From positions 62,001 through 126,000 of the forward strand of contig NZ_JASHJC010000010.1 in the NCBI RefSeq assembly GCF_030733385.1: a stretch of DNA of 64,000 nucleotides, given 5' to 3'. Under the pieces are notes generated by a model, which did not search any database, was not told where the DNA came from, and worked only from the letters and a program-made list of their open reading frames with translations. The position numbers and the translations under genes were made by a program. Shown here in pieces: positions 1 through 64,000 of this stretch. Each line of letters opens with the position of its first letter. Position 1 is the first letter of the stretch. The DNA comes from Roseovarius sp. MMSF_3359 (lineage in GTDB: Bacteria; Pseudomonadota; Alphaproteobacteria; Rhodobacterales; Rhodobacteraceae).

Positions 1-1630
1 CACTCACCTCGATGAAATTGGAGATGTTCCCATAGACCCGGACGATGGAATAATCGTCGGTCACAAGCACCGAGTTCTTGCCCATCGACTGCGCCAGCGC
101 GTCAAAAAACTGCCGGTCGGTCGATTGTTCCTTCTCAACCGCTTCTTTTTCGCGTTTGTGTCGGGGGCTGTAGATCGGCATTGGGAAATTCTGCCGACCA
201 TAGACGACGTTGCGCAACATCCGTTTGTGGAAAATGTGCCCCGCCTTGCGGTGCTGCACAAATAGTTCATCCGACCCCGCGACGGTCTCTGCCGTACCGA
301 GGAATAGCAACGCATCCGATGTCATCGCGAAATGGAACCGTGACAGCACCTTCTGTTGCAGGGAGTTTCCGAAATAGATCAACAGGTTGCGACAGCAGAT
401 CAGATCGACGTTCTGAAACGGCGGATCCTGGCAGACATTGTGATCGGAAAACAGGATCGCGTTGCGCAGCTTGTCGATGATGCGGATCCCATCCTTTTGG
501 CGGATCACGTACTTATCCGCCAGATCGCGCGGGATGCTCTCTAGGGCGGTCGCGTTGTAAACCGCCCCGCGGGCGATCTTGAGCGCGCTTTTGTCGATAT
601 CGGTGGCGAAGATCTGCACATGGGATTTGAGGTCCACATTGGGTCCGCCCAACGCTTCCGCCAGCAGCATCGCGATGGAATACACCTCCTCGCCCGTGGC
701 GCAGCCCGCGATCCACACCCGGAGCGGCCCTTCACCGCGCTCTTCCAGCAGCTTGGGCAGGAGTTGTTCAAGCTCTCTGAACTCCTCGATATCGCGGAAA
801 AACCGCGTGACCGAGATCAGCAGATCCTTGAAAAGCGCATCCACCGCGTCGGGATTGTTGCGGCAAAACTGCGTGTATTCCTCCTGGCTGGTGATGCCGA
901 GGGCCACCATGCGCCGCTCGATCCGGCGTCCGATCGTGGTTTGTTTGTATTCGCGGAAATCAACGCGGGTCTTGGCCAGAAGAATTTGCAAGAGGTCGGA
1001 AACAGGTGTGTCCTGCGGCGAGCGGGACCGGAACCCTTCGAACTCGCGCTGCGACGAGAGGATCTTGGCGAGGTGGGTCCCGATTTCGAGCGGTCGAAGG
1101 ATCAGATCGACGCAGCCGGTCTGCACCGCCGCATGCGGCATGCCATCATATTTTGCACTGCCGGTATCCTGGGCGATGGTTATCCCGCCCACCTCTCGGA
1201 TGGCCTGCACCCCATAGGCGCCGTCGCTGCCGGTCCCCGACAGCACAATCGCCATCGACTTTTCGCCATGGTTTTCCGCCAGGCTCTGCAAGAACCGATT
1301 GACCGAGGGCTTGGGCGACGCCGGATCGGGGCTTGGCTCGCGCAGTCTAAGGTGCCCGTCTTCGTAGATAACGTCGTTGTTCGGTGGCGTGATATAAATG
1401 ACGTTGGGCTTGAGGACGGTTTTGTCCTCGACATCGGCCACTTCCAGGTCCGTCTGCCGGGCGACGAGTTCGGTCATCAGGCTCTTGTGATTGGGCGACA
1501 TATGCTGCACAACAACATAAGAAACGGGCAGATCCGACGGCAGCGTCACGACCAGTTCTCGAATCGCTTCAAGCCCGCCGGCAGAGGAACCAATCCCAAT
1601 GATGGTCAGGTCGGCATCGTTGTCGGTCAT
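1..1630 (-). CDS. CheB-CheR fusion chemotaxis protein, 5' part only
   Basis: The gene runs leftward off the window, so 543 codons are visible and the C-terminus (PAS or kinase part in this family) is not seen. Residues about 8-190 are a CheB methylesterase domain with the catalytic Ser in GIGSSAGG (Ser15), His43 in QHMSPNH and Asp136 in SGTGSDGAYG. Residues about 212-480 are a CheR methyltransferase with the SAM motif WIAGCATGEE (306-315), then ATDID and CRNLLIYF. There is no receiver domain ahead of CheB, as is usual for such fusions. It would methylate and demethylate chemoreceptor glutamates or act in a related signalling pathway. The start at 1630 has GGGGA 12 nt upstream; an in-frame ATG at 1642 is possible. 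Confidence 0.9.
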   Translation of the reverse strand, partial: MTDNDADLTIIGIGSSAGGLEAIRELVVTLPSDLPVSYVVVQHMSPNHKSLMTELVARQTDLEVADVEDKTVLKPNVIYITPPNNDVIYEDGHLRLREPSPDPASPKPSVNRFLQSLAENHGEKSMAIVLSGTGSDGAYGVQAIREVGGITIAQDTGSAKYDGMPHAAVQTGCVDLILRPLEIGTHLAKILSSQREFEGFRSRSPQDTPVSDLLQILLAKTRVDFREYKQTTIGRRIERRMVALGITSQEEYTQFCRNNPDAVDALFKDLLISVTRFFRDIEEFRELEQLLPKLLEERGEGPLRVWIAGCATGEEVYSIAMLLAEALGGPNVDLKSHVQIFATDIDKSALKIARGAVYNATALESIPRDLADKYVIRQKDGIRIIDKLRNAILFSDHNVCQDPPFQNVDLICCRNLLIYFGNSLQQKVLSRFHFAMTSDALLFLGTAETVAGSDELFVQHRKAGHIFHKRMLRNVVYGRQNFPMPIYSPRHKREKEAVEKEQSTDRQFFDALAQSMGKNSVLVTDDYSIVRVYGNISNFIEVS

Positions 1631-1867
1631 GTCGGCAAGCATTCCCCAATAGGTTTAAGCGGATAATAGATTGCAACCCAAAGGAATGCCATTCCCTTTT
1701 CTCCAATCGGTCAAAATGTTTAGCACCGAACGGTGTGTCAGAACGTCCAAAATAACCCCTGTGACATGGTAAAAAAAATCTGAACCAAAAACCGCCGGAT
1801 TTACTTTCCGTAAAGATTTCCTTTCTACCCATAACAAAAGCGGCTCGTAAACCTGAGGGGAATGCAC

Positions 1868-2545
1868 ATGTGGCTAAGTGACGAACATCACAGCCCGGAA
1901 GAGGACACATCATCCAGGAAATTCGTCATCACGCTGAGCGTGGAAGAAGGCAAGGCGCCGGTGGTGCGCTCCTGCGAAATCATCGGACAAAATTTCCGCA
2001 ACCGGACATCGTTCAGCGGTGACGCCGGTGTTGACGATCTGTTTGTCGAGGCGATTTCGGAAGGCCTGAAAGAATGCCTTGCGGATCTTGGCCCCGAAAC
2101 GCAGGTCATCTCCTTCAAGGATTTTGCCATTGAAACGCCGGGCCTGACCCTTTCCGGCGCGCATATGATGGTGACAAGCGATGAGACCGGATGCCTGCAT
2201 GTCATATTCCGCTTCCGTTTCTTCTTGGGCAGCCTCCACCTTGCCTTCAACAAGGGCTACGGATTCGACACGGTCATGGCCGACGAAAACAGCCGTCTTG
2301 CGGCCCTTGTGATCTCCGATCTGGCACTCCCGATCCTGAATATCTGCGAAGCGGCCAAAAGCGGTTTGCTGGACAACCATGCGCCGCTCACGTCCTTCGG
2401 GGATTCGCTTGCGGCACGGGCGCATGAAATCTCATTCCAGATCGAATTGCTGAAGCGGTTCGTGAACACGCCCGACTCGCGGGTGATGTCTGCGGCCAAC
2501 AGCAGCATGGGTATCGACGACCGCGACGAGATGCGGATCGCCTGA
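1868..2545 (+). CDS. Hypothetical cytoplasmic protein divergent to cheB-cheR
   Basis: A 225-residue protein with no signal peptide or membrane segment, which I do not recognise. The N-terminus is acidic (MWLSDEHHSPEEDTS) and the rest reads as a mixed alpha/beta soluble domain ending in DDRDEMRIA. The ATG at 1868 is preferred because GAGGGG lies 7 nt upstream; the ATG at 1862 is too close to that site. It is divergent from the cheB-cheR fusion gene with a 230-bp shared promoter region, so a link to chemotaxis signalling is possible but is only inference. It is the last backbone gene before the island end at 2771. Confidence 0.75.
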   Translation: MWLSDEHHSPEEDTSSRKFVITLSVEEGKAPVVRSCEIIGQNFRNRTSFSGDAGVDDLFVEAISEGLKECLADLGPETQVISFKDFAIETPGLTLSGAHMMVTSDETGCLHVIFRFRFFLGSLHLAFNKGYGFDTVMADENSRLAALVISDLALPILNICEAAKSGLLDNHAPLTSFGDSLAARAHEISFQIELLKRFVNTPDSRVMSAANSSMGIDDRDEMRIA

Positions 2546-2603
2546 CCCCACTCCTCTGATCTCAAATTGATCCGCCGGTGCAAGGTACCGGCCCTGATTT
2601 GCC

Positions 2604-2638
2604 GCCACCACGCACAAGCGCACCCGGTGCGCGGTGGC
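2604..2638 (+). terminator. Stem-loop after the 1868-2545 gene
   Basis: Arms of 12 nt (2604-2615 and 2627-2638) pair with one mismatch around an 11-nt loop, followed by a short T run (gcttt). It sits 60 nt past the stop codon and could be a weak intrinsic terminator. Confidence 0.4.
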
Positions 2639-2770
2639 GCTTTCAGAGATGTCCAATCAACCACGAGAATATGGCGAACCTGATGGGAGAGGCTCTCGCA
2701 GTCCGTTCGAAACAACGGCCCCTCACGCGGCATGTCGGAGGTTGCTGCCATTTCACTGCGCGAAAAAACT

Positions 2771-2785
2771 GTGGCGGAGCGACAG
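2771..2785 (+). repeat. attL core: 15-bp direct repeat of the tRNA-Ser 3' end
   Basis: gtggcggagcgacag is identical to 19023-19037, which is the acceptor-stem 3' strand, discriminator base and encoded CCA of tRNA-Ser. The flanking bases differ on both sides. An exact 15-mer is very unlikely by chance in 19 kb. Confidence 0.75.
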
Positions 2786-2845
2786 TCTTCATGCTTATTC
2801 CATTAATTATCTGTTTTATAAATTTTATTAGTATCGCCGGAATTC

Positions 2846-2872
2846 TAATACCACATAAAATACCTCGCAATG
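2846..2872 (+). repeat. Arm-type repeat, left copy
   Basis: 27 nt containing ATACCACA and ATACCTCG spaced 12 nt apart and ending CAATG. It matches the copy at 18878-18904 at 21 of 27 positions, in the same orientation, 60 bp inside the attL core. The 12-nt period suggests paired integrase or excisionase arm sites. Confidence 0.6.
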
Positions 2873-2934
2873 CATTCATGCCCGATTGCACTCTGGAGCA
2901 GAAATTGAGGGACATTGCGGCGAGTGTCAGCAAC

Positions 2935-2975
2935 GAGCCCAATTTACCTGATGCTGCGGGGTGCGCGAATGTCGG
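2935..2975 (+). repeat. Dispersed intergenic repeat, copy 1
   Basis: Starts GAGCCC, contains GATGCTGC and ends CGAATGTCGG. Other copies are at 4605-4645, 14486-14526 (inverted) and 32100-32141 (inverted). Confidence 0.5.
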
Positions 2976-3059
2976 CTCTGGCAAACCGCGCCGCGACGGC
3001 TGAACCGTGTCGTGTAGTCGAATAGACCACGCGTATTCATTTGTGCCGCAGGACGCCAT

Positions 3060-3455
3060 TCACGACGGTAGCTTGCTCTCGCCTGTCGACGGATCGTATT
3101 GGCCACCTCCAAGGTTGCCGTGACCCCATGCCATAAGTGATAGCAACACTGGCTCAAGTGAGCGCCCAACCTCGGTCAGCGCATAGCGATAGCGGACGGG
3201 GCGGTCCTGATACGGGGTCTTTCCCACGAGGCCCAATTCGACCAGCCTCTTGAGGCGGTTCGCAAGGATGTTGGACGGCACACGCTCTTCGCTTCGCTGA
3301 AGCGCTTGGAAGGTCGACTTTTCGTGCCACATCAGGTCACGGATGATCAACAACGTCCACTTGTCCCCAATCAGATCGAGGCTGCGCGCGATGGAGCAGC
3401 GCGAGCGGAAGTCATATGCGTCGTCCGGGATGTCCAGATGATTAACTCTACTCAT
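3060..3455 (-). CDS. HxlR-family transcriptional regulator
   Basis: 131 residues with the winged-helix pattern of the HxlR family: CSIARSLDLIGDKWTLLIIRD, then LANRLKRLVELGLV and a basic wing around YQDRPVRYRY. It probably represses the divergent EamA exporter whose start is 80 bp away; two tandem 23-bp imperfect repeats between the genes are likely operators. The ATG at 3455 is chosen because the conserved HxlR core begins soon after it; an earlier in-frame ATG at 3482 would overlap the operator. No redox cysteine arrangement was confirmed beyond the usual Cys near the start of the domain. It is the first gene inside the island. Confidence 0.85.
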   Translation of the reverse strand: MSRVNHLDIPDDAYDFRSRCSIARSLDLIGDKWTLLIIRDLMWHEKSTFQALQRSEERVPSNILANRLKRLVELGLVGKTPYQDRPVRYRYALTEVGRSLEPVLLSLMAWGHGNLGGGQYDPSTGESKLPS

Positions 3456-3471
3456 ACGGCAGCCTAACACA

Positions 3472-3528
3472 GTCACTTGCAATTATAAAGTCACACCGAT
3501 ATAGAGCGACTTGCATAATGAAAGTGAC
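3472..3528. promoter_or_regulatory. Tandem operator repeats between HxlR and EamA genes
   Basis: 3472-3494 and 3506-3528 are 23-bp direct repeats, each an imperfect palindrome of the form G(T/C)(C/G)ACTT...AAAGT(C/G)AC. They fill the divergent promoter and end just before the exporter start codon, consistent with HxlR dimers repressing both genes. Confidence 0.6.
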
Positions 3529-3534
3529 CGCTAG

Positions 3535-4443
3535 ATGGACGACACCAAACGCACCCTCCTCGCTCATGCCGCTGCCGCAACGGCCGCACTGAGTGCTGGC
3601 ACGGCCGTCGTCGCCACGCGCTTCGTCGTTGGTGACGTCGATCCCATTTCGCTGGCTTTCTGGCGCTACCTGATCGGCTCTGCCTGTTTCCTGCCTGTTC
3701 TTCCGATGCTCTGGCCGTCTCACCGGCTGTCGGTCCGGGACGTGGGGACGATCGCGATCCTAGGCCTGCTTTTCTTTTGCCTCTTCACTTGGGGCTTTAA
3801 CGCCGCGCTCGATGTCATCCCTGCGGCGCGTGGGGCAGTGGGCCTTGCAACCGTGCCGATACAGACGCTGATTGTCGCCGCCCTGTTCGGGCGCGAAGCG
3901 ATGAGTCGGCGCAAAATCGGCGCCGTCGCGCTCGCCTTTGCGGGTGTGGCAGTCGTGTTCGGTCCGTCGGCGTTTGGCGAAGCTCAGGCGGGTGCCTGGC
4001 GGGGCGACGTCTACATGCTCGCAGGTGTCTTCTGCGCTGCACTCTACTCCGTCTTCAGTCGTTCGTCCCTACGCGCGCACGGCCCGCTCTTCGTCACGGC
4101 GCTGGCAATGATGTTTGGTGCAGCGGCACTGCTGGCTCTGTCCCTGTTTACCTCTGGCGGCCCGGACTGGCCGGCACTCGATCCAAGTGGTTGGGCAGCG
4201 CTTGTCTTTCTTGGCACCTTTGCGGGTGCGGTACAGTTCGCACTCTTCACGTGGGCGCTGCGCTGGCTGCCGCCATCAACTGCCGTGATCTATATCGCGC
4301 TCAATCCGATCACTGCCGTCGTCCTCGGAGGCTTCCTATTGGGCGAGGCGATCACGCCACTGTTGCTTCTAGGCCTCGCACTGGTGATGTCAGGAATTGC
4401 ATTAAGCTCAGGAATGCTAGGACGAGGAAGAGCCAGTTCATGA
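3535..4443 (+). CDS. EamA/DMT-family transporter
   Basis: 302 residues with about ten hydrophobic segments in two EamA repeats (residues about 10-150 and 165-298). The PISLAFWRYLIGS signature in the first half and PSTAVIYIALNPITA followed by LLGEAIT in the second are typical of the drug/metabolite exporter superfamily. It would export a small metabolite or toxic compound across the inner membrane; the substrate cannot be read from sequence. No clear Shine-Dalgarno site precedes the ATG. Divergence from an HxlR regulator suggests induction by its substrate. Confidence 0.85.
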   Translation: MDDTKRTLLAHAAAATAALSAGTAVVATRFVVGDVDPISLAFWRYLIGSACFLPVLPMLWPSHRLSVRDVGTIAILGLLFFCLFTWGFNAALDVIPAARGAVGLATVPIQTLIVAALFGREAMSRRKIGAVALAFAGVAVVFGPSAFGEAQAGAWRGDVYMLAGVFCAALYSVFSRSSLRAHGPLFVTALAMMFGAAALLALSLFTSGGPDWPALDPSGWAALVFLGTFAGAVQFALFTWALRWLPPSTAVIYIALNPITAVVLGGFLLGEAITPLLLLGLALVMSGIALSSGMLGRGRASS

Positions 4444-4604
4444 AGGGCGGCGCGGCAATCCTTGTTTCGACTTTCTGAAGCGTCCCGTCAGTCGCAGCCT
4501 AGACGCAAAGCGGACGCCCGTGCTAAGCGCAACGAATTCTTACTTGTCCGCATTGCCGCCATACGACCCGAAGTAACCGACCATTTGCCTCGGATGGCTG
4601 CTTT

Positions 4605-4645
4605 GAGCCCACAATGACCGATGCTGCAGCTTGCACGAATGTCGG
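4605..4645 (+). repeat. Dispersed intergenic repeat, copy 2
   Basis: GAGCCC...GATGCTGC...CGAATGTCGG, roughly three quarters identical to the copy at 2935-2975, in a 290-bp gap with no gene. Confidence 0.5.
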
Positions 4646-4733
4646 GTTACGCTCATTGAAGCGAGGGCTTTCCAATCGACTTATGTTAAAGTTGGTCATA
4701 GCCTTATGAATGCAACTCATAGATGGGCTCGTT

Positions 4734-6584
4734 ATGCTGACTAAACTCGGCCTCAAGAAACAAATGCCACATTTGTCGATTCTGTTAACTGCGACTTTGG
4801 CGTTACTTATCGCCGGTGAAAGTACGACAGCGTGCACCTTCAATCAATCTGGCCCCATGCCCATCTGTGGTAGGCTGACAATCGCGCCTGAAACGGACGT
4901 CATTATTATTGAAAGTCATGACACGGGTGGATTGACGAACGTTTTACTAGGTCCTGAATTGCATTCAGCCGAATACGTCAATGTCGTCATCGGTGAAGTC
5001 CCGAAACCAATCACCATAGTCGTTTCTCACTACAATGCGGCGGTCTTAAACTTCTCGGGAAACGTAGATCAAGTCGATCAAGTCATTGCGATGGGCGCCC
5101 GCAGTTTAGGTTGGGATCATGTTGCGACGACGGGTATCGATGCTCGAAAAGTAAGCTTTCTACCGGTCATTGGTCGAGATAGAAACCTGAACACCAGTTG
5201 TTCGGCTCCACCAAGGTCATGCGTTCCTCAGCAGTATTTTGAACTAACAGATCAAGGGCGGAGCTGGATTGGTGATGTACCCTTGGATCCGCAATATGTC
5301 CGGATGAAGCCCACGATTAAAATAGGGGCCCTAAGACAAGCCTTGGTTAACATACCCCAAGAGCCGGTCCCAGCTGAAGAGCCCGAACAGGTAACCGCTT
5401 CAAAGGTGGAAGAGTTCAAATGGCCGCAGAGTTGGCATGAAGAGGTCGAAAGGTACAACACTTCAACCGATGGCTTTTCGACCTTCACACAAGATCAACT
5501 TGTTTCGCCAACGTCTGTGTCCCTAGATGGAAACCTTCCATCTTGGGCAGGTATACTAGGTCTAATCGAAGATGGTTCCGTCAGACCTGCCGGTGACTAT
5601 GACTCTGACCCAGACCTGATACGGTTTTCCACTGCGTTTAACGAACGTTATCGCACACGTTTTGATCCGGATTTCAGTTTCGAACCCCGCATAGATTTTG
5701 TATTAGGGCACAATTTCAGGGGTGAGATTCCGCGTGACTTGCGCAAGGCAGACAGGACGCCTGTCATCTTTCTAAATAGCTCTCATCGTACTCCCGACCG
5801 AAATGCCGGTGACACCGGCAGATATTGTTTTTTCTCACCAAGTGGACCTCTGGCCCGTACCCGTTCTACAGGTTCATCTCGAAGCGACGGATTTCGATCC
5901 CAGTGCGGTCCTCACTCGCTGGGCCGAACGGATGGTCTTTCGCCATCGCTAGCGTCCTTACAACTGGATGCCGCGGTTAGCTTAGAAAATCATAAGCAAT
6001 GGAACACACAACTGTGTCCTTTGATCGACATACCGTCGGATGCTGAGGTGGTTGTGCTGTCAACGCAGCATGGACGTCTTGGTGACGGAGTACGTTTCAA
6101 GCACTGTGATATAGGAACGTCACAGCAGTCTGTCAGTTCGGGTAGTCCGACTGAAATCCTTGGCGAAGGTTCGGACCAGTGTGAACCTGGCGAAGTAGAT
6201 GTGCAAATAGATCGCAGCGGGCCTATGTTCTTGTTCCTGAAAGGGCGCGGCGCTTTAAAATGGAACTTTGAGGTATCGGGTCAAAGCGAAATTGTTGGCG
6301 TGGTCACAGTGAATGACAGGCGCCAATCCATTGTTGGCCTACCTGAGGGCGTTCCATTTAGTCAGTACGTGCCAGGCGACAGAAGCCTGCCTGATGGCTG
6401 CGGCAACAGTTTGCTGAATGCTAGCCCGATGGCTGGCGGTCCGGCCATTCAATTATTTGAAATGATGCTCAATCAAACTTCTGGGCGCGACATAGACTTG
6501 CTAATCAACAACGGGATATCTCCGGATCAAGATAGCCAAACGCCTGATAGGATTCGCGATTATACAACCTTCGTGGTGAGGTAA
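4734..6584 (+). CDS. Secreted protein of unknown function, possible internal frame disturbance
   Basis: 616 residues that I do not recognise. A signal peptide is likely (hydrophobic stretch SILLTATLALLIAG followed by STTACTF), so it is exported. There are many cysteines and no membrane segment in the mature part. The GC content and codon use are clearly lower than in neighbouring genes, which fits recent transfer. Between 5776 and 5949 this frame becomes Ser/Arg/Gly-rich and poorly protein-like, while the +1 frame is open for 58 codons and reads like normal protein (for example VDLWPVPVLQVHLEATDF). This suggests two compensating indels or a decaying gene. ATGs at 4710 and 4764 are alternative starts. 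Confidence 0.6.
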   Translation: MLTKLGLKKQMPHLSILLTATLALLIAGESTTACTFNQSGPMPICGRLTIAPETDVIIIESHDTGGLTNVLLGPELHSAEYVNVVIGEVPKPITIVVSHYNAAVLNFSGNVDQVDQVIAMGARSLGWDHVATTGIDARKVSFLPVIGRDRNLNTSCSAPPRSCVPQQYFELTDQGRSWIGDVPLDPQYVRMKPTIKIGALRQALVNIPQEPVPAEEPEQVTASKVEEFKWPQSWHEEVERYNTSTDGFSTFTQDQLVSPTSVSLDGNLPSWAGILGLIEDGSVRPAGDYDSDPDLIRFSTAFNERYRTRFDPDFSFEPRIDFVLGHNFRGEIPRDLRKADRTPVIFLNSSHRTPDRNAGDTGRYCFFSPSGPLARTRSTGSSRSDGFRSQCGPHSLGRTDGLSPSLASLQLDAAVSLENHKQWNTQLCPLIDIPSDAEVVVLSTQHGRLGDGVRFKHCDIGTSQQSVSSGSPTEILGEGSDQCEPGEVDVQIDRSGPMFLFLKGRGALKWNFEVSGQSEIVGVVTVNDRRQSIVGLPEGVPFSQYVPGDRSLPDGCGNSLLNASPMAGGPAIQLFEMMLNQTSGRDIDLLINNGISPDQDSQTPDRIRDYTTFVVR

Positions 6585-6832
6585 GGTGCTAGAAACCATG
6601 CACTCCGCGCCGGGACCAGTCATTGGCGCAACTGCAGCGAAAGCTAACTTTGTCCCGCATTGCGGCCATAACTAAGGCCTGAGGCGAAAGACCAGATTGC
6701 GGACAAAGCCGTCATCCGGTCACACGGATGGATTGTCTGCTTTACGGCTGCAACGCGTTACAAAACATCCAGATAGTTAAACACTTTTGAGACGGCTGTT
6801 GATGGTCACAGCAGAACGATATTGGCTCGAGC

Positions 6833-7168
6833 CTACTCCATAGGCATCAGAGCGCGGATGGCATACATACCGTCCTCTCCTTTTTCGAGCACGATAAGGG
6901 CGTCTTGACCTGCCGCCACATCACCAACTTTTGCTTCATCCAACAGCTGAAGATCCATCGTCATCGCGGGCCAGCCGATTTCGGGGATGGGGCCGTGCGA
7001 GAGATTAACCGTTTTGCCTTCTATACTGTTGATTGTGGCTTGCGTTTGCACACCGTCATGCATGGCGTCATGACCAGAATGATCAGCATGGCCGGAATGG
7101 TCTTCGCTTGCGATTGCTGTGGTTGCCAACAGACCGGTCATCATCAGAGGTAAGATTAAGTTGTGCAT
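6833..7168 (-). CDS. cusF: CusF-like periplasmic copper-binding protein
   Basis: 111 residues. A signal peptide (about 1-20) is followed by a His-rich linker (DHSGHADHSGHDAMHDG) and a CusF domain. The Cu(I)/Ag(I) ligands of CusF are present with the right spacing: His58, Trp66, Met69 and Met71 in HGPIPEIGWPAMTMD. CusF-type chaperones hand periplasmic Cu(I) to the CusCBA pump. The ATG at 7168 is chosen because GGAGAG lies 4 nt upstream; an in-frame ATG at 7180 has no such site. It is the last gene of the leftward cusB-cusA-cusF run, 34 nt after cusA. Four more copies of this domain are fused to CusB upstream. Confidence 0.92.
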   Translation of the reverse strand: MHNLILPLMMTGLLATTAIASEDHSGHADHSGHDAMHDGVQTQATINSIEGKTVNLSHGPIPEIGWPAMTMDLQLLDEAKVGDVAAGQDALIVLEKGEDGMYAIRALMPME

Positions 7169-7202
7169 AGAGCTCTCCATTGCGATTGAAAATTGTGATG
7201 GG

Positions 7203-10200
7203 CTATTCGCCCGGGGTGAGGATTGGCTCTTGGGGCGGTGCAGTCGCCATCAGGCGATTTGTTTTTCGCAGGCTGAAGCGTTTCCAGATTACAAAGACTG
7301 CTGGAATGACAAACAGCGTCAGGATCGTAGCGGTGGCCATGCCGCCAATCATCGGGGCGGCGATGCGCTGCATGACTTCTGATCCGGTGCCGGTGCCGTA
7401 CATGATCGGGATCAGCCCGGCAAAGATCGTGGCCACCGTCATCAGCTTTGGCCGCAGCCGCAAAAGCGCGCCCTCAAACACGGCCTCCTCGATGTCTTCC
7501 CTGACCAGCACCCGGCTTTCTTCCTGTGCCGTCTTGACGCGTTTCTCCCAGGCCAGGTTGAGGTAGAGAAGCATCACGATGGCGGTTTCGACAGCCACGC
7601 CCGCCAGGGCGATGAAGCCCACCAATACGGCAACGGAAATCGCAAACCCAAGATACCAGATCAGCCAGACACCACCCGCGAGAGCAACGGGTAAAGCCAG
7701 CAGAATAATTGCGACCTCTGTCACTCTGTTGAACGCCAGGAACAGCATCAGTGTGATGATCAACAGCGTGGCTGGGGCGACAACAGACAGCTTCTCCTGT
7801 ACCCGTTCGATGTATTCATACTGCCCGGACCATGACAGTGCATAACCCGGCGGCAATTCGACGGCTTTGGCCACATGAGCGCGCGCCTCGGTGACGTAAC
7901 CACCCAGATCACGACCTGCGATGTCAATGAAAACAAAGCCCGTGCGCCGCGCGTTTTCAGAACGGATCATGCCCGGCCCATCGACCAGCTTGATCTCCGC
8001 CACTGCCGACAGCGGAATGTGCGCACCCGAGGGTGTGACTATCGGTAGATTGGTCATGCGGTCCGGGCTGTCGCGCCAGTCGCGGGGATAGCGCAGGTTG
8101 ATCGGGAACCTCTCCAACCCTTCGACACTTTCGGCAATCGTTTGGCCGCCAATGGCGGTCTGTACCACCTGCTGAACATCGACAATCGAAAGCGCGTAGC
8201 GGGCGGCAGCGGCCCGATCAATGTCGATCTCGATATAACGCCCGCCTACTGGCCGCTCGGCATAGGCCGAAGTTGTACCGGGTATATCGGTCACGGCCCG
8301 TTCGACAGCGATTGCGATCTCTTCGATCACATCCAGATCGGCCCCGGAAATCTTGACGCCCACAGGGGTTTTGATACCCGTTGCCAGCATGTCGATCCTG
8401 TTTTTGATCGGCTGTATCCAGACATTGGTGACACCGGGCACCTGCACCCGTTGATCAAGCTCGGCCCGGATATCGTCCATGGTGACACCCGGTCGCCATT
8501 CTTCCCGCGGTTTGAGCTGAATGGTCGTTTCGATCATGGTCAGCGGTGCGGGATCGGTGGCCGTGTCCGCGCGCCCCAGCTTGCCATGCACACTCTCGAC
8601 CTCGGGCACTTCGCTGATAAGGCGGTTGGTCTGTTGCAAGACCTCGCGCGCCTTGCCGATGGAAACACCGGGATAAAGCGACGGCATGTAGAGGAAATCG
8701 CCCTCGTTCAATGCGGGCATGAACTCGGTCCCGAGGCGCTGCGCCGGATACCACATAGAGGCCACCAATGCGCCCGCCAGCAGGGTTGTGGCCCAGGGCC
8801 ATGCCACCGCCGCGTCAAGGAAAGGCCGGTACATCCATTGGCAGACCACGTTCAGCGGATTGCGTCGTTCGGCGATGATGCGGCCCCGGATAAAGTACCC
8901 CATCAGCACAGGCACCAGCGTGACAGACAGGATCGCGGCTGCAGCCATGGCATAGGTCTTGGTGAATGCCAGCGGCTTGAACAGGCGGCCTTCCTGCGCC
9001 TCCAGCACGAAGACGGGAACGAAGCTGACCGTGATGATCGCCAGCGAGAAGAAGAGTGCCGGACCAACCTCGGCGGCTGCGTCACCCACCACCTTCCATC
9101 GGTTTTCGCGGGTGATCTCGCCGTCTTCGATCTTCCTGTGCAGGGCCTCGATCATGACAATGGCCGCATCCACCATGGCCCCGATGGCAATGGCGATCCC
9201 ACCTAGGGACATGATGTTGGCATTTACCCCCTGCAGGCGCATCACAACAAACGCCGCCAAAACGCCAAGCGGTAGGAACAGCACGATCACCAGCGACGAA
9301 CGCAGATGCAGGAGGAACGCGCCGCAGACCAGAATGACAACGATGAATTCTTCGGTGAGCTTCTTTTGCAGGTTCTCAATCGCCCGCTCGATCACACCGG
9401 AGCGATCATAGGTGGTGACGATCTCAACGCCCTCGGGCAATGAGCCACGCAATTCGCCCAGCTTTTTTTCAACCGCTTGGATCGTGGTCAGGGCATTTTC
9501 GCCCCAACGCATGATCACGACGGCTCCGACGGCATCCCCTTCACCGTCAAACTCACCCACGCCACGGCGCATCTCGGGGCCAAGGCGGATTTCCGCGACA
9601 TCGCCAAGGGTCAGCGCCGCGCCGCGTTCGTTGACCATCAGGGGAATGGCGGCCAGATCGTCCAGCCCGTCCACATAACCGGTGGCGCGGACCATATATT
9701 CGGCCTCGGCCATTTCGATGACACTGCCGCCGGTTTCGCGGTTGGCCATTTCAATGGCGGACAAAAGCTTGGAGAGCGGGATATCAAAGGCGCGCAACTT
9801 ATTTGGATCAACGACGATCTGGTATTGCTTGACCATGCCACCGATAGTGGCCACTTCGGACACCCCGTTGATGGTCTGCAACTCGAACTTCAAAAACCAA
9901 TCCTGAATGGCCCTGAGTTGCGACAGATCATGCCCACCGGTGCGGTCGATCAGGGCATATTGATAAATCCAGCCGACGCCGGTCGCGTCCGGCCCCAGTT
10001 CGGGGTTCACACCTGCGGGAAGCCGGGATTGCACCTGCGCGAGATATTCCAGGACCCGCGACCGCGCCCAATAAAGATCGGTGCCGTCTTCGAACACCAC
10101 ATAGACATAGCTGTCTCCGAAGAAGGAAAAGCCACGCACATCCACAGCACCGGGAACCGCCAGCATCGCGGTGGCGATGGGATAGGTCACCTGATCCTCC

Positions 10201-10382
10201 ACCACTTGCGGCGCTTGCCCGGCATAGGGCGTTTTGACGATAACCTGCACATCGGACAGATCGGGGATGGCATCGACGGGCGTGGTGCGCGCCGCCCACA
10301 GGCCCGCAGCCCCCAGCATGAAGGCCAGAACGACAACGACAAAACGGTTGGCAATTGACCACCGGATAAGCGCGGCGATCAT
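7203..10382 (-). CDS. cusA: Copper/silver efflux RND transporter permease
   Basis: 1059 residues, the usual length of heavy-metal RND pumps. The N-terminus is the transmembrane segment typical of RND permeases, and the HME signature GAMVDAAIVMIE lies near residue 400. Methionines in FLYMPSLYPG, DPAPLTMIETT and NRIDMLATG correspond to the Cu(I)-binding methionines of CusA, which favours copper/silver over zinc/cobalt. It exports periplasmic or cytosolic Cu(I) through the envelope by proton antiport. It overlaps the end of cusB by 4 nt (ATGA), so the two are translationally coupled. No outer-membrane factor (cusC) gene is in the cluster, so an unlinked TolC-like protein must be used. Confidence 0.93.
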   Translation of the reverse strand: MIAALIRWSIANRFVVVVLAFMLGAAGLWAARTTPVDAIPDLSDVQVIVKTPYAGQAPQVVEDQVTYPIATAMLAVPGAVDVRGFSFFGDSYVYVVFEDGTDLYWARSRVLEYLAQVQSRLPAGVNPELGPDATGVGWIYQYALIDRTGGHDLSQLRAIQDWFLKFELQTINGVSEVATIGGMVKQYQIVVDPNKLRAFDIPLSKLLSAIEMANRETGGSVIEMAEAEYMVRATGYVDGLDDLAAIPLMVNERGAALTLGDVAEIRLGPEMRRGVGEFDGEGDAVGAVVIMRWGENALTTIQAVEKKLGELRGSLPEGVEIVTTYDRSGVIERAIENLQKKLTEEFIVVILVCGAFLLHLRSSLVIVLFLPLGVLAAFVVMRLQGVNANIMSLGGIAIAIGAMVDAAIVMIEALHRKIEDGEITRENRWKVVGDAAAEVGPALFFSLAIITVSFVPVFVLEAQEGRLFKPLAFTKTYAMAAAAILSVTLVPVLMGYFIRGRIIAERRNPLNVVCQWMYRPFLDAAVAWPWATTLLAGALVASMWYPAQRLGTEFMPALNEGDFLYMPSLYPGVSIGKAREVLQQTNRLISEVPEVESVHGKLGRADTATDPAPLTMIETTIQLKPREEWRPGVTMDDIRAELDQRVQVPGVTNVWIQPIKNRIDMLATGIKTPVGVKISGADLDVIEEIAIAVERAVTDIPGTTSAYAERPVGGRYIEIDIDRAAAARYALSIVDVQQVVQTAIGGQTIAESVEGLERFPINLRYPRDWRDSPDRMTNLPIVTPSGAHIPLSAVAEIKLVDGPGMIRSENARRTGFVFIDIAGRDLGGYVTEARAHVAKAVELPPGYALSWSGQYEYIERVQEKLSVVAPATLLIITLMLFLAFNRVTEVAIILLALPVALAGGVWLIWYLGFAISVAVLVGFIALAGVAVETAIVMLLYLNLAWEKRVKTAQEESRVLVREDIEEAVFEGALLRLRPKLMTVATIFAGLIPIMYGTGTGSEVMQRIAAPMIGGMATATILTLFVIPAVFVIWKRFSLRKTNRLMATAPPQEPILTPGE

Positions 10383-12571
10383 GATCCGCCCTCCGCCACG
10401 CCCCGCAGGGTAAGCGACATATCTGATCCTTGCGTGAGCAGAAGGCCTGTTTCCTCACCCAGCGGCAGCGAAGCTGGATCCAGAGCGTCGTCCAGAGGGA
10501 AATCCATGGTCATCCCCGGCATACCGATTTCGGCGATTGGCCCATGCGTGACATTTGCCACGCCTGCGTCCGTGTCGATGCTGTTGACGGTGCCCGTGAC
10601 TTTCATCGGCTTGGCCATGGTCTCAAAAGACGTCAAGATCATCGTCATCCCATCAGGGCGTGCAAAAGTCAGAGACAGGTCTTGATCCAGCGGCAGATTG
10701 GCCGGATCAACATCATCGGCCAGATCAAAGGCCATCATCATGCCCGGCATACCGATCTCGACAATCGGACCATGGGCGATCATCGCTTGGCGCGCCTCGG
10801 CATCGACGGACTGGATTACGCCATCCACCACTATGGGCGGCGCGATGGCCTTCCTCTCCATTTCAGGCACCGGCTCCTTTTCCATCATCGCGGGTGCGTC
10901 TTCGGCACGCACGCCGACGACGACGTAAAGCCCGTCCTCTCCCTGGGCCAGATCGAATTCCACATTGGTTTCCAGCGGAATGTCAGCCGTATCCAGACCG
11001 GCCACGTCCATGTCCATCTGCATGGCCGGCCAGCCAAGCGCCGGGATTGGGTCGTGGCTGATGCTGAGCTTTCCATCATGCGTGATGGCGTGGACCATTC
11101 CCATACCGGTGGCATCCACGCCGTCATCCCGACCCAGGGCACTGATCGCCAATAGGCCGTCGGCCCCCCGGAAAACCTTGAACTTCACGTCGTCGCCCTG
11201 GGACAGATCATCAAGATAGACGTCCGAGCGAATGGCAAATTCCGTCTCAAGCGCGGGCCAGTCCAACGCTGGGATCGCATCATGCCGGATCGTGGCACTT
11301 CGGCTTTCGGGATCAAAGGCCGTCAGAACACCTTTGGCATCCACCGGCTCTGCCTCTGTGGGGGCGAAGCGCAGCATCCCGGCGTTCAATGCACTCTCGC
11401 TGTCGATCAGGAACTGAGCCGAGGCGACCACCTCATCGCCCGGGGCAAGACCCTGTTCGATGACTGTGCGGCCTCCGGCGCCGAAACCATCGCGCAGACC
11501 TGTGGTGACAAGGCGCGGGCGGAACACCCCGTCGCCGGTCCTCAGGATCACGCGTTCAGCCCGACCAGTACGGATCACGGCCTCAGAGGGGACGGTCAGC
11601 GCCTCACGTGTCGCGCGCGGGAGAAGGTCGACATTGGCAAACATGTTGGGTTTGAGTATGCCCTCGGCATTGTCGAACCGCAGGCGCACCCGTAGCGTTC
11701 GCGTCATGGCGTCCAACTCCGGGAAGATATAGTCGATCTCTCCGGTGAATATTCGGCCCGGAATATGCTCGAACCTGGCTTCGGCCATCATATCTGCTGA
11801 AAGCCGCCCAATATCTCGCTCGAACACATCGACGAGCAGCCACACAGACGACAAGTCGCCCAGCGACATCGCTTGAGTGTTCGGGTGCAGATACATCCCG
11901 TCCGCAGCCGTCAAATCGATCACCACGCCATCCTGCGGGGCGTAGTACCTGATGCGCTTTTCTGGAATAGAGGCCTCTGCCATTTCGGCGATCTGACGAT
12001 CACTAACCCCAAAATTCTGCAGTTTGGACCGGGCGATGTTGATCTCATCTGCATCCTTGCGCTTGACCGCGCGGATGAGTTCGGAGCTGGCGACGGTAAT
12101 TTCCGGTGCGTAGAGGTCAAAGAGCAACTCACCTTGTGCAACCGGATCGCCCTCGGCGCGCACTTCTAGCCGTTCGATCCAGCCTTCTACGCGGGTATGG
12201 ATATGGCTGGTCGCGTGTTCGTCGTAGCCAACAAAACCCACCGTTTCGATCCGTTGCGCCACATCCTGCACGCGCGCCACGGCGGTGCGTACGCCAATGG
12301 TGTTCACCTCGGCCGCACTCAGGCTCACATCCTCCGGGTCGCCCGATGGTTCATCCCCTTCATAAACCGGCACCAAGTCCATCCCCATCGGAGATTTGCC
12401 GGGACCGTCCTTGCGGAAATTCGGGTCCATTGGAGCTACCCAATAGAGGATTTCTGGCCCAGCTCCGTCAGCGCTCATCGCCATGGCGCCGCGTTCCCGT
12501 TCGTACCAGACCCCGCCTGCGATGCCTGCACCAAGGGCTAAAATTGTCAGCGCAACATATCTTCCACGCAT
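10379..12571 (-). CDS. cusB: CusB-type RND adaptor with four C-terminal CusF-like modules
   Basis: 730 residues, far longer than a normal CusB. After an N-terminal membrane anchor there is a heavy-metal-binding segment (YWVAPMDP...GKSPMGMDLVPVYEG) and the barrel-sandwich/helical-hairpin adaptor (about 80-400). Then come four tandem CusF-like modules at about 414-480, 491-557, 584-650 and 660-725. Module 2 keeps His, Trp, Met, Met (HDPIPALGWPAMQM). Modules 3 and 4 replace Trp with Met (GMPGMMM, GMPGMTM). Module 1 keeps His and Trp but has Leu and Thr in place of the two Met. It links CusA to the outer-membrane channel and probably buffers or feeds Cu(I). The start at 12571 has a GGAC site upstream; 12616 is an alternative. 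Confidence 0.92.
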   Translation of the reverse strand: MRGRYVALTILALGAGIAGGVWYERERGAMAMSADGAGPEILYWVAPMDPNFRKDGPGKSPMGMDLVPVYEGDEPSGDPEDVSLSAAEVNTIGVRTAVARVQDVAQRIETVGFVGYDEHATSHIHTRVEGWIERLEVRAEGDPVAQGELLFDLYAPEITVASSELIRAVKRKDADEINIARSKLQNFGVSDRQIAEMAEASIPEKRIRYYAPQDGVVIDLTAADGMYLHPNTQAMSLGDLSSVWLLVDVFERDIGRLSADMMAEARFEHIPGRIFTGEIDYIFPELDAMTRTLRVRLRFDNAEGILKPNMFANVDLLPRATREALTVPSEAVIRTGRAERVILRTGDGVFRPRLVTTGLRDGFGAGGRTVIEQGLAPGDEVVASAQFLIDSESALNAGMLRFAPTEAEPVDAKGVLTAFDPESRSATIRHDAIPALDWPALETEFAIRSDVYLDDLSQGDDVKFKVFRGADGLLAISALGRDDGVDATGMGMVHAITHDGKLSISHDPIPALGWPAMQMDMDVAGLDTADIPLETNVEFDLAQGEDGLYVVVGVRAEDAPAMMEKEPVPEMERKAIAPPIVVDGVIQSVDAEARQAMIAHGPIVEIGMPGMMMAFDLADDVDPANLPLDQDLSLTFARPDGMTMILTSFETMAKPMKVTGTVNSIDTDAGVANVTHGPIAEIGMPGMTMDFPLDDALDPASLPLGEETGLLLTQGSDMSLTLRGVAEGGS

Positions 12572-12659
12572 GTTTTCGTCCTGTCTTTGACGCGCGGTCA
12601 TAGAGGGACCGCGCAAAGAAAGCCCGAGCGATCAGTCGCAGGGGCTGCTTGTCAGAAGA

Positions 12660-13025
12660 TCAGGTGTGTTTTGGAGGCTTCTTGGCGCTCTCAGGTTCTG
12701 CCTTGGTCAAATGCAGATCGACCGAAGGAGTATGTTGGCACGTGATGGCATCGGTCATTGCAGGAACGGATGGCGTTGCGATCCCGCCTATGTGACAGCA
12801 GGCGATCATTGGGCAACTTGCATGGCCGTCATGCGCCGTGCCGTGATCCGCAGAGGACATATCATGATCGGCATGATCCATATCGGCGTGACCCGAATGA
12901 TCCATCATCGGAGCATCCAGAGTCATCGCGGTATGAGCCTGTGCCATACCGAGGCCACTCAGTGAAATACCGAGAATAACAGCAAGCAGACTTGCCTGAA
13001 CGATGAGCCATCTCATAAGACGCAT
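12660..13025 (-). CDS. His/Met-rich exported metal-binding protein of the copper operon
   Basis: 121 residues: a signal peptide or membrane anchor (MRWLIVQASLLAVILGISLS), then a His/Met/Asp-rich region (MMDHSGHADMDHADHDMSS) and two cysteine clusters (CPMIACCH). It ends in KKPPKHT. Small proteins of this sort head copper operons and are thought to bind copper in the periplasm; I cannot assign a named family. It is the first gene of the leftward copper operon, 88 nt before cusB. The ATG at 13025 has a GAAGG site upstream; earlier residues from 13067 are unlikely to be translated. Confidence 0.75.
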   Translation of the reverse strand: MRLMRWLIVQASLLAVILGISLSGLGMAQAHTAMTLDAPMMDHSGHADMDHADHDMSSADHGTAHDGHASCPMIACCHIGGIATPSVPAMTDAITCQHTPSVDLHLTKAEPESAKKPPKHT

Positions 13026-13143
13026 GCCGCCTTCATAGCCAGAATCCGCGCTCTTACCAAGCGGCAACTCATCACCTGCGGCAAGATTTCCTACACATTG
13101 CTGTGAGTGCCAATGTTCGGATCACTGCACAAAAAAGTCAGGA

Positions 13144-13174
13144 TTGACATTCCCCTTGCTGGAACGTTTAGCGT
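13144..13174 (+). promoter_or_regulatory. CueR/MerR-type copper promoter upstream of copC
   Basis: The -35 box TTGACA (13144-13149) and -10 box TAGCGT (13169-13174) are 19 bp apart, the stretched spacing used by MerR-family activators. The spacer contains the dyad ACATTCC-N7-GGAACGT, close to known CueR operators. It points rightward to copCD, starting about 70 nt ahead of copC. No cueR gene is in the window. Confidence 0.75.
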
Positions 13175-13243
13175 AAATTTCCGAACGCGTATCTATCTCT
13201 CGCGCGTTTGCAAAAAACAAACAAAAATCCGTGAGGGCAGACC

Positions 13244-13585
13244 ATGAAATACCTGTTCGCATTCATCGTTATAATGCTCAATCCTTTAGGGGCCTTGGCG
13301 CACTCCGACATGCAGAAAACGACCCCGGAAAACGGTTCTGTTCTGAACCAAGTGCCTATTGAGATCGGACTGAACTTTACCGACAGGCTGCGCTTGACCG
13401 CCGTCAAAGCACGTCATTCCGATGGTGAAACACAAGCCATCGACCTTGGCGATCACAAAGGTTTTGAGGCGGAGTTCATGTTGCCCATGCAGCCAATGGG
13501 CACAGGTGTTTACGAGGTGGAATGGCGCGGGCTGGGAATGGACGGGCACGCCATGCAAGGCACATTCAGCTTCGAGGTCGAATAA
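13244..13585 (+). CDS. copC: Copper resistance protein CopC
   Basis: 113 residues. The signal peptide ends in GALA, leaving a mature N-terminal His (HSDMQKTTPENGSVL), the Cu(II) ligand of CopC proteins; the second His is in the conserved C-terminal GLGMDGHAMQGTFSF. The fold is the small CopC beta-sandwich, at normal length. It binds periplasmic Cu(II) and works with CopD. The gene is the first of a two-gene rightward operon under a CueR-type promoter and is divergent from the cus operon. Confidence 0.92.
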   Translation: MKYLFAFIVIMLNPLGALAHSDMQKTTPENGSVLNQVPIEIGLNFTDRLRLTAVKARHSDGETQAIDLGDHKGFEAEFMLPMQPMGTGVYEVEWRGLGMDGHAMQGTFSFEVE

Positions 13586-13588
13586 CCC

Positions 13589-14461
13589 GTGCCCGATATC
13601 TGGGCGCTCGCGGCAGTCGTCAGCAAGACCCTTTTGTATTTCGGGGTGTTGACCAGCAGCGGCCTGATACTAACCCGTTTCGTCTTTGCCTCCGAAGTCG
13701 CCGCTGTTTTGCCAGTCATGCGAAAATATGCGGTGCTTTGGACAGTGCTGGCTATCGCTGCAGCACTTGCCAGCTTTGCCCTGCGCGGTGCCGCTCTGAC
13801 CGGCGATGCGTCCGGCCTGACCGATCCCGAAATGCTGGGTTTGATGTGGCAAACGCCCGTCGGCACCGCCCTTCTTCTCAGGGTCATTGGGTTGAGCCTA
13901 ATGCTGACCGGGCTCCTGGTGGGTGGGCTTGGCTGGGCGGCGGCGGGATTGGGTGCGCTGACGGCACTTTGGTCCTTCATCACAATTGGACATCTTTCGG
14001 ACGATATTGGCCTCTGGGCAAAACTTGTGTTGCTGACACACCTATTGGCGGTAGCCTTCTGGATCGGCATTTTGCTTCCGTTGAACCGATTGACCAGAAC
14101 CACCGGCGACACGGTGTTGGCAGCCCGGCTCGGTCACCGCTTCGGACAAATTGCAACCGTAATCATCTCAGGTCTGATCGCGGCAGGCCTCGTTCTGGGC
14201 TGGTTGCTGATCGGTTCCTGGACGCATCTGTTCACCACAGCCTATGGCCTCAATATCATCGCGAAACTATGCCTGGTCGCAGGGCTATTGGGACTGGGGG
14301 CGTTGAACAAACTGCGCGTTGTTCCCGAATTGACTTCCGGAAACGCTCAGGCTGCGATTCATCTCTCAAAAACCGTATCAATGGAATGGTTGGTGTTCGT
14401 AGCCGTATTGCTAGCGACTGCCTCTTTGACAACGCTATTTGCGCTGCCTGGAAAGCCGTGA
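13589..14461 (+). CDS. copD: Copper resistance protein CopD
   Basis: 290 residues, an integral membrane protein with about eight hydrophobic segments and conserved His in THLLAVAFWIGILLPLNRL, as in CopD/YcnJ proteins. It is thought to move copper across the inner membrane together with CopC. It begins with GTG at 13589, 3 nt after the copC stop, so it is co-transcribed and probably translationally coupled. It is the last copper gene of the island before the mobility module. Confidence 0.88.
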   Translation: MPDIWALAAVVSKTLLYFGVLTSSGLILTRFVFASEVAAVLPVMRKYAVLWTVLAIAAALASFALRGAALTGDASGLTDPEMLGLMWQTPVGTALLLRVIGLSLMLTGLLVGGLGWAAAGLGALTALWSFITIGHLSDDIGLWAKLVLLTHLLAVAFWIGILLPLNRLTRTTGDTVLAARLGHRFGQIATVIISGLIAAGLVLGWLLIGSWTHLFTTAYGLNIIAKLCLVAGLLGLGALNKLRVVPELTSGNAQAAIHLSKTVSMEWLVFVAVLLATASLTTLFALPGKP

Positions 14462-14485
14462 CAGCCTAACCAAAAACCACATTTT

Positions 14486-14526
14486 CAGACATTCGTGCCG
14501 ATCGCAGCATCTGCTAGACTGGGCTC
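14486..14526 (-). repeat. Dispersed intergenic repeat, copy 3 (inverted)
   Basis: The reverse complement reads GAGCCC...GATGCTGC...GCACGAATGTCTG. It is preceded on the plus strand by aaaaccacatttt, also seen before copy 4. Confidence 0.45.
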
Positions 14527-14623
14527 CAACCCGTAATTCGACGCGTTAAAAATCAACGTCGGCAATGCTCTTAGAGACCCTCAGCTATAACGGATGTCGT
14601 CAGGAACTCGATCCGATCTGACA

Positions 14624-14650
14624 CATTGTGTGGTGTAATTTGTGGTATTC
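14624..14650 (-). repeat. Arm-type repeat, internal inverted copy
   Basis: The reverse complement has ATACCACA and ACACCACA 12 nt apart and ends CAATG. It matches the left-end copy at 20 of 27 positions. Confidence 0.5.
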
Positions 14651-14662
14651 AAAGCTATAGGT

Positions 14663-14694
14663 TATAATATATTATATAAATTCAATATATTATA
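14663..14694. repeat. AT-only palindrome
   Basis: TATAATATAT (14663-14672) and its exact complement (14685-14694) flank a 12-nt spacer, inside about 50 bp with almost no G or C. It could be a melting or protein-binding site. Confidence 0.5.
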
Positions 14695-14925
14695 TCTATA
14701 ATATTGCGGACACTATATCCGCCTACCAGCATTCCAACAGCATATTTCGGGTTAATGATCGTTCATCAAGCCACTGTCGACAACATTGCTATTTCTTCTA
14801 ACTGTTTGTGGGTTGCAAGGTTGCAGTAGTGGCTGACAATTATCGTTTTACTTGTCTGACCAAAGTATTGCTTTCACGAATTGAAGGCACAGAGATTCGG
14901 GCAGATAGGCCATGGGAATCTGAGA

Positions 14926-15957
14926 TTAACCTGCTCGGGTCCTGCCGAGCTTTCTAATCAGCTCCCTTTGCCGTTCCCTTGAGATAGGCAAGTACGATCC
15001 GACCGTGATGATTTCCCTAGAATGACCAACGTTCTGGCTGAACGCTTTGAACTCTTCACGGGTGGCGCAAATCTTGTCGACATAGAGCGACAGCGTCTTG
15101 CGGAAGCTGTGGGGTGTGAACTCGTGAAGTCCAGCAGTCTTGAACGCGGCTCGAATGATGGCGTTGATCTTTTGGCCGTTGCAGTAGGGTTCGCGAGATA
15201 AATCGGCGAAGTTGAAGCGTCCGTTTTTCAACGTCCGGTCTGGCTTGGGAAAGACCGCATCGCCCGGACCGAACAGTTTTTCCTCGCGCAGGTAAGTGAT
15301 CCAGGACGCGAACGTGTCGAGATACATCTCATCGACTGGAAGGAACCAGGTTTCGATGGTCTTCCCGTTCTTGGTATCAACCTCGCGTCCGTCCTGGAAG
15401 ATATAACCTTCCACGAGATCAACATGAGCGAGGCGCAGCGATGCTAAAGCACTGTCGCGCGCCGCGGTCAGCATCAACAAGGCAAAGATCGCCTTGTCAC
15501 GTCTCTGCCGTTCCGTGTCTTCGGGCATCAGGCGGAACGCATGTGCGCATTGCTCCATAGACGGATACGCAATTGGGCGCGCCGCATGCGCAGCGCGGGC
15601 GTCCTTTGCGTTGTTGTTGAAGTAGTCGACATCATCATACGAGATACGCGACTTGAAGCCCGGGCGGCCTGCCAGCCATTTGAAGAAGGCTTTGACAGTG
15701 CGAAGGCGCGCATCCCGCGTGGTCAGGCTGAGTGGATCGCCAGTGCGGTGGTTCCGACACTTTTCCAGGTGCGTCTTGTATTTCCGCCCCCAATCGCGGT
15801 GGAAGGATTTGAAGTGTTTTAGATTCAGCGCCATTTCAAAGTCGCGCAGGCTGGCAGCAACTTGGTCGAGTGTCTTTTCGTCCTTGCCGTCTGCCTCGCG
15901 GAGGTAGGTGAGGTATTGGCGTTTCAGACGTTCGTTTTCCGCGTTTACTTGGGCCAT
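14926..15957 (-). CDS. Tyrosine recombinase/integrase (island)
   Basis: 343 residues. The N-terminal SAM-like DNA-binding domain covers about 1-125 and the catalytic domain about 140-335. Catalytic motifs are Arg in TAARDSALASL, HSFRKT, GHSREIITVGSY with the Tyr nucleophile near the C-terminus. It is unrelated in sequence to the P4-like integrase 1.7 kb to the right. It would cut and rejoin DNA at a specific site; its own target is not known. It is the last gene of a leftward set and is followed by the AT-rich palindrome and an arm-type repeat. Confidence 0.85.
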   Translation of the reverse strand: MAQVNAENERLKRQYLTYLREADGKDEKTLDQVAASLRDFEMALNLKHFKSFHRDWGRKYKTHLEKCRNHRTGDPLSLTTRDARLRTVKAFFKWLAGRPGFKSRISYDDVDYFNNNAKDARAAHAARPIAYPSMEQCAHAFRLMPEDTERQRRDKAIFALLMLTAARDSALASLRLAHVDLVEGYIFQDGREVDTKNGKTIETWFLPVDEMYLDTFASWITYLREEKLFGPGDAVFPKPDRTLKNGRFNFADLSREPYCNGQKINAIIRAAFKTAGLHEFTPHSFRKTLSLYVDKICATREEFKAFSQNVGHSREIITVGSYLPISRERQRELIRKLGRTRAG

Positions 15958-16055
15958 GTGTCAGGTTCCCTCATGAAGTGATGGTTTAAGGCAGGGTTCA
16001 CAGGTTCGATTAGTCGTACCGACTGTGCCTTTTTTCAGACTGGGGGGATGGCGTG

Positions 16056-16424
16056 TCATGCAGCACTCACAAACCGCGTGCAGGGGCGCTCGCAGACGTT
16101 GCAGAAGGCCCTAAGCATTGGCCTGCCATCTGAGGTCGTCGTGCGTTCTGTCAGCCCGAGAGCGGGTGTGCGTGGGGCCTTGCAGCCCGTGCAGTAGAAC
16201 TCACCTGGTTTCAGGGGTTGTTTGCGGGCCGCTTCCCGTTCCTTCAGGAAGGCTTTGAGCTGCCAACCCAGTATCAGGTAGGGCCGCTGCTCGGTCAGTG
16301 CGGGCAAACCGTCCTTGATCCACTGCCTAACGGTTTGCGGTGATACACCAAGAAGCTCGGCCACTTCTTCAATCACGTAGCTTCGATGCGCCTTGATCCT
16401 GTTGATGTTGTAGAACCGACCCAT
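16056..16424 (-). CDS. Small HTH plus zinc-ribbon protein
   Basis: 122 residues. The N-terminal half has a helix-turn-helix (VIEEVAELLGVSPQTVRQWIK), like MerR/excisionase proteins. The C-terminal half has two CxxC pairs (CTGCKAP and CNVCERP), indicating a zinc ribbon. It overlaps the preceding small HTH gene by ATGA. It may be a recombination directionality factor or an island regulator; its role is inferred from context only. Confidence 0.7.
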   Translation of the reverse strand: MGRFYNINRIKAHRSYVIEEVAELLGVSPQTVRQWIKDGLPALTEQRPYLILGWQLKAFLKEREAARKQPLKPGEFYCTGCKAPRTPALGLTERTTTSDGRPMLRAFCNVCERPCTRFVSAA

Positions 16425-16636
16425 CAGCCCCGCGCCTCAGCAGTGGGGTCAACCCGGTTGCCGTCGGCCCAGGCGTTCAGATCCGCGCCGCGATAGATGA
16501 TCTTGCGCCCCAGCTTGTAGTAGGCGGGACCTATGCCCTTGTGACGCCACTGTGCCAGCTTCGCCCGGTCGCCGATCAAATTAAGTTCCGGATCACCCGG
16601 AAGGTAGTTTCGGTTCTGCTCGAATAAGGTCGCCAT
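16424..16636 (-). CDS. AlpA/excisionase-like small DNA-binding protein
   Basis: 70 residues with a single helix-turn-helix of the kind in AlpA and phage excisionases (LAQWRHKGIGPAYYKLGRKIIYR followed by LNAWA). Proteins like this accompany tyrosine integrases and control excision or integrase expression. Its stop overlaps the start of the next gene (ATGA), so the pair is co-translated and leads toward the 343-residue recombinase. Confidence 0.78.
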   Translation of the reverse strand: MATLFEQNRNYLPGDPELNLIGDRAKLAQWRHKGIGPAYYKLGRKIIYRGADLNAWADGNRVDPTAEARG

Positions 16637-16723
16637 GTTCCAATCCTTTGTTGTTGGACTGGAACTGTTGGAACACGTCTAATTGGATTAGAAAAAATAC
16701 AGTATCGCGATTGCAGTAAGGTC

Positions 16724-17557
16724 TTAGCTCTTAGTGCTTTCACCCAGTGAACCGAGTAATCCGCCTATTAGACCCATCGGACGATTGCTGGTGCGTCCAG
16801 ACTCCATCATCTGGGCAAGCGAGTTGACCAATGGCTTCAGATCATCGTCAGTGACTTGCGCAACGGCATATTCGCCATGAGTTCTTACACCGGCTTTGAT
16901 CTTCAGGAGCTTGAACGTTTTCTTGAGCGCTCGACTGTATGACGTTGAGGGATCACCCGTTATGGCCGCTGTGCCGTAACCAGGTCGTTGTCCTACTTCT
17001 TTTGCAAAGAGCTTCGCAAGCCTGATCGCAATTACGCGGGCGTAGTAGTCCGGCGCTCTATGGTTGATGTTCCAAAACTTTTCTTCTTGGTCAATTAATT
17101 CTTGTTGCCGCGCTTCCAACGCAGTCCAAAGCTCCAGCAAAACAAAGAGCGATGTGTTGTATCCGCCTGTTTCAGCAACGTTCTTGAGAGCAAGGCTTCT
17201 TGCATCCTCTATCTCTGAACGAGACGCCTGACTTCTTAGTTTCTGATCGATTACTGGTCGCAAGCGATCCACCAAGATACCTTGATCCGGTATGACCTTG
17301 TCCGGCGCCAACAAGTGAACCGTAGCGCGGAGGTTTTCGACGCACGCTTTGACTGCTTTTTGCTCGTATTGAAATTCGGCTTTGCTATCGTGCGCGTTTG
17401 GCTTGGTAATGTCGATTGGCGGAATTGGCGGTGCAAGAGCGTTCATGTTTGGTTGCCTAGGACTACGTTTTCCAAACGGCTCGAGCATTTCGTCAACGAT
17501 TGCATGTAGCTGCTCGCTGATCTCGTACTGAGTTAACTCATCGGATTTTGCTTGCAT
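16724..17557 (-). CDS. Hypothetical island protein
   Basis: 277 residues, not recognised. It is soluble and mainly helical with long charged stretches, and the C-terminal tail is Gly/Ser-rich (LIGGLLGSLGES). Codon use is less GC-rich than in core genes. It lies between the two recombinase genes, 105 nt after the P4-like integrase stop, and is likely island cargo or a mobility accessory. No defence, toxin or replication motif could be recognised. Confidence 0.65.
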   Translation of the reverse strand: MQAKSDELTQYEISEQLHAIVDEMLEPFGKRSPRQPNMNALAPPIPPIDITKPNAHDSKAEFQYEQKAVKACVENLRATVHLLAPDKVIPDQGILVDRLRPVIDQKLRSQASRSEIEDARSLALKNVAETGGYNTSLFVLLELWTALEARQQELIDQEEKFWNINHRAPDYYARVIAIRLAKLFAKEVGQRPGYGTAAITGDPSTSYSRALKKTFKLLKIKAGVRTHGEYAVAQVTDDDLKPLVNSLAQMMESGRTSNRPMGLIGGLLGSLGESTKS

Positions 17558-17662
17558 TAAGGTAAGATGGTGGCGACCTTACTGTATTACAAGATAGCGC
17601 AGTGGATTGCGTTCGATTTAGCTTGGTTGGCAAGAAGGTTGTCGCAAGCCTGCCTTTCTGTA

Positions 17663-18874
17663 TTAACTTTTTTCCTTTTTCGGCAAAGAAATCACCTTCG
17701 CCTCCGCATCAGCCACAAAATTCGACCACCGTTCCATGAGTGCGCGGCGTTTTTCGAGCAGGTCAGACCGCGCATAGGCCTGCTCGACCTGTGATCCGAT
17801 TCGATGTGAGAGGCTCATTTCAGCCACTTCGCGCGGGGCATTGGCGACTTCGGACGCCCAGACACGGAAGGTCGAGCGGAAGCCGTGCACCGTGACGCCC
17901 TCGATCTTCATTCGGCGTAAGAGCATCAGCATGGACATGTTCGACAGCGGCTGGTGGCGCTTCTGGCCCTCGAAGACATAGTCAGAGTGCATCGCCTTGA
18001 GCGGCTCGATGATCTCCAGCATTTCCCGGGTGAGCGGCACGCGGTGTTCTTCGCCGGTCTTCATCCGCTCCGCCGGACAGGTCCAGACACAGTCCTCGAA
18101 GTCAATCTCGTCCCACGTCATGCCCAGCACCTCGCCCGTACGTGAACCCGTCAGGCAGGTGAACATCAGGGCCTTTGCCGCCATGGCATTACGACTGCGC
18201 AGATCCGCGTAGAAGGCCGGGACATCGCGCCAGTCCATGGCCTTGTGGTGCTTCACCTTCTTCTTGACCTTCGGCAGCACTCCCGCGTCTTTGATCGCTG
18301 TGACCGGGTTCTCGCCCTCGCGGAAGCCTTTGGCCCGCGCCACATCCAGCACCGTCTTGATCCGTTGCATCAGCCGCCGGGCGGTCTCGTGCTTTTCAGT
18401 CCAGATCGGCGATAGGCACATCAGGACTTCTGGCTGACCAATGCTGTCCAGCGGCATGCGCCCGATCTTGGGGAAGGCATAGTCGCGCAGCGTATTGATC
18501 CATTGCTGGCCGTGCTTGGGATTGCTCCAGGTCGGCAGCCGGTCGATATGCACTTGCTGGGCGAACTCTTCGAATGTCGGGATTTCCTGCTTCATGTTGT
18601 AGCGCGGGTTCAGCCCCTGCTTCGCCATGCGGCGATACTCCAGCGCCCGCTCACGCGCCATGTTGAGCGTCACCACATCCGCGCCGCCCAGGCCATAATC
18701 CGTGCGCATAGGTTTGCCGTTGCGATTGCGCTGTCCCTTGACCGTCACCCGCACGATCCAGCGCCGCGCCCCCGAGGAATCGACCACCAGATAAAGCCCG
18801 CCGCCATCCCCGTGTCGCCCCGGTCCGAGATTCTCAACCAGCTTCTTCGTCAGCTTTCCGGACAGTGTCGCCAT
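17663..18874 (-). CDS. P4-like tyrosine integrase beside tRNA-Ser
   Basis: 403 residues, the usual length of P4-family integrases. The N-terminal DUF4102-type arm-binding domain (about 1-90: GDGGGLYLVVDSSGARRW) is followed by a core-binding domain and the catalytic domain with Arg in TGSRTGEVLGM, HGFRSTF and LSHRIGSQVEQAYAR carrying the Tyr. It lies 150 bp from the tRNA 3' end and transcribes away from it. It very likely inserted the island into tRNA-Ser. One copy of the 27-bp arm-type repeat lies 4 nt upstream of its start codon, so the integrase may also regulate itself. Confidence 0.93.
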   Translation of the reverse strand: MATLSGKLTKKLVENLGPGRHGDGGGLYLVVDSSGARRWIVRVTVKGQRNRNGKPMRTDYGLGGADVVTLNMARERALEYRRMAKQGLNPRYNMKQEIPTFEEFAQQVHIDRLPTWSNPKHGQQWINTLRDYAFPKIGRMPLDSIGQPEVLMCLSPIWTEKHETARRLMQRIKTVLDVARAKGFREGENPVTAIKDAGVLPKVKKKVKHHKAMDWRDVPAFYADLRSRNAMAAKALMFTCLTGSRTGEVLGMTWDEIDFEDCVWTCPAERMKTGEEHRVPLTREMLEIIEPLKAMHSDYVFEGQKRHQPLSNMSMLMLLRRMKIEGVTVHGFRSTFRVWASEVANAPREVAEMSLSHRIGSQVEQAYARSDLLEKRRALMERWSNFVADAEAKVISLPKKEKS

Positions 18875-18877
18875 GAA

Positions 18878-18904
18878 TTATACCACATTCCATACCACCC
18901 AATG
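18878..18904 (+). repeat. Arm-type repeat, right copy
   Basis: ATACCACA and ATACCACC are 12 nt apart and the element ends CAATG. It matches 2846-2872 at 21 of 27 positions in the same orientation and lies between the integrase start and the attR core. Confidence 0.6.
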
Positions 18905-19022
18905 AACGAATATGGACATCATCGAAAAGAATTCAAGAGAAGAATGTTCACCGGATTTCGCCATAAATATATAGTTTACACCGCGCTTAATGCCGTTCAA
19001 ACAAACTAAGGGAAAAGGTAAA

Positions 19023-19037
19023 GTGGCGGAGCGACAG
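19023..19037 (+). repeat. attR core within the tRNA-Ser 3' end
   Basis: Identical to 2771-2785. The crossover kept the tRNA gene intact on the right side of the island. Confidence 0.75.
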
Positions 19038-19113
19038 GGATTCGAACCCTGGAGACGGTCTCCCGCCTACACACTTTCCAGGCGTGCGCCTTCGACCACT
19101 CGGCCACCGCTCC
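19024..19113 (-). tRNA. tRNA-Ser (anticodon GGA)
   Basis: A 90-nt class II cloverleaf on the minus strand: acceptor GGAGCGG, D arm, anticodon stem CACGC/GTGTG around CTGGAAA (anticodon GGA, reads UCC/UCU), a long variable arm, T arm CAGGGTTCGAATCCCTG, discriminator G and encoded CCA. It is the integration target of the island to its left. Confidence 0.97.
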
Positions 19114-19206
19114 GTTGGACCGGTGTGTAGCCTGACTTTCTCAGCCTGTGCAAGAGGTGATTGATCCTGCACCCCGCTCTATTTCGGATCGTGGACCTGT
19201 GGCGAC

Positions 19207-19926
19207 TCAGTCGGCCAAGTGCATATAAACCCGGCGGTTTTGACGGCCCTTCTTTTCGATTTTGCCGATGCGCAGCGCGCCGATTTCGGCGCTTGAGCGC
19301 ACATGGGTGCCACCGCAGGGCTGAAGGTCGACCTGGTCAGCGTCGGTGCCGATCCGGATGAGCCGTACGCGGCCCGCGCCCATCGGCGGGGCCACGGACA
19401 TGGTTTTCACGAGGCCCGGATTGGCCCGCAGATCGTCATCGCTGATCCATCCCTCGGTCACCGCCAGATCGCGGGCCACCAGAGCGTTGAGCGCGGCCTC
19501 GATTCCCGGTTTGTCCTCCGGGGCCTCCGGCATGTTGAAATCCAGCCGGCCCTTTTCGGTGCCGATCGAGCCGCCGGTTACCGGCAAGGGAATAACGACG
19601 GACAAAAGATGCAGGCCCGTGTGAACCCGCATATGGCGGTGGCGCCTCTCCCAATCCAGCACCTGTTCGATTTCCTGGCCCACGGGCGGCAGGGCCGCAC
19701 CGTCACCAGGGATCAGGGCGATGCTCTCCCCCTCGCCCTTCACGGTTGTCATGATTTCCGCCCGGCCCGCCGCCCAGGTGATATGGCCGCTATCGCCCGG
19801 CTGCCCGCCACCGGTCGGGTAGAAGACGGAGCGATCAACAACAATGCCACCTTCGGGCGTATGTGCCATGACAGTCGCCTTCGCCCGGGTCAGGTATGGA
19901 TCATCGAGGAAAAGCCGTGCGGTCAT
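19207..19926 (-). CDS. AlaX-type alanyl-tRNA editing protein
   Basis: 239 residues, the long AlaX form with the AlaRS N-terminal-like beta domain (FYPTGGGQPGDSG) and the editing domain. Zinc ligands are His in HTGLH and Cys/His in QPCGGTH. It hydrolyses Ser or Gly mischarged on tRNA-Ala in trans. The ORF begins right next to the stop of the MscS gene (stop 19927-19929), so the two are probably co-transcribed. It is the first backbone protein gene right of the island. Confidence 0.93.
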   Translation of the reverse strand: MTARLFLDDPYLTRAKATVMAHTPEGGIVVDRSVFYPTGGGQPGDSGHITWAAGRAEIMTTVKGEGESIALIPGDGAALPPVGQEIEQVLDWERRHRHMRVHTGLHLLSVVIPLPVTGGSIGTEKGRLDFNMPEAPEDKPGIEAALNALVARDLAVTEGWISDDDLRANPGLVKTMSVAPPMGAGRVRLIRIGTDADQVDLQPCGGTHVRSSAEIGALRIGKIEKKGRQNRRVYMHLAD

Positions 19927-22362
19927 TCAATCGGCCTCTGCCTCGCCATCACCGGTTTCGTCATTTGTGTCTTTGACCCGGCGTGTGCGTTTCCTGGCGC
20001 TCTTGGCCGGTGCGGCGGCCTCCTCCGGGCGCGCGGCGGCGAGGGTTTCGGGATTGCGCAGCCAGACGTCACGCTGCGCAAACGGGATTTCGATGCTGCT
20101 ATCGGCGAATTTCTGGGCGATCTCGTGGTTCATGTCCGAATGCACGCTCATCACCCAGTTCACATCCCGCAAAATGGCGCGAATTTCAAAGTCGAGCGAA
20201 TCCGCCCCGAACCCCCGGAAAATGATGGCAGGCGGCGGATTAGCCAGCACCATGGGGTGCGCTTCGGCCACGTCCTTGAGGATCTGTTCGACTTGCCGCG
20301 TGTCGCTGCCATAGGCCACGCCCACCGGGACGATGACCCGGCCCACGGTATTGCCCCGGGTGTAGTTCGTGACCGTGCCACTGACCAGATCCGCATTGGG
20401 CACGATCACGTCGGAGCGGTCGAAGGTCTCGATGGTGGTGGAACGCACCGAGATGTCGCGCACATAACCATGCGTCCCACCCACTTCGATCCAGTCGCCC
20501 TCGGAAATCGGCCGTTCGATCAGCAGGATAATGCCCGACACGAAGTTCGACACGATGTTTTGCAGGCCAAAACCAATACCGACCGACAAGGCACCGGCGA
20601 CGATGGCCAGAGAGCTAAGGTCGATCCCGGCGCTGGTGATGGCAATCAGAGCTGACAAGAAGATACCGATATACCCCACACCCGCGGTGATCGCATTGCG
20701 CCCGCCGGTGTCGAGCTTGGTCTTGGGCAGAATGGTGTTCTTCAGCGTCCCCTGAAGCATCCGGGTGAGGACGTAGCCAATGGCAAAGACAATCGCGAGC
20801 GTCAGAAAGATCGTCGGCGATATCCGCACACCGCCCAGATCGACCCCTTCGGTGAACTGCGTCCAAAGCTCGGTCAGGTCGGCCACCCGCGCACCCCAGA
20901 TCAACGCGAAGATCGGGGCCGACAGGAGGACCAGCGCAAAACCGATGAGAACGGGGATGAGCGAATCCGAAATGCCATCGCTGCGGCCGCTGACAAAGGC
21001 GTAGACCTCGTTCACCAGCCGTTGCAGCACGACCAGCACCGCGACCAGCATGAGCGAAAATAGCGACGGCTGCATCAGCGATTGCGCCGCCTTGAAATAT
21101 CCGATCGCCGCAAGGACCGGCGCCAGGATGGAGAGGACGATCACAGCCTGCGAGGCAAGCCGCAGCAAGCGGCCGCGATAGCTTTCGCCCGCGCCTTCTT
21201 CGGCGCTGCTCCTGGCATGGGCCATCAAAAGCCGGGCAACCCGGATCAGAAGAAGCGATGCGATGACCATCACCGGGAACAGCACGACATTGGTCGCCGC
21301 CTCGGACCATTCGGCATATTCCGACATCGCGTGCAGCAGGTAGAATGTCGAAATCACCACGCCGAGCGAGGCGCCGTAGAAGCGGCCCGAGCGACGCTGC
21401 TGATCGTTGAGACTGGCCAGCGGCGAGCGCAGCTGGATCGACGGGAAGATCCGCATCGAAAGCCACCGCGCCAGCAGGTAGATGAACACCGCCCGCAACA
21501 GCGCCGACAGGAAGAGCGTGCCGCGCACCCCCACAAGCCCGGTCACATAGGCCGCTTCGACCAGCGCAAATGTACCGAGAAGCGGCAAGACCAACGCGCC
21601 CAGAGAGACCACGTAAGCCGCCACCCAACGCCCCGCACCGGGAACCCGGTCATCGTCTTCGCAAAGCACGTAGCGCACCAACCGCTTGGTCCACCGACGA
21701 CCGCGCGCGATCAGGATAACGCCAATGGCCGTCAGGACCAGGAAACCGGGCAAGTCCTCCTTGGTCTCCGCGCGTTGCTCGGGGTCGTTCCATGCGCCGA
21801 CGACCTCGTTCCGGATGATGTCAAAGGCGGCGTAAAGACCCTGCGCCCCCGCGACCCAATGCGCGGGGTTGAGCGGCGATGGACCGAAATCCAGAAGCTC
21901 TTCGGTCTGGCGTTCACGAATGATGCCGTCAATGCCCGAAACCATGCTGTCAGCGCGGGTATAGGCAAGTTCGGCGCGTTTCACCGGCGCCTGAAGCTGC
22001 GACAGCCTCGAGTTAAGCTCCTGGCGTTGCGAGGCAATGTCCTCGGCTTCGGAGCCATCCTCGGGCGCCGGGCCGATCGCATCCAGTTGCGCCCGCACCG
22101 TGGCAATGGCGGCGCGATTTGTTTGCTGCGCATCCAGAAACTGCTGCCGCCAGTTCACGATCTCGTTGCGGAGCTCTTCAAGGGCGGTATTCGACGCGCG
22201 TTTGGCTTCGATTGCACGCTCCGTGAAGGTCGCGACATTATCCCAATCGGTGTAGTTCGGCGTGGGGTTCGCCGGTTGCGCGGAGGCGGCGCCTCCCAAT
22301 GCAGAAACGGCCACCACCAGAAGCAGTGACAGGGTCAGCAGCAGAGGCCTCAGGCGTGTCAT
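19927..22362 (-). CDS. Large MscS-type mechanosensitive channel with N-terminal DUF3772 region
   Basis: 811 residues. A signal peptide (about 1-28), a periplasmic coiled region (DUF3772-like, about 35-180) and about ten membrane segments precede the MscS core. The pore helix and following beta domain are clear (GALSVGIGFGLQNIVSNF, then IERPISEGDWIEVGG). The C-terminus is a basic, disordered tail (SARKRTRRVKDTNDE). It releases solutes on hypo-osmotic stress. Its start overlaps the cysK stop by 4 nt, so it lies in an operon cysK-mscS-alaX. Confidence 0.9.
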   Translation of the reverse strand: MTRLRPLLLTLSLLLVVAVSALGGAASAQPANPTPNYTDWDNVATFTERAIEAKRASNTALEELRNEIVNWRQQFLDAQQTNRAAIATVRAQLDAIGPAPEDGSEAEDIASQRQELNSRLSQLQAPVKRAELAYTRADSMVSGIDGIIRERQTEELLDFGPSPLNPAHWVAGAQGLYAAFDIIRNEVVGAWNDPEQRAETKEDLPGFLVLTAIGVILIARGRRWTKRLVRYVLCEDDDRVPGAGRWVAAYVVSLGALVLPLLGTFALVEAAYVTGLVGVRGTLFLSALLRAVFIYLLARWLSMRIFPSIQLRSPLASLNDQQRRSGRFYGASLGVVISTFYLLHAMSEYAEWSEAATNVVLFPVMVIASLLLIRVARLLMAHARSSAEEGAGESYRGRLLRLASQAVIVLSILAPVLAAIGYFKAAQSLMQPSLFSLMLVAVLVVLQRLVNEVYAFVSGRSDGISDSLIPVLIGFALVLLSAPIFALIWGARVADLTELWTQFTEGVDLGGVRISPTIFLTLAIVFAIGYVLTRMLQGTLKNTILPKTKLDTGGRNAITAGVGYIGIFLSALIAITSAGIDLSSLAIVAGALSVGIGFGLQNIVSNFVSGIILLIERPISEGDWIEVGGTHGYVRDISVRSTTIETFDRSDVIVPNADLVSGTVTNYTRGNTVGRVIVPVGVAYGSDTRQVEQILKDVAEAHPMVLANPPPAIIFRGFGADSLDFEIRAILRDVNWVMSVHSDMNHEIAQKFADSSIEIPFAQRDVWLRNPETLAAARPEEAAAPAKSARKRTRRVKDTNDETGDGEAEAD

Positions 22363-23393
22363 GCTTCTTCAAAAACGCCCGGAATGGCCCGCGGCGCAGT
22401 TGTCAGCCAATCGGGCGTCGGAAGGCCCTTTTCGCGCAGGAATTCGGGGTTGAACATCTTGGATTGATAGCGCGTGCCATAGTCGCAAAGCACCGTGACG
22501 ATCGTGTGACCCGGCCCCATTTCACGCGCCATGCGCATGGCCCCGGCGATGTTGATCCCCGACGATCCGCCAAGGCAAAGCCCCTCTTCGCGCAGAAGGT
22601 CAAAGACGATCGGCAAGGCCTCGTTATCGGGGATTTGCCAGGACATATCGGGGCTGAACCCTTCGAGATTGGCGGTGATGCGCCCCTGCCCGATGCCCTC
22701 GGTGATCGAGCTGCCCTCGGCGGCGGCCTGCCCGTCGCGGAAAAGCGTGAACATGCCCGAACCCATTGGATCGGCCAGCGCCACCTTGACGCCCTTGGGC
22801 TGCAACGCCTCGCCCACGCCCGCCAGCGTCCCGCCGGAGCCGATGGCACAAACGAACCCGTCAACCTTGCCGCCTGTCTGCTCCCAAATCTCCGGACCCG
22901 TCGACTCGACATGGGCGCGGCGGTTGGCGACGTTGTCGAACTGGTTGGCCCAGATCGCGCCATTCGGGTCGCTCTTGTTGATCTCCTCGGCCAGGCGACC
23001 GGAATAGCGCACGTAGTTATTGGGATTTTTGTATGGCGCAGCAGGCACTTGCACGAGTTCCGCACCGGCCAATTGGATCATGTCCTTCTTTTCCTGGCTC
23101 TGGGTCTCGGGGATCACGATGACCGTCTTGAAGCCCATCGAGGCCCCCACCAGCGCCAGACCGATACCGGTATTGCCGGCGGTCCCTTCGACGATCGTGC
23201 CGCCCGGGCGCAGATCGCCCCGTTCAACCGCGTCCTTGATGATGTAAAGCGCCGCACGGTCCTTGACCGATTGCCCGGGATTCAGAAACTCACACTTGCC
23301 CAGGATGGTGCACCCGGTTTCTTCACTGGCTTTTCTCAGCTTGATGAGCGGCGTGTTACCGATGGCCGCGGCCAGATCCTCTGCGTATCGCAT
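22359..23393 (-). CDS. cysK: Cysteine synthase (O-acetylserine sulfhydrylase)
   Basis: 344 residues, fold-type II PLP enzyme. The PLP Lys44 is in NPGQSVKDRA, the phosphate-binding GTAGNTG loop is at about 70-76, and SGGTLAGVGE and the C-terminal PTPDW are present. It makes cysteine from O-acetylserine and sulfide. The ATG at 23393 is preferred because AGGAG lies about 10 nt upstream; in-frame codons to 23486 are not needed. It sits 55 nt after trgB, the same trg-cysK association described at the tellurite resistance locus of Rhodobacter sphaeroides, so it probably supports tellurite tolerance as well as cysteine supply. Confidence 0.93.
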   Translation of the reverse strand: MRYAEDLAAAIGNTPLIKLRKASEETGCTILGKCEFLNPGQSVKDRAALYIIKDAVERGDLRPGGTIVEGTAGNTGIGLALVGASMGFKTVIVIPETQSQEKKDMIQLAGAELVQVPAAPYKNPNNYVRYSGRLAEEINKSDPNGAIWANQFDNVANRRAHVESTGPEIWEQTGGKVDGFVCAIGSGGTLAGVGEALQPKGVKVALADPMGSGMFTLFRDGQAAAEGSSITEGIGQGRITANLEGFSPDMSWQIPDNEALPIVFDLLREEGLCLGGSSGINIAGAMRMAREMGPGHTIVTVLCDYGTRYQSKMFNPEFLREKGLPTPDWLTTAPRAIPGVFEEA

Positions 23394-23448
23394 TGCCTGA
23401 TGCTCCTGTCTTGACGCCCCCAAGGTGTATGTCCTGACGGGGGCAACA

Positions 23449-24591
23449 TCAAGCGCCTGATCGGGCTCCAGCTCGCAGCCTTTCACGTTCGCGTTGCAGC
23501 CACAGAAGGCACAAGATCAGCGGCCCGTTCGCCGCCTCACCCGACGGGATCAGGTTCATGGCACGATCAAATGAGATCACATGGGTGCGAATGTCCTCAT
23601 CCTCGCTTTCAAGGCCACCCGCGCCGACCCGGGTGTCCGGCAGATCGCAAAGACCCACATAGCAATGGAAAAACTCCGTCGAACATCCCGGCGAGCAATA
23701 GTGGCTCGACACATGCTCCAACCGGTCCAGCGTCAGCCCGGCCTCTTCAACACATTCGCGGCGTGCGGTGTCCTCCGGCGGCTCCCCCGGGTCCACCCGT
23801 CCCGCCACCGGCTCCAGCATCCAGGGGAACGGATCGCCCCGCCCGAACGGCCCCATGCGGAACTGTTCGACCAACAGCACCCTGTCGCGTACCGGATCAT
23901 AGGGCAGCACAATCGCGGCATCGGTCGCCACGAAGACCTCGCGCCGCACCGGTGTGCTCTGCCCGCCCTTGAAGAGCGGATGGCGCAAGGTGAACTCGCG
24001 GGTCAGGAAAAATCCGGCATGGCGGTTATGCTGCGCGTCTATCTCGACGTGACCGGCCCCCATATCGCTGCGTACATCGGTCGGCGCCGATGCCCGTGCG
24101 GCCACCCGCGCGGCAGCCCGCACCATGATCATGGGCATCATTCGGGCCAGCGCGTCATGCTCGTTCATGCCGAAATGTTGCCCGACCTCTTCGGCGGCCA
24201 TGATACTCATGAGGCCCCATTTGCCCTGCCACGCCTCGAGCCGCCAATCGCTGACCAACTCAGGGCCGGTCTCTGACGGCACAAAAACCCTGGCGGAGAC
24301 TTCAACGCCGTCCAGAAGTACCTCGCGTGTCACAGCCCCAAGACCAAGCCCATGAGCGAAATAGCTGATCCGAGCCTGCGCCTCTTCTGACAGGTCGTCT
24401 TTCAGGAAATCCTTCAAAATCGCGCCCTTGACCGCGCCCTCTGAAGGAAACAGCGTCGGAAAACCGAAATCGCCTTCCTGGCTCAGGCCATGGCCGGGCA
24501 ATTCGGCCGCAACGGAGCGCAGGGATTGTCCGGATATCGCCGTCAGCAACGGCAGCCAGGCCATTGGGCCATAAACAAAAACCGGGGTCAT
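23449..24591 (-). CDS. trgB: TrgB-like NUDIX hydrolase of the tellurite locus
   Basis: 380 residues. The C-terminal NUDIX domain carries a complete Nudix box at residues 264-286 (Gly264, Glu270, REC-VEE, Leu286) and resembles ADP-ribose pyrophosphatases. The N-terminal 120 residues begin TPVFVYGPMAWLPLL and look like a gamma-glutamylcyclotransferase-type domain. The middle, about 130-190, is Ala/Arg/Met-rich. In Rhodobacter sphaeroides the equivalent gene lies in the trgAB-cysK tellurite cluster. The start at 24591 follows the upstream stop by 4 nt, so translation is coupled to the CFA-TrgA gene. The true substrate is unknown. Confidence 0.88.
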   Translation of the reverse strand: MTPVFVYGPMAWLPLLTAISGQSLRSVAAELPGHGLSQEGDFGFPTLFPSEGAVKGAILKDFLKDDLSEEAQARISYFAHGLGLGAVTREVLLDGVEVSARVFVPSETGPELVSDWRLEAWQGKWGLMSIMAAEEVGQHFGMNEHDALARMMPMIMVRAAARVAARASAPTDVRSDMGAGHVEIDAQHNRHAGFFLTREFTLRHPLFKGGQSTPVRREVFVATDAAIVLPYDPVRDRVLLVEQFRMGPFGRGDPFPWMLEPVAGRVDPGEPPEDTARRECVEEAGLTLDRLEHVSSHYCSPGCSTEFFHCYVGLCDLPDTRVGAGGLESEDEDIRTHVISFDRAMNLIPSGEAANGPLILCLLWLQRERERLRAGARSGA

Positions 24592-24595
24592 GCCC

Positions 24596-26263
24596 TCAGG
24601 ACCAGCGGCGCGATGCCCATTCTGCAACGACCCCCGAAAGGATGCCACCCACCACCAGCGTGATGATAAGGTTCGCGTCCAGAAGGCTGCTGCCGAAATC
24701 CACGGCGATCTCGAAAACCGCGACGATCCCCTCAACCGGCCCCTCATAGCGGCGCTGGAGGGCCAGCTTGAGCATCTCGTTGAAACTCTGCAGGAACAGC
24801 GCCCAGAACACCAAGGCGGCCATGCCTGTCAGCCCGGCACTGAAGGATTCGAGATAGCTCCGCCCAACCCGCGTGCCGACGATGAACCAGCCACAGGCCA
24901 GGCCAAGCGCCAGGTTGACATAGTTGAACCAGCCGAAGTCCGTGCCTTCGGGCATCAGGGGCCGCACCAGATCAGAGGCATACCACGCAACCGCAGCCAG
25001 AACGATTGCGGCGGCCATCTTGGCGGCTGTGGGCATTCGGTCTGTGACGGGCATTTTTTGCGGCCTTGTGACTGTGATCTGCACTACATCGCAATTACCG
25101 CTTTGGAAGGCCCCCGCACAAGAGGTCAGATAAAAATTCCACATCCGGCGGAATCTGTCGTCAAAACCGAGATCGGCGATCTGATCCCATTTCGCGTTGA
25201 AGGTTTCATGCCAGCGGCGCAGTGTCTGGCTGTAACTCTGGCCGAAAGCCAGCGAGTTCGCCACGCGCAGCCCGGCGCGGTCGATCTCCTTGCCAAGCGC
25301 CCCCGGGCTTGGCAGCATGCCGCCCGGGAAGATATATTTCTGAATGAAATCAACACCCTTGCGGTAGGTATCCCACCGGCGGTCTTCAATGGTAATGATC
25401 TGCAACGTCGCCTGCGCCCCGGGCCGCAGCCTGTCGCGCAGCGTATCGAAATAGGCGGGCCAGTATTTTTCGCCCACCGCTTCGAACATCTCTATGCTGG
25501 CAATACCGTCATACATGCCGCGCTCATCGCGATAATCCTGGAGCTTGAACTCAACGAGATCCGATATCCCTTCTTTTTCAATGCGTTCTCTGGCGAACTT
25601 CAACTGTTCTTCGCTGATGGTCAGCCCTGTGACCCGCAAGCCACGCTCCTTGGCCGCATATTCGGCAAATCCACCCCAGCCGCAGCCGATCTCCAGCACG
25701 TGATCGCCTGGTTTCACGCCCATCTGGTCAATCATGCTCTCGTATTTTGCGATCTGCGCCTTCTCCAGGCTCTCCTGCCCGGTGCGGAACAAGGCACTGG
25801 AATAGGTCATCGTATCGTCCAGCCACATGGCATAGAACTCGTTGCCCAGGTCGTAATGATAACTGATGTTGCGGCGTGCCTGCTTGCGGCTGTTTCGGTT
25901 CATCCAGTGGCGCAGGCGCTCATAGGCACGCACGAAACCCATGCCCGGAAAACCATCATAGATGACCTCGTTATCGTGGTGCACAAAATCCATGAAGGCC
26001 TGCAGGTCGGGCGTGCTCCACCACCCTTCAAGATAGGCATCACAAAAGCCAAGATCGCCCTCGCGGATCAGTCGGGCAAAGCAATCGGGGTTATGCACGG
26101 CAATCTCGGCCACCGCGCCCGGCTTGCGGCCCTCTGCACGGAAACGTCGCCCGTCGGGCAGCACGAAATCCAGCCGTCCGTGGTTGACTTTCTTCGTCAT
26201 TTCAAACGCCTGCGCGAAGTAGCGCGGCAGGTTTGGCTCACCCTTTATGTCGGTCAGGATCAT
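24596..26263 (-). CDS. Cyclopropane-fatty-acyl-phospholipid synthase fused to a TrgA membrane domain
   Basis: 555 residues. Residues 1 to about 400 are a complete CFA synthase: YHYDLGNEFYAMWLD (from 135), SAM motif LEIGCGWGG (190-198), GLTISEEQ, then the conserved C-terminus ending ITVTRPQK. Residues 404-555 are a TrgA-like protein (MPTAAKMAAAIVL, LMPEGTDFGWFN, GLACGWFIVG) with four hydrophobic segments. At the join the DNA is a run of six A just before ATG 25054 and there is no stop, so one polypeptide is predicted; ATGs at 25054 and 25036 could also start a free TrgA. The first domain methylates membrane lipid double bonds. The start at 26263 has GGAGGG 3 nt upstream; 26284 is an alternative. 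Confidence 0.88.
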   Translation of the reverse strand: MILTDIKGEPNLPRYFAQAFEMTKKVNHGRLDFVLPDGRRFRAEGRKPGAVAEIAVHNPDCFARLIREGDLGFCDAYLEGWWSTPDLQAFMDFVHHDNEVIYDGFPGMGFVRAYERLRHWMNRNSRKQARRNISYHYDLGNEFYAMWLDDTMTYSSALFRTGQESLEKAQIAKYESMIDQMGVKPGDHVLEIGCGWGGFAEYAAKERGLRVTGLTISEEQLKFARERIEKEGISDLVEFKLQDYRDERGMYDGIASIEMFEAVGEKYWPAYFDTLRDRLRPGAQATLQIITIEDRRWDTYRKGVDFIQKYIFPGGMLPSPGALGKEIDRAGLRVANSLAFGQSYSQTLRRWHETFNAKWDQIADLGFDDRFRRMWNFYLTSCAGAFQSGNCDVVQITVTRPQKMPVTDRMPTAAKMAAAIVLAAVAWYASDLVRPLMPEGTDFGWFNYVNLALGLACGWFIVGTRVGRSYLESFSAGLTGMAALVFWALFLQSFNEMLKLALQRRYEGPVEGIVAVFEIAVDFGSSLLDANLIITLVVGGILSGVVAEWASRRWS

Positions 26264-26330
26264 GCACCCTCCGATTTTTGCCATTAGGCTAGGGTCAGGG
26301 CGCCCGTTTCCGCAAGGAATTTGTTAACGA

Positions 26331-27752
26331 TCAGAAATTCCTTGCCTCATATGCAGCCAAAGCGCGTTTTCGACCGTCAGAAAGATCTACCAAGGGTTGT
26401 GGATAGGCGTCTTTGGCCGAAATCTGCCAGCTTTTCGGCACGGCGTCGAAATAGGCCAAGGCGGTGCGGGACGGTGCCGAACGCCCCTCGGCGATCCAGC
26501 GGGCGACATAGTCACCGTCCGGGTCAAATTTCTCGAGCTGCGTCGCGGGGTTGAAAATCCGGAAATAGGGCGAGGCATCCGGCCCGGATCCCGCGGTCCA
26601 TTGCCAGCCCATCGCATTCGACGCCGGGTCCCAATCGGTCAGGCACTCTTCGAACCATTTCATGCCAATGCGCCAATGCACCATCAAATGCTTGGTCAGA
26701 TAGCTTGCCGCGATCATGCGCGCGCGGTTATGCATCCGGCCAGTGACATACATCTCGCGCATCGCCGCATCAACGAAAGGCTCACCGGTGCGGCCTTGTT
26801 TCCAGGCCAGAACATCAGGGGCATCCGCATCCTCGCGCCAGGGGAAGGCGGACCATTCCGTGCGCCAGTTATCGGTCAGCATATGCGGCGTGTGATACAT
26901 CAGGTGATAGGCAAATTCGCGCCAGACCAGCTCCTTGAGCCACTTCTCCGCCCCCTTGGACCCGCGATGCCACGCCCCCAGGCCCGCATGCCAGCATTGG
27001 CGCGGCGAAATTTCGCCAAGGGCGAGGTAATCCGACATGCCCGACGTACCATCAATGCCAACCAGGTTGCGGGTCTGGCCGTATTCTTCGATGGCATCGC
27101 CGGTAAACCAGCTCAGCCGATCGAGCGCCGAGGCCTCCCCCGGGCGCTGCCAGCCGGCCACCACGGCGGCCCCCCGGCGCATGGCGCGACCCAGGTGCCA
27201 GTCTTCAAGTTCGTCGCTCACAGGCCAGGTGTCGGGTGCGGGGATGTTGGCCGGGGCTTTCTCGGGCGCAGGGACATCGCGATCCTTTACCGCCCGCCAC
27301 ATCGGTGAATAGACGCGATAGAACCCGCCTTGCTGGGTCTCGACGGTCCAGGGTTCAAACAGCAGGTGACCATTGACGCTTTCCGCCTCGACACCCCGCG
27401 CCTTGAGCGCAGTCTTGATTGCGCTGTCCCGTTCGATCGCCGCCGGATCATAGAGCCGTGACCAGATCACCGCGCCAGCGCCTGTTTCGTCGATCAGTGC
27501 CTCTAGCACGTCGCGCGCATCGCCCTTGCGCAGGATCAACTGGCTGCCTTTCTGCGCCAAGGTCTCGGACAGGACACGCAGCGAGAGGCTCAGCCGCCAT
27601 TTCGGCGCGGCCCCCAAACCCTCGACGCTTTCGTCGCAGATAAAGACCGGTATGACCGGTCCACCCCGCGCGCAGGCGGCCAGAAGCGCGGGATGATCAC
27701 CCAACCGCAAATCGCGGCGGAGCCAAAGGAGTGTCGGTTTGGTATCGGTCAT
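26331..27752 (-). CDS. phrB: Deoxyribodipyrimidine photolyase
   Basis: 473 residues. The N-terminal Rossmann antenna domain (LLWLRRDLRLGDHPALLAA) and the helical FAD domain (WREFAYHLMYH, GRTGEPFVDAAMREMYVTGR, the WDPASNAMGWQW region) match class I CPD photolyases over the full usual length. It repairs UV cyclobutane dimers using blue light. It lies 67 nt upstream of the CFA-TrgA gene on the same strand, so co-transcription is possible. Confidence 0.95.
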   Translation of the reverse strand: MTDTKPTLLWLRRDLRLGDHPALLAACARGGPVIPVFICDESVEGLGAAPKWRLSLSLRVLSETLAQKGSQLILRKGDARDVLEALIDETGAGAVIWSRLYDPAAIERDSAIKTALKARGVEAESVNGHLLFEPWTVETQQGGFYRVYSPMWRAVKDRDVPAPEKAPANIPAPDTWPVSDELEDWHLGRAMRRGAAVVAGWQRPGEASALDRLSWFTGDAIEEYGQTRNLVGIDGTSGMSDYLALGEISPRQCWHAGLGAWHRGSKGAEKWLKELVWREFAYHLMYHTPHMLTDNWRTEWSAFPWREDADAPDVLAWKQGRTGEPFVDAAMREMYVTGRMHNRARMIAASYLTKHLMVHWRIGMKWFEECLTDWDPASNAMGWQWTAGSGPDASPYFRIFNPATQLEKFDPDGDYVARWIAEGRSAPSRTALAYFDAVPKSWQISAKDAYPQPLVDLSDGRKRALAAYEARNF

Positions 27753-27809
27753 GCCCTGCCCTCGTCTTGATCCCCGCTCAGGGTAGTGCGCCCGCCCCGC
27801 CCGACAAGA

Positions 27810-29036
27810 TCAGAGCACGTCGTCGAGCGCATTCAGGAGTTTGTCCACCTCCTCGGGAGAGGTGTAGTGCACGAAACTCAGGCGCAAAACGCCCTTCTCA
27901 AGGTCGATGCCCATGGATTTGAGCGGGCGAGAACCGTAGAAATCGCCGCCCCCTGCCATGATCCCGTGGGCCGCGAGCTTCTCTGCGGCCGCCTCGCCCG
28001 GACCGGCCAGTTCGACCGCGACGGTGGGCGCCTTGGCCTCGGCCTCTCGCGGGCCGATCAGCCGAACCGAGTTCTTTTCAGCGAGGTAATCCAGCACCGG
28101 CTGCAACAGCCGTGTCTCGTACCCGCGCATCAGGTCATGCACCCCGCGCGTCCGCTCGGCCGCCTCACCGGTGATCCCGTGATGGGTGGCCAGCGCGTCA
28201 TAGTAATCCGCCATCCCCGCCGACGCCGCCACCTGCGCGTGATCCGGCCCCGCAGGCGTGAAGCGTTTGTAGAGGCTGTCGGCGTTGAACCAGTGCGCCT
28301 GATTGGGCAGAAGCGTCCCCAGCTCGCGGCGCATGACCATCAACCCCTGATGCGGCCCATAGGTCTTGTAGGCCGAGAAGAGATAGATATCCGGCCCCAT
28401 ATCGCCGACATTCACAAACCCATGCGGCGCGTAGGAGACGCCATCGACGCAGACAAACGCGCCCGCCGCATGGGCCGCGGCGGTGATTTCCACAATCGGG
28501 TTCAGCGCCCCAACGATGTTCGAGCAATGCGGGAAACAGACCAGCCGCACGTTTTCATCCAGCAGGTTCTCGAGGTCAGCCACGTTGAGCAATCCGCTCT
28601 CCGGGTCGATCTGCCATTCGCGGATCTCGATGCCGTCATCGGCCAGGCGTCGCCAGGGGCCGGAATTGGCCTCGTGGTCCTGATCGGTCACGACGATGGC
28701 CTGGCCCGGCTCCATCCATTGCCGAAAGGCCTGCGCCAACACGTAGGTGTTCTGCGTCGTGGAAGGGCCAAAACTCAACTCGTCTTCCGACACACCGAGC
28801 ATGGCCGAGAGGCGGCTGCGTGCCTCGTCCATTTCTTCCCCGGCAAGACGGCTGGCACCGTAGGGCGCATAGGGCTGCACCTTGCGCTGCCGGTAATACC
28901 GCTCAAGCCGGTCGATGACAGGCCCGCAGGTATAAGATCCGCCCGCGTTCTCGAAAAACGCCTGCCCCTGCAACGACGGCTCGTCAAAGGCGGGGAACTG
29001 CGCGCGTACGAAATCATTATCCAGTTTTGCTGTCAC
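27810..29036 (-). CDS. Class V aminotransferase / cysteine desulfurase-like PLP enzyme
   Basis: 408 residues, fold-type I PLP enzyme. The Schiff-base Lys is Lys224 in LFSAYKTYGPHQG, preceded by VCVDGVSYAPH (PLP Asp). The N-terminus (AFFENAGGSYTCGPVIDRL) is typical of the isopenicillin N epimerase/CsdA-like group. No clear catalytic Cys loop of IscS type was seen, so a cysteine desulfurase role is uncertain; it may act on another amino acid. It stands alone, divergent from the BCCT transporter gene. Confidence 0.8.
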   Translation of the reverse strand: MTAKLDNDFVRAQFPAFDEPSLQGQAFFENAGGSYTCGPVIDRLERYYRQRKVQPYAPYGASRLAGEEMDEARSRLSAMLGVSEDELSFGPSTTQNTYVLAQAFRQWMEPGQAIVVTDQDHEANSGPWRRLADDGIEIREWQIDPESGLLNVADLENLLDENVRLVCFPHCSNIVGALNPIVEITAAAHAAGAFVCVDGVSYAPHGFVNVGDMGPDIYLFSAYKTYGPHQGLMVMRRELGTLLPNQAHWFNADSLYKRFTPAGPDHAQVAASAGMADYYDALATHHGITGEAAERTRGVHDLMRGYETRLLQPVLDYLAEKNSVRLIGPREAEAKAPTVAVELAGPGEAAAEKLAAHGIMAGGGDFYGSRPLKSMGIDLEKGVLRLSFVHYTSPEEVDKLLNALDDVL

Positions 29037-29386
29037 GATGGTCCCCTCCGCCTGGCCTCTTTCGCGCCACAGAACAGCAAAACAACGCCCCGTGCAACCG
29101 GTCCCGTCATCCGCAACATACGGCGCCGAATCCCGGGGCGGGATTTCGCAAATTCTGTCACGACTTCAAGTTTCATTGAATTTCGCAAGACAAACCAATG
29201 ACTTCTCAATTTTTCACGTCGCAAAAGAACCAGTCAACGTCGTAATTTATCGCCACCCCGCCCCCCGCCGCGTGAGAGACTCTCCGGAATGGGGAGTTAC
29301 GCGTGAAAATTTCGTTGGACTGGCACTTTTTTGGCCATCCGAACGGTTAGCTTTCTCATTAACGGAAACGAAAACAGGGACACGTC
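29037..29386. other. Divergent leader between aminotransferase and BCCT genes
   Basis: No protein gene seen. It holds promoters for both directions and a strong nested hairpin at 29269-29303 in the BCCT leader, plus two attTCGCAA repeats near 29144 and 29180. Confidence 0.5.
29269..29303 (+). promoter_or_regulatory. Nested hairpin in the BCCT mRNA leader
   Basis: Outer arms CGCGT/ACGCG and inner arms ACTCTCC/GGGGAGT (one G-T pair) close a GGAAT loop, about 85 nt before the start codon. It may influence translation or RNA stability; it does not match a riboswitch I know. Confidence 0.45.
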
Positions 29387-31207
29387 ATGTCAATCAATCC
29401 TCCATTTACGGATGTGGAGATCAAGAAGCAGCCGGAAGGGTTCTACAAGGACAACAGCCTTCCGATCGCTCTGATCTCGAAAAGCATCATGGTCGCGCTC
29501 GTCCTCTGGGCGCTGATTTTCCCCGCAAACGCGAACGGTACCTTGGGCAGCCTCAACTGGAAGCTGCTGGAAGGGTTCAACCAGTTCTACATCATCATTG
29601 TCGGCTTCTTTGCTTTCTTCCTTTTTGTCGTGGCCGTGATGCCGTCGGGCAAGAAAATCATGGGCACCCCCGGTGAAAAACCCGAGTTCTCGAACTTCTC
29701 CTGGTTCTCGATGATGTTCGGCGCCGGTCTCGGTGTGGGCCTGATGGTTTTCGCCACGGCCGAGCCTCTGGGCCTGTGGGGATCGAACCCGCTCACCGTC
29801 GCCGGCGAGGTCGAGGGCTCCACCCCCGAAGCGGTCAAATCCGCCTATCGCTATACCTTCGCCCATTACGGTTTCCACGCCTGGTCGATCTATGTGGTCA
29901 CCGGCCTGAGCCTTGCCTACTACGCCTATACCCGCGACATGCCGCTGACCATCCGCTCGGCACTGACGCCGCTTCTGGGCGGCGCGGTCAATGGTATCCT
30001 GGGCCATGTCGTCGACGTTCTGGGCGTGGTTGCCACGATCCTGGGCGTCTCGGTCACCATCGGCTTCGGCGTGAGCCAGTTCATCGACGGGGTTTATGCG
30101 ATCACCGGCGTTGAATGGATCATGAACATGGGTGGCGAGGTGCCGACCCCGTCTAAGGCGGGCCTGATTGCCGGTCTGCTGGCGATCATGAGCATGTCGA
30201 TCATCTCGGCGGTTTCTGGTGTCGGACGTGGCGTTAAGTACTTGTCGAACCTCAACCTGGTTCTGTCGCTGATCCTGCTTTTCACCTTCGTCTTCTTCGG
30301 CTCCTTCGGGTTCGCGATGACCACCTATGGCTCGGCTTTCGTGGACTACATCCTGAACTTCGTCTCGCTGAGCTTCAACGCCTACGGCCCGCAATCTGCC
30401 GCGGACTTTGCCGCTGCCCTGCCCGAGGCTGCCAAGCCGCTTGCAGATGAATTGCGCGCAGGTGCCACAAACGCCTGGGGCAGCTTTGCCGGGTTCAAGG
30501 ACGGTCTTGAAGGCGCCGCTGCGGAGCTGGATGATGCAACCCTGACCGCCGCCTATGCCGCCGGAACCGACGGCCGCCTCTTTGGCTGGCAGGCCGGCTG
30601 GACCACATTCTACTGGGCCTGGTGGATCGCGTTCTCGCCCTTCGTGGGCCTGTTCCTGGCGCGCATCTCCAAGGGCCGCTCGGTTCGCGAGTTCATCGTC
30701 GGCTGCGTCTTTGCGCCGGCCATGGTCTGCTTTGCCTGGATGACTATCCTCGGCGGCACGGCCATTGATCTTGAACTCAGCGGCGTGGCCGAGGGTGCCA
30801 TCAGCGGGGCATCGCAGACCAACCAGCTCTTCGCGACACTGGGCGTGATGCTGGACAGCGGCCTACTCTCGGGGCTGACCATCATGTGCGTGGTCCTGAT
30901 CATGACCTTCCTCGTGACCTCGGCTGACTCCGGGATCCTCGTGATGAACACCATCATGTCGGGCGGCAGCCAGGAGACGGGCATCAAGCACCGCATCATC
31001 TGGGGTGTTATCCTGACCCTGGTGATCGGCACGCTGATCCTGGCAGCAGGGGACAACAACCCGATGGACGCGCTGAAGAACGCGATGATCATCGGCGCGC
31101 TACCCTTTACCATGGTGATGGGCCTGATGTGCGTCGCCCTGGCCAAGGCGCTCTACCGCGACAACCTGCGGGATAAACACGGCGTGGCCGAACAGCCCGC
31201 AGAGTGA
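29387..31207 (+). CDS. BCCT-family betaine/choline/carnitine transporter
   Basis: 606 residues with about twelve membrane segments. BCCT motifs are FSMMFGAGLGVGLMVF near residue 105 and the signature TTFYWAWWIAFSPFVGLFLARISKG near 405. A 60-residue hydrophilic insert precedes the signature (AALPEAAKPLADELRAG...). It imports quaternary ammonium osmolytes with sodium or protons. Substrate specificity cannot be fixed. It ends at a strong terminator and has a 350-bp leader, and the paralogous sarcosine/dimethylglycine-type oxidoreductases at 61-64 kb could use such compounds. Confidence 0.92.
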   Translation: MSINPPFTDVEIKKQPEGFYKDNSLPIALISKSIMVALVLWALIFPANANGTLGSLNWKLLEGFNQFYIIIVGFFAFFLFVVAVMPSGKKIMGTPGEKPEFSNFSWFSMMFGAGLGVGLMVFATAEPLGLWGSNPLTVAGEVEGSTPEAVKSAYRYTFAHYGFHAWSIYVVTGLSLAYYAYTRDMPLTIRSALTPLLGGAVNGILGHVVDVLGVVATILGVSVTIGFGVSQFIDGVYAITGVEWIMNMGGEVPTPSKAGLIAGLLAIMSMSIISAVSGVGRGVKYLSNLNLVLSLILLFTFVFFGSFGFAMTTYGSAFVDYILNFVSLSFNAYGPQSAADFAAALPEAAKPLADELRAGATNAWGSFAGFKDGLEGAAAELDDATLTAAYAAGTDGRLFGWQAGWTTFYWAWWIAFSPFVGLFLARISKGRSVREFIVGCVFAPAMVCFAWMTILGGTAIDLELSGVAEGAISGASQTNQLFATLGVMLDSGLLSGLTIMCVVLIMTFLVTSADSGILVMNTIMSGGSQETGIKHRIIWGVILTLVIGTLILAAGDNNPMDALKNAMIIGALPFTMVMGLMCVALAKALYRDNLRDKHGVAEQPAE

Positions 31208-31228
31208 TCTTCGCAGTCAAGCACATGA

Positions 31229-31254
31229 ACGGCGCCCCTCGGGGCGCCGTTTTT
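31229..31254 (+). terminator. Intrinsic terminator of the BCCT gene
   Basis: A perfect 10-bp stem ACGGCGCCCC/GGGGCGCCGT with a 2-nt apex, followed by TTTT, 21 nt after the stop codon. Confidence 0.9.
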
Positions 31255-31333
31255 CGTTGCCGATCGATCGAATTTGGCAAGGAATGCGGATGGTTTAAGT
31301 CTGCATTGCGGACAAAGCGGCCGGTTGAGAGAA

Positions 31334-31526
31334 AGCCGCGGGATTGCCAGACCGCGGGGTGGCGATCATCGTTGGTAGATTACACTTTATGCTGGCCAGG
31401 TCTGTAAAACCTCTGACCGGTGCGCAACCTACCCAAATCGCCAGCCCTTGCGGGCGGTCTGGCGATCGCGCGGCGGCCTGCGGCCTTGATTCCGCGCGGG
31501 CGGAAACCCCGAATGTCCGCATTGGG
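31334..31526 (+). repeat. 193-bp intergenic repeat, copy A
   Basis: Aligns without length change to the reverse complement of 37915-38107. The last 86 bp before the final 20 are identical except for one base. It contains an inverted pair ATTGCCAGACCGC (31343-31355) and GCGGTCTGGCGAT (31454-31466), and a hairpin CGCCAG...CTGGCG. An open frame (31344-31580) reads GAQPTQIASPCGRSG, shared with copy B, so a small peptide cannot be fully excluded. Confidence 0.8.
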
Positions 31527-31613
31527 CTCCAAGCAGTCATTGGGCATTTTCGTTCGACCTGCCTTTGTCTCGTCCTGTAGGCTCAAGCCACATGTAAGGA
31601 AGAGGTCGGTAGA

Positions 31614-32069
31614 ATGCAGTTCCAACAACTCGGCACAGTCGTCGCAGAACTATGGTGCCACGACTTTCATGAAAGCCTGGCGTTCTACACAGACAAGGTC
31701 GGCTTCTCCGTTGGTCAACATAAGGAAGGAAGTACTCACGCCTACCTCGTGTTTGGCCAATCCCAAATCATGATCAGTCATTTTGACTATCATGGAACGT
31801 GGGAAACAGGCCCCTATGAAAAACCACTGGGTCGAGGTATCAACTTCAGCTTTTTCGTTGATGATGTGCAAAGCCTGCACGACAGGCTGGTCTCGAAAGG
31901 TGTCAAGCCTTTCGTGGAGACATATACAATCTGGTATTGGCGTCCGGACTGCATGGAAAACTACATGGAATTCGCAATTCTCGATCCCGACGGGTACATG
32001 CTCCGCTTTTCTGAACGTATTGGCAGCCGCCCCCATGAACCCGACGACGATGACCATAAGTCTGAGTAG
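31614..32069 (+). CDS. VOC-family (glyoxalase/bleomycin-resistance fold) protein
   Basis: 151 residues with the paired beta-alpha-beta-beta-beta modules of the vicinal-oxygen-chelate fold: ELWCHDFHESLAFYTDKVGF in the first half and INFSFFVDDVQSLHDRL ... MEFAILDPDGYMLRFSE in the second. The C-terminus is acidic (PHEPDDDDHKSE). Some members confer bleomycin resistance or are dioxygenases; no substrate can be named. It stands between the 193-bp repeat and tmRNA. Confidence 0.85.
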   Translation: MQFQQLGTVVAELWCHDFHESLAFYTDKVGFSVGQHKEGSTHAYLVFGQSQIMISHFDYHGTWETGPYEKPLGRGINFSFFVDDVQSLHDRLVSKGVKPFVETYTIWYWRPDCMENYMEFAILDPDGYMLRFSERIGSRPHEPDDDDHKSE

Positions 32070-32099
32070 TCGCCGACAAACCACATTTTGGCAGCAGAT

Positions 32100-32141
32100 C
32101 AGACATTCGCGGCTTTGCGGCAACCTTGTAACTTTGGGCTC
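32100..32141 (-). repeat. Dispersed intergenic repeat, copy 4 (inverted)
   Basis: The reverse complement reads GAGCCC ... GCGAATGTCTG, preceded on the plus strand by aaaccacatttt as in copy 3. More diverged than copies 1-3. Confidence 0.35.
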
Positions 32142-32287
32142 TGAAAAATTCGACACCGCAAGACCTCTCTCGAACACGCAGATATCTCACAATTGACCAA
32201 CTATTTCCTCCAAAAATACCCGACCACGACCCAAGGCGGGCATAAACGCATCTCCTTTCGCCCGAAACACCTTCCGATTTCCCATCT

Positions 32288-32315
32288 TTGCAATCGCCGT
32301 CGCCTTGCCTATATA
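32288..32315 (+). promoter_or_regulatory. Probable tmRNA promoter
   Basis: TTGCAA (32288-32293) and TATATA (32310-32315) with 16-bp spacing put the transcript start near 32322, just ahead of the tmRNA acceptor piece. Confidence 0.55.
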
Positions 32316-32321
32316 AGGGAT

Positions 32322-32630
32322 GTCCTTCGGGACTATGGACATAAACGCGCTCGTAATAAGCGGATCGGACCCGGGGGCGGTACCCGGCGGCTCCACCAAA
32401 ACCCCTTTCATTTGGAGGGCTTCGGGGCCGAAATAGGATCGACGAACGTCTAAAGGGGTTAGCTTTGTCCCGGTGAGGAACCACCGTTATCGGTCCGAAC
32501 AGTACAATTGCAAATGACAATCGTGCTCCGGTAGCTCTTGCTGCGTAAGCAGTCGGAAAAACCGATCTTAAGTCCTAGCCTCTAGCCAGGTTAGGCGGGG
32601 TTCGCAGGCACCTGGCAACAGAAGCCTGCA
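32322..32630 (+). ncRNA. ssrA: tmRNA, permuted two-piece form
   Basis: The acceptor piece comes first (about 32322-32398) and ends in a T-arm-like hairpin CCGGG/CCCGG and GGCTCC-A-CCA. An excised spacer (32399-32423) follows. The coding piece starts at GGGGCCGAAATAGGATCGACG (32424), whose GGGGCC pairs with GGCTCC of the first piece. The tag frame is 32510-32548 (A-N-D-N-R-A-P-V-A-L-A-A, then TAA). A pseudoknot (CCAGGT/ACCTGG with GCAGGC/GCCTGC) follows to about 32626. This permuted order is the alphaproteobacterial form. It rescues stalled ribosomes and tags proteins for ClpXP; sspB is 3 kb downstream. The exact 5' end is estimated. Confidence 0.93.
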
Positions 32631-32730
32631 CTTTCCTCTTCCAAACCCCTCCCGATGGAAAGCAACCTTTCGTTGAAAACCTGCGCCGGTGCGGTAGGCT
32701 ATGACGATTGTTTGGGCATTTGGAGGGATC

Positions 32731-33168
32731 ATGAATAACCGCGACATTCTGGAGACCTGGTTTCGGCGCGTCTGGCTTGAAGAAGACCTGAGCGCGATTG
32801 ACGACATGATGGCGGCGGATGCCCCGGTGCACGGCCTGGAGAAATCCCCCCATGTCGGTCCTGCTGATTTCAAAGCATTCGCGGGGGCGCTGCTGACCCA
32901 TATCACCGACACCAGCATTTCCATCGACGAGTACATGGAAAACGGCAACCAGGTTTCGCTCTTGATGAACGTCTCCGCCAAGTGCCGCAAAACCGGAAAG
33001 CCGGTGCAGATGTTCGGGCTGGCCATGTGCCGCATTGTCGATGGCAAGATCGTCCAGGCCCATAACTACGCAGATTTCATGGGCCTTTTCGAACAGCTTG
33101 GTGTGCTTCCGGCCGATGCCATGCAGAAATGCCTTTGCGGAGAGGCTCTCGGGACTGCTCAGAAATAG
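32731..33168 (+). CDS. SnoaL-like / NTF2-fold ester-cyclase-type protein
   Basis: 145 residues with the NTF2-like cone fold of SnoaL-related proteins: helical start (ILETWFRRVWLEEDLSAIDDMMA), HGLE...VGPADFKAFAGAL, then strands ending MFGLAMCRIVDGKIVQAHNYADFMG. Often annotated as ester cyclase, but members vary and some have no known activity. The ATG at 32731 has GGAGG 6 nt upstream and is preferred to 32701. It follows tmRNA with no clear partner gene. Confidence 0.75.
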   Translation: MNNRDILETWFRRVWLEEDLSAIDDMMAADAPVHGLEKSPHVGPADFKAFAGALLTHITDTSISIDEYMENGNQVSLLMNVSAKCRKTGKPVQMFGLAMCRIVDGKIVQAHNYADFMGLFEQLGVLPADAMQKCLCGEALGTAQK

Positions 33169-33385
33169 AGCGTTTCGACGTTAAGGTGGATCGCTCTTCG
33201 CGGCCTCTCGCCAGCGGCGCGAACGCCAAGACCCAAAGCGGTAGTTCAGCAGAAGATCGAAAAGCTGCGATTGACTCAGGCAAGTCCACGTTGCAGATAT
33301 TGCCCATGGGGTGCTTGTGCGACATCCCCCGTGAGGCGTCAGCCCAAAGTCGCATCCACTGTTCATTTGACCCAGAGGATGCCCC

Positions 33386-34198
33386 ATGCCTGCCCCAAAC
33401 GAAATCACCCCGCAACAACTTCTGCGCCTGATCGGCACACCCGACTGCCCGGCCATTGCCGATATCCGCATCGAACCCGACTTCGGCGACGATCCGCACC
33501 TGATCCCCGGTTCCTTCCGTCACCCGCACACGGATATTCCGGGCCTTATCAAACGGCTCGACGGCCGGCCCTGCGTGATCGTCTGCCAGAAGGGCATCAA
33601 GCTCAGTCAGGGGCTGACCGCCTGGCTCCGCAGCGAGGGTGTCACTGCCGAATACCTGTCAGGTGGCATGTATGGCTGGCGTGACACCAAAGGCGCGCCG
33701 CGCACCCCTGCAGCCGCCCTGCCCGCGCCGGTCGATGGCGCGACCCTTTGGGTGACCCGCCACCGCCCCAAGATCGACCGGATCGCCTGCCCCTGGTTGA
33801 TCCGGCGCTTCGTCGATCCCGGCGCGCGTTTCCTTTTCGTGTCTCCTGCCGAGGTGGCCGGGGTGGCGGATCGTTTCGGGGCCACGCCGTTTGATGTCGA
33901 GGATGTCTTCTGGTCCCATCGGGGCGCATGCTGCACCTTCGACACGATGCTTGATGAATTCGCCCTCGGCACCGAAGCGTTGCGGCGTCTGGCCGATGTG
34001 ATCCGCGGCGCCGACACCAACCGCCATGACCTGACCCCGCAATCGGCGGGTCTGCTGGCCCTGTCGGTGGGTCTGTCGCGTCAATACCGTGACGATCAGG
34101 CGCAGCTCCGCGCCGGGCTGACCTTCTACGACGCGCTCTACCGATGGGCGCGCGATGGTGCGGGTGAGGGCCATGACTGGCCAACGGCGGCAGCCTAA
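33386..34198 (+). CDS. chrB: Rhodanese-ChrB chromate resistance protein
   Basis: 270 residues in two parts. Residues 1-105 are a rhodanese domain with a Cys in the active-site loop position (CVIVCQKGIKLSQG). Residues about 120-260 are the ChrB C-terminal domain (RHRPKIDRIACPWLIRRF, VEDVFWSHRGACCTFDTML). This fusion is commonly paired with chrA and may sense or help reduce chromate or sulfur oxyanion stress. A GAGG site precedes the start. The gene is 4 nt upstream of chrA and clearly co-transcribed. Confidence 0.85.
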   Translation: MPAPNEITPQQLLRLIGTPDCPAIADIRIEPDFGDDPHLIPGSFRHPHTDIPGLIKRLDGRPCVIVCQKGIKLSQGLTAWLRSEGVTAEYLSGGMYGWRDTKGAPRTPAAALPAPVDGATLWVTRHRPKIDRIACPWLIRRFVDPGARFLFVSPAEVAGVADRFGATPFDVEDVFWSHRGACCTFDTMLDEFALGTEALRRLADVIRGADTNRHDLTPQSAGLLALSVGLSRQYRDDQAQLRAGLTFYDALYRWARDGAGEGHDWPTAAA

Positions 34199-34202
34199 AA
34201 CC

Positions 34203-35456
34203 ATGCAGCACCCGACCCTTTCCGACCTCTTTCGCGTGTTTGTCCGCATCGGGCTTTTGTCCTTCGGCGGACCGGCGGCGCAGATTTCCTTGATGCATAC
34301 CGAGCTTGTCGATCGCCACAAATGGCTCAATGAGCAGCAATTCCTCGGCGCGCTTTCCTTCTGTATGCTCCTGCCCGGCCCCGAGGCGATGCAACTGGCC
34401 ACCTATGCGGGCTGGCGGCTTCATGGGGTGCGGGGGGGTCTGCTGGCCGGGCTTCTCTTTGTCCTGCCCGGAGCACTCGTGATCCTCGGCCTGGCGCTTG
34501 GATATGCGTATTTTGGTGATCTGCCGCTTGTGCAGGCACTATTCGTCGGGGTGCAGGCCGCGGTAATCGCCATCGTGTTCCAGGCGCTTTTGAACCTGTC
34601 GCGCAAGGCCCTCAAAGGTTGGGATAGCTGGGCGCTGGCGCTCCTGGGTTTCATTGCGATCTTTGCCCTTTCGGTGCCCTTCCCCGCCATCATCGCGGCG
34701 GCGGCGCTTTGGGGAAGTTTTGCAGCCCCGCGGAATACCGACACCTCCGCCACGGCGAGGGCAACCAGAACACCCATCACCGGCACGCTCCGGACGATTG
34801 GCATCTGGGGCGCGCTCTGGCTCGCCCCTCTGCTCATCCTCTGGGCCATGGACGCGGATTTTCTCGCGCAAATCGGCCTCTTTTTCAGCAAACTTGCGGT
34901 GGTCACCTTCGGCGGGGCCTATGCGGTTCTGGCCTATATGACCCAGGCCGCGGTCGAGACCCATGGCTGGCTCACCACCGAGCAGATGATCGACGCGCTT
35001 GGCCTGGCAGAAACAACCCCCGGCCCGCTGATCCTCGTCACGGAATTCGTGGGCCTTCTGGCCGGGTTCCAGCAAGGCGGCGTCATGCTGGCGCTGGCGG
35101 CGGGACTTCTGACCCTTTGGGTGACGTTCATGCCTTGTTTCCTCTGGATTTTCGCGGGCGCGCCTTATGTCGAAAACATCCTCGCCCGGCCCCGCCTCAA
35201 GGGCGCTCTGGCGGCGATCTCGGCGGCCGTGGTCGGGGTGATCTTGAACCTGTCGGTCTGGTTTGCCCTGCATGTCCTCTTTGCCGAGGTCGGCCAGGGC
35301 GCCTTTGGCCCACTGCCCGATCTGTCCAGTTTCCGCGCCCTCAACGCCAGTTTTGTGGCCCTTGCCTGCGGGCTGTTCCTGCTGCTGCGCCTGCCCATGC
35401 TGACGGTTCTGGCCCTCATGGCCATGGCCGCAGGTATCGCGCATTTTTTCGCCTGA
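34203..35456 (+). CDS. chrA: Chromate transporter ChrA
   Basis: 417 residues, the long form with two CHR domains in tandem (first: RIGLLSFGGPAAQISLMH, LPGPEAMQLATYAGW; second: KLAVVTFGGAYAVLAYM, TTPGPLILVTEFVG). About ten to twelve membrane segments. It exports chromate from the cytoplasm. The ATG at 34203 follows the chrB stop by 4 nt; an upstream in-frame start at 34155 would lie inside chrB and is less likely. Confidence 0.92.
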   Translation: MQHPTLSDLFRVFVRIGLLSFGGPAAQISLMHTELVDRHKWLNEQQFLGALSFCMLLPGPEAMQLATYAGWRLHGVRGGLLAGLLFVLPGALVILGLALGYAYFGDLPLVQALFVGVQAAVIAIVFQALLNLSRKALKGWDSWALALLGFIAIFALSVPFPAIIAAAALWGSFAAPRNTDTSATARATRTPITGTLRTIGIWGALWLAPLLILWAMDADFLAQIGLFFSKLAVVTFGGAYAVLAYMTQAAVETHGWLTTEQMIDALGLAETTPGPLILVTEFVGLLAGFQQGGVMLALAAGLLTLWVTFMPCFLWIFAGAPYVENILARPRLKGALAAISAAVVGVILNLSVWFALHVLFAEVGQGAFGPLPDLSSFRALNASFVALACGLFLLLRLPMLTVLALMAMAAGIAHFFA

Positions 35457-35528
35457 TCTTTCGCCCGGCAGGCCTTTCGTTTTGTTTCGAATCCCCTATG
35501 CTGAAACCTCAGGCAGCCGGGGAACAAG

Positions 35529-36002
35529 ATGTCTCGCTCGATAGATTATGGAAACCTGATGCACCGGGCCATGCGTGGCCTGATACAGGACGTTCTGAAC
35601 GACGTCCGCGACAATGGTCTGCCTGGCGCGCATCATTTCTTCATCACCTTCGACACGACCCACCCGGACGCGCAACTGGCCGACTGGCTGCGCGAACGCT
35701 ACCCGAGCGAGATGACGGTGGTGATGCAGCACTGGTTCGACAATCTCGAGGTCACGGATACCGGCTTTTCGGTCACGTTGAACTTTGGCGATGCGCCCGA
35801 ACATCTGCATGTTCCCTATGACGCCATCGAGACCTTTGTGGACCCATCGGTCGAGTTCGGATTGCGTTTCGAGACGCAGGAAGAGGAACCCGAGGAGACA
35901 AGCGCCGACGACGCCGAAGAGGAGCCGCCAGCACCCGAAGAGGCTCCCGAGGACGACAAGCCCGAAGCGGATGTTGTCAGCCTCGACAGTTTCCGCAAGT
36001 AA
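35529..36002 (+). CDS. sspB: SspB-type ClpXP adaptor (alpha form)
   Basis: 157 residues. The N-terminal substrate-binding domain (IDYGNLMHRAMRGLIQDVL, HHFFITFDTTHPDAQL, WFDNLEVTDTGFSVTLNF) is followed by a long acidic linker (about 115-148) and a short C-terminal ClpX-binding tail (VVSLDSFRK). This is the alphaproteobacterial SspB layout. It tethers ssrA-tagged proteins to ClpX; it recognises the AANDN part of the tag, which is present in the tmRNA at 32.5 kb. Confidence 0.9.
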   Translation: MSRSIDYGNLMHRAMRGLIQDVLNDVRDNGLPGAHHFFITFDTTHPDAQLADWLRERYPSEMTVVMQHWFDNLEVTDTGFSVTLNFGDAPEHLHVPYDAIETFVDPSVEFGLRFETQEEEPEETSADDAEEEPPAPEEAPEDDKPEADVVSLDSFRK

Positions 36003-36029
36003 CGCACCCCGACCGCGTTCGCGGCGGCG

Positions 36030-36058
36030 AATGCGACGCTCTTCCCGCTTGTCGCATT
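36030..36058. repeat. Perfect 8-bp inverted repeat between sspB and fumC
   Basis: AATGCGAC and GTCGCATT flank a 13-nt loop, 28 nt after the sspB stop. It may be a hairpin limiting read-through into fumC or an operator; there is no T run. Confidence 0.4.
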
Positions 36059-36113
36059 GAACTTTCTTCTCCGTAAGGTATGACACTCCCACAACACCAA
36101 GGAGAGCACTGCC

Positions 36114-37505
36114 ATGTCCCAGACCCGCACCGAAACCGACAGCTTTGGCCCCCTCGAAGTTCCGGCGGATAAATACTGGGGCGCGCAAACGCAGCGTTCG
36201 ATCATGAACTTCCCCATCGGCTGGGAAAAACAGCCCGTGGCCATCGTCCGCGCCCTAGGGGTCATCAAGAAGGCCTGCGCCCAGGCCAATATCGAGCTGG
36301 GCAAGCTCGATGCCGAGCGCGGCAGTGCCATTGTCGAGGCCGCCGGAGAGGTGGTGGAAGGCAAACTCGACGACAACTTCCCGCTGGTCGTCTGGCAGAC
36401 CGGATCCGGCACCCAATCGAACATGAACGCCAACGAAGTGATCGCCAATCGCGCCATTGAAATCCTGGGCGGTGTGATCGGCTCCAAGGACCCGGTGCAC
36501 CCGAACGATCACTGCAACATGGGGCAGTCATCCAACGATACCTTCCCCACCGCCATGCACATTTCGGCGGCGATGACGGCGCATAACGTACTGCTGCCGG
36601 GCCTGGCCAAGCTGCACGCGGCGCTTGACCAGAAGGTTCAGCAATTCGACGGCATCATCAAGATCGGCCGCACCCATACGCAGGACGCCACGCCCCTCAC
36701 GCTGAGCCAGGAGTTCTCCGGCTACAGTCATCAGGTCAAGATGGGGATCGCACGGGTCAAGGACGCTTTGGGACGGATTTATGAGTTGGCGCAGGGCGGC
36801 ACCGCAGTCGGCACCGGCCTCAACACGACCAAGGGCTGGGACAAGATGGTCGCGGCCAACATGGCCGAAATCACTGGCCTGCCCTTCGTCACTGCGCCCA
36901 ACAAGTTCGAGGCATTGGCCGCCCATGACGCGATGGTCGAAATCTCCGGCGCTTTGAAAACCGTAGCGGCCTCGCTGTTCAAGATCGCCAACGATATCCG
37001 GCTTCTGGGGTCGGGTCCGCGCTGTGGCCTTGGCGAGTTGATCCTGCCGGAAAACGAGCCGGGGTCGTCGATCATGCCCGGCAAGGTCAACCCGACCCAA
37101 TGCGAGGCGCTGACGCAGGTGTGTGCCCATGTGATGGGCAATGATGCCGCCGTCGGCTTTGCCGGATCGCAGGGTCATTTCGAGCTTAACGTCTATAAAC
37201 CCATGATGTCCTATAACGTCTTGCAATCCATGCAGCTTTTGGGGGATGCGGCCAGCGCCTTCACCGATAATCTGATCGACGGGTTGAAGGCGGATGAGAC
37301 GCGGATCGACAAGCTGATGCGGGAATCGCTGATGCTGGTCACGGCGCTCGCGCCCGAGATCGGCTATGACAACGCAACAACCGTGGCCAAGACCGCCCAC
37401 AAGAACGGCACCACCCTCAAGGAAGAAGCGATTGCCCTCGGTTTCGTGGACGAAGAGACATTTGACCGGGTTGTGCGCCCTGAAAACATGGTCGGCCCCA
37501 AGTAA
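36114..37505 (+). CDS. fumC: Class II fumarate hydratase
   Basis: 463 residues, standard length. The superfamily signature is [13 protein letters not shown] (about residue 318) and other conserved motifs are [26 protein letters not shown] and [13 protein letters not shown]. It converts fumarate to malate in the TCA cycle as an oxygen-stable tetramer. Its stop overlaps the start of the following DUF4169 gene by one base, so the downstream pair is translated from the same message. Confidence 0.97.
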
Positions 37506-37681
37506 TGGCCGACCCGGTTAATCTGAACCGGTTTCGCAAGGCCCGCGCGCGGGCCGACAGACAAGCGCGGGCGGATCAGAACGCGGTGAAATTCGGCCGG
37601 ACCAAGGCCGAGAAGGACATCGCCAAGGCCCGTGCGGACAAGGCCATTTCCCGCCTCGATCAGCACAAGCGCGATAAATGA
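37505..37681 (+). CDS. DUF4169 small basic protein
   Basis: 58 residues, very rich in Arg, Lys and Ala (VNLNRFRKARARADRQ ... AKARADKAISRLDQHKRDK), the hallmark of DUF4169. Probably all helical and perhaps nucleic-acid or membrane binding; function unknown. It overlaps the fumC stop (TAATG) and the next gene start (ATGA), a tight fumC-DUF4169-RHH operon. Confidence 0.88.
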   Translation: MADPVNLNRFRKARARADRQARADQNAVKFGRTKAEKDIAKARADKAISRLDQHKRDK

Positions 37682-37896
37682 GCGGACGGCCCGTCAAACA
37701 TTCCCTGACCCTGCGCGGCCACCGCACCAGCGTGTCATTGGAGGATGAATTCTGGCGGGCCTTTCGGGACATTGCCCAAGAAAAGGAAATTCCTATCAAC
37801 GTCTTAGCGGCAGAAATTGATACAGCTCGAGGCCCAGATATCGGCCTTGCATCCGCCATTCGGGTCTATGTTCTAAAACATTTTCGCGATCAATGA
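37678..37896 (+). CDS. Ribbon-helix-helix domain protein
   Basis: 72 residues with a ribbon-helix-helix pattern: KHSLTLRGHRTSVSLEDEFWRAFRDIA followed by INVLAAEIDTARG and a third helix. Of the RHH_4 type common in alphaproteobacteria. It probably binds DNA as a dimer, perhaps regulating its own operon. It overlaps the DUF4169 gene by ATGA and is the last gene of the fumC operon. Confidence 0.85.
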   Translation: MSGRPVKHSLTLRGHRTSVSLEDEFWRAFRDIAQEKEIPINVLAAEIDTARGPDIGLASAIRVYVLKHFRDQ

Positions 37897-37914
37897 CTGT
37901 TTGACCGGTTTGCC

Positions 37915-38107
37915 CCCAATGCGGACGGTGCGCGTTTCCGCCCGCGCGGAATCAAGGCCGCAGGCCGCCGCGCGATTGCCAGACCGCCCGCAAGGGCTGG
38001 CGATTTGGGTAGGTTGCGCTCCGAATTGAGGTTTTTCGGACTTGGCAAAGATAAAGTGCGTTTGACGACGGTTGATCGCCATCCCGCGGTCTGGCAACCC
38101 CGCAGCT
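37915..38107 (-). repeat. 193-bp intergenic repeat, copy B (inverted)
   Basis: The reverse complement aligns over 193 bp with 31334-31526. The inverted pair is kept and is slightly better matched (TTGCCAGACCGC/GCGGTCTGGCAA). The open frame seen in copy A also stays open here on the minus strand. Confidence 0.8.
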
Positions 38108-38154
38108 TGCTCTTGGAAGGCAACTTCGTCCACGGGTCAGACCCCACCTCCCAC

Positions 38155-38191
38155 AAAAAAAGCCGCCGCGCGTTCCGGCAAGAACGGCGGC
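38155..38191 (-). terminator. Intrinsic terminator, leftward
   Basis: On the minus strand GCCGCCG...CGGCGGC closes over an inner GTTC/GAAC pair and is followed by seven T. It would end the transcript of the 40-residue membrane protein. Confidence 0.8.
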
Positions 38192-38355
38192 GGTCAGGGA
38201 ATGCGGGTTCCGGGGGATCCTGTCGGGCCTTCGGGGGGATGAGGTAAGCCCCGGGGACAATGGAACAGGCAGATGTCAGGTGCGTCACTTCGATTTGGGA
38301 CAGGAAGACGCACAAGGCGGACAGGAACGGAACGTCGCAGGCAGAAACTTGAAAT

Positions 38356-38478
38356 TCAGATCAAACCAGGCAGGTAAAGCGCACCGAGCAGCATCACCAT
38401 CAATGCAGCAGCGCCAATAGCGTCGCCCAGAAGCGTCTCACTGGAGCGGATGGCGGCGGTTTTGATCTGGTGCATCAT
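38356..38478 (-). CDS. 40-residue membrane protein with an upstream LexA-type box
   Basis: A 40-residue product: a short polar N-terminus (MMHQIKTAAIRSSETLLG) and one C-terminal membrane segment of about 22 residues (DAIGAAALMVMLLGALYLPG). A GAGG site lies 9 nt before the double ATG (38478/38475), and its own terminator lies 165 nt downstream. 74 nt upstream is GTTC-N7-GTTC, the LexA box of alphaproteobacteria, so SOS induction is likely. Function unknown. The setting recalls SidA of Caulobacter, a tiny SOS-induced division inhibitor, but there is no proven homology. It lies 196 bp downstream of recG on the same strand. Confidence 0.75.
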   Translation of the reverse strand: MMHQIKTAAIRSSETLLGDAIGAAALMVMLLGALYLPGLI

Positions 38479-38551
38479 GGCGGGGTCCTCGGGGTCTTGA
38501 TCGGTATGTATTTGTTGCCTCTTTGTTCTCATTTTGGAAAGAGTTTGTAAA

Positions 38552-38566
38552 GAACTTTTTAAGAAC
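38552..38566 (-). promoter_or_regulatory. LexA-type SOS box
   Basis: The minus strand reads GTTC-ttaaaaa-GTTC, matching the GTTCN7GTTC direct-repeat operator known for Rhodobacter-type LexA. A third GAAC lies at 38573-38576. It is placed in the promoter region of the 40-residue membrane protein. Confidence 0.65.
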
Positions 38567-38674
38567 ATTCGTGAACAAAAAGTGCAAATGTCGCCCAAAC
38601 CGCTGAAATCAAAACCAAAAAATTGCCCTCTGGACCGGAACACGTTAACAGGGCAGCGTGTCGAGCCAGGCCTC

Positions 38675-42921
<4,247 letters not shown>

Positions 42922-43075
42922 CTAGCCAAAGTGATAGGCCCCGGCGCTGCCATGGTCCAGCCTGTCTGCACACCGAAGCCGCGTCATCGTAGAGTTTATG
43001 CGGCAGGTGGCTTGCCAATCGGTGTCGACTGGTGTCGGATCACCGGCGGAAACCTGCAGAAAGCGACGCCTTGCC

Positions 43076-44071
43076 ATGTCCACGATCAGCCTGACCCTCG
43101 ACGAAATTCATGACCTCGCGCGCGCGGTGATGCTGGCCAATGGGTGCGACACGGCAAATGCCGATGCGCTGGCGGATATCGTGACACGGGCCGAACGTGA
43201 CGGATCGCATTCTCACGGGCTGTTCCGCATCCCGGGATATGTCAAGGCCCTGCGCAGCGGCAAGGTTGATGGCAAGGCCCAGCCGGTGGTGACCCGCCGG
43301 ACCGCGGCGATTGTCCATGTCGATGGTGGCGGATGTTTCGCCCCGATGGCGCAAGCAGCAGGCCTGCCGGTTCTGGCCGAGGCGGCAGCAGAGGTCGGCG
43401 TCGCCGCGCTCTCGCTCACCAATATCCACCATTTCGCAGCCCTCTGGCCCGAAACGGAATACCTGGCCGATCGCGGTCTGGTCGGGATCGCCTGCACGGC
43501 CTATATGCCGATGGTGGCGCCGGCGGGATCAACGCAAAAGCTCTTCGGCACCAACCCTATTTCCTTTGCTTGGCCGCGCCCGGGCAAGCCGCCTGTCTGC
43601 TACGACATGGCGACGGCGGCGATGGCCATGGGCGATGTGCAGATCGCCGCGCGGGATGGCAAGAGCGTCCCCTTGGGGACCGGGCTTGATGCGGAGGGGA
43701 ACGCAACGACGGACCCCGCCAAGATCGCCGAGGGGGTGCTGCTGCCCTTTGGCGGCTACAAGGGATCGGCCATCGCGCTGATGGTTGAACTTTTGGCGGC
43801 AGGCCTGACCGGTGAGGCGTTCAGCTTCGAGGCCGCAGAACGGGACAACCACGATGGCGGCCCACCGCGCGGTGGCGAAATGGTGATTGCGCTTTCCCCC
43901 GCTCTGATTGCGGGCGACGGATGGGAGGATCATGTCGAGGCGTTCATGGACCGCCTGACCGGTCTTGAGGGTGTCAGGGTTCCCGGCGCCAGGCGCCATG
44001 AAAATCGCCAAGATACCGGCCCGCGCCAGATCAACCGCGCCCTTGTCGAAACAATCCGTGGACTTAGCTGA
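43076..44071 (+). CDS. Malate/L-lactate dehydrogenase-family oxidoreductase
   Basis: 331 residues of the Ldh_2 family: SHSHGLFRIPGYVKALRSG, then ALSLTNIHHFAALWPETEYLA, FGTNPISFAWPR and GYKGSAIALMVELLA. Members reduce cyclic imino acids (such as pyrroline-2-carboxylate), ureidoglycolate or sulfolactate with NAD(P)H; the exact substrate cannot be read here. The ATG at 43076 fits the family N-terminus; the longer frame from 42998 adds a non-conserved stretch. It stands alone. Confidence 0.85.
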   Translation: MSTISLTLDEIHDLARAVMLANGCDTANADALADIVTRAERDGSHSHGLFRIPGYVKALRSGKVDGKAQPVVTRRTAAIVHVDGGGCFAPMAQAAGLPVLAEAAAEVGVAALSLTNIHHFAALWPETEYLADRGLVGIACTAYMPMVAPAGSTQKLFGTNPISFAWPRPGKPPVCYDMATAAMAMGDVQIAARDGKSVPLGTGLDAEGNATTDPAKIAEGVLLPFGGYKGSAIALMVELLAAGLTGEAFSFEAAERDNHDGGPPRGGEMVIALSPALIAGDGWEDHVEAFMDRLTGLEGVRVPGARRHENRQDTGPRQINRALVETIRGLS

Positions 44072-44400
44072 CAAGGAATACCGGCCCTTTTTGGCGCCCC
44101 TCAGGAACAGACCCACGTCTTCCCGCGATTACAGCATCTTGCGATTTATACGAGGGATCGCGCATCGAAAGGCGCGTTCGACTTCAGGGCGAGACTGCGT
44201 CGTTCGATTAGAATCAGATGCAGTGTGCTATACCAAGCTGTCGGAACATTGGCCGAGACAACCGCTCACACCTGATGATCAACGTACCAATGCGGAAAGG
44301 AAAACCGGGCGCTGCACGAAGATATGCAAACACCCGGCTCTCTCGGTCATCTCGTTTTTCCCCGCAGTCCGGGTCATCCCGCCCGAACCGCGGGCTCTGC
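44072..44400. other. Gene-free stretch between convergent Ldh and ctrA genes
   Basis: It holds the ctrA terminator at 44301-44337; nothing else recognised. Confidence 0.55.
44301..44337 (-). terminator. Intrinsic terminator of ctrA
   Basis: On the minus strand CCGGGTG...CGCCCGG (one G-T pair) with an inner TGCA/TGCA pair is followed by TTTTCCTTT, 65 nt after the ctrA stop. Confidence 0.7.
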
Positions 44401-45117
44401 TCAGGCTCCTACCGCAACCCGTTGGTCGTCCATTTCATTCGGTTCAGGATCGCGCAGCACGTAACCACGGCCCCAGACCGTTTCGATGTAGTTGTCCCCA
44501 TCCGTCGCTTCGCTCAGTTTCTTGCGCAGCTTGCAGATAAAGACGTCAATGATTTTCAGTTCCGGCTCATCCATCCCGCCATAGAGATGATTCAGGAACA
44601 TCTCCTTGGTCAGCGTCGTACCTTTGCGCAGGCTCAGAAGTTCCAGCATCTGGTACTCCTTGCCGGTCAGGTGCACGGTCTTGTTGTCCACATCGACGGT
44701 CTTGGCATCCAGATTGACGTTGATCTTGCCGGTCTTAATGACCGATTGCGAATGCCCCTTGGATCGGCGGATGATCGCATGAATGCGCGCCACCAGCTCT
44801 TCACGATGGAAAGGCTTGGTCAGGTAATCATCGGCGCCAAACCCGAAGCCCTTGATCTTGCTTTCCGTGTCATCGGCCCCGCTCAGGATCAGGATCGGCG
44901 TTTCGATCCGCGCCAGGCGCAACTGCCTGAGCACATCATGGCCGTTCATGTCCGGCAGCCCAAGATCGAGAAGGATCAGATCGTAATCATAGAGTTTCGC
45001 CAGATCGATGCCCTCTTCGCCCAGATCGGTCGTGTAGACGTTGAGATTGGCATGGGTCAGCATCAGCTCGATGCTTTTTGACGTTGTGGGATCATCTTCG
45101 ACCAAAAGCACGCGCAT
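44401..45117 (-). CDS. ctrA: Cell-cycle/flagellar response regulator CtrA
   Basis: 238 residues: receiver domain with the phospho-acceptor Asp51 ([15 protein letters not shown]) and Lys in [13 protein letters not shown], then an OmpR-type winged helix ([30 protein letters not shown]). CtrA binds TTAA-N7-TTAA; in Rhodobacteraceae it controls motility, gene-transfer agent and related functions more than essential cell-cycle steps. The ATG at 45117 has GGAGAAG 7 nt upstream. A TTAA-N7-TTAC site lies 54 bp upstream, suggesting autoregulation. Its inhibitor sciP is the next gene upstream on the same strand. Confidence 0.97.
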
Positions 45118-45170
45118 ATGTTCTTCTCCGTTAAATCTTGGTTGCCTGACCAAACACTGGCTAAAATTGG

Positions 45171-45185
45171 TTAACCACAGGTTAC
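45171..45185 (+). promoter_or_regulatory. CtrA box in the ctrA promoter
   Basis: TTAA-ccacagg-TTAC, one mismatch from the CtrA consensus, between sciP and ctrA. Confidence 0.6.
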
Positions 45186-45212
45186 CGATGCAGAACATAA
45201 TGCGAATTCTAC

Positions 45213-45491
45213 TTAAGGTTGTCTATAAGTTTTGAGAAGCGTGACCTTCAAACCCTCCTCACCATGAGCCTCAACCGCAGAAACCCACTCGTAAAACTCC
45301 TCGCGACTCAGACCATAGCGCGCAAGCGCATCGGATTGCGGAATCAGCCCGTAGGCCACGCCACGCACCACCGCCAGCTTGCGCGACGCCACCCAACGGC
45401 GCGTGTCGGCAGGTGGCAGATCTGCCTGGGTCATGATCTGACCATCGGGCAATGTCACGGCCCGTGGCCCTTCGACTTTCTTCAAAAACAT
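45213..45491 (-). CDS. sciP: CtrA inhibitor SciP (DUF1153)
   Basis: 92 residues with the DUF1153 layout: a short N-terminal strand region ([16 protein letters not shown]), [16 protein letters not shown] and a HTH ([24 protein letters not shown]). In Caulobacter SciP binds CtrA at promoters and blocks transcription activation. Possible starts are GTG 45500 and ATG 45491; the latter has GAGG 8 nt upstream. It lies 95 bp upstream of ctrA, on the same strand, so the pair may share a message. Confidence 0.93.
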
Positions 45492-45614
45492 CACTCTCAC
45501 CTCATCATGAAGAGTGGTAAATGTGACGGCTGTGGCTTAACACGCGGTGAAACTGGCCCTTGAGAGTAATTAGGATTTTCCTATATTCCGCGTGAATTCA
45601 TCCGGAGCGCCGAC

Positions 45615-46760
45615 ATGCCCCTCGAACACCCTTTGAACTCGCTTGGTTTCGCCAAGCCGCCCGCCGAGACGCGCGTGGTCGTTGCCATGTCCGGTGGCGT
45701 CGACAGCTCGGTCGTGGCGGCGCAACTGGCCGAGGAAGGCTATGACGTGGTGGGCGTGACGCTGCAGCTCTACGATCACGGGGCGGCGTTGGCCAAGAAA
45801 GGTGCGTGTTGCGCAGGCGTCGACATCCACGATGCCCGCCGTGTTGCCGAAGAGATGGGCTTTCCGCATTACGTGCTCGATTACGAGAACATCTTCAAGG
45901 ACGCGGTCATCGACGAGTTCGCCGACAGCTACCTGGCCGGTGCGACGCCTGTGCCCTGCATCCGGTGCAATGAGCGGGTAAAGTTCAAGGACCTGCTGGA
46001 GACGGCCCGGGACCTAGAGGCCGATTGCATGGCGACCGGCCACTACATTCAGCGCAAACTGGGCACTCACGGCCCCGAATTGCACTGCGCCACCGATGCA
46101 GCGCGGGACCAGAGCTATTTCCTTTTCTCCACGACACCGGAGCAACTGGACTACCTGCGCTTCCCGCTCGGACACCTGCCGTCCAAGGCAGCGACCCGCG
46201 AATTGGCGGCGAAATACGGGCTTAGTGTCGCGGACAAACCCGACAGCCAGGACATCTGCTTCGTGCCGAACGGTAACTACGCGAGCGTTATCGAAAAACT
46301 GCGCCCCGGAGCCGCGGAACCCGGTGACATTGTCGATATCGATGGCAATGTCCTGGGCACCCATACCGGCGTTATTCACTATACGATTGGACAACGCCGG
46401 GGCCTTGGGATCGGTGGCCTTGCCGATCCGCTCTACGTGGTCAAACTCGATGTCGACAAAAAACAGGTCATCGTCGGTCCCAAGGAACATCTGGCCACCC
46501 GCACCATTCCGGTCCGGGAGATCAACTGGCTAGGCGATGTGGCCATGACAAACCAAATGGAATGGCATGTGTCGGTAAAGGTCCGCTCCACCCGTCCGCC
46601 GCGGGAGGCAATCATCCGCCCCATCTCGGATGGCGAGGCCGAGGTTGAACTGCTCACCCCCGAAGAGGGCGTTAGCCCGGGACAAGCCTGCGTCTTCTAC
46701 GAGACCGACAGCAGCCGCATCCTCGGCGGCGGCTGGATCTGGAAAGGCACAGCAGGTTGA
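45615..46760 (+). CDS. mnmA: tRNA-specific 2-thiouridylase MnmA
   Basis: 381 residues. The ATP-pyrophosphatase P-loop SGGVDSS is at 26-32 and the two catalytic Cys are in [13 protein letters not shown] and [11 protein letters not shown]. The C-terminal beta-barrel ([19 protein letters not shown]) is complete. It makes 2-thiouridine at U34 of tRNA for Lys, Glu and Gln. It is divergent from sciP. Confidence 0.96.
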
Positions 46761-46801
46761 CAAGCTACCAAATTGAGTTCGCTACGCTCACGCTCGATAT
46801 T

Positions 46802-46924
46802 GTGCGCTTGCGCGCCGCAAGTCACAGTCGAAATCGCACGAAACGGATCGGGCCAATTGCGGCTGGCGGCCCGAGGAAGAAGCCGGAGGCGGATGACGAG
46901 ATATCAAGCGTGCGCGCAAGCGCA
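46802..46924. repeat. 14-bp perfect inverted repeat flanking about 95 bp
   Basis: gtgcgcttgcgcgc (46802-46815) and its exact complement (46911-46924) lie in the gap between convergent mnmA and the trans-sulfuration gene. It could form a long-range stem or be a degenerate mobile repeat; no T run makes it a clear terminator. Confidence 0.5.
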
Positions 46925-46941
46925 CCCATTTTGGTAACGGT

Positions 46942-48084
46942 CTATCCGCGCAGTGCCTGATCAAGATCGGAGATCAGATCATCTACGTGCTCGATCCCCA
47001 CTGAAATCCTCAGGAGGTTATCCGGAATACCCGTGTCCGGCTCGACGGTGTGCCGATGCTCCACCAGGCTTTCAACGCCCCCAAGCGACGTGGCCCGATG
47101 GATCAGCCGGAGCCGCCCTGACGCCGCCAATGCCGCCTCGCGTCCGCCGCGCACCAGCACGGACATCAGGTAGCCATAGCCGCCCACCATCTGCCGGGCT
47201 GCCGCCTCATGACCCTCGTGCTCGGGCAAGCCGGGATACAAGACGCTTTCCACAGCGTCATGTGAGATCAGGAACTCGGCGATTGCCTGCGCATTGCGGC
47301 ACATCCGTTCGATCCGGAGCGGCAATGTCCGCATACCCCGCAGGAGAAGCCATGCCTCGAACGGCCCGAGGATTGCCCCGGCCCCATGGCGATCATCCAG
47401 GATCGCCTGCCACACCGCGTTTTCGGGATCAGCGCAGGACAACACACCGGCCAGCACATCCGTATGCCCGTTGATCGCCTTCGTCGCCGAATGCATGACG
47501 ATATCCGCGCCGAGCTCCAGCGGGCGCATCAGGACCGGTGTCGCCGCGGTGGCATCCACCGCCAGGATCGCCCCGGCGTCCCGGGCCAACCGCGCAGCGG
47601 CGGCGATATCCGCCACTTTCAGCCAAGGGTTGGACGGCACCTCGATCCAGATCAGATCGGCGGCAGACGCGCATGCCGCCTCAAGCGCGGCCCCGTCGGC
47701 GGCATCCACCTCGTTCAGCGTGATCCCGCGACGGGTGCAGAAACGCCGGATCCAGGCCGTTGCCCCCCAGTAGATTCCCGATTGCACCACCACGCGACCC
47801 CCGCCTGGGACCGTCCGAAACAGTGCCGCGATCGCCGCCATGCCACTTGGGAAAAGTCGCGTCTGGGCGGCGCCCTCCAACTGGCGCAGCACCTCTTCGG
47901 CCTGACGCACCGTGTCATTGTGGTCACGGCCATAGGTGTTGTCGTCGCGCAGCAGATCGTTTTCGGCCCCGCGCAAATAGGTCGTGGCAAGATGAATGCC
48001 CGGTGTCACCCCGGCACTTGCCGCGTCGATGGCCCCGGCCGCACGGGCCGCGACCGTTGCCGGCTTCAACGTCTCATCGGTCAT
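46942..48084 (-). CDS. Cystathionine beta-lyase/gamma-synthase-family PLP enzyme
   Basis: 380 residues of the Cys/Met metabolism PLP family. The PLP Lys is in MHSATKAINGHTDVLAG, and LFPSGMAAIAALF, YGRDHNDTVRQAEE and GGVESLVEHR are conserved. Members perform gamma-synthase, beta-lyase or gamma-lyase reactions and sequence alone does not separate them. The start at 48084 is 8 nt after the racemase-like gene stop, so it is the last gene of an anmK-racemase-PLP operon. Confidence 0.88.
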   Translation of the reverse strand: MTDETLKPATVAARAAGAIDAASAGVTPGIHLATTYLRGAENDLLRDDNTYGRDHNDTVRQAEEVLRQLEGAAQTRLFPSGMAAIAALFRTVPGGGRVVVQSGIYWGATAWIRRFCTRRGITLNEVDAADGAALEAACASAADLIWIEVPSNPWLKVADIAAAARLARDAGAILAVDATAATPVLMRPLELGADIVMHSATKAINGHTDVLAGVLSCADPENAVWQAILDDRHGAGAILGPFEAWLLLRGMRTLPLRIERMCRNAQAIAEFLISHDAVESVLYPGLPEHEGHEAAARQMVGGYGYLMSVLVRGGREAALAASGRLRLIHRATSLGGVESLVEHRHTVEPDTGIPDNLLRISVGIEHVDDLISDLDQALRG

Positions 48085-48092
48085 CGCATCCT

Positions 48093-48827
48093 CTATATCT
48101 GGAACAGGCGCCCCGGACCCCACCCTGTGGCCGGAATGCCCGCTTTCTTGAGCAGATGCCAGATCAAAGCCAGGTTCGAACTTATGACCGGCATCGACAA
48201 TTCATCCTCGGCATGGTCGATAACCTCGAAACTGCCAAGATTGGTGCAACTGGCAAAGACCGCCTCAACGCCCTCGGCCCGTCCAACCTCCAACATCGCC
48301 TTCAAGGTCGACCGCTGCGCAATCCGCGCGACCTGCCGATCGTCGGCCTCGCCAAAGCTCAACTCCTGCGCCGTCTCGATCCCGTGATCCGCCAGGAATG
48401 CCCGCATGGGCGCGGCCACCTCCGCGGTATAGGGCGTCACCAAACCAATCCGTTTGACCCTGAGCGCCTGGAGCGCGGCAATCACGGCGCTGATCGGGTT
48501 CGTCACCGGCACATTCGACTGAACACTTTGTACCTGGCGCTCGACCCCGTCCGGCCCGATGAAAACTGAGGCAGAGGTGCAGCCATAGGCAATTGCGCGC
48601 AACTCCGCGGGAAGAAGGCGCGCCGATTCCGGCATCAATTCCGCCATTGCCTTGAGCGATGAGGGTGTCACCGTCGGGTGCGATTCAATCCGGCTGTGCA
48701 TCAGGTTGACGCCGCGCCCCTCCAGAACCTGCCGCGCCTCGTATTCCAGCGTCTCATCCGTGCTCAGTACGATCATTCCAAGGCGCCGGCCCCCGCCCGC
48801 GCCCCCGTCAAACATCACGTTCCCCAT
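48093..48827 (-). CDS. Asp/Glu racemase superfamily (maleate isomerase-like) protein
   Basis: 244 residues with the two catalytic Cys of the superfamily, in AIAYGCTSASVFIG and AVFASCTNLGSF, and the two-domain pseudo-symmetric layout. Closest in pattern to maleate cis-trans isomerase, arylmalonate decarboxylase and EutA-like proteins rather than to MurI. The substrate is unknown. Its ATG overlaps the anmK stop by one base (TAATG), so it is translated with the anhydromuramic acid kinase. Confidence 0.8.
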   Translation of the reverse strand: MGNVMFDGGAGGGRRLGMIVLSTDETLEYEARQVLEGRGVNLMHSRIESHPTVTPSSLKAMAELMPESARLLPAELRAIAYGCTSASVFIGPDGVERQVQSVQSNVPVTNPISAVIAALQALRVKRIGLVTPYTAEVAAPMRAFLADHGIETAQELSFGEADDRQVARIAQRSTLKAMLEVGRAEGVEAVFASCTNLGSFEVIDHAEDELSMPVISSNLALIWHLLKKAGIPATGWGPGRLFQI

Positions 48828-49939
48828 TACGCGATCCTCTCTGTTGCCCCCGGTCTGCTGACTATACCGCCGGAAACCGCCGCGCGCACCCCTGTTGTGC
48901 CGGGACAGGATGTGGGCAAGCCGCGCAGCACCCGCACGGCCAGGTGGGCGAAGGCCTGCGCTTCAAGCATGTCACCGTCAAGCCCCACCGCTTCGACCGG
49001 ATCGACCGGGCAATCAAGACTGACCCGGAGCATCTCCATCAAGACGGGGTTATGGCGTCCGCCCCCGGTGACCAACAGGCGCGCAGGCGGGGACGGGCAA
49101 TGCTCCATGCCCTTCAAGACCGCCGCGGCACTCATCCCCGCAAGCGTGGCGACCGCATCGACATCGGACAGCTCGTGCACCAGGCCGATCATGTCGGCAA
49201 AGGCATCCCGATCGAGGGATTTGGGGGGGATCTTCGCGAAGTAACTTTCCTGCAGGAACAACTCCAACGCCCCCTGCGCCACCGTCCCCTGCCGCGCAAG
49301 CGCCCCGTCGCGGTCAAACGGCTCCCCCCGCCGCGCCGTCATCAGATCGTTGATCGGCGCATTGGCGGGCCCCGTGTCAAAGGCCAGCAGCGCCCCCACC
49401 TCTTCCGGGCGGTCCTTGCGCGGATCGACCCAGGTGAGGTTCCCGACCCCGCCAAGGTTCAGAAAGGCAATCGGCGCCTCGGCCCCGATCCACTTGGCGC
49501 AGGCGAAATGAAAGAACGGGGCAAGCGGCGCCCCCTGCCCGCCCAGATCCATATCAGCCGACCGGAAATCCCAGACCACCGGCAGATCCAGCGCATGGGC
49601 CAGTGCCGCCCCATCGCCCACCTGATGCGTGCCGCGCCCGCCCGGTTCATGCGCAAGCGTCTGACCGTGAAACCCGACAAGCCCGGCGCTTTTGAAACCC
49701 GAAAGCACCTCCTCATGCACGGCCTGCACCACGCTGGCAGCCGTGGCGATATCATCCCCCGGCCAGAGCCCAAGTGCTGACCTCAGGGTGGCTTGCTCGT
49801 CGGGCGTGTAGGCACGATAGGTGCTGTCACCAAAGGCGTGGATCACCTCGCCATCGGTCTCGACCATCGCCGCATCGACCCCGTCAAGCGACGTCCCCGA
49901 CATCGCCCCCAGTGCCCAGATGCGCCCTGCCTTCAACAT
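48827..49939 (-). CDS. anmK: Anhydro-N-acetylmuramic acid kinase
   Basis: 370 residues, normal length. The N-terminal phosphate loop [15 protein letters not shown] and [30 protein letters not shown] and [14 protein letters not shown] are the family motifs. It phosphorylates 1,6-anhydro-MurNAc during peptidoglycan recycling, giving MurNAc-6-P. The ATG at 49939 has AAGGAAAAGG upstream. It is divergent from tyrS, 63 bp apart, and heads a three-gene operon. Confidence 0.95.
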
Positions 49940-50002
49940 GGCCTTTTCCTTCGTGAAAACCCTGCCTATACATGCCCGGCAAATCAGCATCGGACAAGCA
50001 CA

Positions 50003-51256
50003 ATGACCTACCACCCCAAATCGGAATTCATGAATGTCATGATCAGCCGCGGCTTCCTCGCCGATTGCACCGATTACCAAGGGCTGGATGACGCGATGCT
50101 GGCGGGGGTCGTGCCAACATATATCGGCTATGACGCCACGGCGCAGTCGCTTCATGTGGGTCATCTGCTGAACATCATGATGCTGCGCTGGCTGCAGAAG
50201 ACGGGCCATAAACCGATCACGCTCATGGGCGGCGGCACCACCAAGGTCGGCGACCCGAGTTTCCGGTCCGACGAGCGTCCCCTCTTAGGCCCAGAGCAGA
50301 TCGACAGCAACATCGCCGGCATGCAGCAGGTGTTTGCAAAATACCTCGACTATGGCGACGGCCCAACCGACGCGATCATGCTCAACAATGCCGAATGGCT
50401 CGATGGGTTGAACTACCTCGATTTCCTGCGCGACATCGGGCGGCATTTCTCGGTCAACCGGATGCTGTCGTTTGAATCGGTCAAATCCCGGCTCGATCGC
50501 GAGCAATCGCTCAGTTTCCTCGAATTCAACTACATGATCCTGCAGGCCTATGACTTCATGGAGCTCAATCGCCGCTATGGCTGCCGCTTGCAGATGGGCG
50601 GCAGCGATCAATGGGGCAACATCGTCAACGGGATCGACTTGACGCGTCGGGTGATCGACCAGGAGGTCTTTGGCCTGACCTCGCTCCTGCTGACCACGTC
50701 TGACGGCAAGAAGATGGGCAAGAGCCAGGGCGGCGCGATGTGGCTCAACGCCGACATGCTCAGCCCCTACGAATTCTGGCAGTTCTGGCGCAACACGACC
50801 GATGCCGACACGGGCCGGTTCCTCAAGCTCTACACCGAGCTGCCGCTGGACGAGTGCAACCGCTTTGGCGCGCTGGCAGGATCCGAGATCAACGAGGCCA
50901 AGATCATCCTCGCCAATGAGGTCACCAGCCTCCTGCACGGCGCGGCAGCGGCCCAGGCCGCCGAGGCCACCGCGCGCGAAGTGTTCGAAAAGGGCGGTGT
51001 GGGCGACGACCTTCCCACAATCGAACTTTCGGCATCCGATCTGGGCGATGGCATTTCGGTCGTGCAACTGATTGTGAAGTCCGGCCTCGCCAAATCCGGC
51101 AAAGAGGCCAAACGCCTTATATCTGAGAATGGCGCCCGCCTGGACGATGCGCCCCTGACCGATGCGGGGCTAATGATCGACGCGGCGGCCCTGTCGTCGC
51201 CTATCAAACTGAGCGCCGGCAAAAAGCGCCACGCCCTGGTGCGCCTCGCGAACTAA
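50003..51256 (+). CDS. tyrS: Tyrosyl-tRNA synthetase
   Basis: 417 residues, class I synthetase. The HIGH motif appears as HVGHLLNI, the tyrosine-binding region is [30 protein letters not shown] in type, and the KMSKS motif is KKMGKSQGG. The C-terminal S4 domain ([20 protein letters not shown]) binds tRNA-Tyr. The ATG at 50003 is right for the family. It is followed by a stable stem-loop. Confidence 0.96.
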
Positions 51257-51260
51257 CTCA

Positions 51261-51293
51261 CCTCAGGGCGGGTTCAGCAACCTCCGCCCGAGG
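51261..51293 (+). terminator. Stem-loop after tyrS
   Basis: CCTC-GGGCGG pairs with CCGCCC-GAGG around a 12-nt loop, starting 5 nt after the stop. It has no T run, so it may act as an RNA 3' end stabiliser rather than a classic terminator. Confidence 0.5.
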
Positions 51294-51335
51294 GACACAG
51301 AAGTGGTTTCGCGTATTGCTAAGGATGAGAATCAC

Positions 51336-51992
51336 GTGTTGAAAATGGCATCTCTGGTAACGGCACTTCTTTCTCTCCTCCCGGTTTCCGCGAAGGCCGA
51401 AGCCGAACCCGACGCGGGCAGGAACTGGATTCTCGCAACCTCCGAACATTCGGCCAAGTGGCAGCCTTCGGGCCAACTCGACCTGCCAAGCGGAACGATC
51501 TTTATCGGTGATCCGTCATGGGGCGACGACTATCATCTGCGTGGCGCAAAGACCGTTCCGGTGGCACGGCTTGATGTATGGCTTCTGGTTTCCAACAACG
51601 ATGAGCAGGTCCATGCCGTCTGGCTCGAAGCAAACGGCACCCTCCCGGTCACGGTTGGTGACCACATAGACTTTGGCACTGACAGCGCGTATTTCGCCCT
51701 GGGAGACTTGGCCACGGGGCAAGCCATCGCCGATATCGGTGATCTGAACCTGCCTACGGTCCCTGACAGTTTCGAGTTCTTTCTGCCGCATGTTCAGAAC
51801 TTTGGCTTCGCCGCGATCTGGCTCGAGGTGCCGCCAAATGATCTGCCGGTGCTTGCCGTAGAAACCAAGCAGGACGGGGCGCTGAAGGCGGTCTGGACCA
51901 AAGATAGCGCGGGGGATCTGTCGGGGATCCTGATCGACATCACCGGTCGCGCATCGGATCAACAGTTTCTCGACACTCTGGTGGGGCAATAA
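51336..51992 (+). CDS. Hypothetical periplasmic protein
   Basis: 218 residues, not recognised. A signal peptide is clear (MASLVTALLSLLPVSAKAEA), and the mature part is a beta-rich soluble domain with no cysteine pairs. The start is taken as GTG 51336, with AAGGATGAG upstream; ATG 51345 is possible. It lies between tyrS and the ars genes with 100 bp on the right and has no functional context. Confidence 0.7.
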   Translation: MLKMASLVTALLSLLPVSAKAEAEPDAGRNWILATSEHSAKWQPSGQLDLPSGTIFIGDPSWGDDYHLRGAKTVPVARLDVWLLVSNNDEQVHAVWLEANGTLPVTVGDHIDFGTDSAYFALGDLATGQAIADIGDLNLPTVPDSFEFFLPHVQNFGFAAIWLEVPPNDLPVLAVETKQDGALKAVWTKDSAGDLSGILIDITGRASDQQFLDTLVGQ

Positions 51993-52076
51993 ACCCGTTT
52001 GTCGCGCCGGAACCGCAGCGTTTTTTCGTAACTTTTACACAAGGTACGCGGCGAACGCTTGACCCGTCAAAAATAT

Positions 52077-52100
52077 ATCCATAATTCATGATATATGGAT
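52077..52100. promoter_or_regulatory. ArsR-type operator overlapping the arsR start
   Basis: ATCCATA (52077-52083) and TATGGAT (52094-52100) form an inverted repeat that includes the ATG at 52095. TTGACC lies at 52059-52064. There is no Shine-Dalgarno site, so the message may be leaderless or nearly so. Confidence 0.55.
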
Positions 52101-52427
52101 AAGATAGAATCTCTCGCGGCCTTTTCGGCCCTGTCGCAACCCACACGTCTGGACGCCTTCCGTTTGCTGGTACGGGCCGGAACGGACGGGATGACCGCGG
52201 GCGACATCGCGACCCATCTTGACGTGAAACAGAACACTATGTCCGCCAATCTCTCGGTCCTCACCCAGGCAGGCCTTTTGCGCAACAGCCGCGAGGGCCG
52301 CTCGATCCGCTATTTCGCTGATCTCAATGGGATACGTGGGCTTCTGGGTTTCCTGATGGAGGATTGCTGCGGCGGAAATCCCGCGCTTTGCCAACCGCTT
52401 ATCCGCGAAATCGCCTGTCCCTGCTGA
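52095..52427 (+). CDS. arsR: ArsR/SmtB-family arsenic repressor
   Basis: 110 residues with a winged helix (LSQPTRLDAFRLLVRAG, AGDIATHLDVKQNTMSANLSVLTQAGLL, GRSIRYFADL) and C-terminal cysteines (DCCGGNPALC, CPC) that are likely As(III) ligands, as in the ArsR type with C-terminal Cys. It represses the ars genes until arsenite binds. Its operator overlaps its start codon. It is the first gene of arsR-arsC-aqpS. Confidence 0.93.
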   Translation: MDKIESLAAFSALSQPTRLDAFRLLVRAGTDGMTAGDIATHLDVKQNTMSANLSVLTQAGLLRNSREGRSIRYFADLNGIRGLLGFLMEDCCGGNPALCQPLIREIACPC

Positions 52428-52444
52428 CCAACGGTACCTGCCCC

Positions 52445-52948
52445 ATGTCCGACAACATCAAGAATGTCCTCTTTCTTTGCACCGGCAATTCCGCCCGGTC
52501 GCTTCTTGCCGAGGCCATCCTCAGCCGCGAAGGACAAGGCAGGTTTCATGCCTACTCCGCAGGCTCCCAACCCACCGGCACGCCCAACCCCCATGCCATC
52601 GCGCTGCTGGACCGGCTCAACTACCGGACCGATACCCTGCGCTCCAAAAGCTGGGACGAATTCGCCGCACCCGACGCGCCCAAGATGGATTTGATCTTTA
52701 CCGTCTGTGACGCCGCCGCATCGGAGACCTGCCCGATCTGGCCCGGGCAGCCGGTCAGCGCCCATTGGGGCTTGCCGGACCCTGCCGCCGTCATCGGGTC
52801 CGACGCCGAGATCGCGCGGGCCTTCGAAGCGGCCTACCGCATTCTTCACAACCGGATTGACCGCTTTGCCAATCTGCCGATGGCAGAAATGGATGCGCGC
52901 AGCCTCCGGCAGAAACTCGCCCTGATCGGCATGGACCAAGACACATAA
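52445..52948 (+). CDS. arsC: Arsenate reductase, thioredoxin-type (LMW phosphatase fold)
   Basis: 167 residues. The P-loop CTGNSARS starts at Cys12, and Cys in TVCDAAASETCPIWPG provides the other redox cysteines. Usual length for the low-molecular-weight phosphatase type. It reduces arsenate to arsenite. The start at 52445 follows arsR by 17 nt, and the gene is 10 nt from aqpS. Confidence 0.94.
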   Translation: MSDNIKNVLFLCTGNSARSLLAEAILSREGQGRFHAYSAGSQPTGTPNPHAIALLDRLNYRTDTLRSKSWDEFAAPDAPKMDLIFTVCDAAASETCPIWPGQPVSAHWGLPDPAAVIGSDAEIARAFEAAYRILHNRIDRFANLPMAEMDARSLRQKLALIGMDQDT

Positions 52949-52958
52949 GGACACCTGA

Positions 52959-53633
52959 ATGACCTTCGACCTGCCCCGCCGCCTCACCGCCGAGGCGCTT
53001 GGAACCTGCCTGCTCGTTGCCACTGTCGTCGGCTCCGGGATCATGGCCGATACGTTGACTGATGACGTCGCCCTGGCGCTTCTGGGCAACACGATCCCGA
53101 CGGGTGCTATCCTCGTCGTGCTCATCACCATCCTCGGGCCGATCTCGGGGGCGCATTTCAACCCCGCCGTCACCCTCGCCTTTGCCCTGCGGCGCGAAGC
53201 CCCGTTGGCCGAGGTTATCCCCTACATGGCCGCCCAGATCGCGGGCGGGCTGGCGGGCAGCATCCTCGCCCACGCCATGTTCAATCTCGATCTGGTGCAG
53301 ATCTCTCAGACCGCGCGCACCGGCGGCCCGCAATGGATTGCCGAAATCGTCGCGACCTTTGGCCTGGTGGGCATCATTCTTGCCGGGATCCGCTTCCGTG
53401 CCGAGGCGGTGCCGTGGTTGGTCGGCCTCTATATCACCGCCGCCTACTGGTTCACCGCGTCCACGTCCTTCGCCAATCCGGCGGTGACCATCGGCCGCGG
53501 GATCAGTGATACATTCGCCGGGATCGCGCCCGCGGATGTACCCGCATTCATCATCGCCCAGATCGTCGGGTCGATCCTGGCGGTGCTGCTTTTCGGCTGG
53601 CTTCTGAAGGGAAACGCAAACCGCACCGGGTGA
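52959..53633 (+). CDS. aqpS: Aquaglyceroporin-type arsenite channel
   Basis: 224 residues, MIP family with six membrane segments and two NPA motifs (AHFNPAVTLAF and FANPAVTIGRG). In Sinorhizobium meliloti an AqpS in the ars operon lets arsenite made by ArsC leak out; gene order and absence of arsB or acr3 here support the same scheme. It is the last gene of the operon and converges on aroB. Confidence 0.92.
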   Translation: MTFDLPRRLTAEALGTCLLVATVVGSGIMADTLTDDVALALLGNTIPTGAILVVLITILGPISGAHFNPAVTLAFALRREAPLAEVIPYMAAQIAGGLAGSILAHAMFNLDLVQISQTARTGGPQWIAEIVATFGLVGIILAGIRFRAEAVPWLVGLYITAAYWFTASTSFANPAVTIGRGISDTFAGIAPADVPAFIIAQIVGSILAVLLFGWLLKGNANRTG

Positions 53634-53662
53634 ACACGCTACCGGCTCCGCACCGGGCAAGA

Positions 53663-54790
53663 TCACCCCCCCGCGCGGCTCCGCTGATCCATGGCGTCGC
53701 TGAGCACCGACTGTACCGCGTCAAGTGGCACATCAGCGGTGACAAACGCCTCCCCGATGCCGCGCGCCAGCACGAAGTGCAGTTTCCCGCTCATCATCTT
53801 CTTGTCCTGCTTCATCAACTCGATCAGCGCATCCGGCGGCGGTAATTCCCCTGGAATATCCGCTAGATCCACCTTCATCTTCATGTCGCGCAGATGGGCA
53901 CGCACGCGGCTTGGATCTTCCTGCGAGCACAGCCCGAGCCGTGCCGACAGCTCAAATGCCAGCGCACAGCCAATGGCAACCCCCTCGCCATGCAAGAGCC
54001 GGTCGGAATAGCCGGTCGCCGCCTCCAGCGCGTGACAGAACGTATGGCCCAGGTTCAAAAGCGCCCGGTCGCCGGCTTCTTTCTCGTCGCGCACGACAAT
54101 GTCGGCCTTCATCTCGACCGAGCGTTTGACGATGGCGATCCGCGCGGCCATATCCCCCGCCGCCGCACGTGAGGCATTCCCTTCAAGCCATTGAAAGAAT
54201 TCAGAATCACCTAGAAGGCCGTACTTAACCACCTCGCCATATCCGGCCAGGTAATCGCGTTCCGTGAGCGTCCCCAGCACCTCGGTATCGGCGAGGACCA
54301 GACTGGGTTGATGAAAGGCCCCGATCAGGTTCTTGCCCTGCGGAGCGTTGATGCCCGTTTTGCCGCCAACCGAGCTGTCGACCTGGGCCAGAAGGCTCGT
54401 GGGGATCTGCACAAACCGCACCCCGCGTCGCATCACCGCTGCGGCAAAGCCCGCCAGATCACCGATGACGCCGCCACCAAAGGCAATAACCACATCATTT
54501 CGCTCGATTTTCTCGGCCAAAAGCCATTCGACCGACCGTTCAAGATGCGGCCAGGATTTGGTGGCTTCGCCCGGCGGCAATGTCAGGGCCGTGGCAGAAA
54601 TACCCGCCGCCTCAAGCCCCGCGCGCAATCCGGCCAGATGCAGTTGCGCCACGTTTTCTTCGGTGATGATCGCGACCTCGGGACGCTTCAGGAGCGGCCG
54701 GATAAGCTCACCCGCCCGGGCCAGCAGCCCTGGCCCGATCTCGATGTCATAGGCCCTGTCACCCAGACCGACATGCACCGTTTCCATCAT
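53663..54790 (-). CDS. aroB: 3-dehydroquinate synthase
   Basis: 375 residues. NAD- and metal-binding motifs are GGGVIGDLAGFAAAVMRRG, TSLLAQVDSSVGGKTG and LNLGHTFCHALEAA. It converts DAHP to 3-dehydroquinate in the shikimate pathway. Its start overlaps the aroK stop (two ATGs at 54790 and 54787), so the pair is coupled as in many bacteria. Confidence 0.97.
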   Translation of the reverse strand: MMETVHVGLGDRAYDIEIGPGLLARAGELIRPLLKRPEVAIITEENVAQLHLAGLRAGLEAAGISATALTLPPGEATKSWPHLERSVEWLLAEKIERNDVVIAFGGGVIGDLAGFAAAVMRRGVRFVQIPTSLLAQVDSSVGGKTGINAPQGKNLIGAFHQPSLVLADTEVLGTLTERDYLAGYGEVVKYGLLGDSEFFQWLEGNASRAAAGDMAARIAIVKRSVEMKADIVVRDEKEAGDRALLNLGHTFCHALEAATGYSDRLLHGEGVAIGCALAFELSARLGLCSQEDPSRVRAHLRDMKMKVDLADIPGELPPPDALIELMKQDKKMMSGKLHFVLARGIGEAFVTADVPLDAVQSVLSDAMDQRSRAGG

Positions 54791-55347
54791 GACAAAACCT
54801 CCAGAACATCGGGCCGGGTCGCAAGCGCATTCAGCACATGTCCGGCCATCGTTTCGATCGAATAATCCGGCTGCGCCTTGACGCTTAAATCCGCCAGCCG
54901 ATAGATCGGCACGCGTTGATTGTAGATATCGGTTAACGTCTGTTTTGGACTAGGTGTGCGCAGCAATGGCCTGGTATTCTTGTGTTTTACCCGGTTCCAT
55001 AGCAAGTTGAGATCAGCATTGAGCCAGACCGACACGCCCTTGGCCGAGACAAGTTCGCGGTTGCGCGCCGACAGGAACGCGCCGCCACCTGTCGACAGGA
55101 TACCGCAGGCGTTCTCCAACAGACGGTCGAGAACTTCGGTTTCGCGATCGCGGAAAAAAGCTTCGCCATCACGCTCGAAGATCTCGGCGATGGTCATGTT
55201 CGCGGCGGTTTCAATCTCGGCATCGGAATCGAGAAACGGCACGTCAAGCCGCGCCGCGAGGGCCTTGCCGACCGCCGTCTTGCCCGCGCCCATCATGCCC
55301 ACCAGCACGACGGTTTTCCTTAATTTCCAGCTTTCTGCCGCCGCCAC
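54787..55347 (-). CDS. aroK: Shikimate kinase
   Basis: 186 residues from a likely GTG start at 55347 (GGGGAG 9 nt upstream); no ATG lies in frame near the family N-terminus. The Walker A motif GMMGAGKT, DSDAEIE and FRDRETE, STGGGAFL are conserved. It phosphorylates shikimate. In-frame sequence to 55458 is not family-like and overlaps the divergent small gene promoter. Confidence 0.92.
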   Translation of the reverse strand: MAAAESWKLRKTVVLVGMMGAGKTAVGKALAARLDVPFLDSDAEIETAANMTIAEIFERDGEAFFRDRETEVLDRLLENACGILSTGGGAFLSARNRELVSAKGVSVWLNADLNLLWNRVKHKNTRPLLRTPSPKQTLTDIYNQRVPIYRLADLSVKAQPDYSIETMAGHVLNALATRPDVLEVLS

Positions 55348-55457
55348 GCCTCGGCGCTCCCCTGCCAAAATCAATATTTTGCCCTTGAATGACGTGATCT
55401 TGCCCAAAAGGCCAGTTATAGTTTGACAAAAGAATATCCAGAACGGGCAGAACGACA

Positions 55458-55607
55458 ATGTTGCGACTTCTTAAATGGCTGATTTATATGGCCTGTTTGG
55501 CCTTTATTGGCCTGGTCGGCTATGCCTATATCGGCCCGTTTTTCGGGGTGGATTTCACGCCGCCCTCTGATGAGATTCGCCAGGAAATCATCCTTGAGAC
55601 CGGTTAA
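55458..55607 (+). CDS. 49-residue membrane protein
   Basis: A 49-residue product: MLRLLKWLIYMACLAFIGLVG (one membrane segment), then AYIGPFFGVDFTPPSDEI and a short charged tail. The last 14 nt overlap the start of the next gene. Function unknown. It is too short to judge homology, but coding is supported by the tight overlap and typical membrane composition. Confidence 0.7.
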   Translation: MLRLLKWLIYMACLAFIGLVGYAYIGPFFGVDFTPPSDEIRQEIILETG

Positions 55608-57123
55608 AGCCGCCTTTCTGGGTGCCTTTGTCGGGACTGCAACCTTCGCGCAACAGCAACCCCTGTCCGCGATCGACTGGCTTGATGAGCTTGTGGCGGT
55701 CCCCATCGCCCAACCCGCCGGTCAGCCGCGCGAACCCGACATCGCCGACAGCGCCGCCGCGCCAAGCGTGGATGTCATGCCGCTTGAGACCGCGAGCGCC
55801 GATGCCGTGGGCCTCCTGCCCTCGAGCACGACGGGCCTGCCCACATCGCTCTGGACGGTCAGCCACACCTCCGATCTGACCGAGGCGTTGAGCCGCATTC
55901 CGGCCGAGCCGCTTCCGGCGCTTCAGGCGCTTTACTACACGCTGCTGCTGACCGAGGCCGATGCCCCCGCCGATGCGGGCACCAGCACCCGTTTCCTCAC
56001 GGCCCGCGTCGACGCGCTTATTGAGTTTGGCGCGATTGATCCCGCGCGGGCCCTTATTGAGCGCGCCGGGCCGCAGACGCCCGCGCTTTTCGACACCTGG
56101 CTCGATCTGGCGCTGCTGACCGGGGATGAGGATGAGGCCTGCAAATCCCTGCGCCAAGCCCCCGCGCTCAGCAAAAGCTATGCCGCGCGCATCTATTGCA
56201 CCGCGCGAAACGGCGACTGGCCCACAGCGGCGCTGACCTACGAGACTGCCGTTGGGCTGGATTCGCTGTCGGAAACCGACGCCGTCCTGCTTGGTCTCTT
56301 CCTCGACCCCGAGATGATCGAGGTCACCGCCTTGCCAACCCCACCCCGCGAGATGACCCCGCTGACCTTCCGGCTCTTCGAGGCCGCGGGAAGTCCCTAC
56401 CCGACAAACCGGTTGCCGCGGGCGTTTGCCATGGCCGATCTGCGGGACACCGCGGGCTGGCGAACCGAGATCGAGGCGGCGGAGCGCCTGTCGCGGACAT
56501 CCGCCCTGCCCGCAAACCGGCTTCTTGGTCTTTACACGGATCGCAAACCCGCCGCATCGGGCGGTGTCTGGGACCGTGTTCGCGCCGTGCAGGCGCTTGA
56601 GGCGGCGCTCGACGCCAATGCCCCCGACAAGATCGCCAATAGTTTGCCGCGCGCCTGGAAACTGATGCGCAGCCGTGGCCTTTACACGAGCTTCGCCCAG
56701 CTTTTCGCCAATCCGCTGCGCGCCCATGAACTGCCCCCCGGCGCGCAGGCGCTTTCCTTTGCCATCACGCTTCTGTCGGAGGATTACGAGCAGGCCAGGG
56801 ACATGTTGGCCACGCCCGACCGGGAGCAGGAATTCCTGATTGGTCTGACCATGGGCATACCGGACCTCGCCAAGGCCCGAACCGGCCAGGAGCAGGCCAT
56901 TGCCCGCGGCTTTGACGCATCTCGCCCGGGCCGGGACCAGGCGGCGCTGATCCGCGACGGCAAGATCGGTGAGGCGATCCTGCGCGCCGCCAACCAGTTG
57001 GAGCGTGCCCGGGACGGCAATCCCCGCCTTCTGGCCGATGCGCTGGCCACGTTGCGGTTTCTCGGGCTGGAGGACACCGCGCGCCGCGCCGCGCTGCAGG
57101 TCCTGATCCTCGGGAAAACGTGA
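55594..57123 (+). CDS. Exported alpha-helical repeat-type protein of unknown function
   Basis: 509 residues from a likely TTG start at 55594, with AGGAAA 7 nt upstream. A signal peptide (KAAFLGAFVGTATFA) is followed by a Pro/Ala-rich linker and then a long, Ala/Leu-rich helical region resembling TPR-like solenoids (ALQALYYTLLLTEADAPADA, LAKARTGQEQAIARG). No enzyme motif. It overlaps the 49-residue membrane protein gene by 14 nt and ends in the start of xerD, so the three may be one operon. Confidence 0.72.
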   Translation: MRPVKAAFLGAFVGTATFAQQQPLSAIDWLDELVAVPIAQPAGQPREPDIADSAAAPSVDVMPLETASADAVGLLPSSTTGLPTSLWTVSHTSDLTEALSRIPAEPLPALQALYYTLLLTEADAPADAGTSTRFLTARVDALIEFGAIDPARALIERAGPQTPALFDTWLDLALLTGDEDEACKSLRQAPALSKSYAARIYCTARNGDWPTAALTYETAVGLDSLSETDAVLLGLFLDPEMIEVTALPTPPREMTPLTFRLFEAAGSPYPTNRLPRAFAMADLRDTAGWRTEIEAAERLSRTSALPANRLLGLYTDRKPAASGGVWDRVRAVQALEAALDANAPDKIANSLPRAWKLMRSRGLYTSFAQLFANPLRAHELPPGAQALSFAITLLSEDYEQARDMLATPDREQEFLIGLTMGIPDLAKARTGQEQAIARGFDASRPGRDQAALIRDGKIGEAILRAANQLERARDGNPRLLADALATLRFLGLEDTARRAALQVLILGKT

Positions 57124-58094
57124 TGGCAACCGACCGGCATTGGGTCAGCAATTTCCTCGAGGCACAGGCGGCCGAGCTTGGGGCCGCGCAGAATACCCTG
57201 GCCGCCTATGCCCGCGACCTGGAGGACTTCTCGACCTGGCTCGCCAGTAAGGGCGGTTCGCTGACAACAGCCGGTCAGGAGGATGTCGAAGCCTACCTGA
57301 TCTGGTGCGATGCCCAGGGCCTTGCCAAATCCACCCGCGCGCGTCGCCTCTCGGCGATCAAGCAGCTCTATCGTTTCGCCTTCGAAGAGCGGCTGCGCGA
57401 GGATAACCCGGCCATTCGCATCAAGGGGCCGGGCCGCGATCAACGCCTGCCCAAGACACTGTCGGAGGCCGAGGTGGATCGCCTTCTCGACGCCGCCCGG
57501 CAGTCCGCGCGCAGCGCCACAGACCGTCAGCGCAACACCTGTCTCATGGAGTTGCTCTATGCCACGGGCATGCGGGTGAGCGAACTGGTCTCGCTGCCCG
57601 TGGCCGCCGCGCGGGGCGATCCGCGGCTGCTGCTCATCCGCGGCAAGGGCGGCAAGGAACGCATGGTGCCCCTGTCCCCGCCGGCGCGCGAGGCGCTCAC
57701 CGTCTGGCTTCAGCTCCGAGATGAGGCCGAAGAGACAGCGCGGGCCAAGGGCGCGCCACCCTCGCCCTATCTTTTTCCGTCGAAGGGCAAGCTCGGGCAT
57801 CTGACGCGGCACCGGTTCTACATGCTGATCAAGGAGCTTTCGGTCTTCGCCGGGGTCTCACCGGCCAAGGTGACGCCGCATACCTTGCGCCATGCCTTTG
57901 CCACCCATCTGCTGGCCAATGGTGCCGATCTCCGCGCGATCCAGACCCTTCTGGGCCATGCGGATGTGGCCACGACCGAGATCTATACCCATGTGCTGGA
58001 CGAGCGGTTGAAGGACCTTGTGCTGGAGCATCACCCGCTGGCCAAGGCCGGACGGCGCAAATCGGGCGGCAATACCTCCTCCGACGGCCAATAA
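57123..58094 (+). CDS. xerD: Site-specific tyrosine recombinase XerD
   Basis: 323 residues. N-terminal SAM-like domain (about 5-90) and catalytic domain with Arg in YATGMRVSELVSL, HTLRHAFATHLLANGA and GHADVATTEIYTHV with the Tyr. With XerC it resolves chromosome dimers at dif. The ATG at 57123 overlaps the stop of the previous gene; a GTG at 57120 is possible. The 3' end overlaps the metallophosphatase gene by 64 bp in convergent orientation. Confidence 0.94.
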   Translation: MATDRHWVSNFLEAQAAELGAAQNTLAAYARDLEDFSTWLASKGGSLTTAGQEDVEAYLIWCDAQGLAKSTRARRLSAIKQLYRFAFEERLREDNPAIRIKGPGRDQRLPKTLSEAEVDRLLDAARQSARSATDRQRNTCLMELLYATGMRVSELVSLPVAAARGDPRLLLIRGKGGKERMVPLSPPAREALTVWLQLRDEAEETARAKGAPPSPYLFPSKGKLGHLTRHRFYMLIKELSVFAGVSPAKVTPHTLRHAFATHLLANGADLRAIQTLLGHADVATTEIYTHVLDERLKDLVLEHHPLAKAGRRKSGGNTSSDGQ

Positions 58095-58849
58095 CCACTC
58101 AGAAGCGCATTGTCATAGCCTTGGGTCAAACCGCGCTGGCGCATATGGTCTGCCGCCACCGCATGATCGTAGCGCAGACGCTCGATCGTAACGGTGCCGT
58201 CGCTCATGACGGCATAACGCGTCTCGGGGCGACCGTCATGGGGCGGCATCCCGATCACCCCCGCGTTGATCCAGTCCACCGCCCCCACGGATCGCACAAA
58301 CGGGATGCCACAATGCCCGGCAATCACCATATAGACCGCCCCGATCAGACCCGTCAGGTGGTCGATCTCTGCCTCGAACTCGGCCTCCGGACTGGTGGGC
58401 CAGAGGAACCGGCTGATCTCGGTCACGCCGCCGTGGATCACCGCCGCGCGGCGGCCTTGGTGGATGAAGGTCACGATATCCGGCACACCACCCATCCAGG
58501 CGCGATCCCCGGCCCCGATGGCGCGATCCGCGTGGGCATACCACCCCGCAGACAGCAAATCGCAGGCACTGCCCGCCTCGAACCCGCAGCCGCAATCCAT
58601 CTCATTGGCCGCAAGCTGCTTCTCGCAATTGCCCGCGACGATCGCGCAGCCCGACGCCCGGATGGCCGCGACGGTCTCGGCCGGATCGGCGCAATAGGCC
58701 ACGACGTCACCGGTACAGATCATGTGATCCGCGCCAATGCCCCGATCCCGCGCGACATCGAACAGCGCCTGCGTTGCGGGCAAATTCGAATACGGCCCGC
58801 CAAAGAGGAGCACCGGCCCGTCCAATTGCCCCAGATCCTGCACAAACAT
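58031..58849 (-). CDS. Metallophosphoesterase-like protein with altered metal motif
   Basis: 272 residues from ATG 58849 (AGGGATC 8 nt upstream). The fold matches the calcineurin-like phosphoesterases of the YfcE type: ICTGDVVAYCADP, VAGNCEKQL, VIHGGVTE. The usual first motif D-x-H-G-N is replaced by GGPYSN, and GNHD by GNCE. Two expected metal ligands are thus missing, so activity or metal use may differ. Its 3' end overlaps xerD by 64 bp. ATG 58888 is an alternative start. Confidence 0.78.
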   Translation of the reverse strand: MFVQDLGQLDGPVLLFGGPYSNLPATQALFDVARDRGIGADHMICTGDVVAYCADPAETVAAIRASGCAIVAGNCEKQLAANEMDCGCGFEAGSACDLLSAGWYAHADRAIGAGDRAWMGGVPDIVTFIHQGRRAAVIHGGVTEISRFLWPTSPEAEFEAEIDHLTGLIGAVYMVIAGHCGIPFVRSVGAVDWINAGVIGMPPHDGRPETRYAVMSDGTVTIERLRYDHAVAADHMRQRGLTQGYDNALLSGYWPSEEVLPPDLRRPALASG

Positions 58850-58919
58850 CACCGATGATCCCTTGATTGCCGTGCGCGCGCACCCCATAACCACAGTGGA
58901 TAAAAGGATAAAGGCAGCA

Positions 58920-60227
58920 ATGGAAGGTTCATCCCCCGTGATCGACGGTGCATTCTGGGTCACATCGGCATCAATTCTCACCCTACTGGTTCTCTCGGCC
59001 TATTTCTCGGGCAGCGAAACCGCGCTGACCGCCGCATCGCGCGGCAAATTGCGGGCGCAGGCGGAGAAAGGATCAAAGGGAGCGGCCAAGGCACTTGAGA
59101 TCACCGAGGATAATGAACGCCTCATCGGCTCGGTCCTGCTGGGCAACAACCTGGTGAACATTCTGGCGGCGTCGCTTGCCACGGCGATGTTCACGCGGCT
59201 TTTTGGCGAAAGCGGCGTGGCACTGGCGACGCTCATCATGACCCTTCTGGTGCTGATCTTCGCCGAGGTGCTGCCCAAGACCTATGCCATCACCAATTCC
59301 GAAACGGCGGCCTCCCGCACGGCGCCGATCATCGTCTATGTCATCAAGGTCTTTGCCCCGATCGTGGCGATGGTCCGATGGCTGGTGCGCGGTGTCCTGA
59401 GCCTTTTTGGCGTCAAGATCGACCCGGACAGCCATATCCTGGCCGTGCGCGAGGAAATCGCCGGGGCGCTTTACCTGGGCCATTCCGAAGGGGTGGTCGA
59501 AAAGGAAGACCGTGACCGTATCCTGGGCGCGCTGGACCTTGGCGAGCGGGCCGTTGAAGAGATCATGCTGCACCGCTCGCAGATCGAGATGATCGACGCG
59601 GAATCCGACCCGGAGGCCATCTTGCGGCAATGCCTCAAGAGCAACCACACCCGCCTGCCCGTCTATCGCAACGACCCCGACAACATCATTGGCGTTGTGC
59701 ATGCCAAGGACCTGCTGCGCGCGATGCACAAGCTGGTGACCGGACCAAACGCCTCGCTCGACGCGCTGGACAGGTTCGATGTGTGCAGCGTCGCACGCAA
59801 GCCCTATTTCGTGCCCGAAACCACGACGCTCGATGACCAGATGCGTCAGTTCCTGCGCATGCGCAGCCATTTTGCTTTGGTGGTCGATGAATATGGCACG
59901 CTCGAAGGGCTCATCACGCTTGAGGACATCCTCGAAGAGATCGTGGGCGAGATCACCGACGAGTTCGACGATGACGAAGAACTGCCCGTCGAGCAGACCA
60001 CCGATAACAATTTCCTCGTCGATGGTGCGATGACCATCCGCGACCTGAACCGCGCGACCGATTGGACATTGCCGGATGAAGAGGCAAACACCATTGCGGG
60101 TCTGGTGATCCACGAGGCGCAGATCATCCCGGTGGTCGGGCAGGTCTTCAGTTTCCACGGCTTCCGCTTCGAAGTGGTCGAGGTCAAGGATAACCGCATT
60201 ACCCGGCTCAAGATCCGGCCCCTTTAG
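58920..60227 (+). CDS. CorC/HlyC-family CNNM-type membrane protein
   Basis: 435 residues: a DUF21/CNNM membrane domain (about 1-190, FSGSETALTAASRGKLRAQ), two CBS domains (about 205-330) and a C-terminal CorC_HlyC domain (GLVIHEAQIIPVVGQVF). Proteins like this move or regulate Mg2+ or Co2+. The ATG at 58920 has AAGG upstream. It is divergent from the metallophosphatase gene. Confidence 0.9.
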   Translation: MEGSSPVIDGAFWVTSASILTLLVLSAYFSGSETALTAASRGKLRAQAEKGSKGAAKALEITEDNERLIGSVLLGNNLVNILAASLATAMFTRLFGESGVALATLIMTLLVLIFAEVLPKTYAITNSETAASRTAPIIVYVIKVFAPIVAMVRWLVRGVLSLFGVKIDPDSHILAVREEIAGALYLGHSEGVVEKEDRDRILGALDLGERAVEEIMLHRSQIEMIDAESDPEAILRQCLKSNHTRLPVYRNDPDNIIGVVHAKDLLRAMHKLVTGPNASLDALDRFDVCSVARKPYFVPETTTLDDQMRQFLRMRSHFALVVDEYGTLEGLITLEDILEEIVGEITDEFDDDEELPVEQTTDNNFLVDGAMTIRDLNRATDWTLPDEEANTIAGLVIHEAQIIPVVGQVFSFHGFRFEVVEVKDNRITRLKIRPL

Positions 60228-60365
60228 GCCATCGGGCCGGGTGGCGTTTTTGCGGGCCTCTCCGGGCCGGATTTATCCTCCCTTAACGGTTTCGGTGCTA
60301 TTTTGCCGCCGCATCCCGGCAATGCCGGGCGTGTCACCCGTGGTCTACGCCAGTAACAGAGTTGG

Positions 60366-60821
60366 ATGATGTTCGAACGCCGCAAACCCGCCTCGGAAAT
60401 TACCCCGGCCTATGAGGACCGGGGCATTTTCAAGAACGATATCGTGCAGTTGATCGTGAACCTGGTGCCGCTTACGGCCAAGAATTCGCGTAACGACCTG
60501 ATCGTAAAGGGTTTCATCGAAGGCAATAGCGCGATCGAAGTGGTTTTCCCCGGGCGGCGCACGATACAGGCCAAACCGATCGTCGCCCTGCTCCAGGCAA
60601 AACTGACCCACGCGCGCAAGGTGGCGGAAAAGGCCGGCACCACGGTCGATGTCAACACATTGCGCTACCCGGCGCGGATCGAAGGATCGTGGCGACCCAA
60701 ATTCACGCGCGACGACAACGGTTGGGAAACCCGCCAGCATCAGCTTTTCGCGGCACGGTGGGTGCTAAAGGATCTCGACGGGAATGCCGTCACCTTCGGC
60801 GAGATGACGATCAAGGAGTGA
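60366..60821 (+). CDS. Conserved hypothetical protein
   Basis: 151 residues, not recognised. Two patterns stand out: IVQLIVNLVPLTAKNSRNDLIVKGF near the N-terminus and WVLKDLDGNAVTFGEMTIKE at the end. No signal peptide or membrane segment. It is followed by a strong terminator shared with the convergent oxidoreductase gene, so it is a single-gene unit. Confidence 0.65.
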   Translation: MMFERRKPASEITPAYEDRGIFKNDIVQLIVNLVPLTAKNSRNDLIVKGFIEGNSAIEVVFPGRRTIQAKPIVALLQAKLTHARKVAEKAGTTVDVNTLRYPARIEGSWRPKFTRDDNGWETRQHQLFAARWVLKDLDGNAVTFGEMTIKE

Positions 60822-60898
60822 CCGCCCGTGGCCGGAATGGGGCAACCGACAAAAAATCCGCGACGGCGATCTGACCCCGCCAATTCAGGACCAACAAA

Positions 60899-60930
60899 AA
60901 AAGGTGCGCATCGACGGCGCACCTTTTCGT
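60899..60930. terminator. Bidirectional intrinsic terminator
   Basis: AAAAGGTGCGC (60899-60909) and GCGCACCTTTT (60917-60927) pair perfectly, with T or A runs on both sides, between convergent genes. Confidence 0.88.
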
Positions 60931-60966
60931 TTTTTCGGGGTCGTTGATCTGCCGTGCCTCGTTTCG

Positions 60967-63396
60967 TCAGGCACGCAGTTTCTCACCCTTGGGATCAAAT
61001 GGCGGCTCGTGCAGGATACGCGCCTTGTGCGGCTGACCCAGTACCATGACCTCCACCTCGTCACCCGGGGCGGCTTCGCCCGTGCGGACATAGCCAAGCG
61101 CCAGCGACATGCCCACGGTGTAGCCATAGGTGCCCGAGGTCACGCGGCCGATTCCCTTGCCATCCTTGAAGATCGGCTCGCCGCCGGTCGCATCCGCGTT
61201 CGACGCCTTTGTCGCTTCTTCGTCGATATGGATAAGCACCAGGTTTTCGCGGGTGGGCTTTGACAGCGCCTCCTGCGCCGCAGCCTTGTTGAGGAAGTCC
61301 TTGTCCATCTTGCAGAGCATGTCGAGGCCAACTTCGTGCGGGAAGTACTCGGGCGAATATTCGCGGGACCAGGAGCCATAGCCTTTCTCGACCCGCATCG
61401 ACATGAGCGCGCGCGCGCCCACAGGACCGGCACCGAACTCCTTGCCCGCCTCGATCAGGGCCTCGTAAAGACGTTTCTGATCCTCGGTGTTGCAATGCAG
61501 CTCCCACCCGAGATCACCGGTAAAGCTGACCCGAAGCGCCAGGCATTTGACCCCGGCCAGTTCGATCTGCTGGGAGCGCATGAAGGGGAAATCCTCGGTC
61601 GCGAGCGACGCATTGGTCAGTCGTTGCAGCAATTCGCGCGACTTCGGGCCTGCGACGTTGAAGCCGCACATGGCTTCGGTGAAGCTCTCAAACGTGGTGC
61701 CTTCAGGCAGCGGGACAGAGTCGAAGAAGCGTTTGTGATACCGCTCGGCCATGCCGGATGAGACGATCCAAAATTCATCTTCGGCCACGCGGGTCACGGT
61801 GGCATCGCCCGCAATCCCGCCGCGCACCCCGATGAGCGGCGTCAGGCAGGACCGGCCAATGCCCTTGGGCATCCGGTTGGCAAAGACCGAATTGAGCCAG
61901 TCCGAAGCCCCCGGCCCCTTGCAGCGGTATTTGGCGAAGTTCGAGATGTCGATGATGCCCGCACGATCACGCAGCATCTTGCATTCCTCGCCCACCGGGC
62001 CCCACCAGTTCTGTCGGGTGAAACCGTTAGTGTCTTTCGCGCCTGCCTCCCCGGCGAACCATTGCGGGTGCTCCCAGCCGTAGTTGAGGCCAAAGACACC
62101 GCCCATTTCCTTTTGCATCTCATAGACCGGACGGGTTTTCAGAGGACGGCCCGCGGCACGTTCCTCGTTCGGGTAATGGATCGCAAAACGGTGGCCATAT
62201 TGATCGGCGACCTTGGCCTTGACGAATTCCTTGTTGTTGGCCCAGAGGCCGAACCGCGCGATGTCCCAGGGGAACATGTCATATTCCATCTCGCCGGTGG
62301 TGAGCCATTGCGCCACCATGAGGCCCATGCCCGCCGATTGCGAGAAGCCCGGAATGATGCCGCCGCAGACGAAGTAGTTTTTGAGCTCCGGCACCGGACC
62401 CAGGATCACGTTACTGTCAGGCGACCAGATCATCGGCCCGTTGATGACGCGCTTGACGCCCGCCTCGGCAGCCACCGGCACACGGTCCATTGCACGCATG
62501 ACGTTATCCATGATCCGGTCGAGATCGTCGGCGAACAGGTCATGGGCAAAATCCAGCGGCGTGCCGTTTTCGGCCCAGAATTTCATGTCCTGCTCATAGG
62601 CGCCAATGAGGAGGCCCTTGCCCTCCTGCCTCAGGTAATATTCGCCATCGCGGTCGGCAACCGACGGCAGACGGCGATCCATCTGGTCGATCTCGTCGAT
62701 GGTCTCTGTGACGAAATACTGGTGCTCCGTCGGTTGCAGGGGCAATTCGATGCCCGCCAGCGCCGCCACTTCGCGGCCCCAGAGGCCAGCGGCATTGATG
62801 ACCCATTCGGTCTCAATGTTCCCCTTCGGCGTCTCCACCGTCCAGGTGCCGTCGGGCTTCTGCGTCGTGCCGGTCACCGGGGTAAACCGGTAAATCTCCG
62901 CCCCCCGCTGCCGCGCGCCGACTGCATAGGCGTTGGTTACGCCCGAGGGGTCCACATTGCCGCCATCGGGTTCCCACATGATGCAGCGGATACCGTCGAA
63001 ATTGACCAGCGGGTGCAGTTCCTCGGCCTGCTCGCGCGTGATTTCCGAGAAGTTCATGTTGTAGAGCTTGGCCTTCGCGGCCTGCAGCTTGAGCTGATGC
63101 TCGCGCGCTTCGGTTTGTGCGAGGTAAAGCGAGCCGGGCTGAAAAACGCCGCAGGACTGGCCGGTCTCCTCCTCGAGCGAGTTGTAGAGCGTCATCGTGT
63201 AGTGCTGCAGCCGCGAGATATTGGCGCTGTCATGCAGACCGTGGATATTGGCCGCCGCGTGCCAGGTCGACCCGGAAGTCAATTCATCGCGTTCCAGCAG
63301 GACAACATCGGTCCAGCCCAATTTCGTGAGGTGGTAGAGGATCGAGCATCCGATGACGCCGCCACCAATAACTACTGCCTGTGCGTGGGTTTTCAT
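60967..63396 (-). CDS. FAD-dependent dimethylglycine/sarcosine-type oxidoreductase
   Basis: 809 residues. The N-terminal DAO-type FAD domain has the dinucleotide motif VIGGGVIGCSILYHL and covalent-FAD region ELTSGSTWHAA. The C-terminal half (about 420-805) is a GcvT/aminomethyltransferase folate domain (GPVGARALMSMRVEKGYGSW). This layout is that of dimethylglycine or sarcosine dehydrogenases, which demethylate and pass a one-carbon unit to tetrahydrofolate. It is divergent from a paralogous gene across a 265-bp palindrome-bearing region. Confidence 0.88.
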   Translation of the reverse strand: MKTHAQAVVIGGGVIGCSILYHLTKLGWTDVVLLERDELTSGSTWHAAANIHGLHDSANISRLQHYTMTLYNSLEEETGQSCGVFQPGSLYLAQTEAREHQLKLQAAKAKLYNMNFSEITREQAEELHPLVNFDGIRCIMWEPDGGNVDPSGVTNAYAVGARQRGAEIYRFTPVTGTTQKPDGTWTVETPKGNIETEWVINAAGLWGREVAALAGIELPLQPTEHQYFVTETIDEIDQMDRRLPSVADRDGEYYLRQEGKGLLIGAYEQDMKFWAENGTPLDFAHDLFADDLDRIMDNVMRAMDRVPVAAEAGVKRVINGPMIWSPDSNVILGPVPELKNYFVCGGIIPGFSQSAGMGLMVAQWLTTGEMEYDMFPWDIARFGLWANNKEFVKAKVADQYGHRFAIHYPNEERAAGRPLKTRPVYEMQKEMGGVFGLNYGWEHPQWFAGEAGAKDTNGFTRQNWWGPVGEECKMLRDRAGIIDISNFAKYRCKGPGASDWLNSVFANRMPKGIGRSCLTPLIGVRGGIAGDATVTRVAEDEFWIVSSGMAERYHKRFFDSVPLPEGTTFESFTEAMCGFNVAGPKSRELLQRLTNASLATEDFPFMRSQQIELAGVKCLALRVSFTGDLGWELHCNTEDQKRLYEALIEAGKEFGAGPVGARALMSMRVEKGYGSWSREYSPEYFPHEVGLDMLCKMDKDFLNKAAAQEALSKPTRENLVLIHIDEEATKASNADATGGEPIFKDGKGIGRVTSGTYGYTVGMSLALGYVRTGEAAPGDEVEVMVLGQPHKARILHEPPFDPKGEKLRA

Positions 63397-63532
63397 GGTT
63401 CTTCCCTTGTTGTCCTATGGGCCAGAGTGCCGATTCTGCGCCGCCGGTGTTTGCCCTTTCACGACAAACTTAGACGTAGCCCGCCAAAAACGGTTTACGA
63501 ATGCGTCAGATTTTGCCGGTTTTCGTCATGAG

Positions 63533-63567
63533 GTACAAAATTGGTGAGTTTGGATCAATTTTGGTAC
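63533..63567. promoter_or_regulatory. Palindromic operator between the two FAD oxidoreductase genes
   Basis: GTACAAAATTG (63533-63543) and CAATTTTGGTAC (63556-63567) form an inverted repeat with one bulge and a 12-nt spacer, placed between the divergent starts. It is a likely regulator binding site for both genes. Confidence 0.55.
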
Positions 63568-63661
63568 ATTCACACCACTTGCGACTGATCTTGTCGTTTT
63601 CAGGCGGGCAGGTCAGGATGGTCTTGGGAAAGGGTGTGTCAAACCATCGGGAAGGGATTTC

Positions 63662-64000
63662 ATGCAAACCACCACAAGAGTGGCCGTCATCGGCGGCGGG
63701 GTTGTCGGATGCAGCGTTCTCTATCACCTGACCAAACTCGGGTGGTCGGATGTGATGCTGATCGAACGCTCGGAACTGACCAGCGGCAGCACATGGCACG
63801 CGGCGGGGGGATTTCACACGCTCAACGGCGACACCAACATGGCCGCGCTTCAGGGGTACACGATCAAGCTCTACAAGGAGCTCGAAGAGATCACCGGCAT
63901 GTCCTGCGGGTTGCACCACGTGGGTGGTATGACGCTGGCCGATAACAAGGACCGGTTCGACATGCTGCTGGCAGAACGAGCCAAGCACCGCTACATGGGG
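63662..64000 (+). CDS. FAD-dependent oxidoreductase, paralogue of the 60967-63396 gene (5' part)
   Basis: The first 113 residues are visible and the gene continues past the window. VAVIGGGVVGCSVLYHLTKLGW and RSELTSGSTWHAAGGFHTL closely match the N-terminus of the divergent neighbour, so it is a dimethylglycine/sarcosine-dehydrogenase-type FAD enzyme. AAGGGA lies 6 nt before the ATG at 63662. Whether the folate domain is present cannot be seen. Confidence 0.88.
   Translation, partial: MQTTTRVAVIGGGVVGCSVLYHLTKLGWSDVMLIERSELTSGSTWHAAGGFHTLNGDTNMAALQGYTIKLYKELEEITGMSCGLHHVGGMTLADNKDRFDMLLAERAKHRYMG

Follow-up and report, generated by a model that had tools for sequence, protein, structure and literature searches.

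Why would the adaptor of a Cus-type copper pump carry four CusF-type domains on its own chain, and why would the metal sites of these domains differ? The question is raised by a cusB-like gene in the 64,000-nucleotide stretch of Roseovarius sp. MMSF_3359 DNA analyzed here (the window). The sequence-only reading of this DNA had described a CusB adaptor with four tandem CusF-type domains and a separately encoded free CusF, and had proposed that the domains form an array of copper sites that differ in affinity or state specificity. We examined the gene and its operon, the conservation of the ligand sets among relatives, and the neighbors and descent of stand-alone CusF proteins.

Operon and architecture of the adaptor

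The genes are arranged in the order cusB-cusA-cusF on the minus strand, with the 3' end of cusB overlapping cusA by four bases, and copC and copD lie upstream of cusB on the opposite strand (Table 1). A plus-strand reading of 10379-12571 was rejected, because stops interrupt the plus frame and the minus frame ends with its sole stop. The nearest named relatives are from Roseovarius; the host is a marine bacterium. The CusA protein aligned with E. coli CusA at 1310 bits and scored over the cut-off of the CusA/CzcA model TIGR00914. Its Met-containing motifs are conserved, as judged against the residues that we take to be the ligand Met of E. coli CusA, and with these motifs the locus belongs to the Cus-type RND efflux systems. 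It has no cusC gene of its own. No OEP was found on the window's contig, and the OEP matches of the genome sit on four other contigs. Likewise, no OEP was annotated in the shown flanks of nine alphaproteobacterial plasmid relatives, for which PLSDB annotation is incomplete and one flank (L161) is short; a single-query channel search was too weak, as it overlooked an annotated TolC in L151. The locus therefore encodes a Cus-type pump but no dedicated channel, and the pump may borrow a channel from elsewhere.

Table 1. Features of the locus (positions in the window)
Feature	Position	Strand	Remarks
Free CusF, 115 aa, HWMM site	6833..7180	minus	Pfam
cusA, RND permease, 1059 aa	7203..10382	minus	Pfam, E. 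coli CusA match, TIGR00914
cusB-like gene, 730 aa	10379..12571	minus	hydrophobic N-terminal segment, HMBD, adaptor body, four CusF modules
CusF module M4, residues 654-726	10394..10612	minus	site H676-M684-M687-M689 (HMMM)
CusF module M3, residues 578-652	10616..10840	minus	site H600-M608-M611-M613 (HMMM, Met for Trp)
M2-M3 linker, residues 558-577, variable, low-confidence	10841..10900	minus	pLDDT <50 at 558-575
CusF module M2, residues 484-557	10901..11122	minus	site H506-W514-M517-M519 (HWMM)
CusF module M1, residues 407-481	11129..11353	minus	site H430-W438-L441-T443 (HWLT)
N-terminal heavy-metal-binding segment, residues 43-69	12365..12445	minus	Pfam HMBD, E. coli CusB alignment
Small His/Met-rich protein, upstream of cusB	12660..13067	minus	weak DUF2946 match, below Pfam cut-off
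copC	13244..13585	plus	Pfam CopC
copD	13589..14461	plus	Pfam CopD

In the adaptor, Pfam recognized the HMBD segment, HlyD_D23 at residues 104-312 (5.3e-69), and four CusF_Ec stretches, with a whole-protein value of 8.6e-61. Alignment with E. coli CusB covered only residues 17-402 (147 bits), implying that the C-terminal extension of approximately 330 residues is real. The protein scored over the cut-off of the adaptor model TIGR01730 (120 vs 94.9) and fell short of that of the CusB subfamily model NF007303 (164 vs 390); its CusB/HlyD-type body places it among the CusB and RND heavy-metal adaptors. Met 48, 62, and 64 of the HMBD segment are invariant in 23 sequences, and the stretch that contains them aligns with the Met-containing N-terminus of E. 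coli CusB, in which M21, M36, and M38 are reported ligands (PMC6235853). By our own reading of this alignment, the two sets of Met residues probably correspond, and the adaptor is predicted to retain the N-terminal Met site of CusB-type adaptors.

We set the limits of modules M1 to M4 from the Pfam stretches and an AlphaFold model. Each module singly exceeded the Pfam CusF_Ec cut-off in the genome search, at 47-60 bits. An AlphaFold run on the full-length protein with 22 homologues modeled the adaptor body poorly (mean pLDDT 61.8, pTM 0.27). The C-terminal 327 residues alone gave a mean pLDDT of 83.6 and a pTM of 0.37, and formed four barrels, each five-stranded; the two pTM values imply that the relative placing of the modules is unsure. 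In VIA-align searches with the C-terminal model, CusF matched M1 (Z 13.5), SilF matched M3 and M4 (Z 11.8 and 10.9), and SilB (2l55) matched M1 (Z 11.1). M2 had no separate CusF row, as only the best place is shown for each chain, and rows with Z below approximately 8, which were other OB folds, were not taken as relatives. By profile and five-stranded barrel, all four modules are CusF_Ec domains. The coordinates and domain count of the sequence-only reading were thus right, and no module was modeled apart from a metal-binding fold.

The sites read in the sequence also agree with most of what had been claimed: only M2 has the classic His/Trp/Met/Met set, M3 and M4 have Met in place of Trp, and the free CusF is present with an HWMM site. 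A full four-ligand site is found in M2, M3, and M4 and is lacking in M1, which has the CusF fold but a modified site. All four modules are acidic (net charge -6 to -11), as are residues 25-80 (-6).

Ligand sets, selection, and distribution among relatives

Adaptor frames were taken from loci up to L166, leaving out sub-clips of other loci and loci chosen by the CusF_Ec profile (L001-L006, L111, L113-L148), and removal of copies at 95% identity reduced them from 102 to 93. These frames contain no module (14 frames), one (12), two (19), three (4), four (40), or five (4). The four- and five-module adaptors, 44 in total, include the window's own, one truncated at the edge of the analyzed stretch (L112), and one from a broken gene (L165). 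In these 44 adaptors, M2 is always HWMM and modules 3 to 5 are always HMMM (92/92), including the fifth module in all four proteins that have one. The M1 site is HWMS in 28, HWMT in 11, HWLT in 4, and HWTS in 1. As read from these sequences, the ligand sets form an ordered pattern that is conserved by module position. The earlier claim that one module has lost both Met residues holds for M1 of the window, for three other Roseovarius-type adaptors with HWLT, and for the single HWTS adaptor, but does not hold as a rule. The first Met of M1 is kept in 39 of 44, implying that loss of both is special to a few; it is the position of the last Met that is Ser or Thr throughout (44/44).

Three of the four three-module adaptors show this order, and among these three, L166 has a shortened adaptor part; the fourth, from a Salinimonas plasmid, reads HWMM-HWMM-RRAL. 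One of the 19 two-module adaptors (L097) is an array protein truncated by a contig end. The first module of the other 18 is HWMM without exception, and the second is short of ligands in 14 (seven RRA-type and seven -WG- type) and HWMM in four. These 18 fall outside the array class, and the named ones are from gammaproteobacteria. Free CusF proteins encoded in array operons carry HWMM in 24/24 listed cases, and so does the one in the window.

Conservation of the sites was assessed in 23 full-length sequences, where variation among the 16 ligand positions is confined to the two Met positions of M1 and the other 14 are invariant. Against a background of 66 invariant positions among 327, the hypergeometric probability is 5e-9, and it is 5e-4 when only the four 16-residue motifs are considered, which rules out a chance motif; apart from the two Met positions of M1, the His and Met residues predicted at these positions are conserved. 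We also calculated dN/dS for the window's gene against each of five relatives. Values for the modules ranged from 0.06 to 0.31 (18 of 20 defined), and those for the M2-M3 linker were higher, at 0.25 to 1.21 (4 of 5 defined). The two near comparisons weigh most, because the three more distant ones approach saturation at synonymous sites. Against these two nearest relatives, M1 gave 0.10 and 0.23, which implies that M1 is altered, not decaying. Together with the constant Ser/Thr, these values disfavor M1 as a dead copy.

In a draw of 345 genomes from the family, 16 matched at E <= 1e-60, counting the window's genome; 15 of these matches were near full length and one (G074) was broken. A phylum draw of 398 genomes gave 126 matches, many through the adaptor part only. 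In a 199-genome phylum draw, PF11604 occurred in 63 genomes. A tally by hand of frames of at least 480 residues (n=31), in which Pfam can miss weak modules and from which a stand-alone 623-residue frame of G398 was left out, counted one CusF module in 19, two in 8, three in none, and four in 4. All four of the latter are alphaproteobacterial, with the window's own included. Plasmid-borne arrays were also found in Rhodovulum, Labrenzia, Ruegeria, Phaeobacter, Dinoroseobacter, and Roseobacter, the last with five modules, and this recurrence in many separate assemblies and plasmids rules out an assembly artefact. Among loci spanning 9 kb or more with at least three modules in the adaptor, all 27 encode CusA (broken in L165), 24 encode a free CusF, and two have an oxidase nearby. 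A DNA pattern for the HMMM motif, which fails to catch the stand-alone HMMM type, matched in 5 of 385 alphaproteobacterial genomes; those in L111 and L115, where the match contained no recognized CusF domain, were taken as chance.

Neighbors and descent of the two site types

Stand-alone CusF domains were collected from the 199-genome phylum draw with flanks of approximately 6-7 kb per side, shorter at contig ends. The collection includes the second CusF of the window's genome; of the rows that represent an array operon's free CusF, two (G000 and G115) were left out and a third (G398) was counted. Ten of the 62 domains, of neither site type, were set aside, and neighbors within 6 kb were called by single protein queries at E 1e-8. 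A multicopper oxidase accompanied 24 of the 28 Met-type (HMMM) domains, two of which share one locus; a CusA-like pump accompanied two, and two had neither. By contrast, 16 of the 24 Trp-type (HWMM) domains had an RND pump nearby, one had both, one had an oxidase, and six had neither. Site type and neighbor were associated in the single-context cases (Fisher 9e-9, kinship not removed), and the counts without G000 and G398 were similar (Met-type 23, 2, and 2; Trp-type 15, 1, 1, and 6, in the same order). The rule is not strict, because G565, G443, and G405 encode single-module adaptors, not of the array lineage, that carry HMMM beside RND genes. Elsewhere in the window's genome, OEP, multicopper oxidase, and cupredoxin-CusF (HMMM) genes are consecutive, and a two-component system lies nearby. 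HMMM proteins are common among Pfam CusF_Ec, and the Trp-to-Met change itself is not unusual.

A quick tree of 110 domains, including those of 14 array proteins and calculated with the Trp/Met column removed, placed free CusF, M1, M2, and M3-5 each in one group, the three array classes each being confined to one side of a starred branch. Sixteen stand-alone HMMM rows also formed one group (80% support), which implies that the link between HMMM and oxidases is perhaps one inherited association. Four groupings were then forced, joining M3-5 with stand-alone HMMM, M3-5 with M2, M1 with M2, or all array modules. All four beat the free tree in likelihood, with AU p values of 0.67 (M3-5 with stand-alone HMMM) to 0.94, and one and two origins of the Trp-to-Met change are therefore indistinguishable.

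Proposed tethered chaperones at the pump and alternative readings

The components of this adaptor have precedents. As in SilB of Cupriavidus metallidurans CH34 (PDB 2l55), a CusB adaptor and a C-terminal CusF lie in one chain, which makes this protein a SilB-type fusion, and a metal-chaperone role is reported for the CusF-like domain of SilB (PMC4446572). Unlike SilB, which has one domain, the proteins described here have four or five, with three site types in a fixed order. Gammaproteobacterial CusB-CusF gene fusions, reported in 22 organisms (PMC3548706), similarly join both proteins in one gene; the fusions outside the array lineage have one or two modules, or three in the Salinimonas case, and none of those in the 93-frame set has an HMMM module. 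The array shares its fold, its CusA and CusB families, and the HWMM site of M2 and the free CusF with E. coli CusCFBA, in which CusF is a separate protein and cusC is part of the set. The HWMM and HMMM motifs were named previously (PMC5552934, citing Kim et al. 2010 for HMMM). Stand-alone HMMM CusF proteins share all four ligands with M3 and M4, but are separate proteins, mostly in multicopper oxidase operons, and differ in the sequence near the site. We found no four- or five-module adaptors and no fixed order in the literature searched, which was mostly without subscription papers. Single CusB-CusF fusions and both site types are known; the multi-module array of fixed order appears new within this literature.

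We propose, with a probability of roughly 0.6, that the protein, as the adaptor of a Cus-type Cu(I)/Ag(I) RND pump, has Cu(I) chaperones tethered to it that take up copper and deliver it to CusA. In these bacteria, a line for handling copper seems to have become part of the pump itself. With six adaptors per CusA trimer, as in the reported CusA3-CusB6-CusC3 ratio (PMC3548706), each pump would hold approximately 24 CusF modules, raising the local capture capacity. Replacement of the CusF Trp by Met is reported in a review to raise Cu(I) affinity (PMC7558416), and by analogy M1 to M4 may differ in affinity. The part of the sequence-only reading that called the sites an array of different make-up within the adaptor is supported by the fold, the position-fixed site types, and the low dN/dS; the grading of affinity would follow from this analogy, and the proposed state specificity is not supported by the results. 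M3 and M4, at the outer end of a flexible tail, might have the higher affinity for Cu(I) and collect it in the periplasm. M2, whose site type matches that of the pump's soluble CusF, might swap Cu(I) with the N-terminal Met site of CusB and hence supply CusA; such exchange between CusF and the N-terminal part of CusB is reported to pass through a shared-ligand intermediate (PMC6235853). M1, adjoining the adaptor body, could be a weak or transit site, a gate, or a structural spacer. E. coli CusF is reported to be electropositive and to dock on a negative CusB N-terminus (PMC7558416); docking must differ here, because the modules and residues 25-80 are all acidic. Retention of the free CusF implies that tethering has not replaced the soluble chaperone. 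A further argument against the proposal is that tightest sites placed outermost would not alone drive copper inward.

A more specific form of this proposal is an ordered relay, in which HMMM capture outermost would be followed by Trp-capped HWMM exchange and a Ser/Thr-altered gate near the pump, joining the oxidase-linked Met type and the pump-linked Trp type in a system without a dedicated channel gene. We regard this form as tentative and somewhat unlikely to hold as a whole. It is also unlikely, in our estimate, that the modules chiefly buffer or store copper at the pump, with no set order of hand-over and with site types that reflect descent instead of grading. Such a store would account for the varying number of modules (four in 40 adaptors, five in 4, and three in the three array-like proteins) and for the HMMM site of every fifth module, as a capacity trait would predict, and the reportedly tighter HMMM site (PMC7558416) fits holding; plain capacity, however, does not need M1 and M2 to stay different, as they do in 44/44.

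The neighbors of stand-alone CusF suggest another arrangement, in which the HMMM modules work for a Cu(I) oxidase branch and the HWMM module for the pump, linking efflux with oxidation. The 24/28 and 16/24 associations and the OEP, oxidase, and cupredoxin-CusF (HMMM) row of the same genome are consistent with this. We nevertheless consider it improbable: an oxidase is nearby at just 2 of the 27 array-type loci, the three HMMM adaptors outside the lineage sit with RND genes, and the associations include kinship, with the 16 stand-alone HMMM rows in one group and a shared origin with the array HMMM modules left undecided by the tree (AU p 0.67). Finally, the extra modules might be by-products of duplication with little function, as M1 is short of one or two canonical ligands and the second module is ligand-poor in 14/18 two-module adaptors outside the lineage. 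The constancy of each site class in 44/44 and a dN/dS of no more than 0.31 in every module where it was defined make this decay very improbable.

What the Trp cap does in CusF is, by published accounts, incompletely understood (PMC6235853; PMC7558416). Because one chain has Trp, Met, and Ser/Thr-altered forms in constant order, evolution has set up a comparison of the Trp cap. Single or swapped modules could reveal the purpose of the cap and whether the order of sites matters in hand-over. Moreover, pairing of the Trp type with pumps and of the Met type with copper oxidases would be a simple, testable rule for the whole protein family.

Surroundings of the copper cluster

The copper genes of the window appear to be part of an island that holds two integrase genes and is bounded by a 15-base direct repeat of the end of a tRNA-Ser gene (Table). 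In a close relative (G014), a cusB 92% identical to that of the window is located on a different contig from the matching tRNA-Ser gene. A 624-residue ORF adjoins the copper genes, and no Pfam match to it was found.

Coordinates of features in the window and in compared loci
Feature	Sequence	Position
Apparent island	window	2771-19037
Direct repeat	window	2771 and 19023
624-residue ORF	window	4710-6584
Integrase gene	window	14926-15957
Integrase gene	window	17663-18874
tRNA-Ser	window	19024-19113
Second copper locus	L159	5253-12785
Broken cusB (CusA frames beyond)	L165	5953-8130
Shortened adaptor	L166	5506-7107

Other copper loci and plasmid relatives

Another contig of Roseovarius sp. MMSF_3359 (L159) carries a second copper locus, which encodes an OEP, a multicopper oxidase, a two-component system, and a cupredoxin-CusF fusion with an HMMM site. 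Among plasmid relatives, cusB and cusA of the Leisingera locus (L165) are broken into several frames. The adaptor of the Sulfitobacter locus (L166) is shortened, carries three modules (HWMS, HWMM, and HMMM) and is followed by a full-length CusA and next by an IS5 transposase; no free CusF was found in this stretch.

Two-module CusB proteins

Seven two-module CusB proteins of the phylum (L053, L055, L056, L057, L060, L063, and L066) have lost ligands from the second CusF module, with the same changes throughout (His to Arg, Trp to Arg, and first Met to Ala). This ligand-less module is perhaps a docking module.
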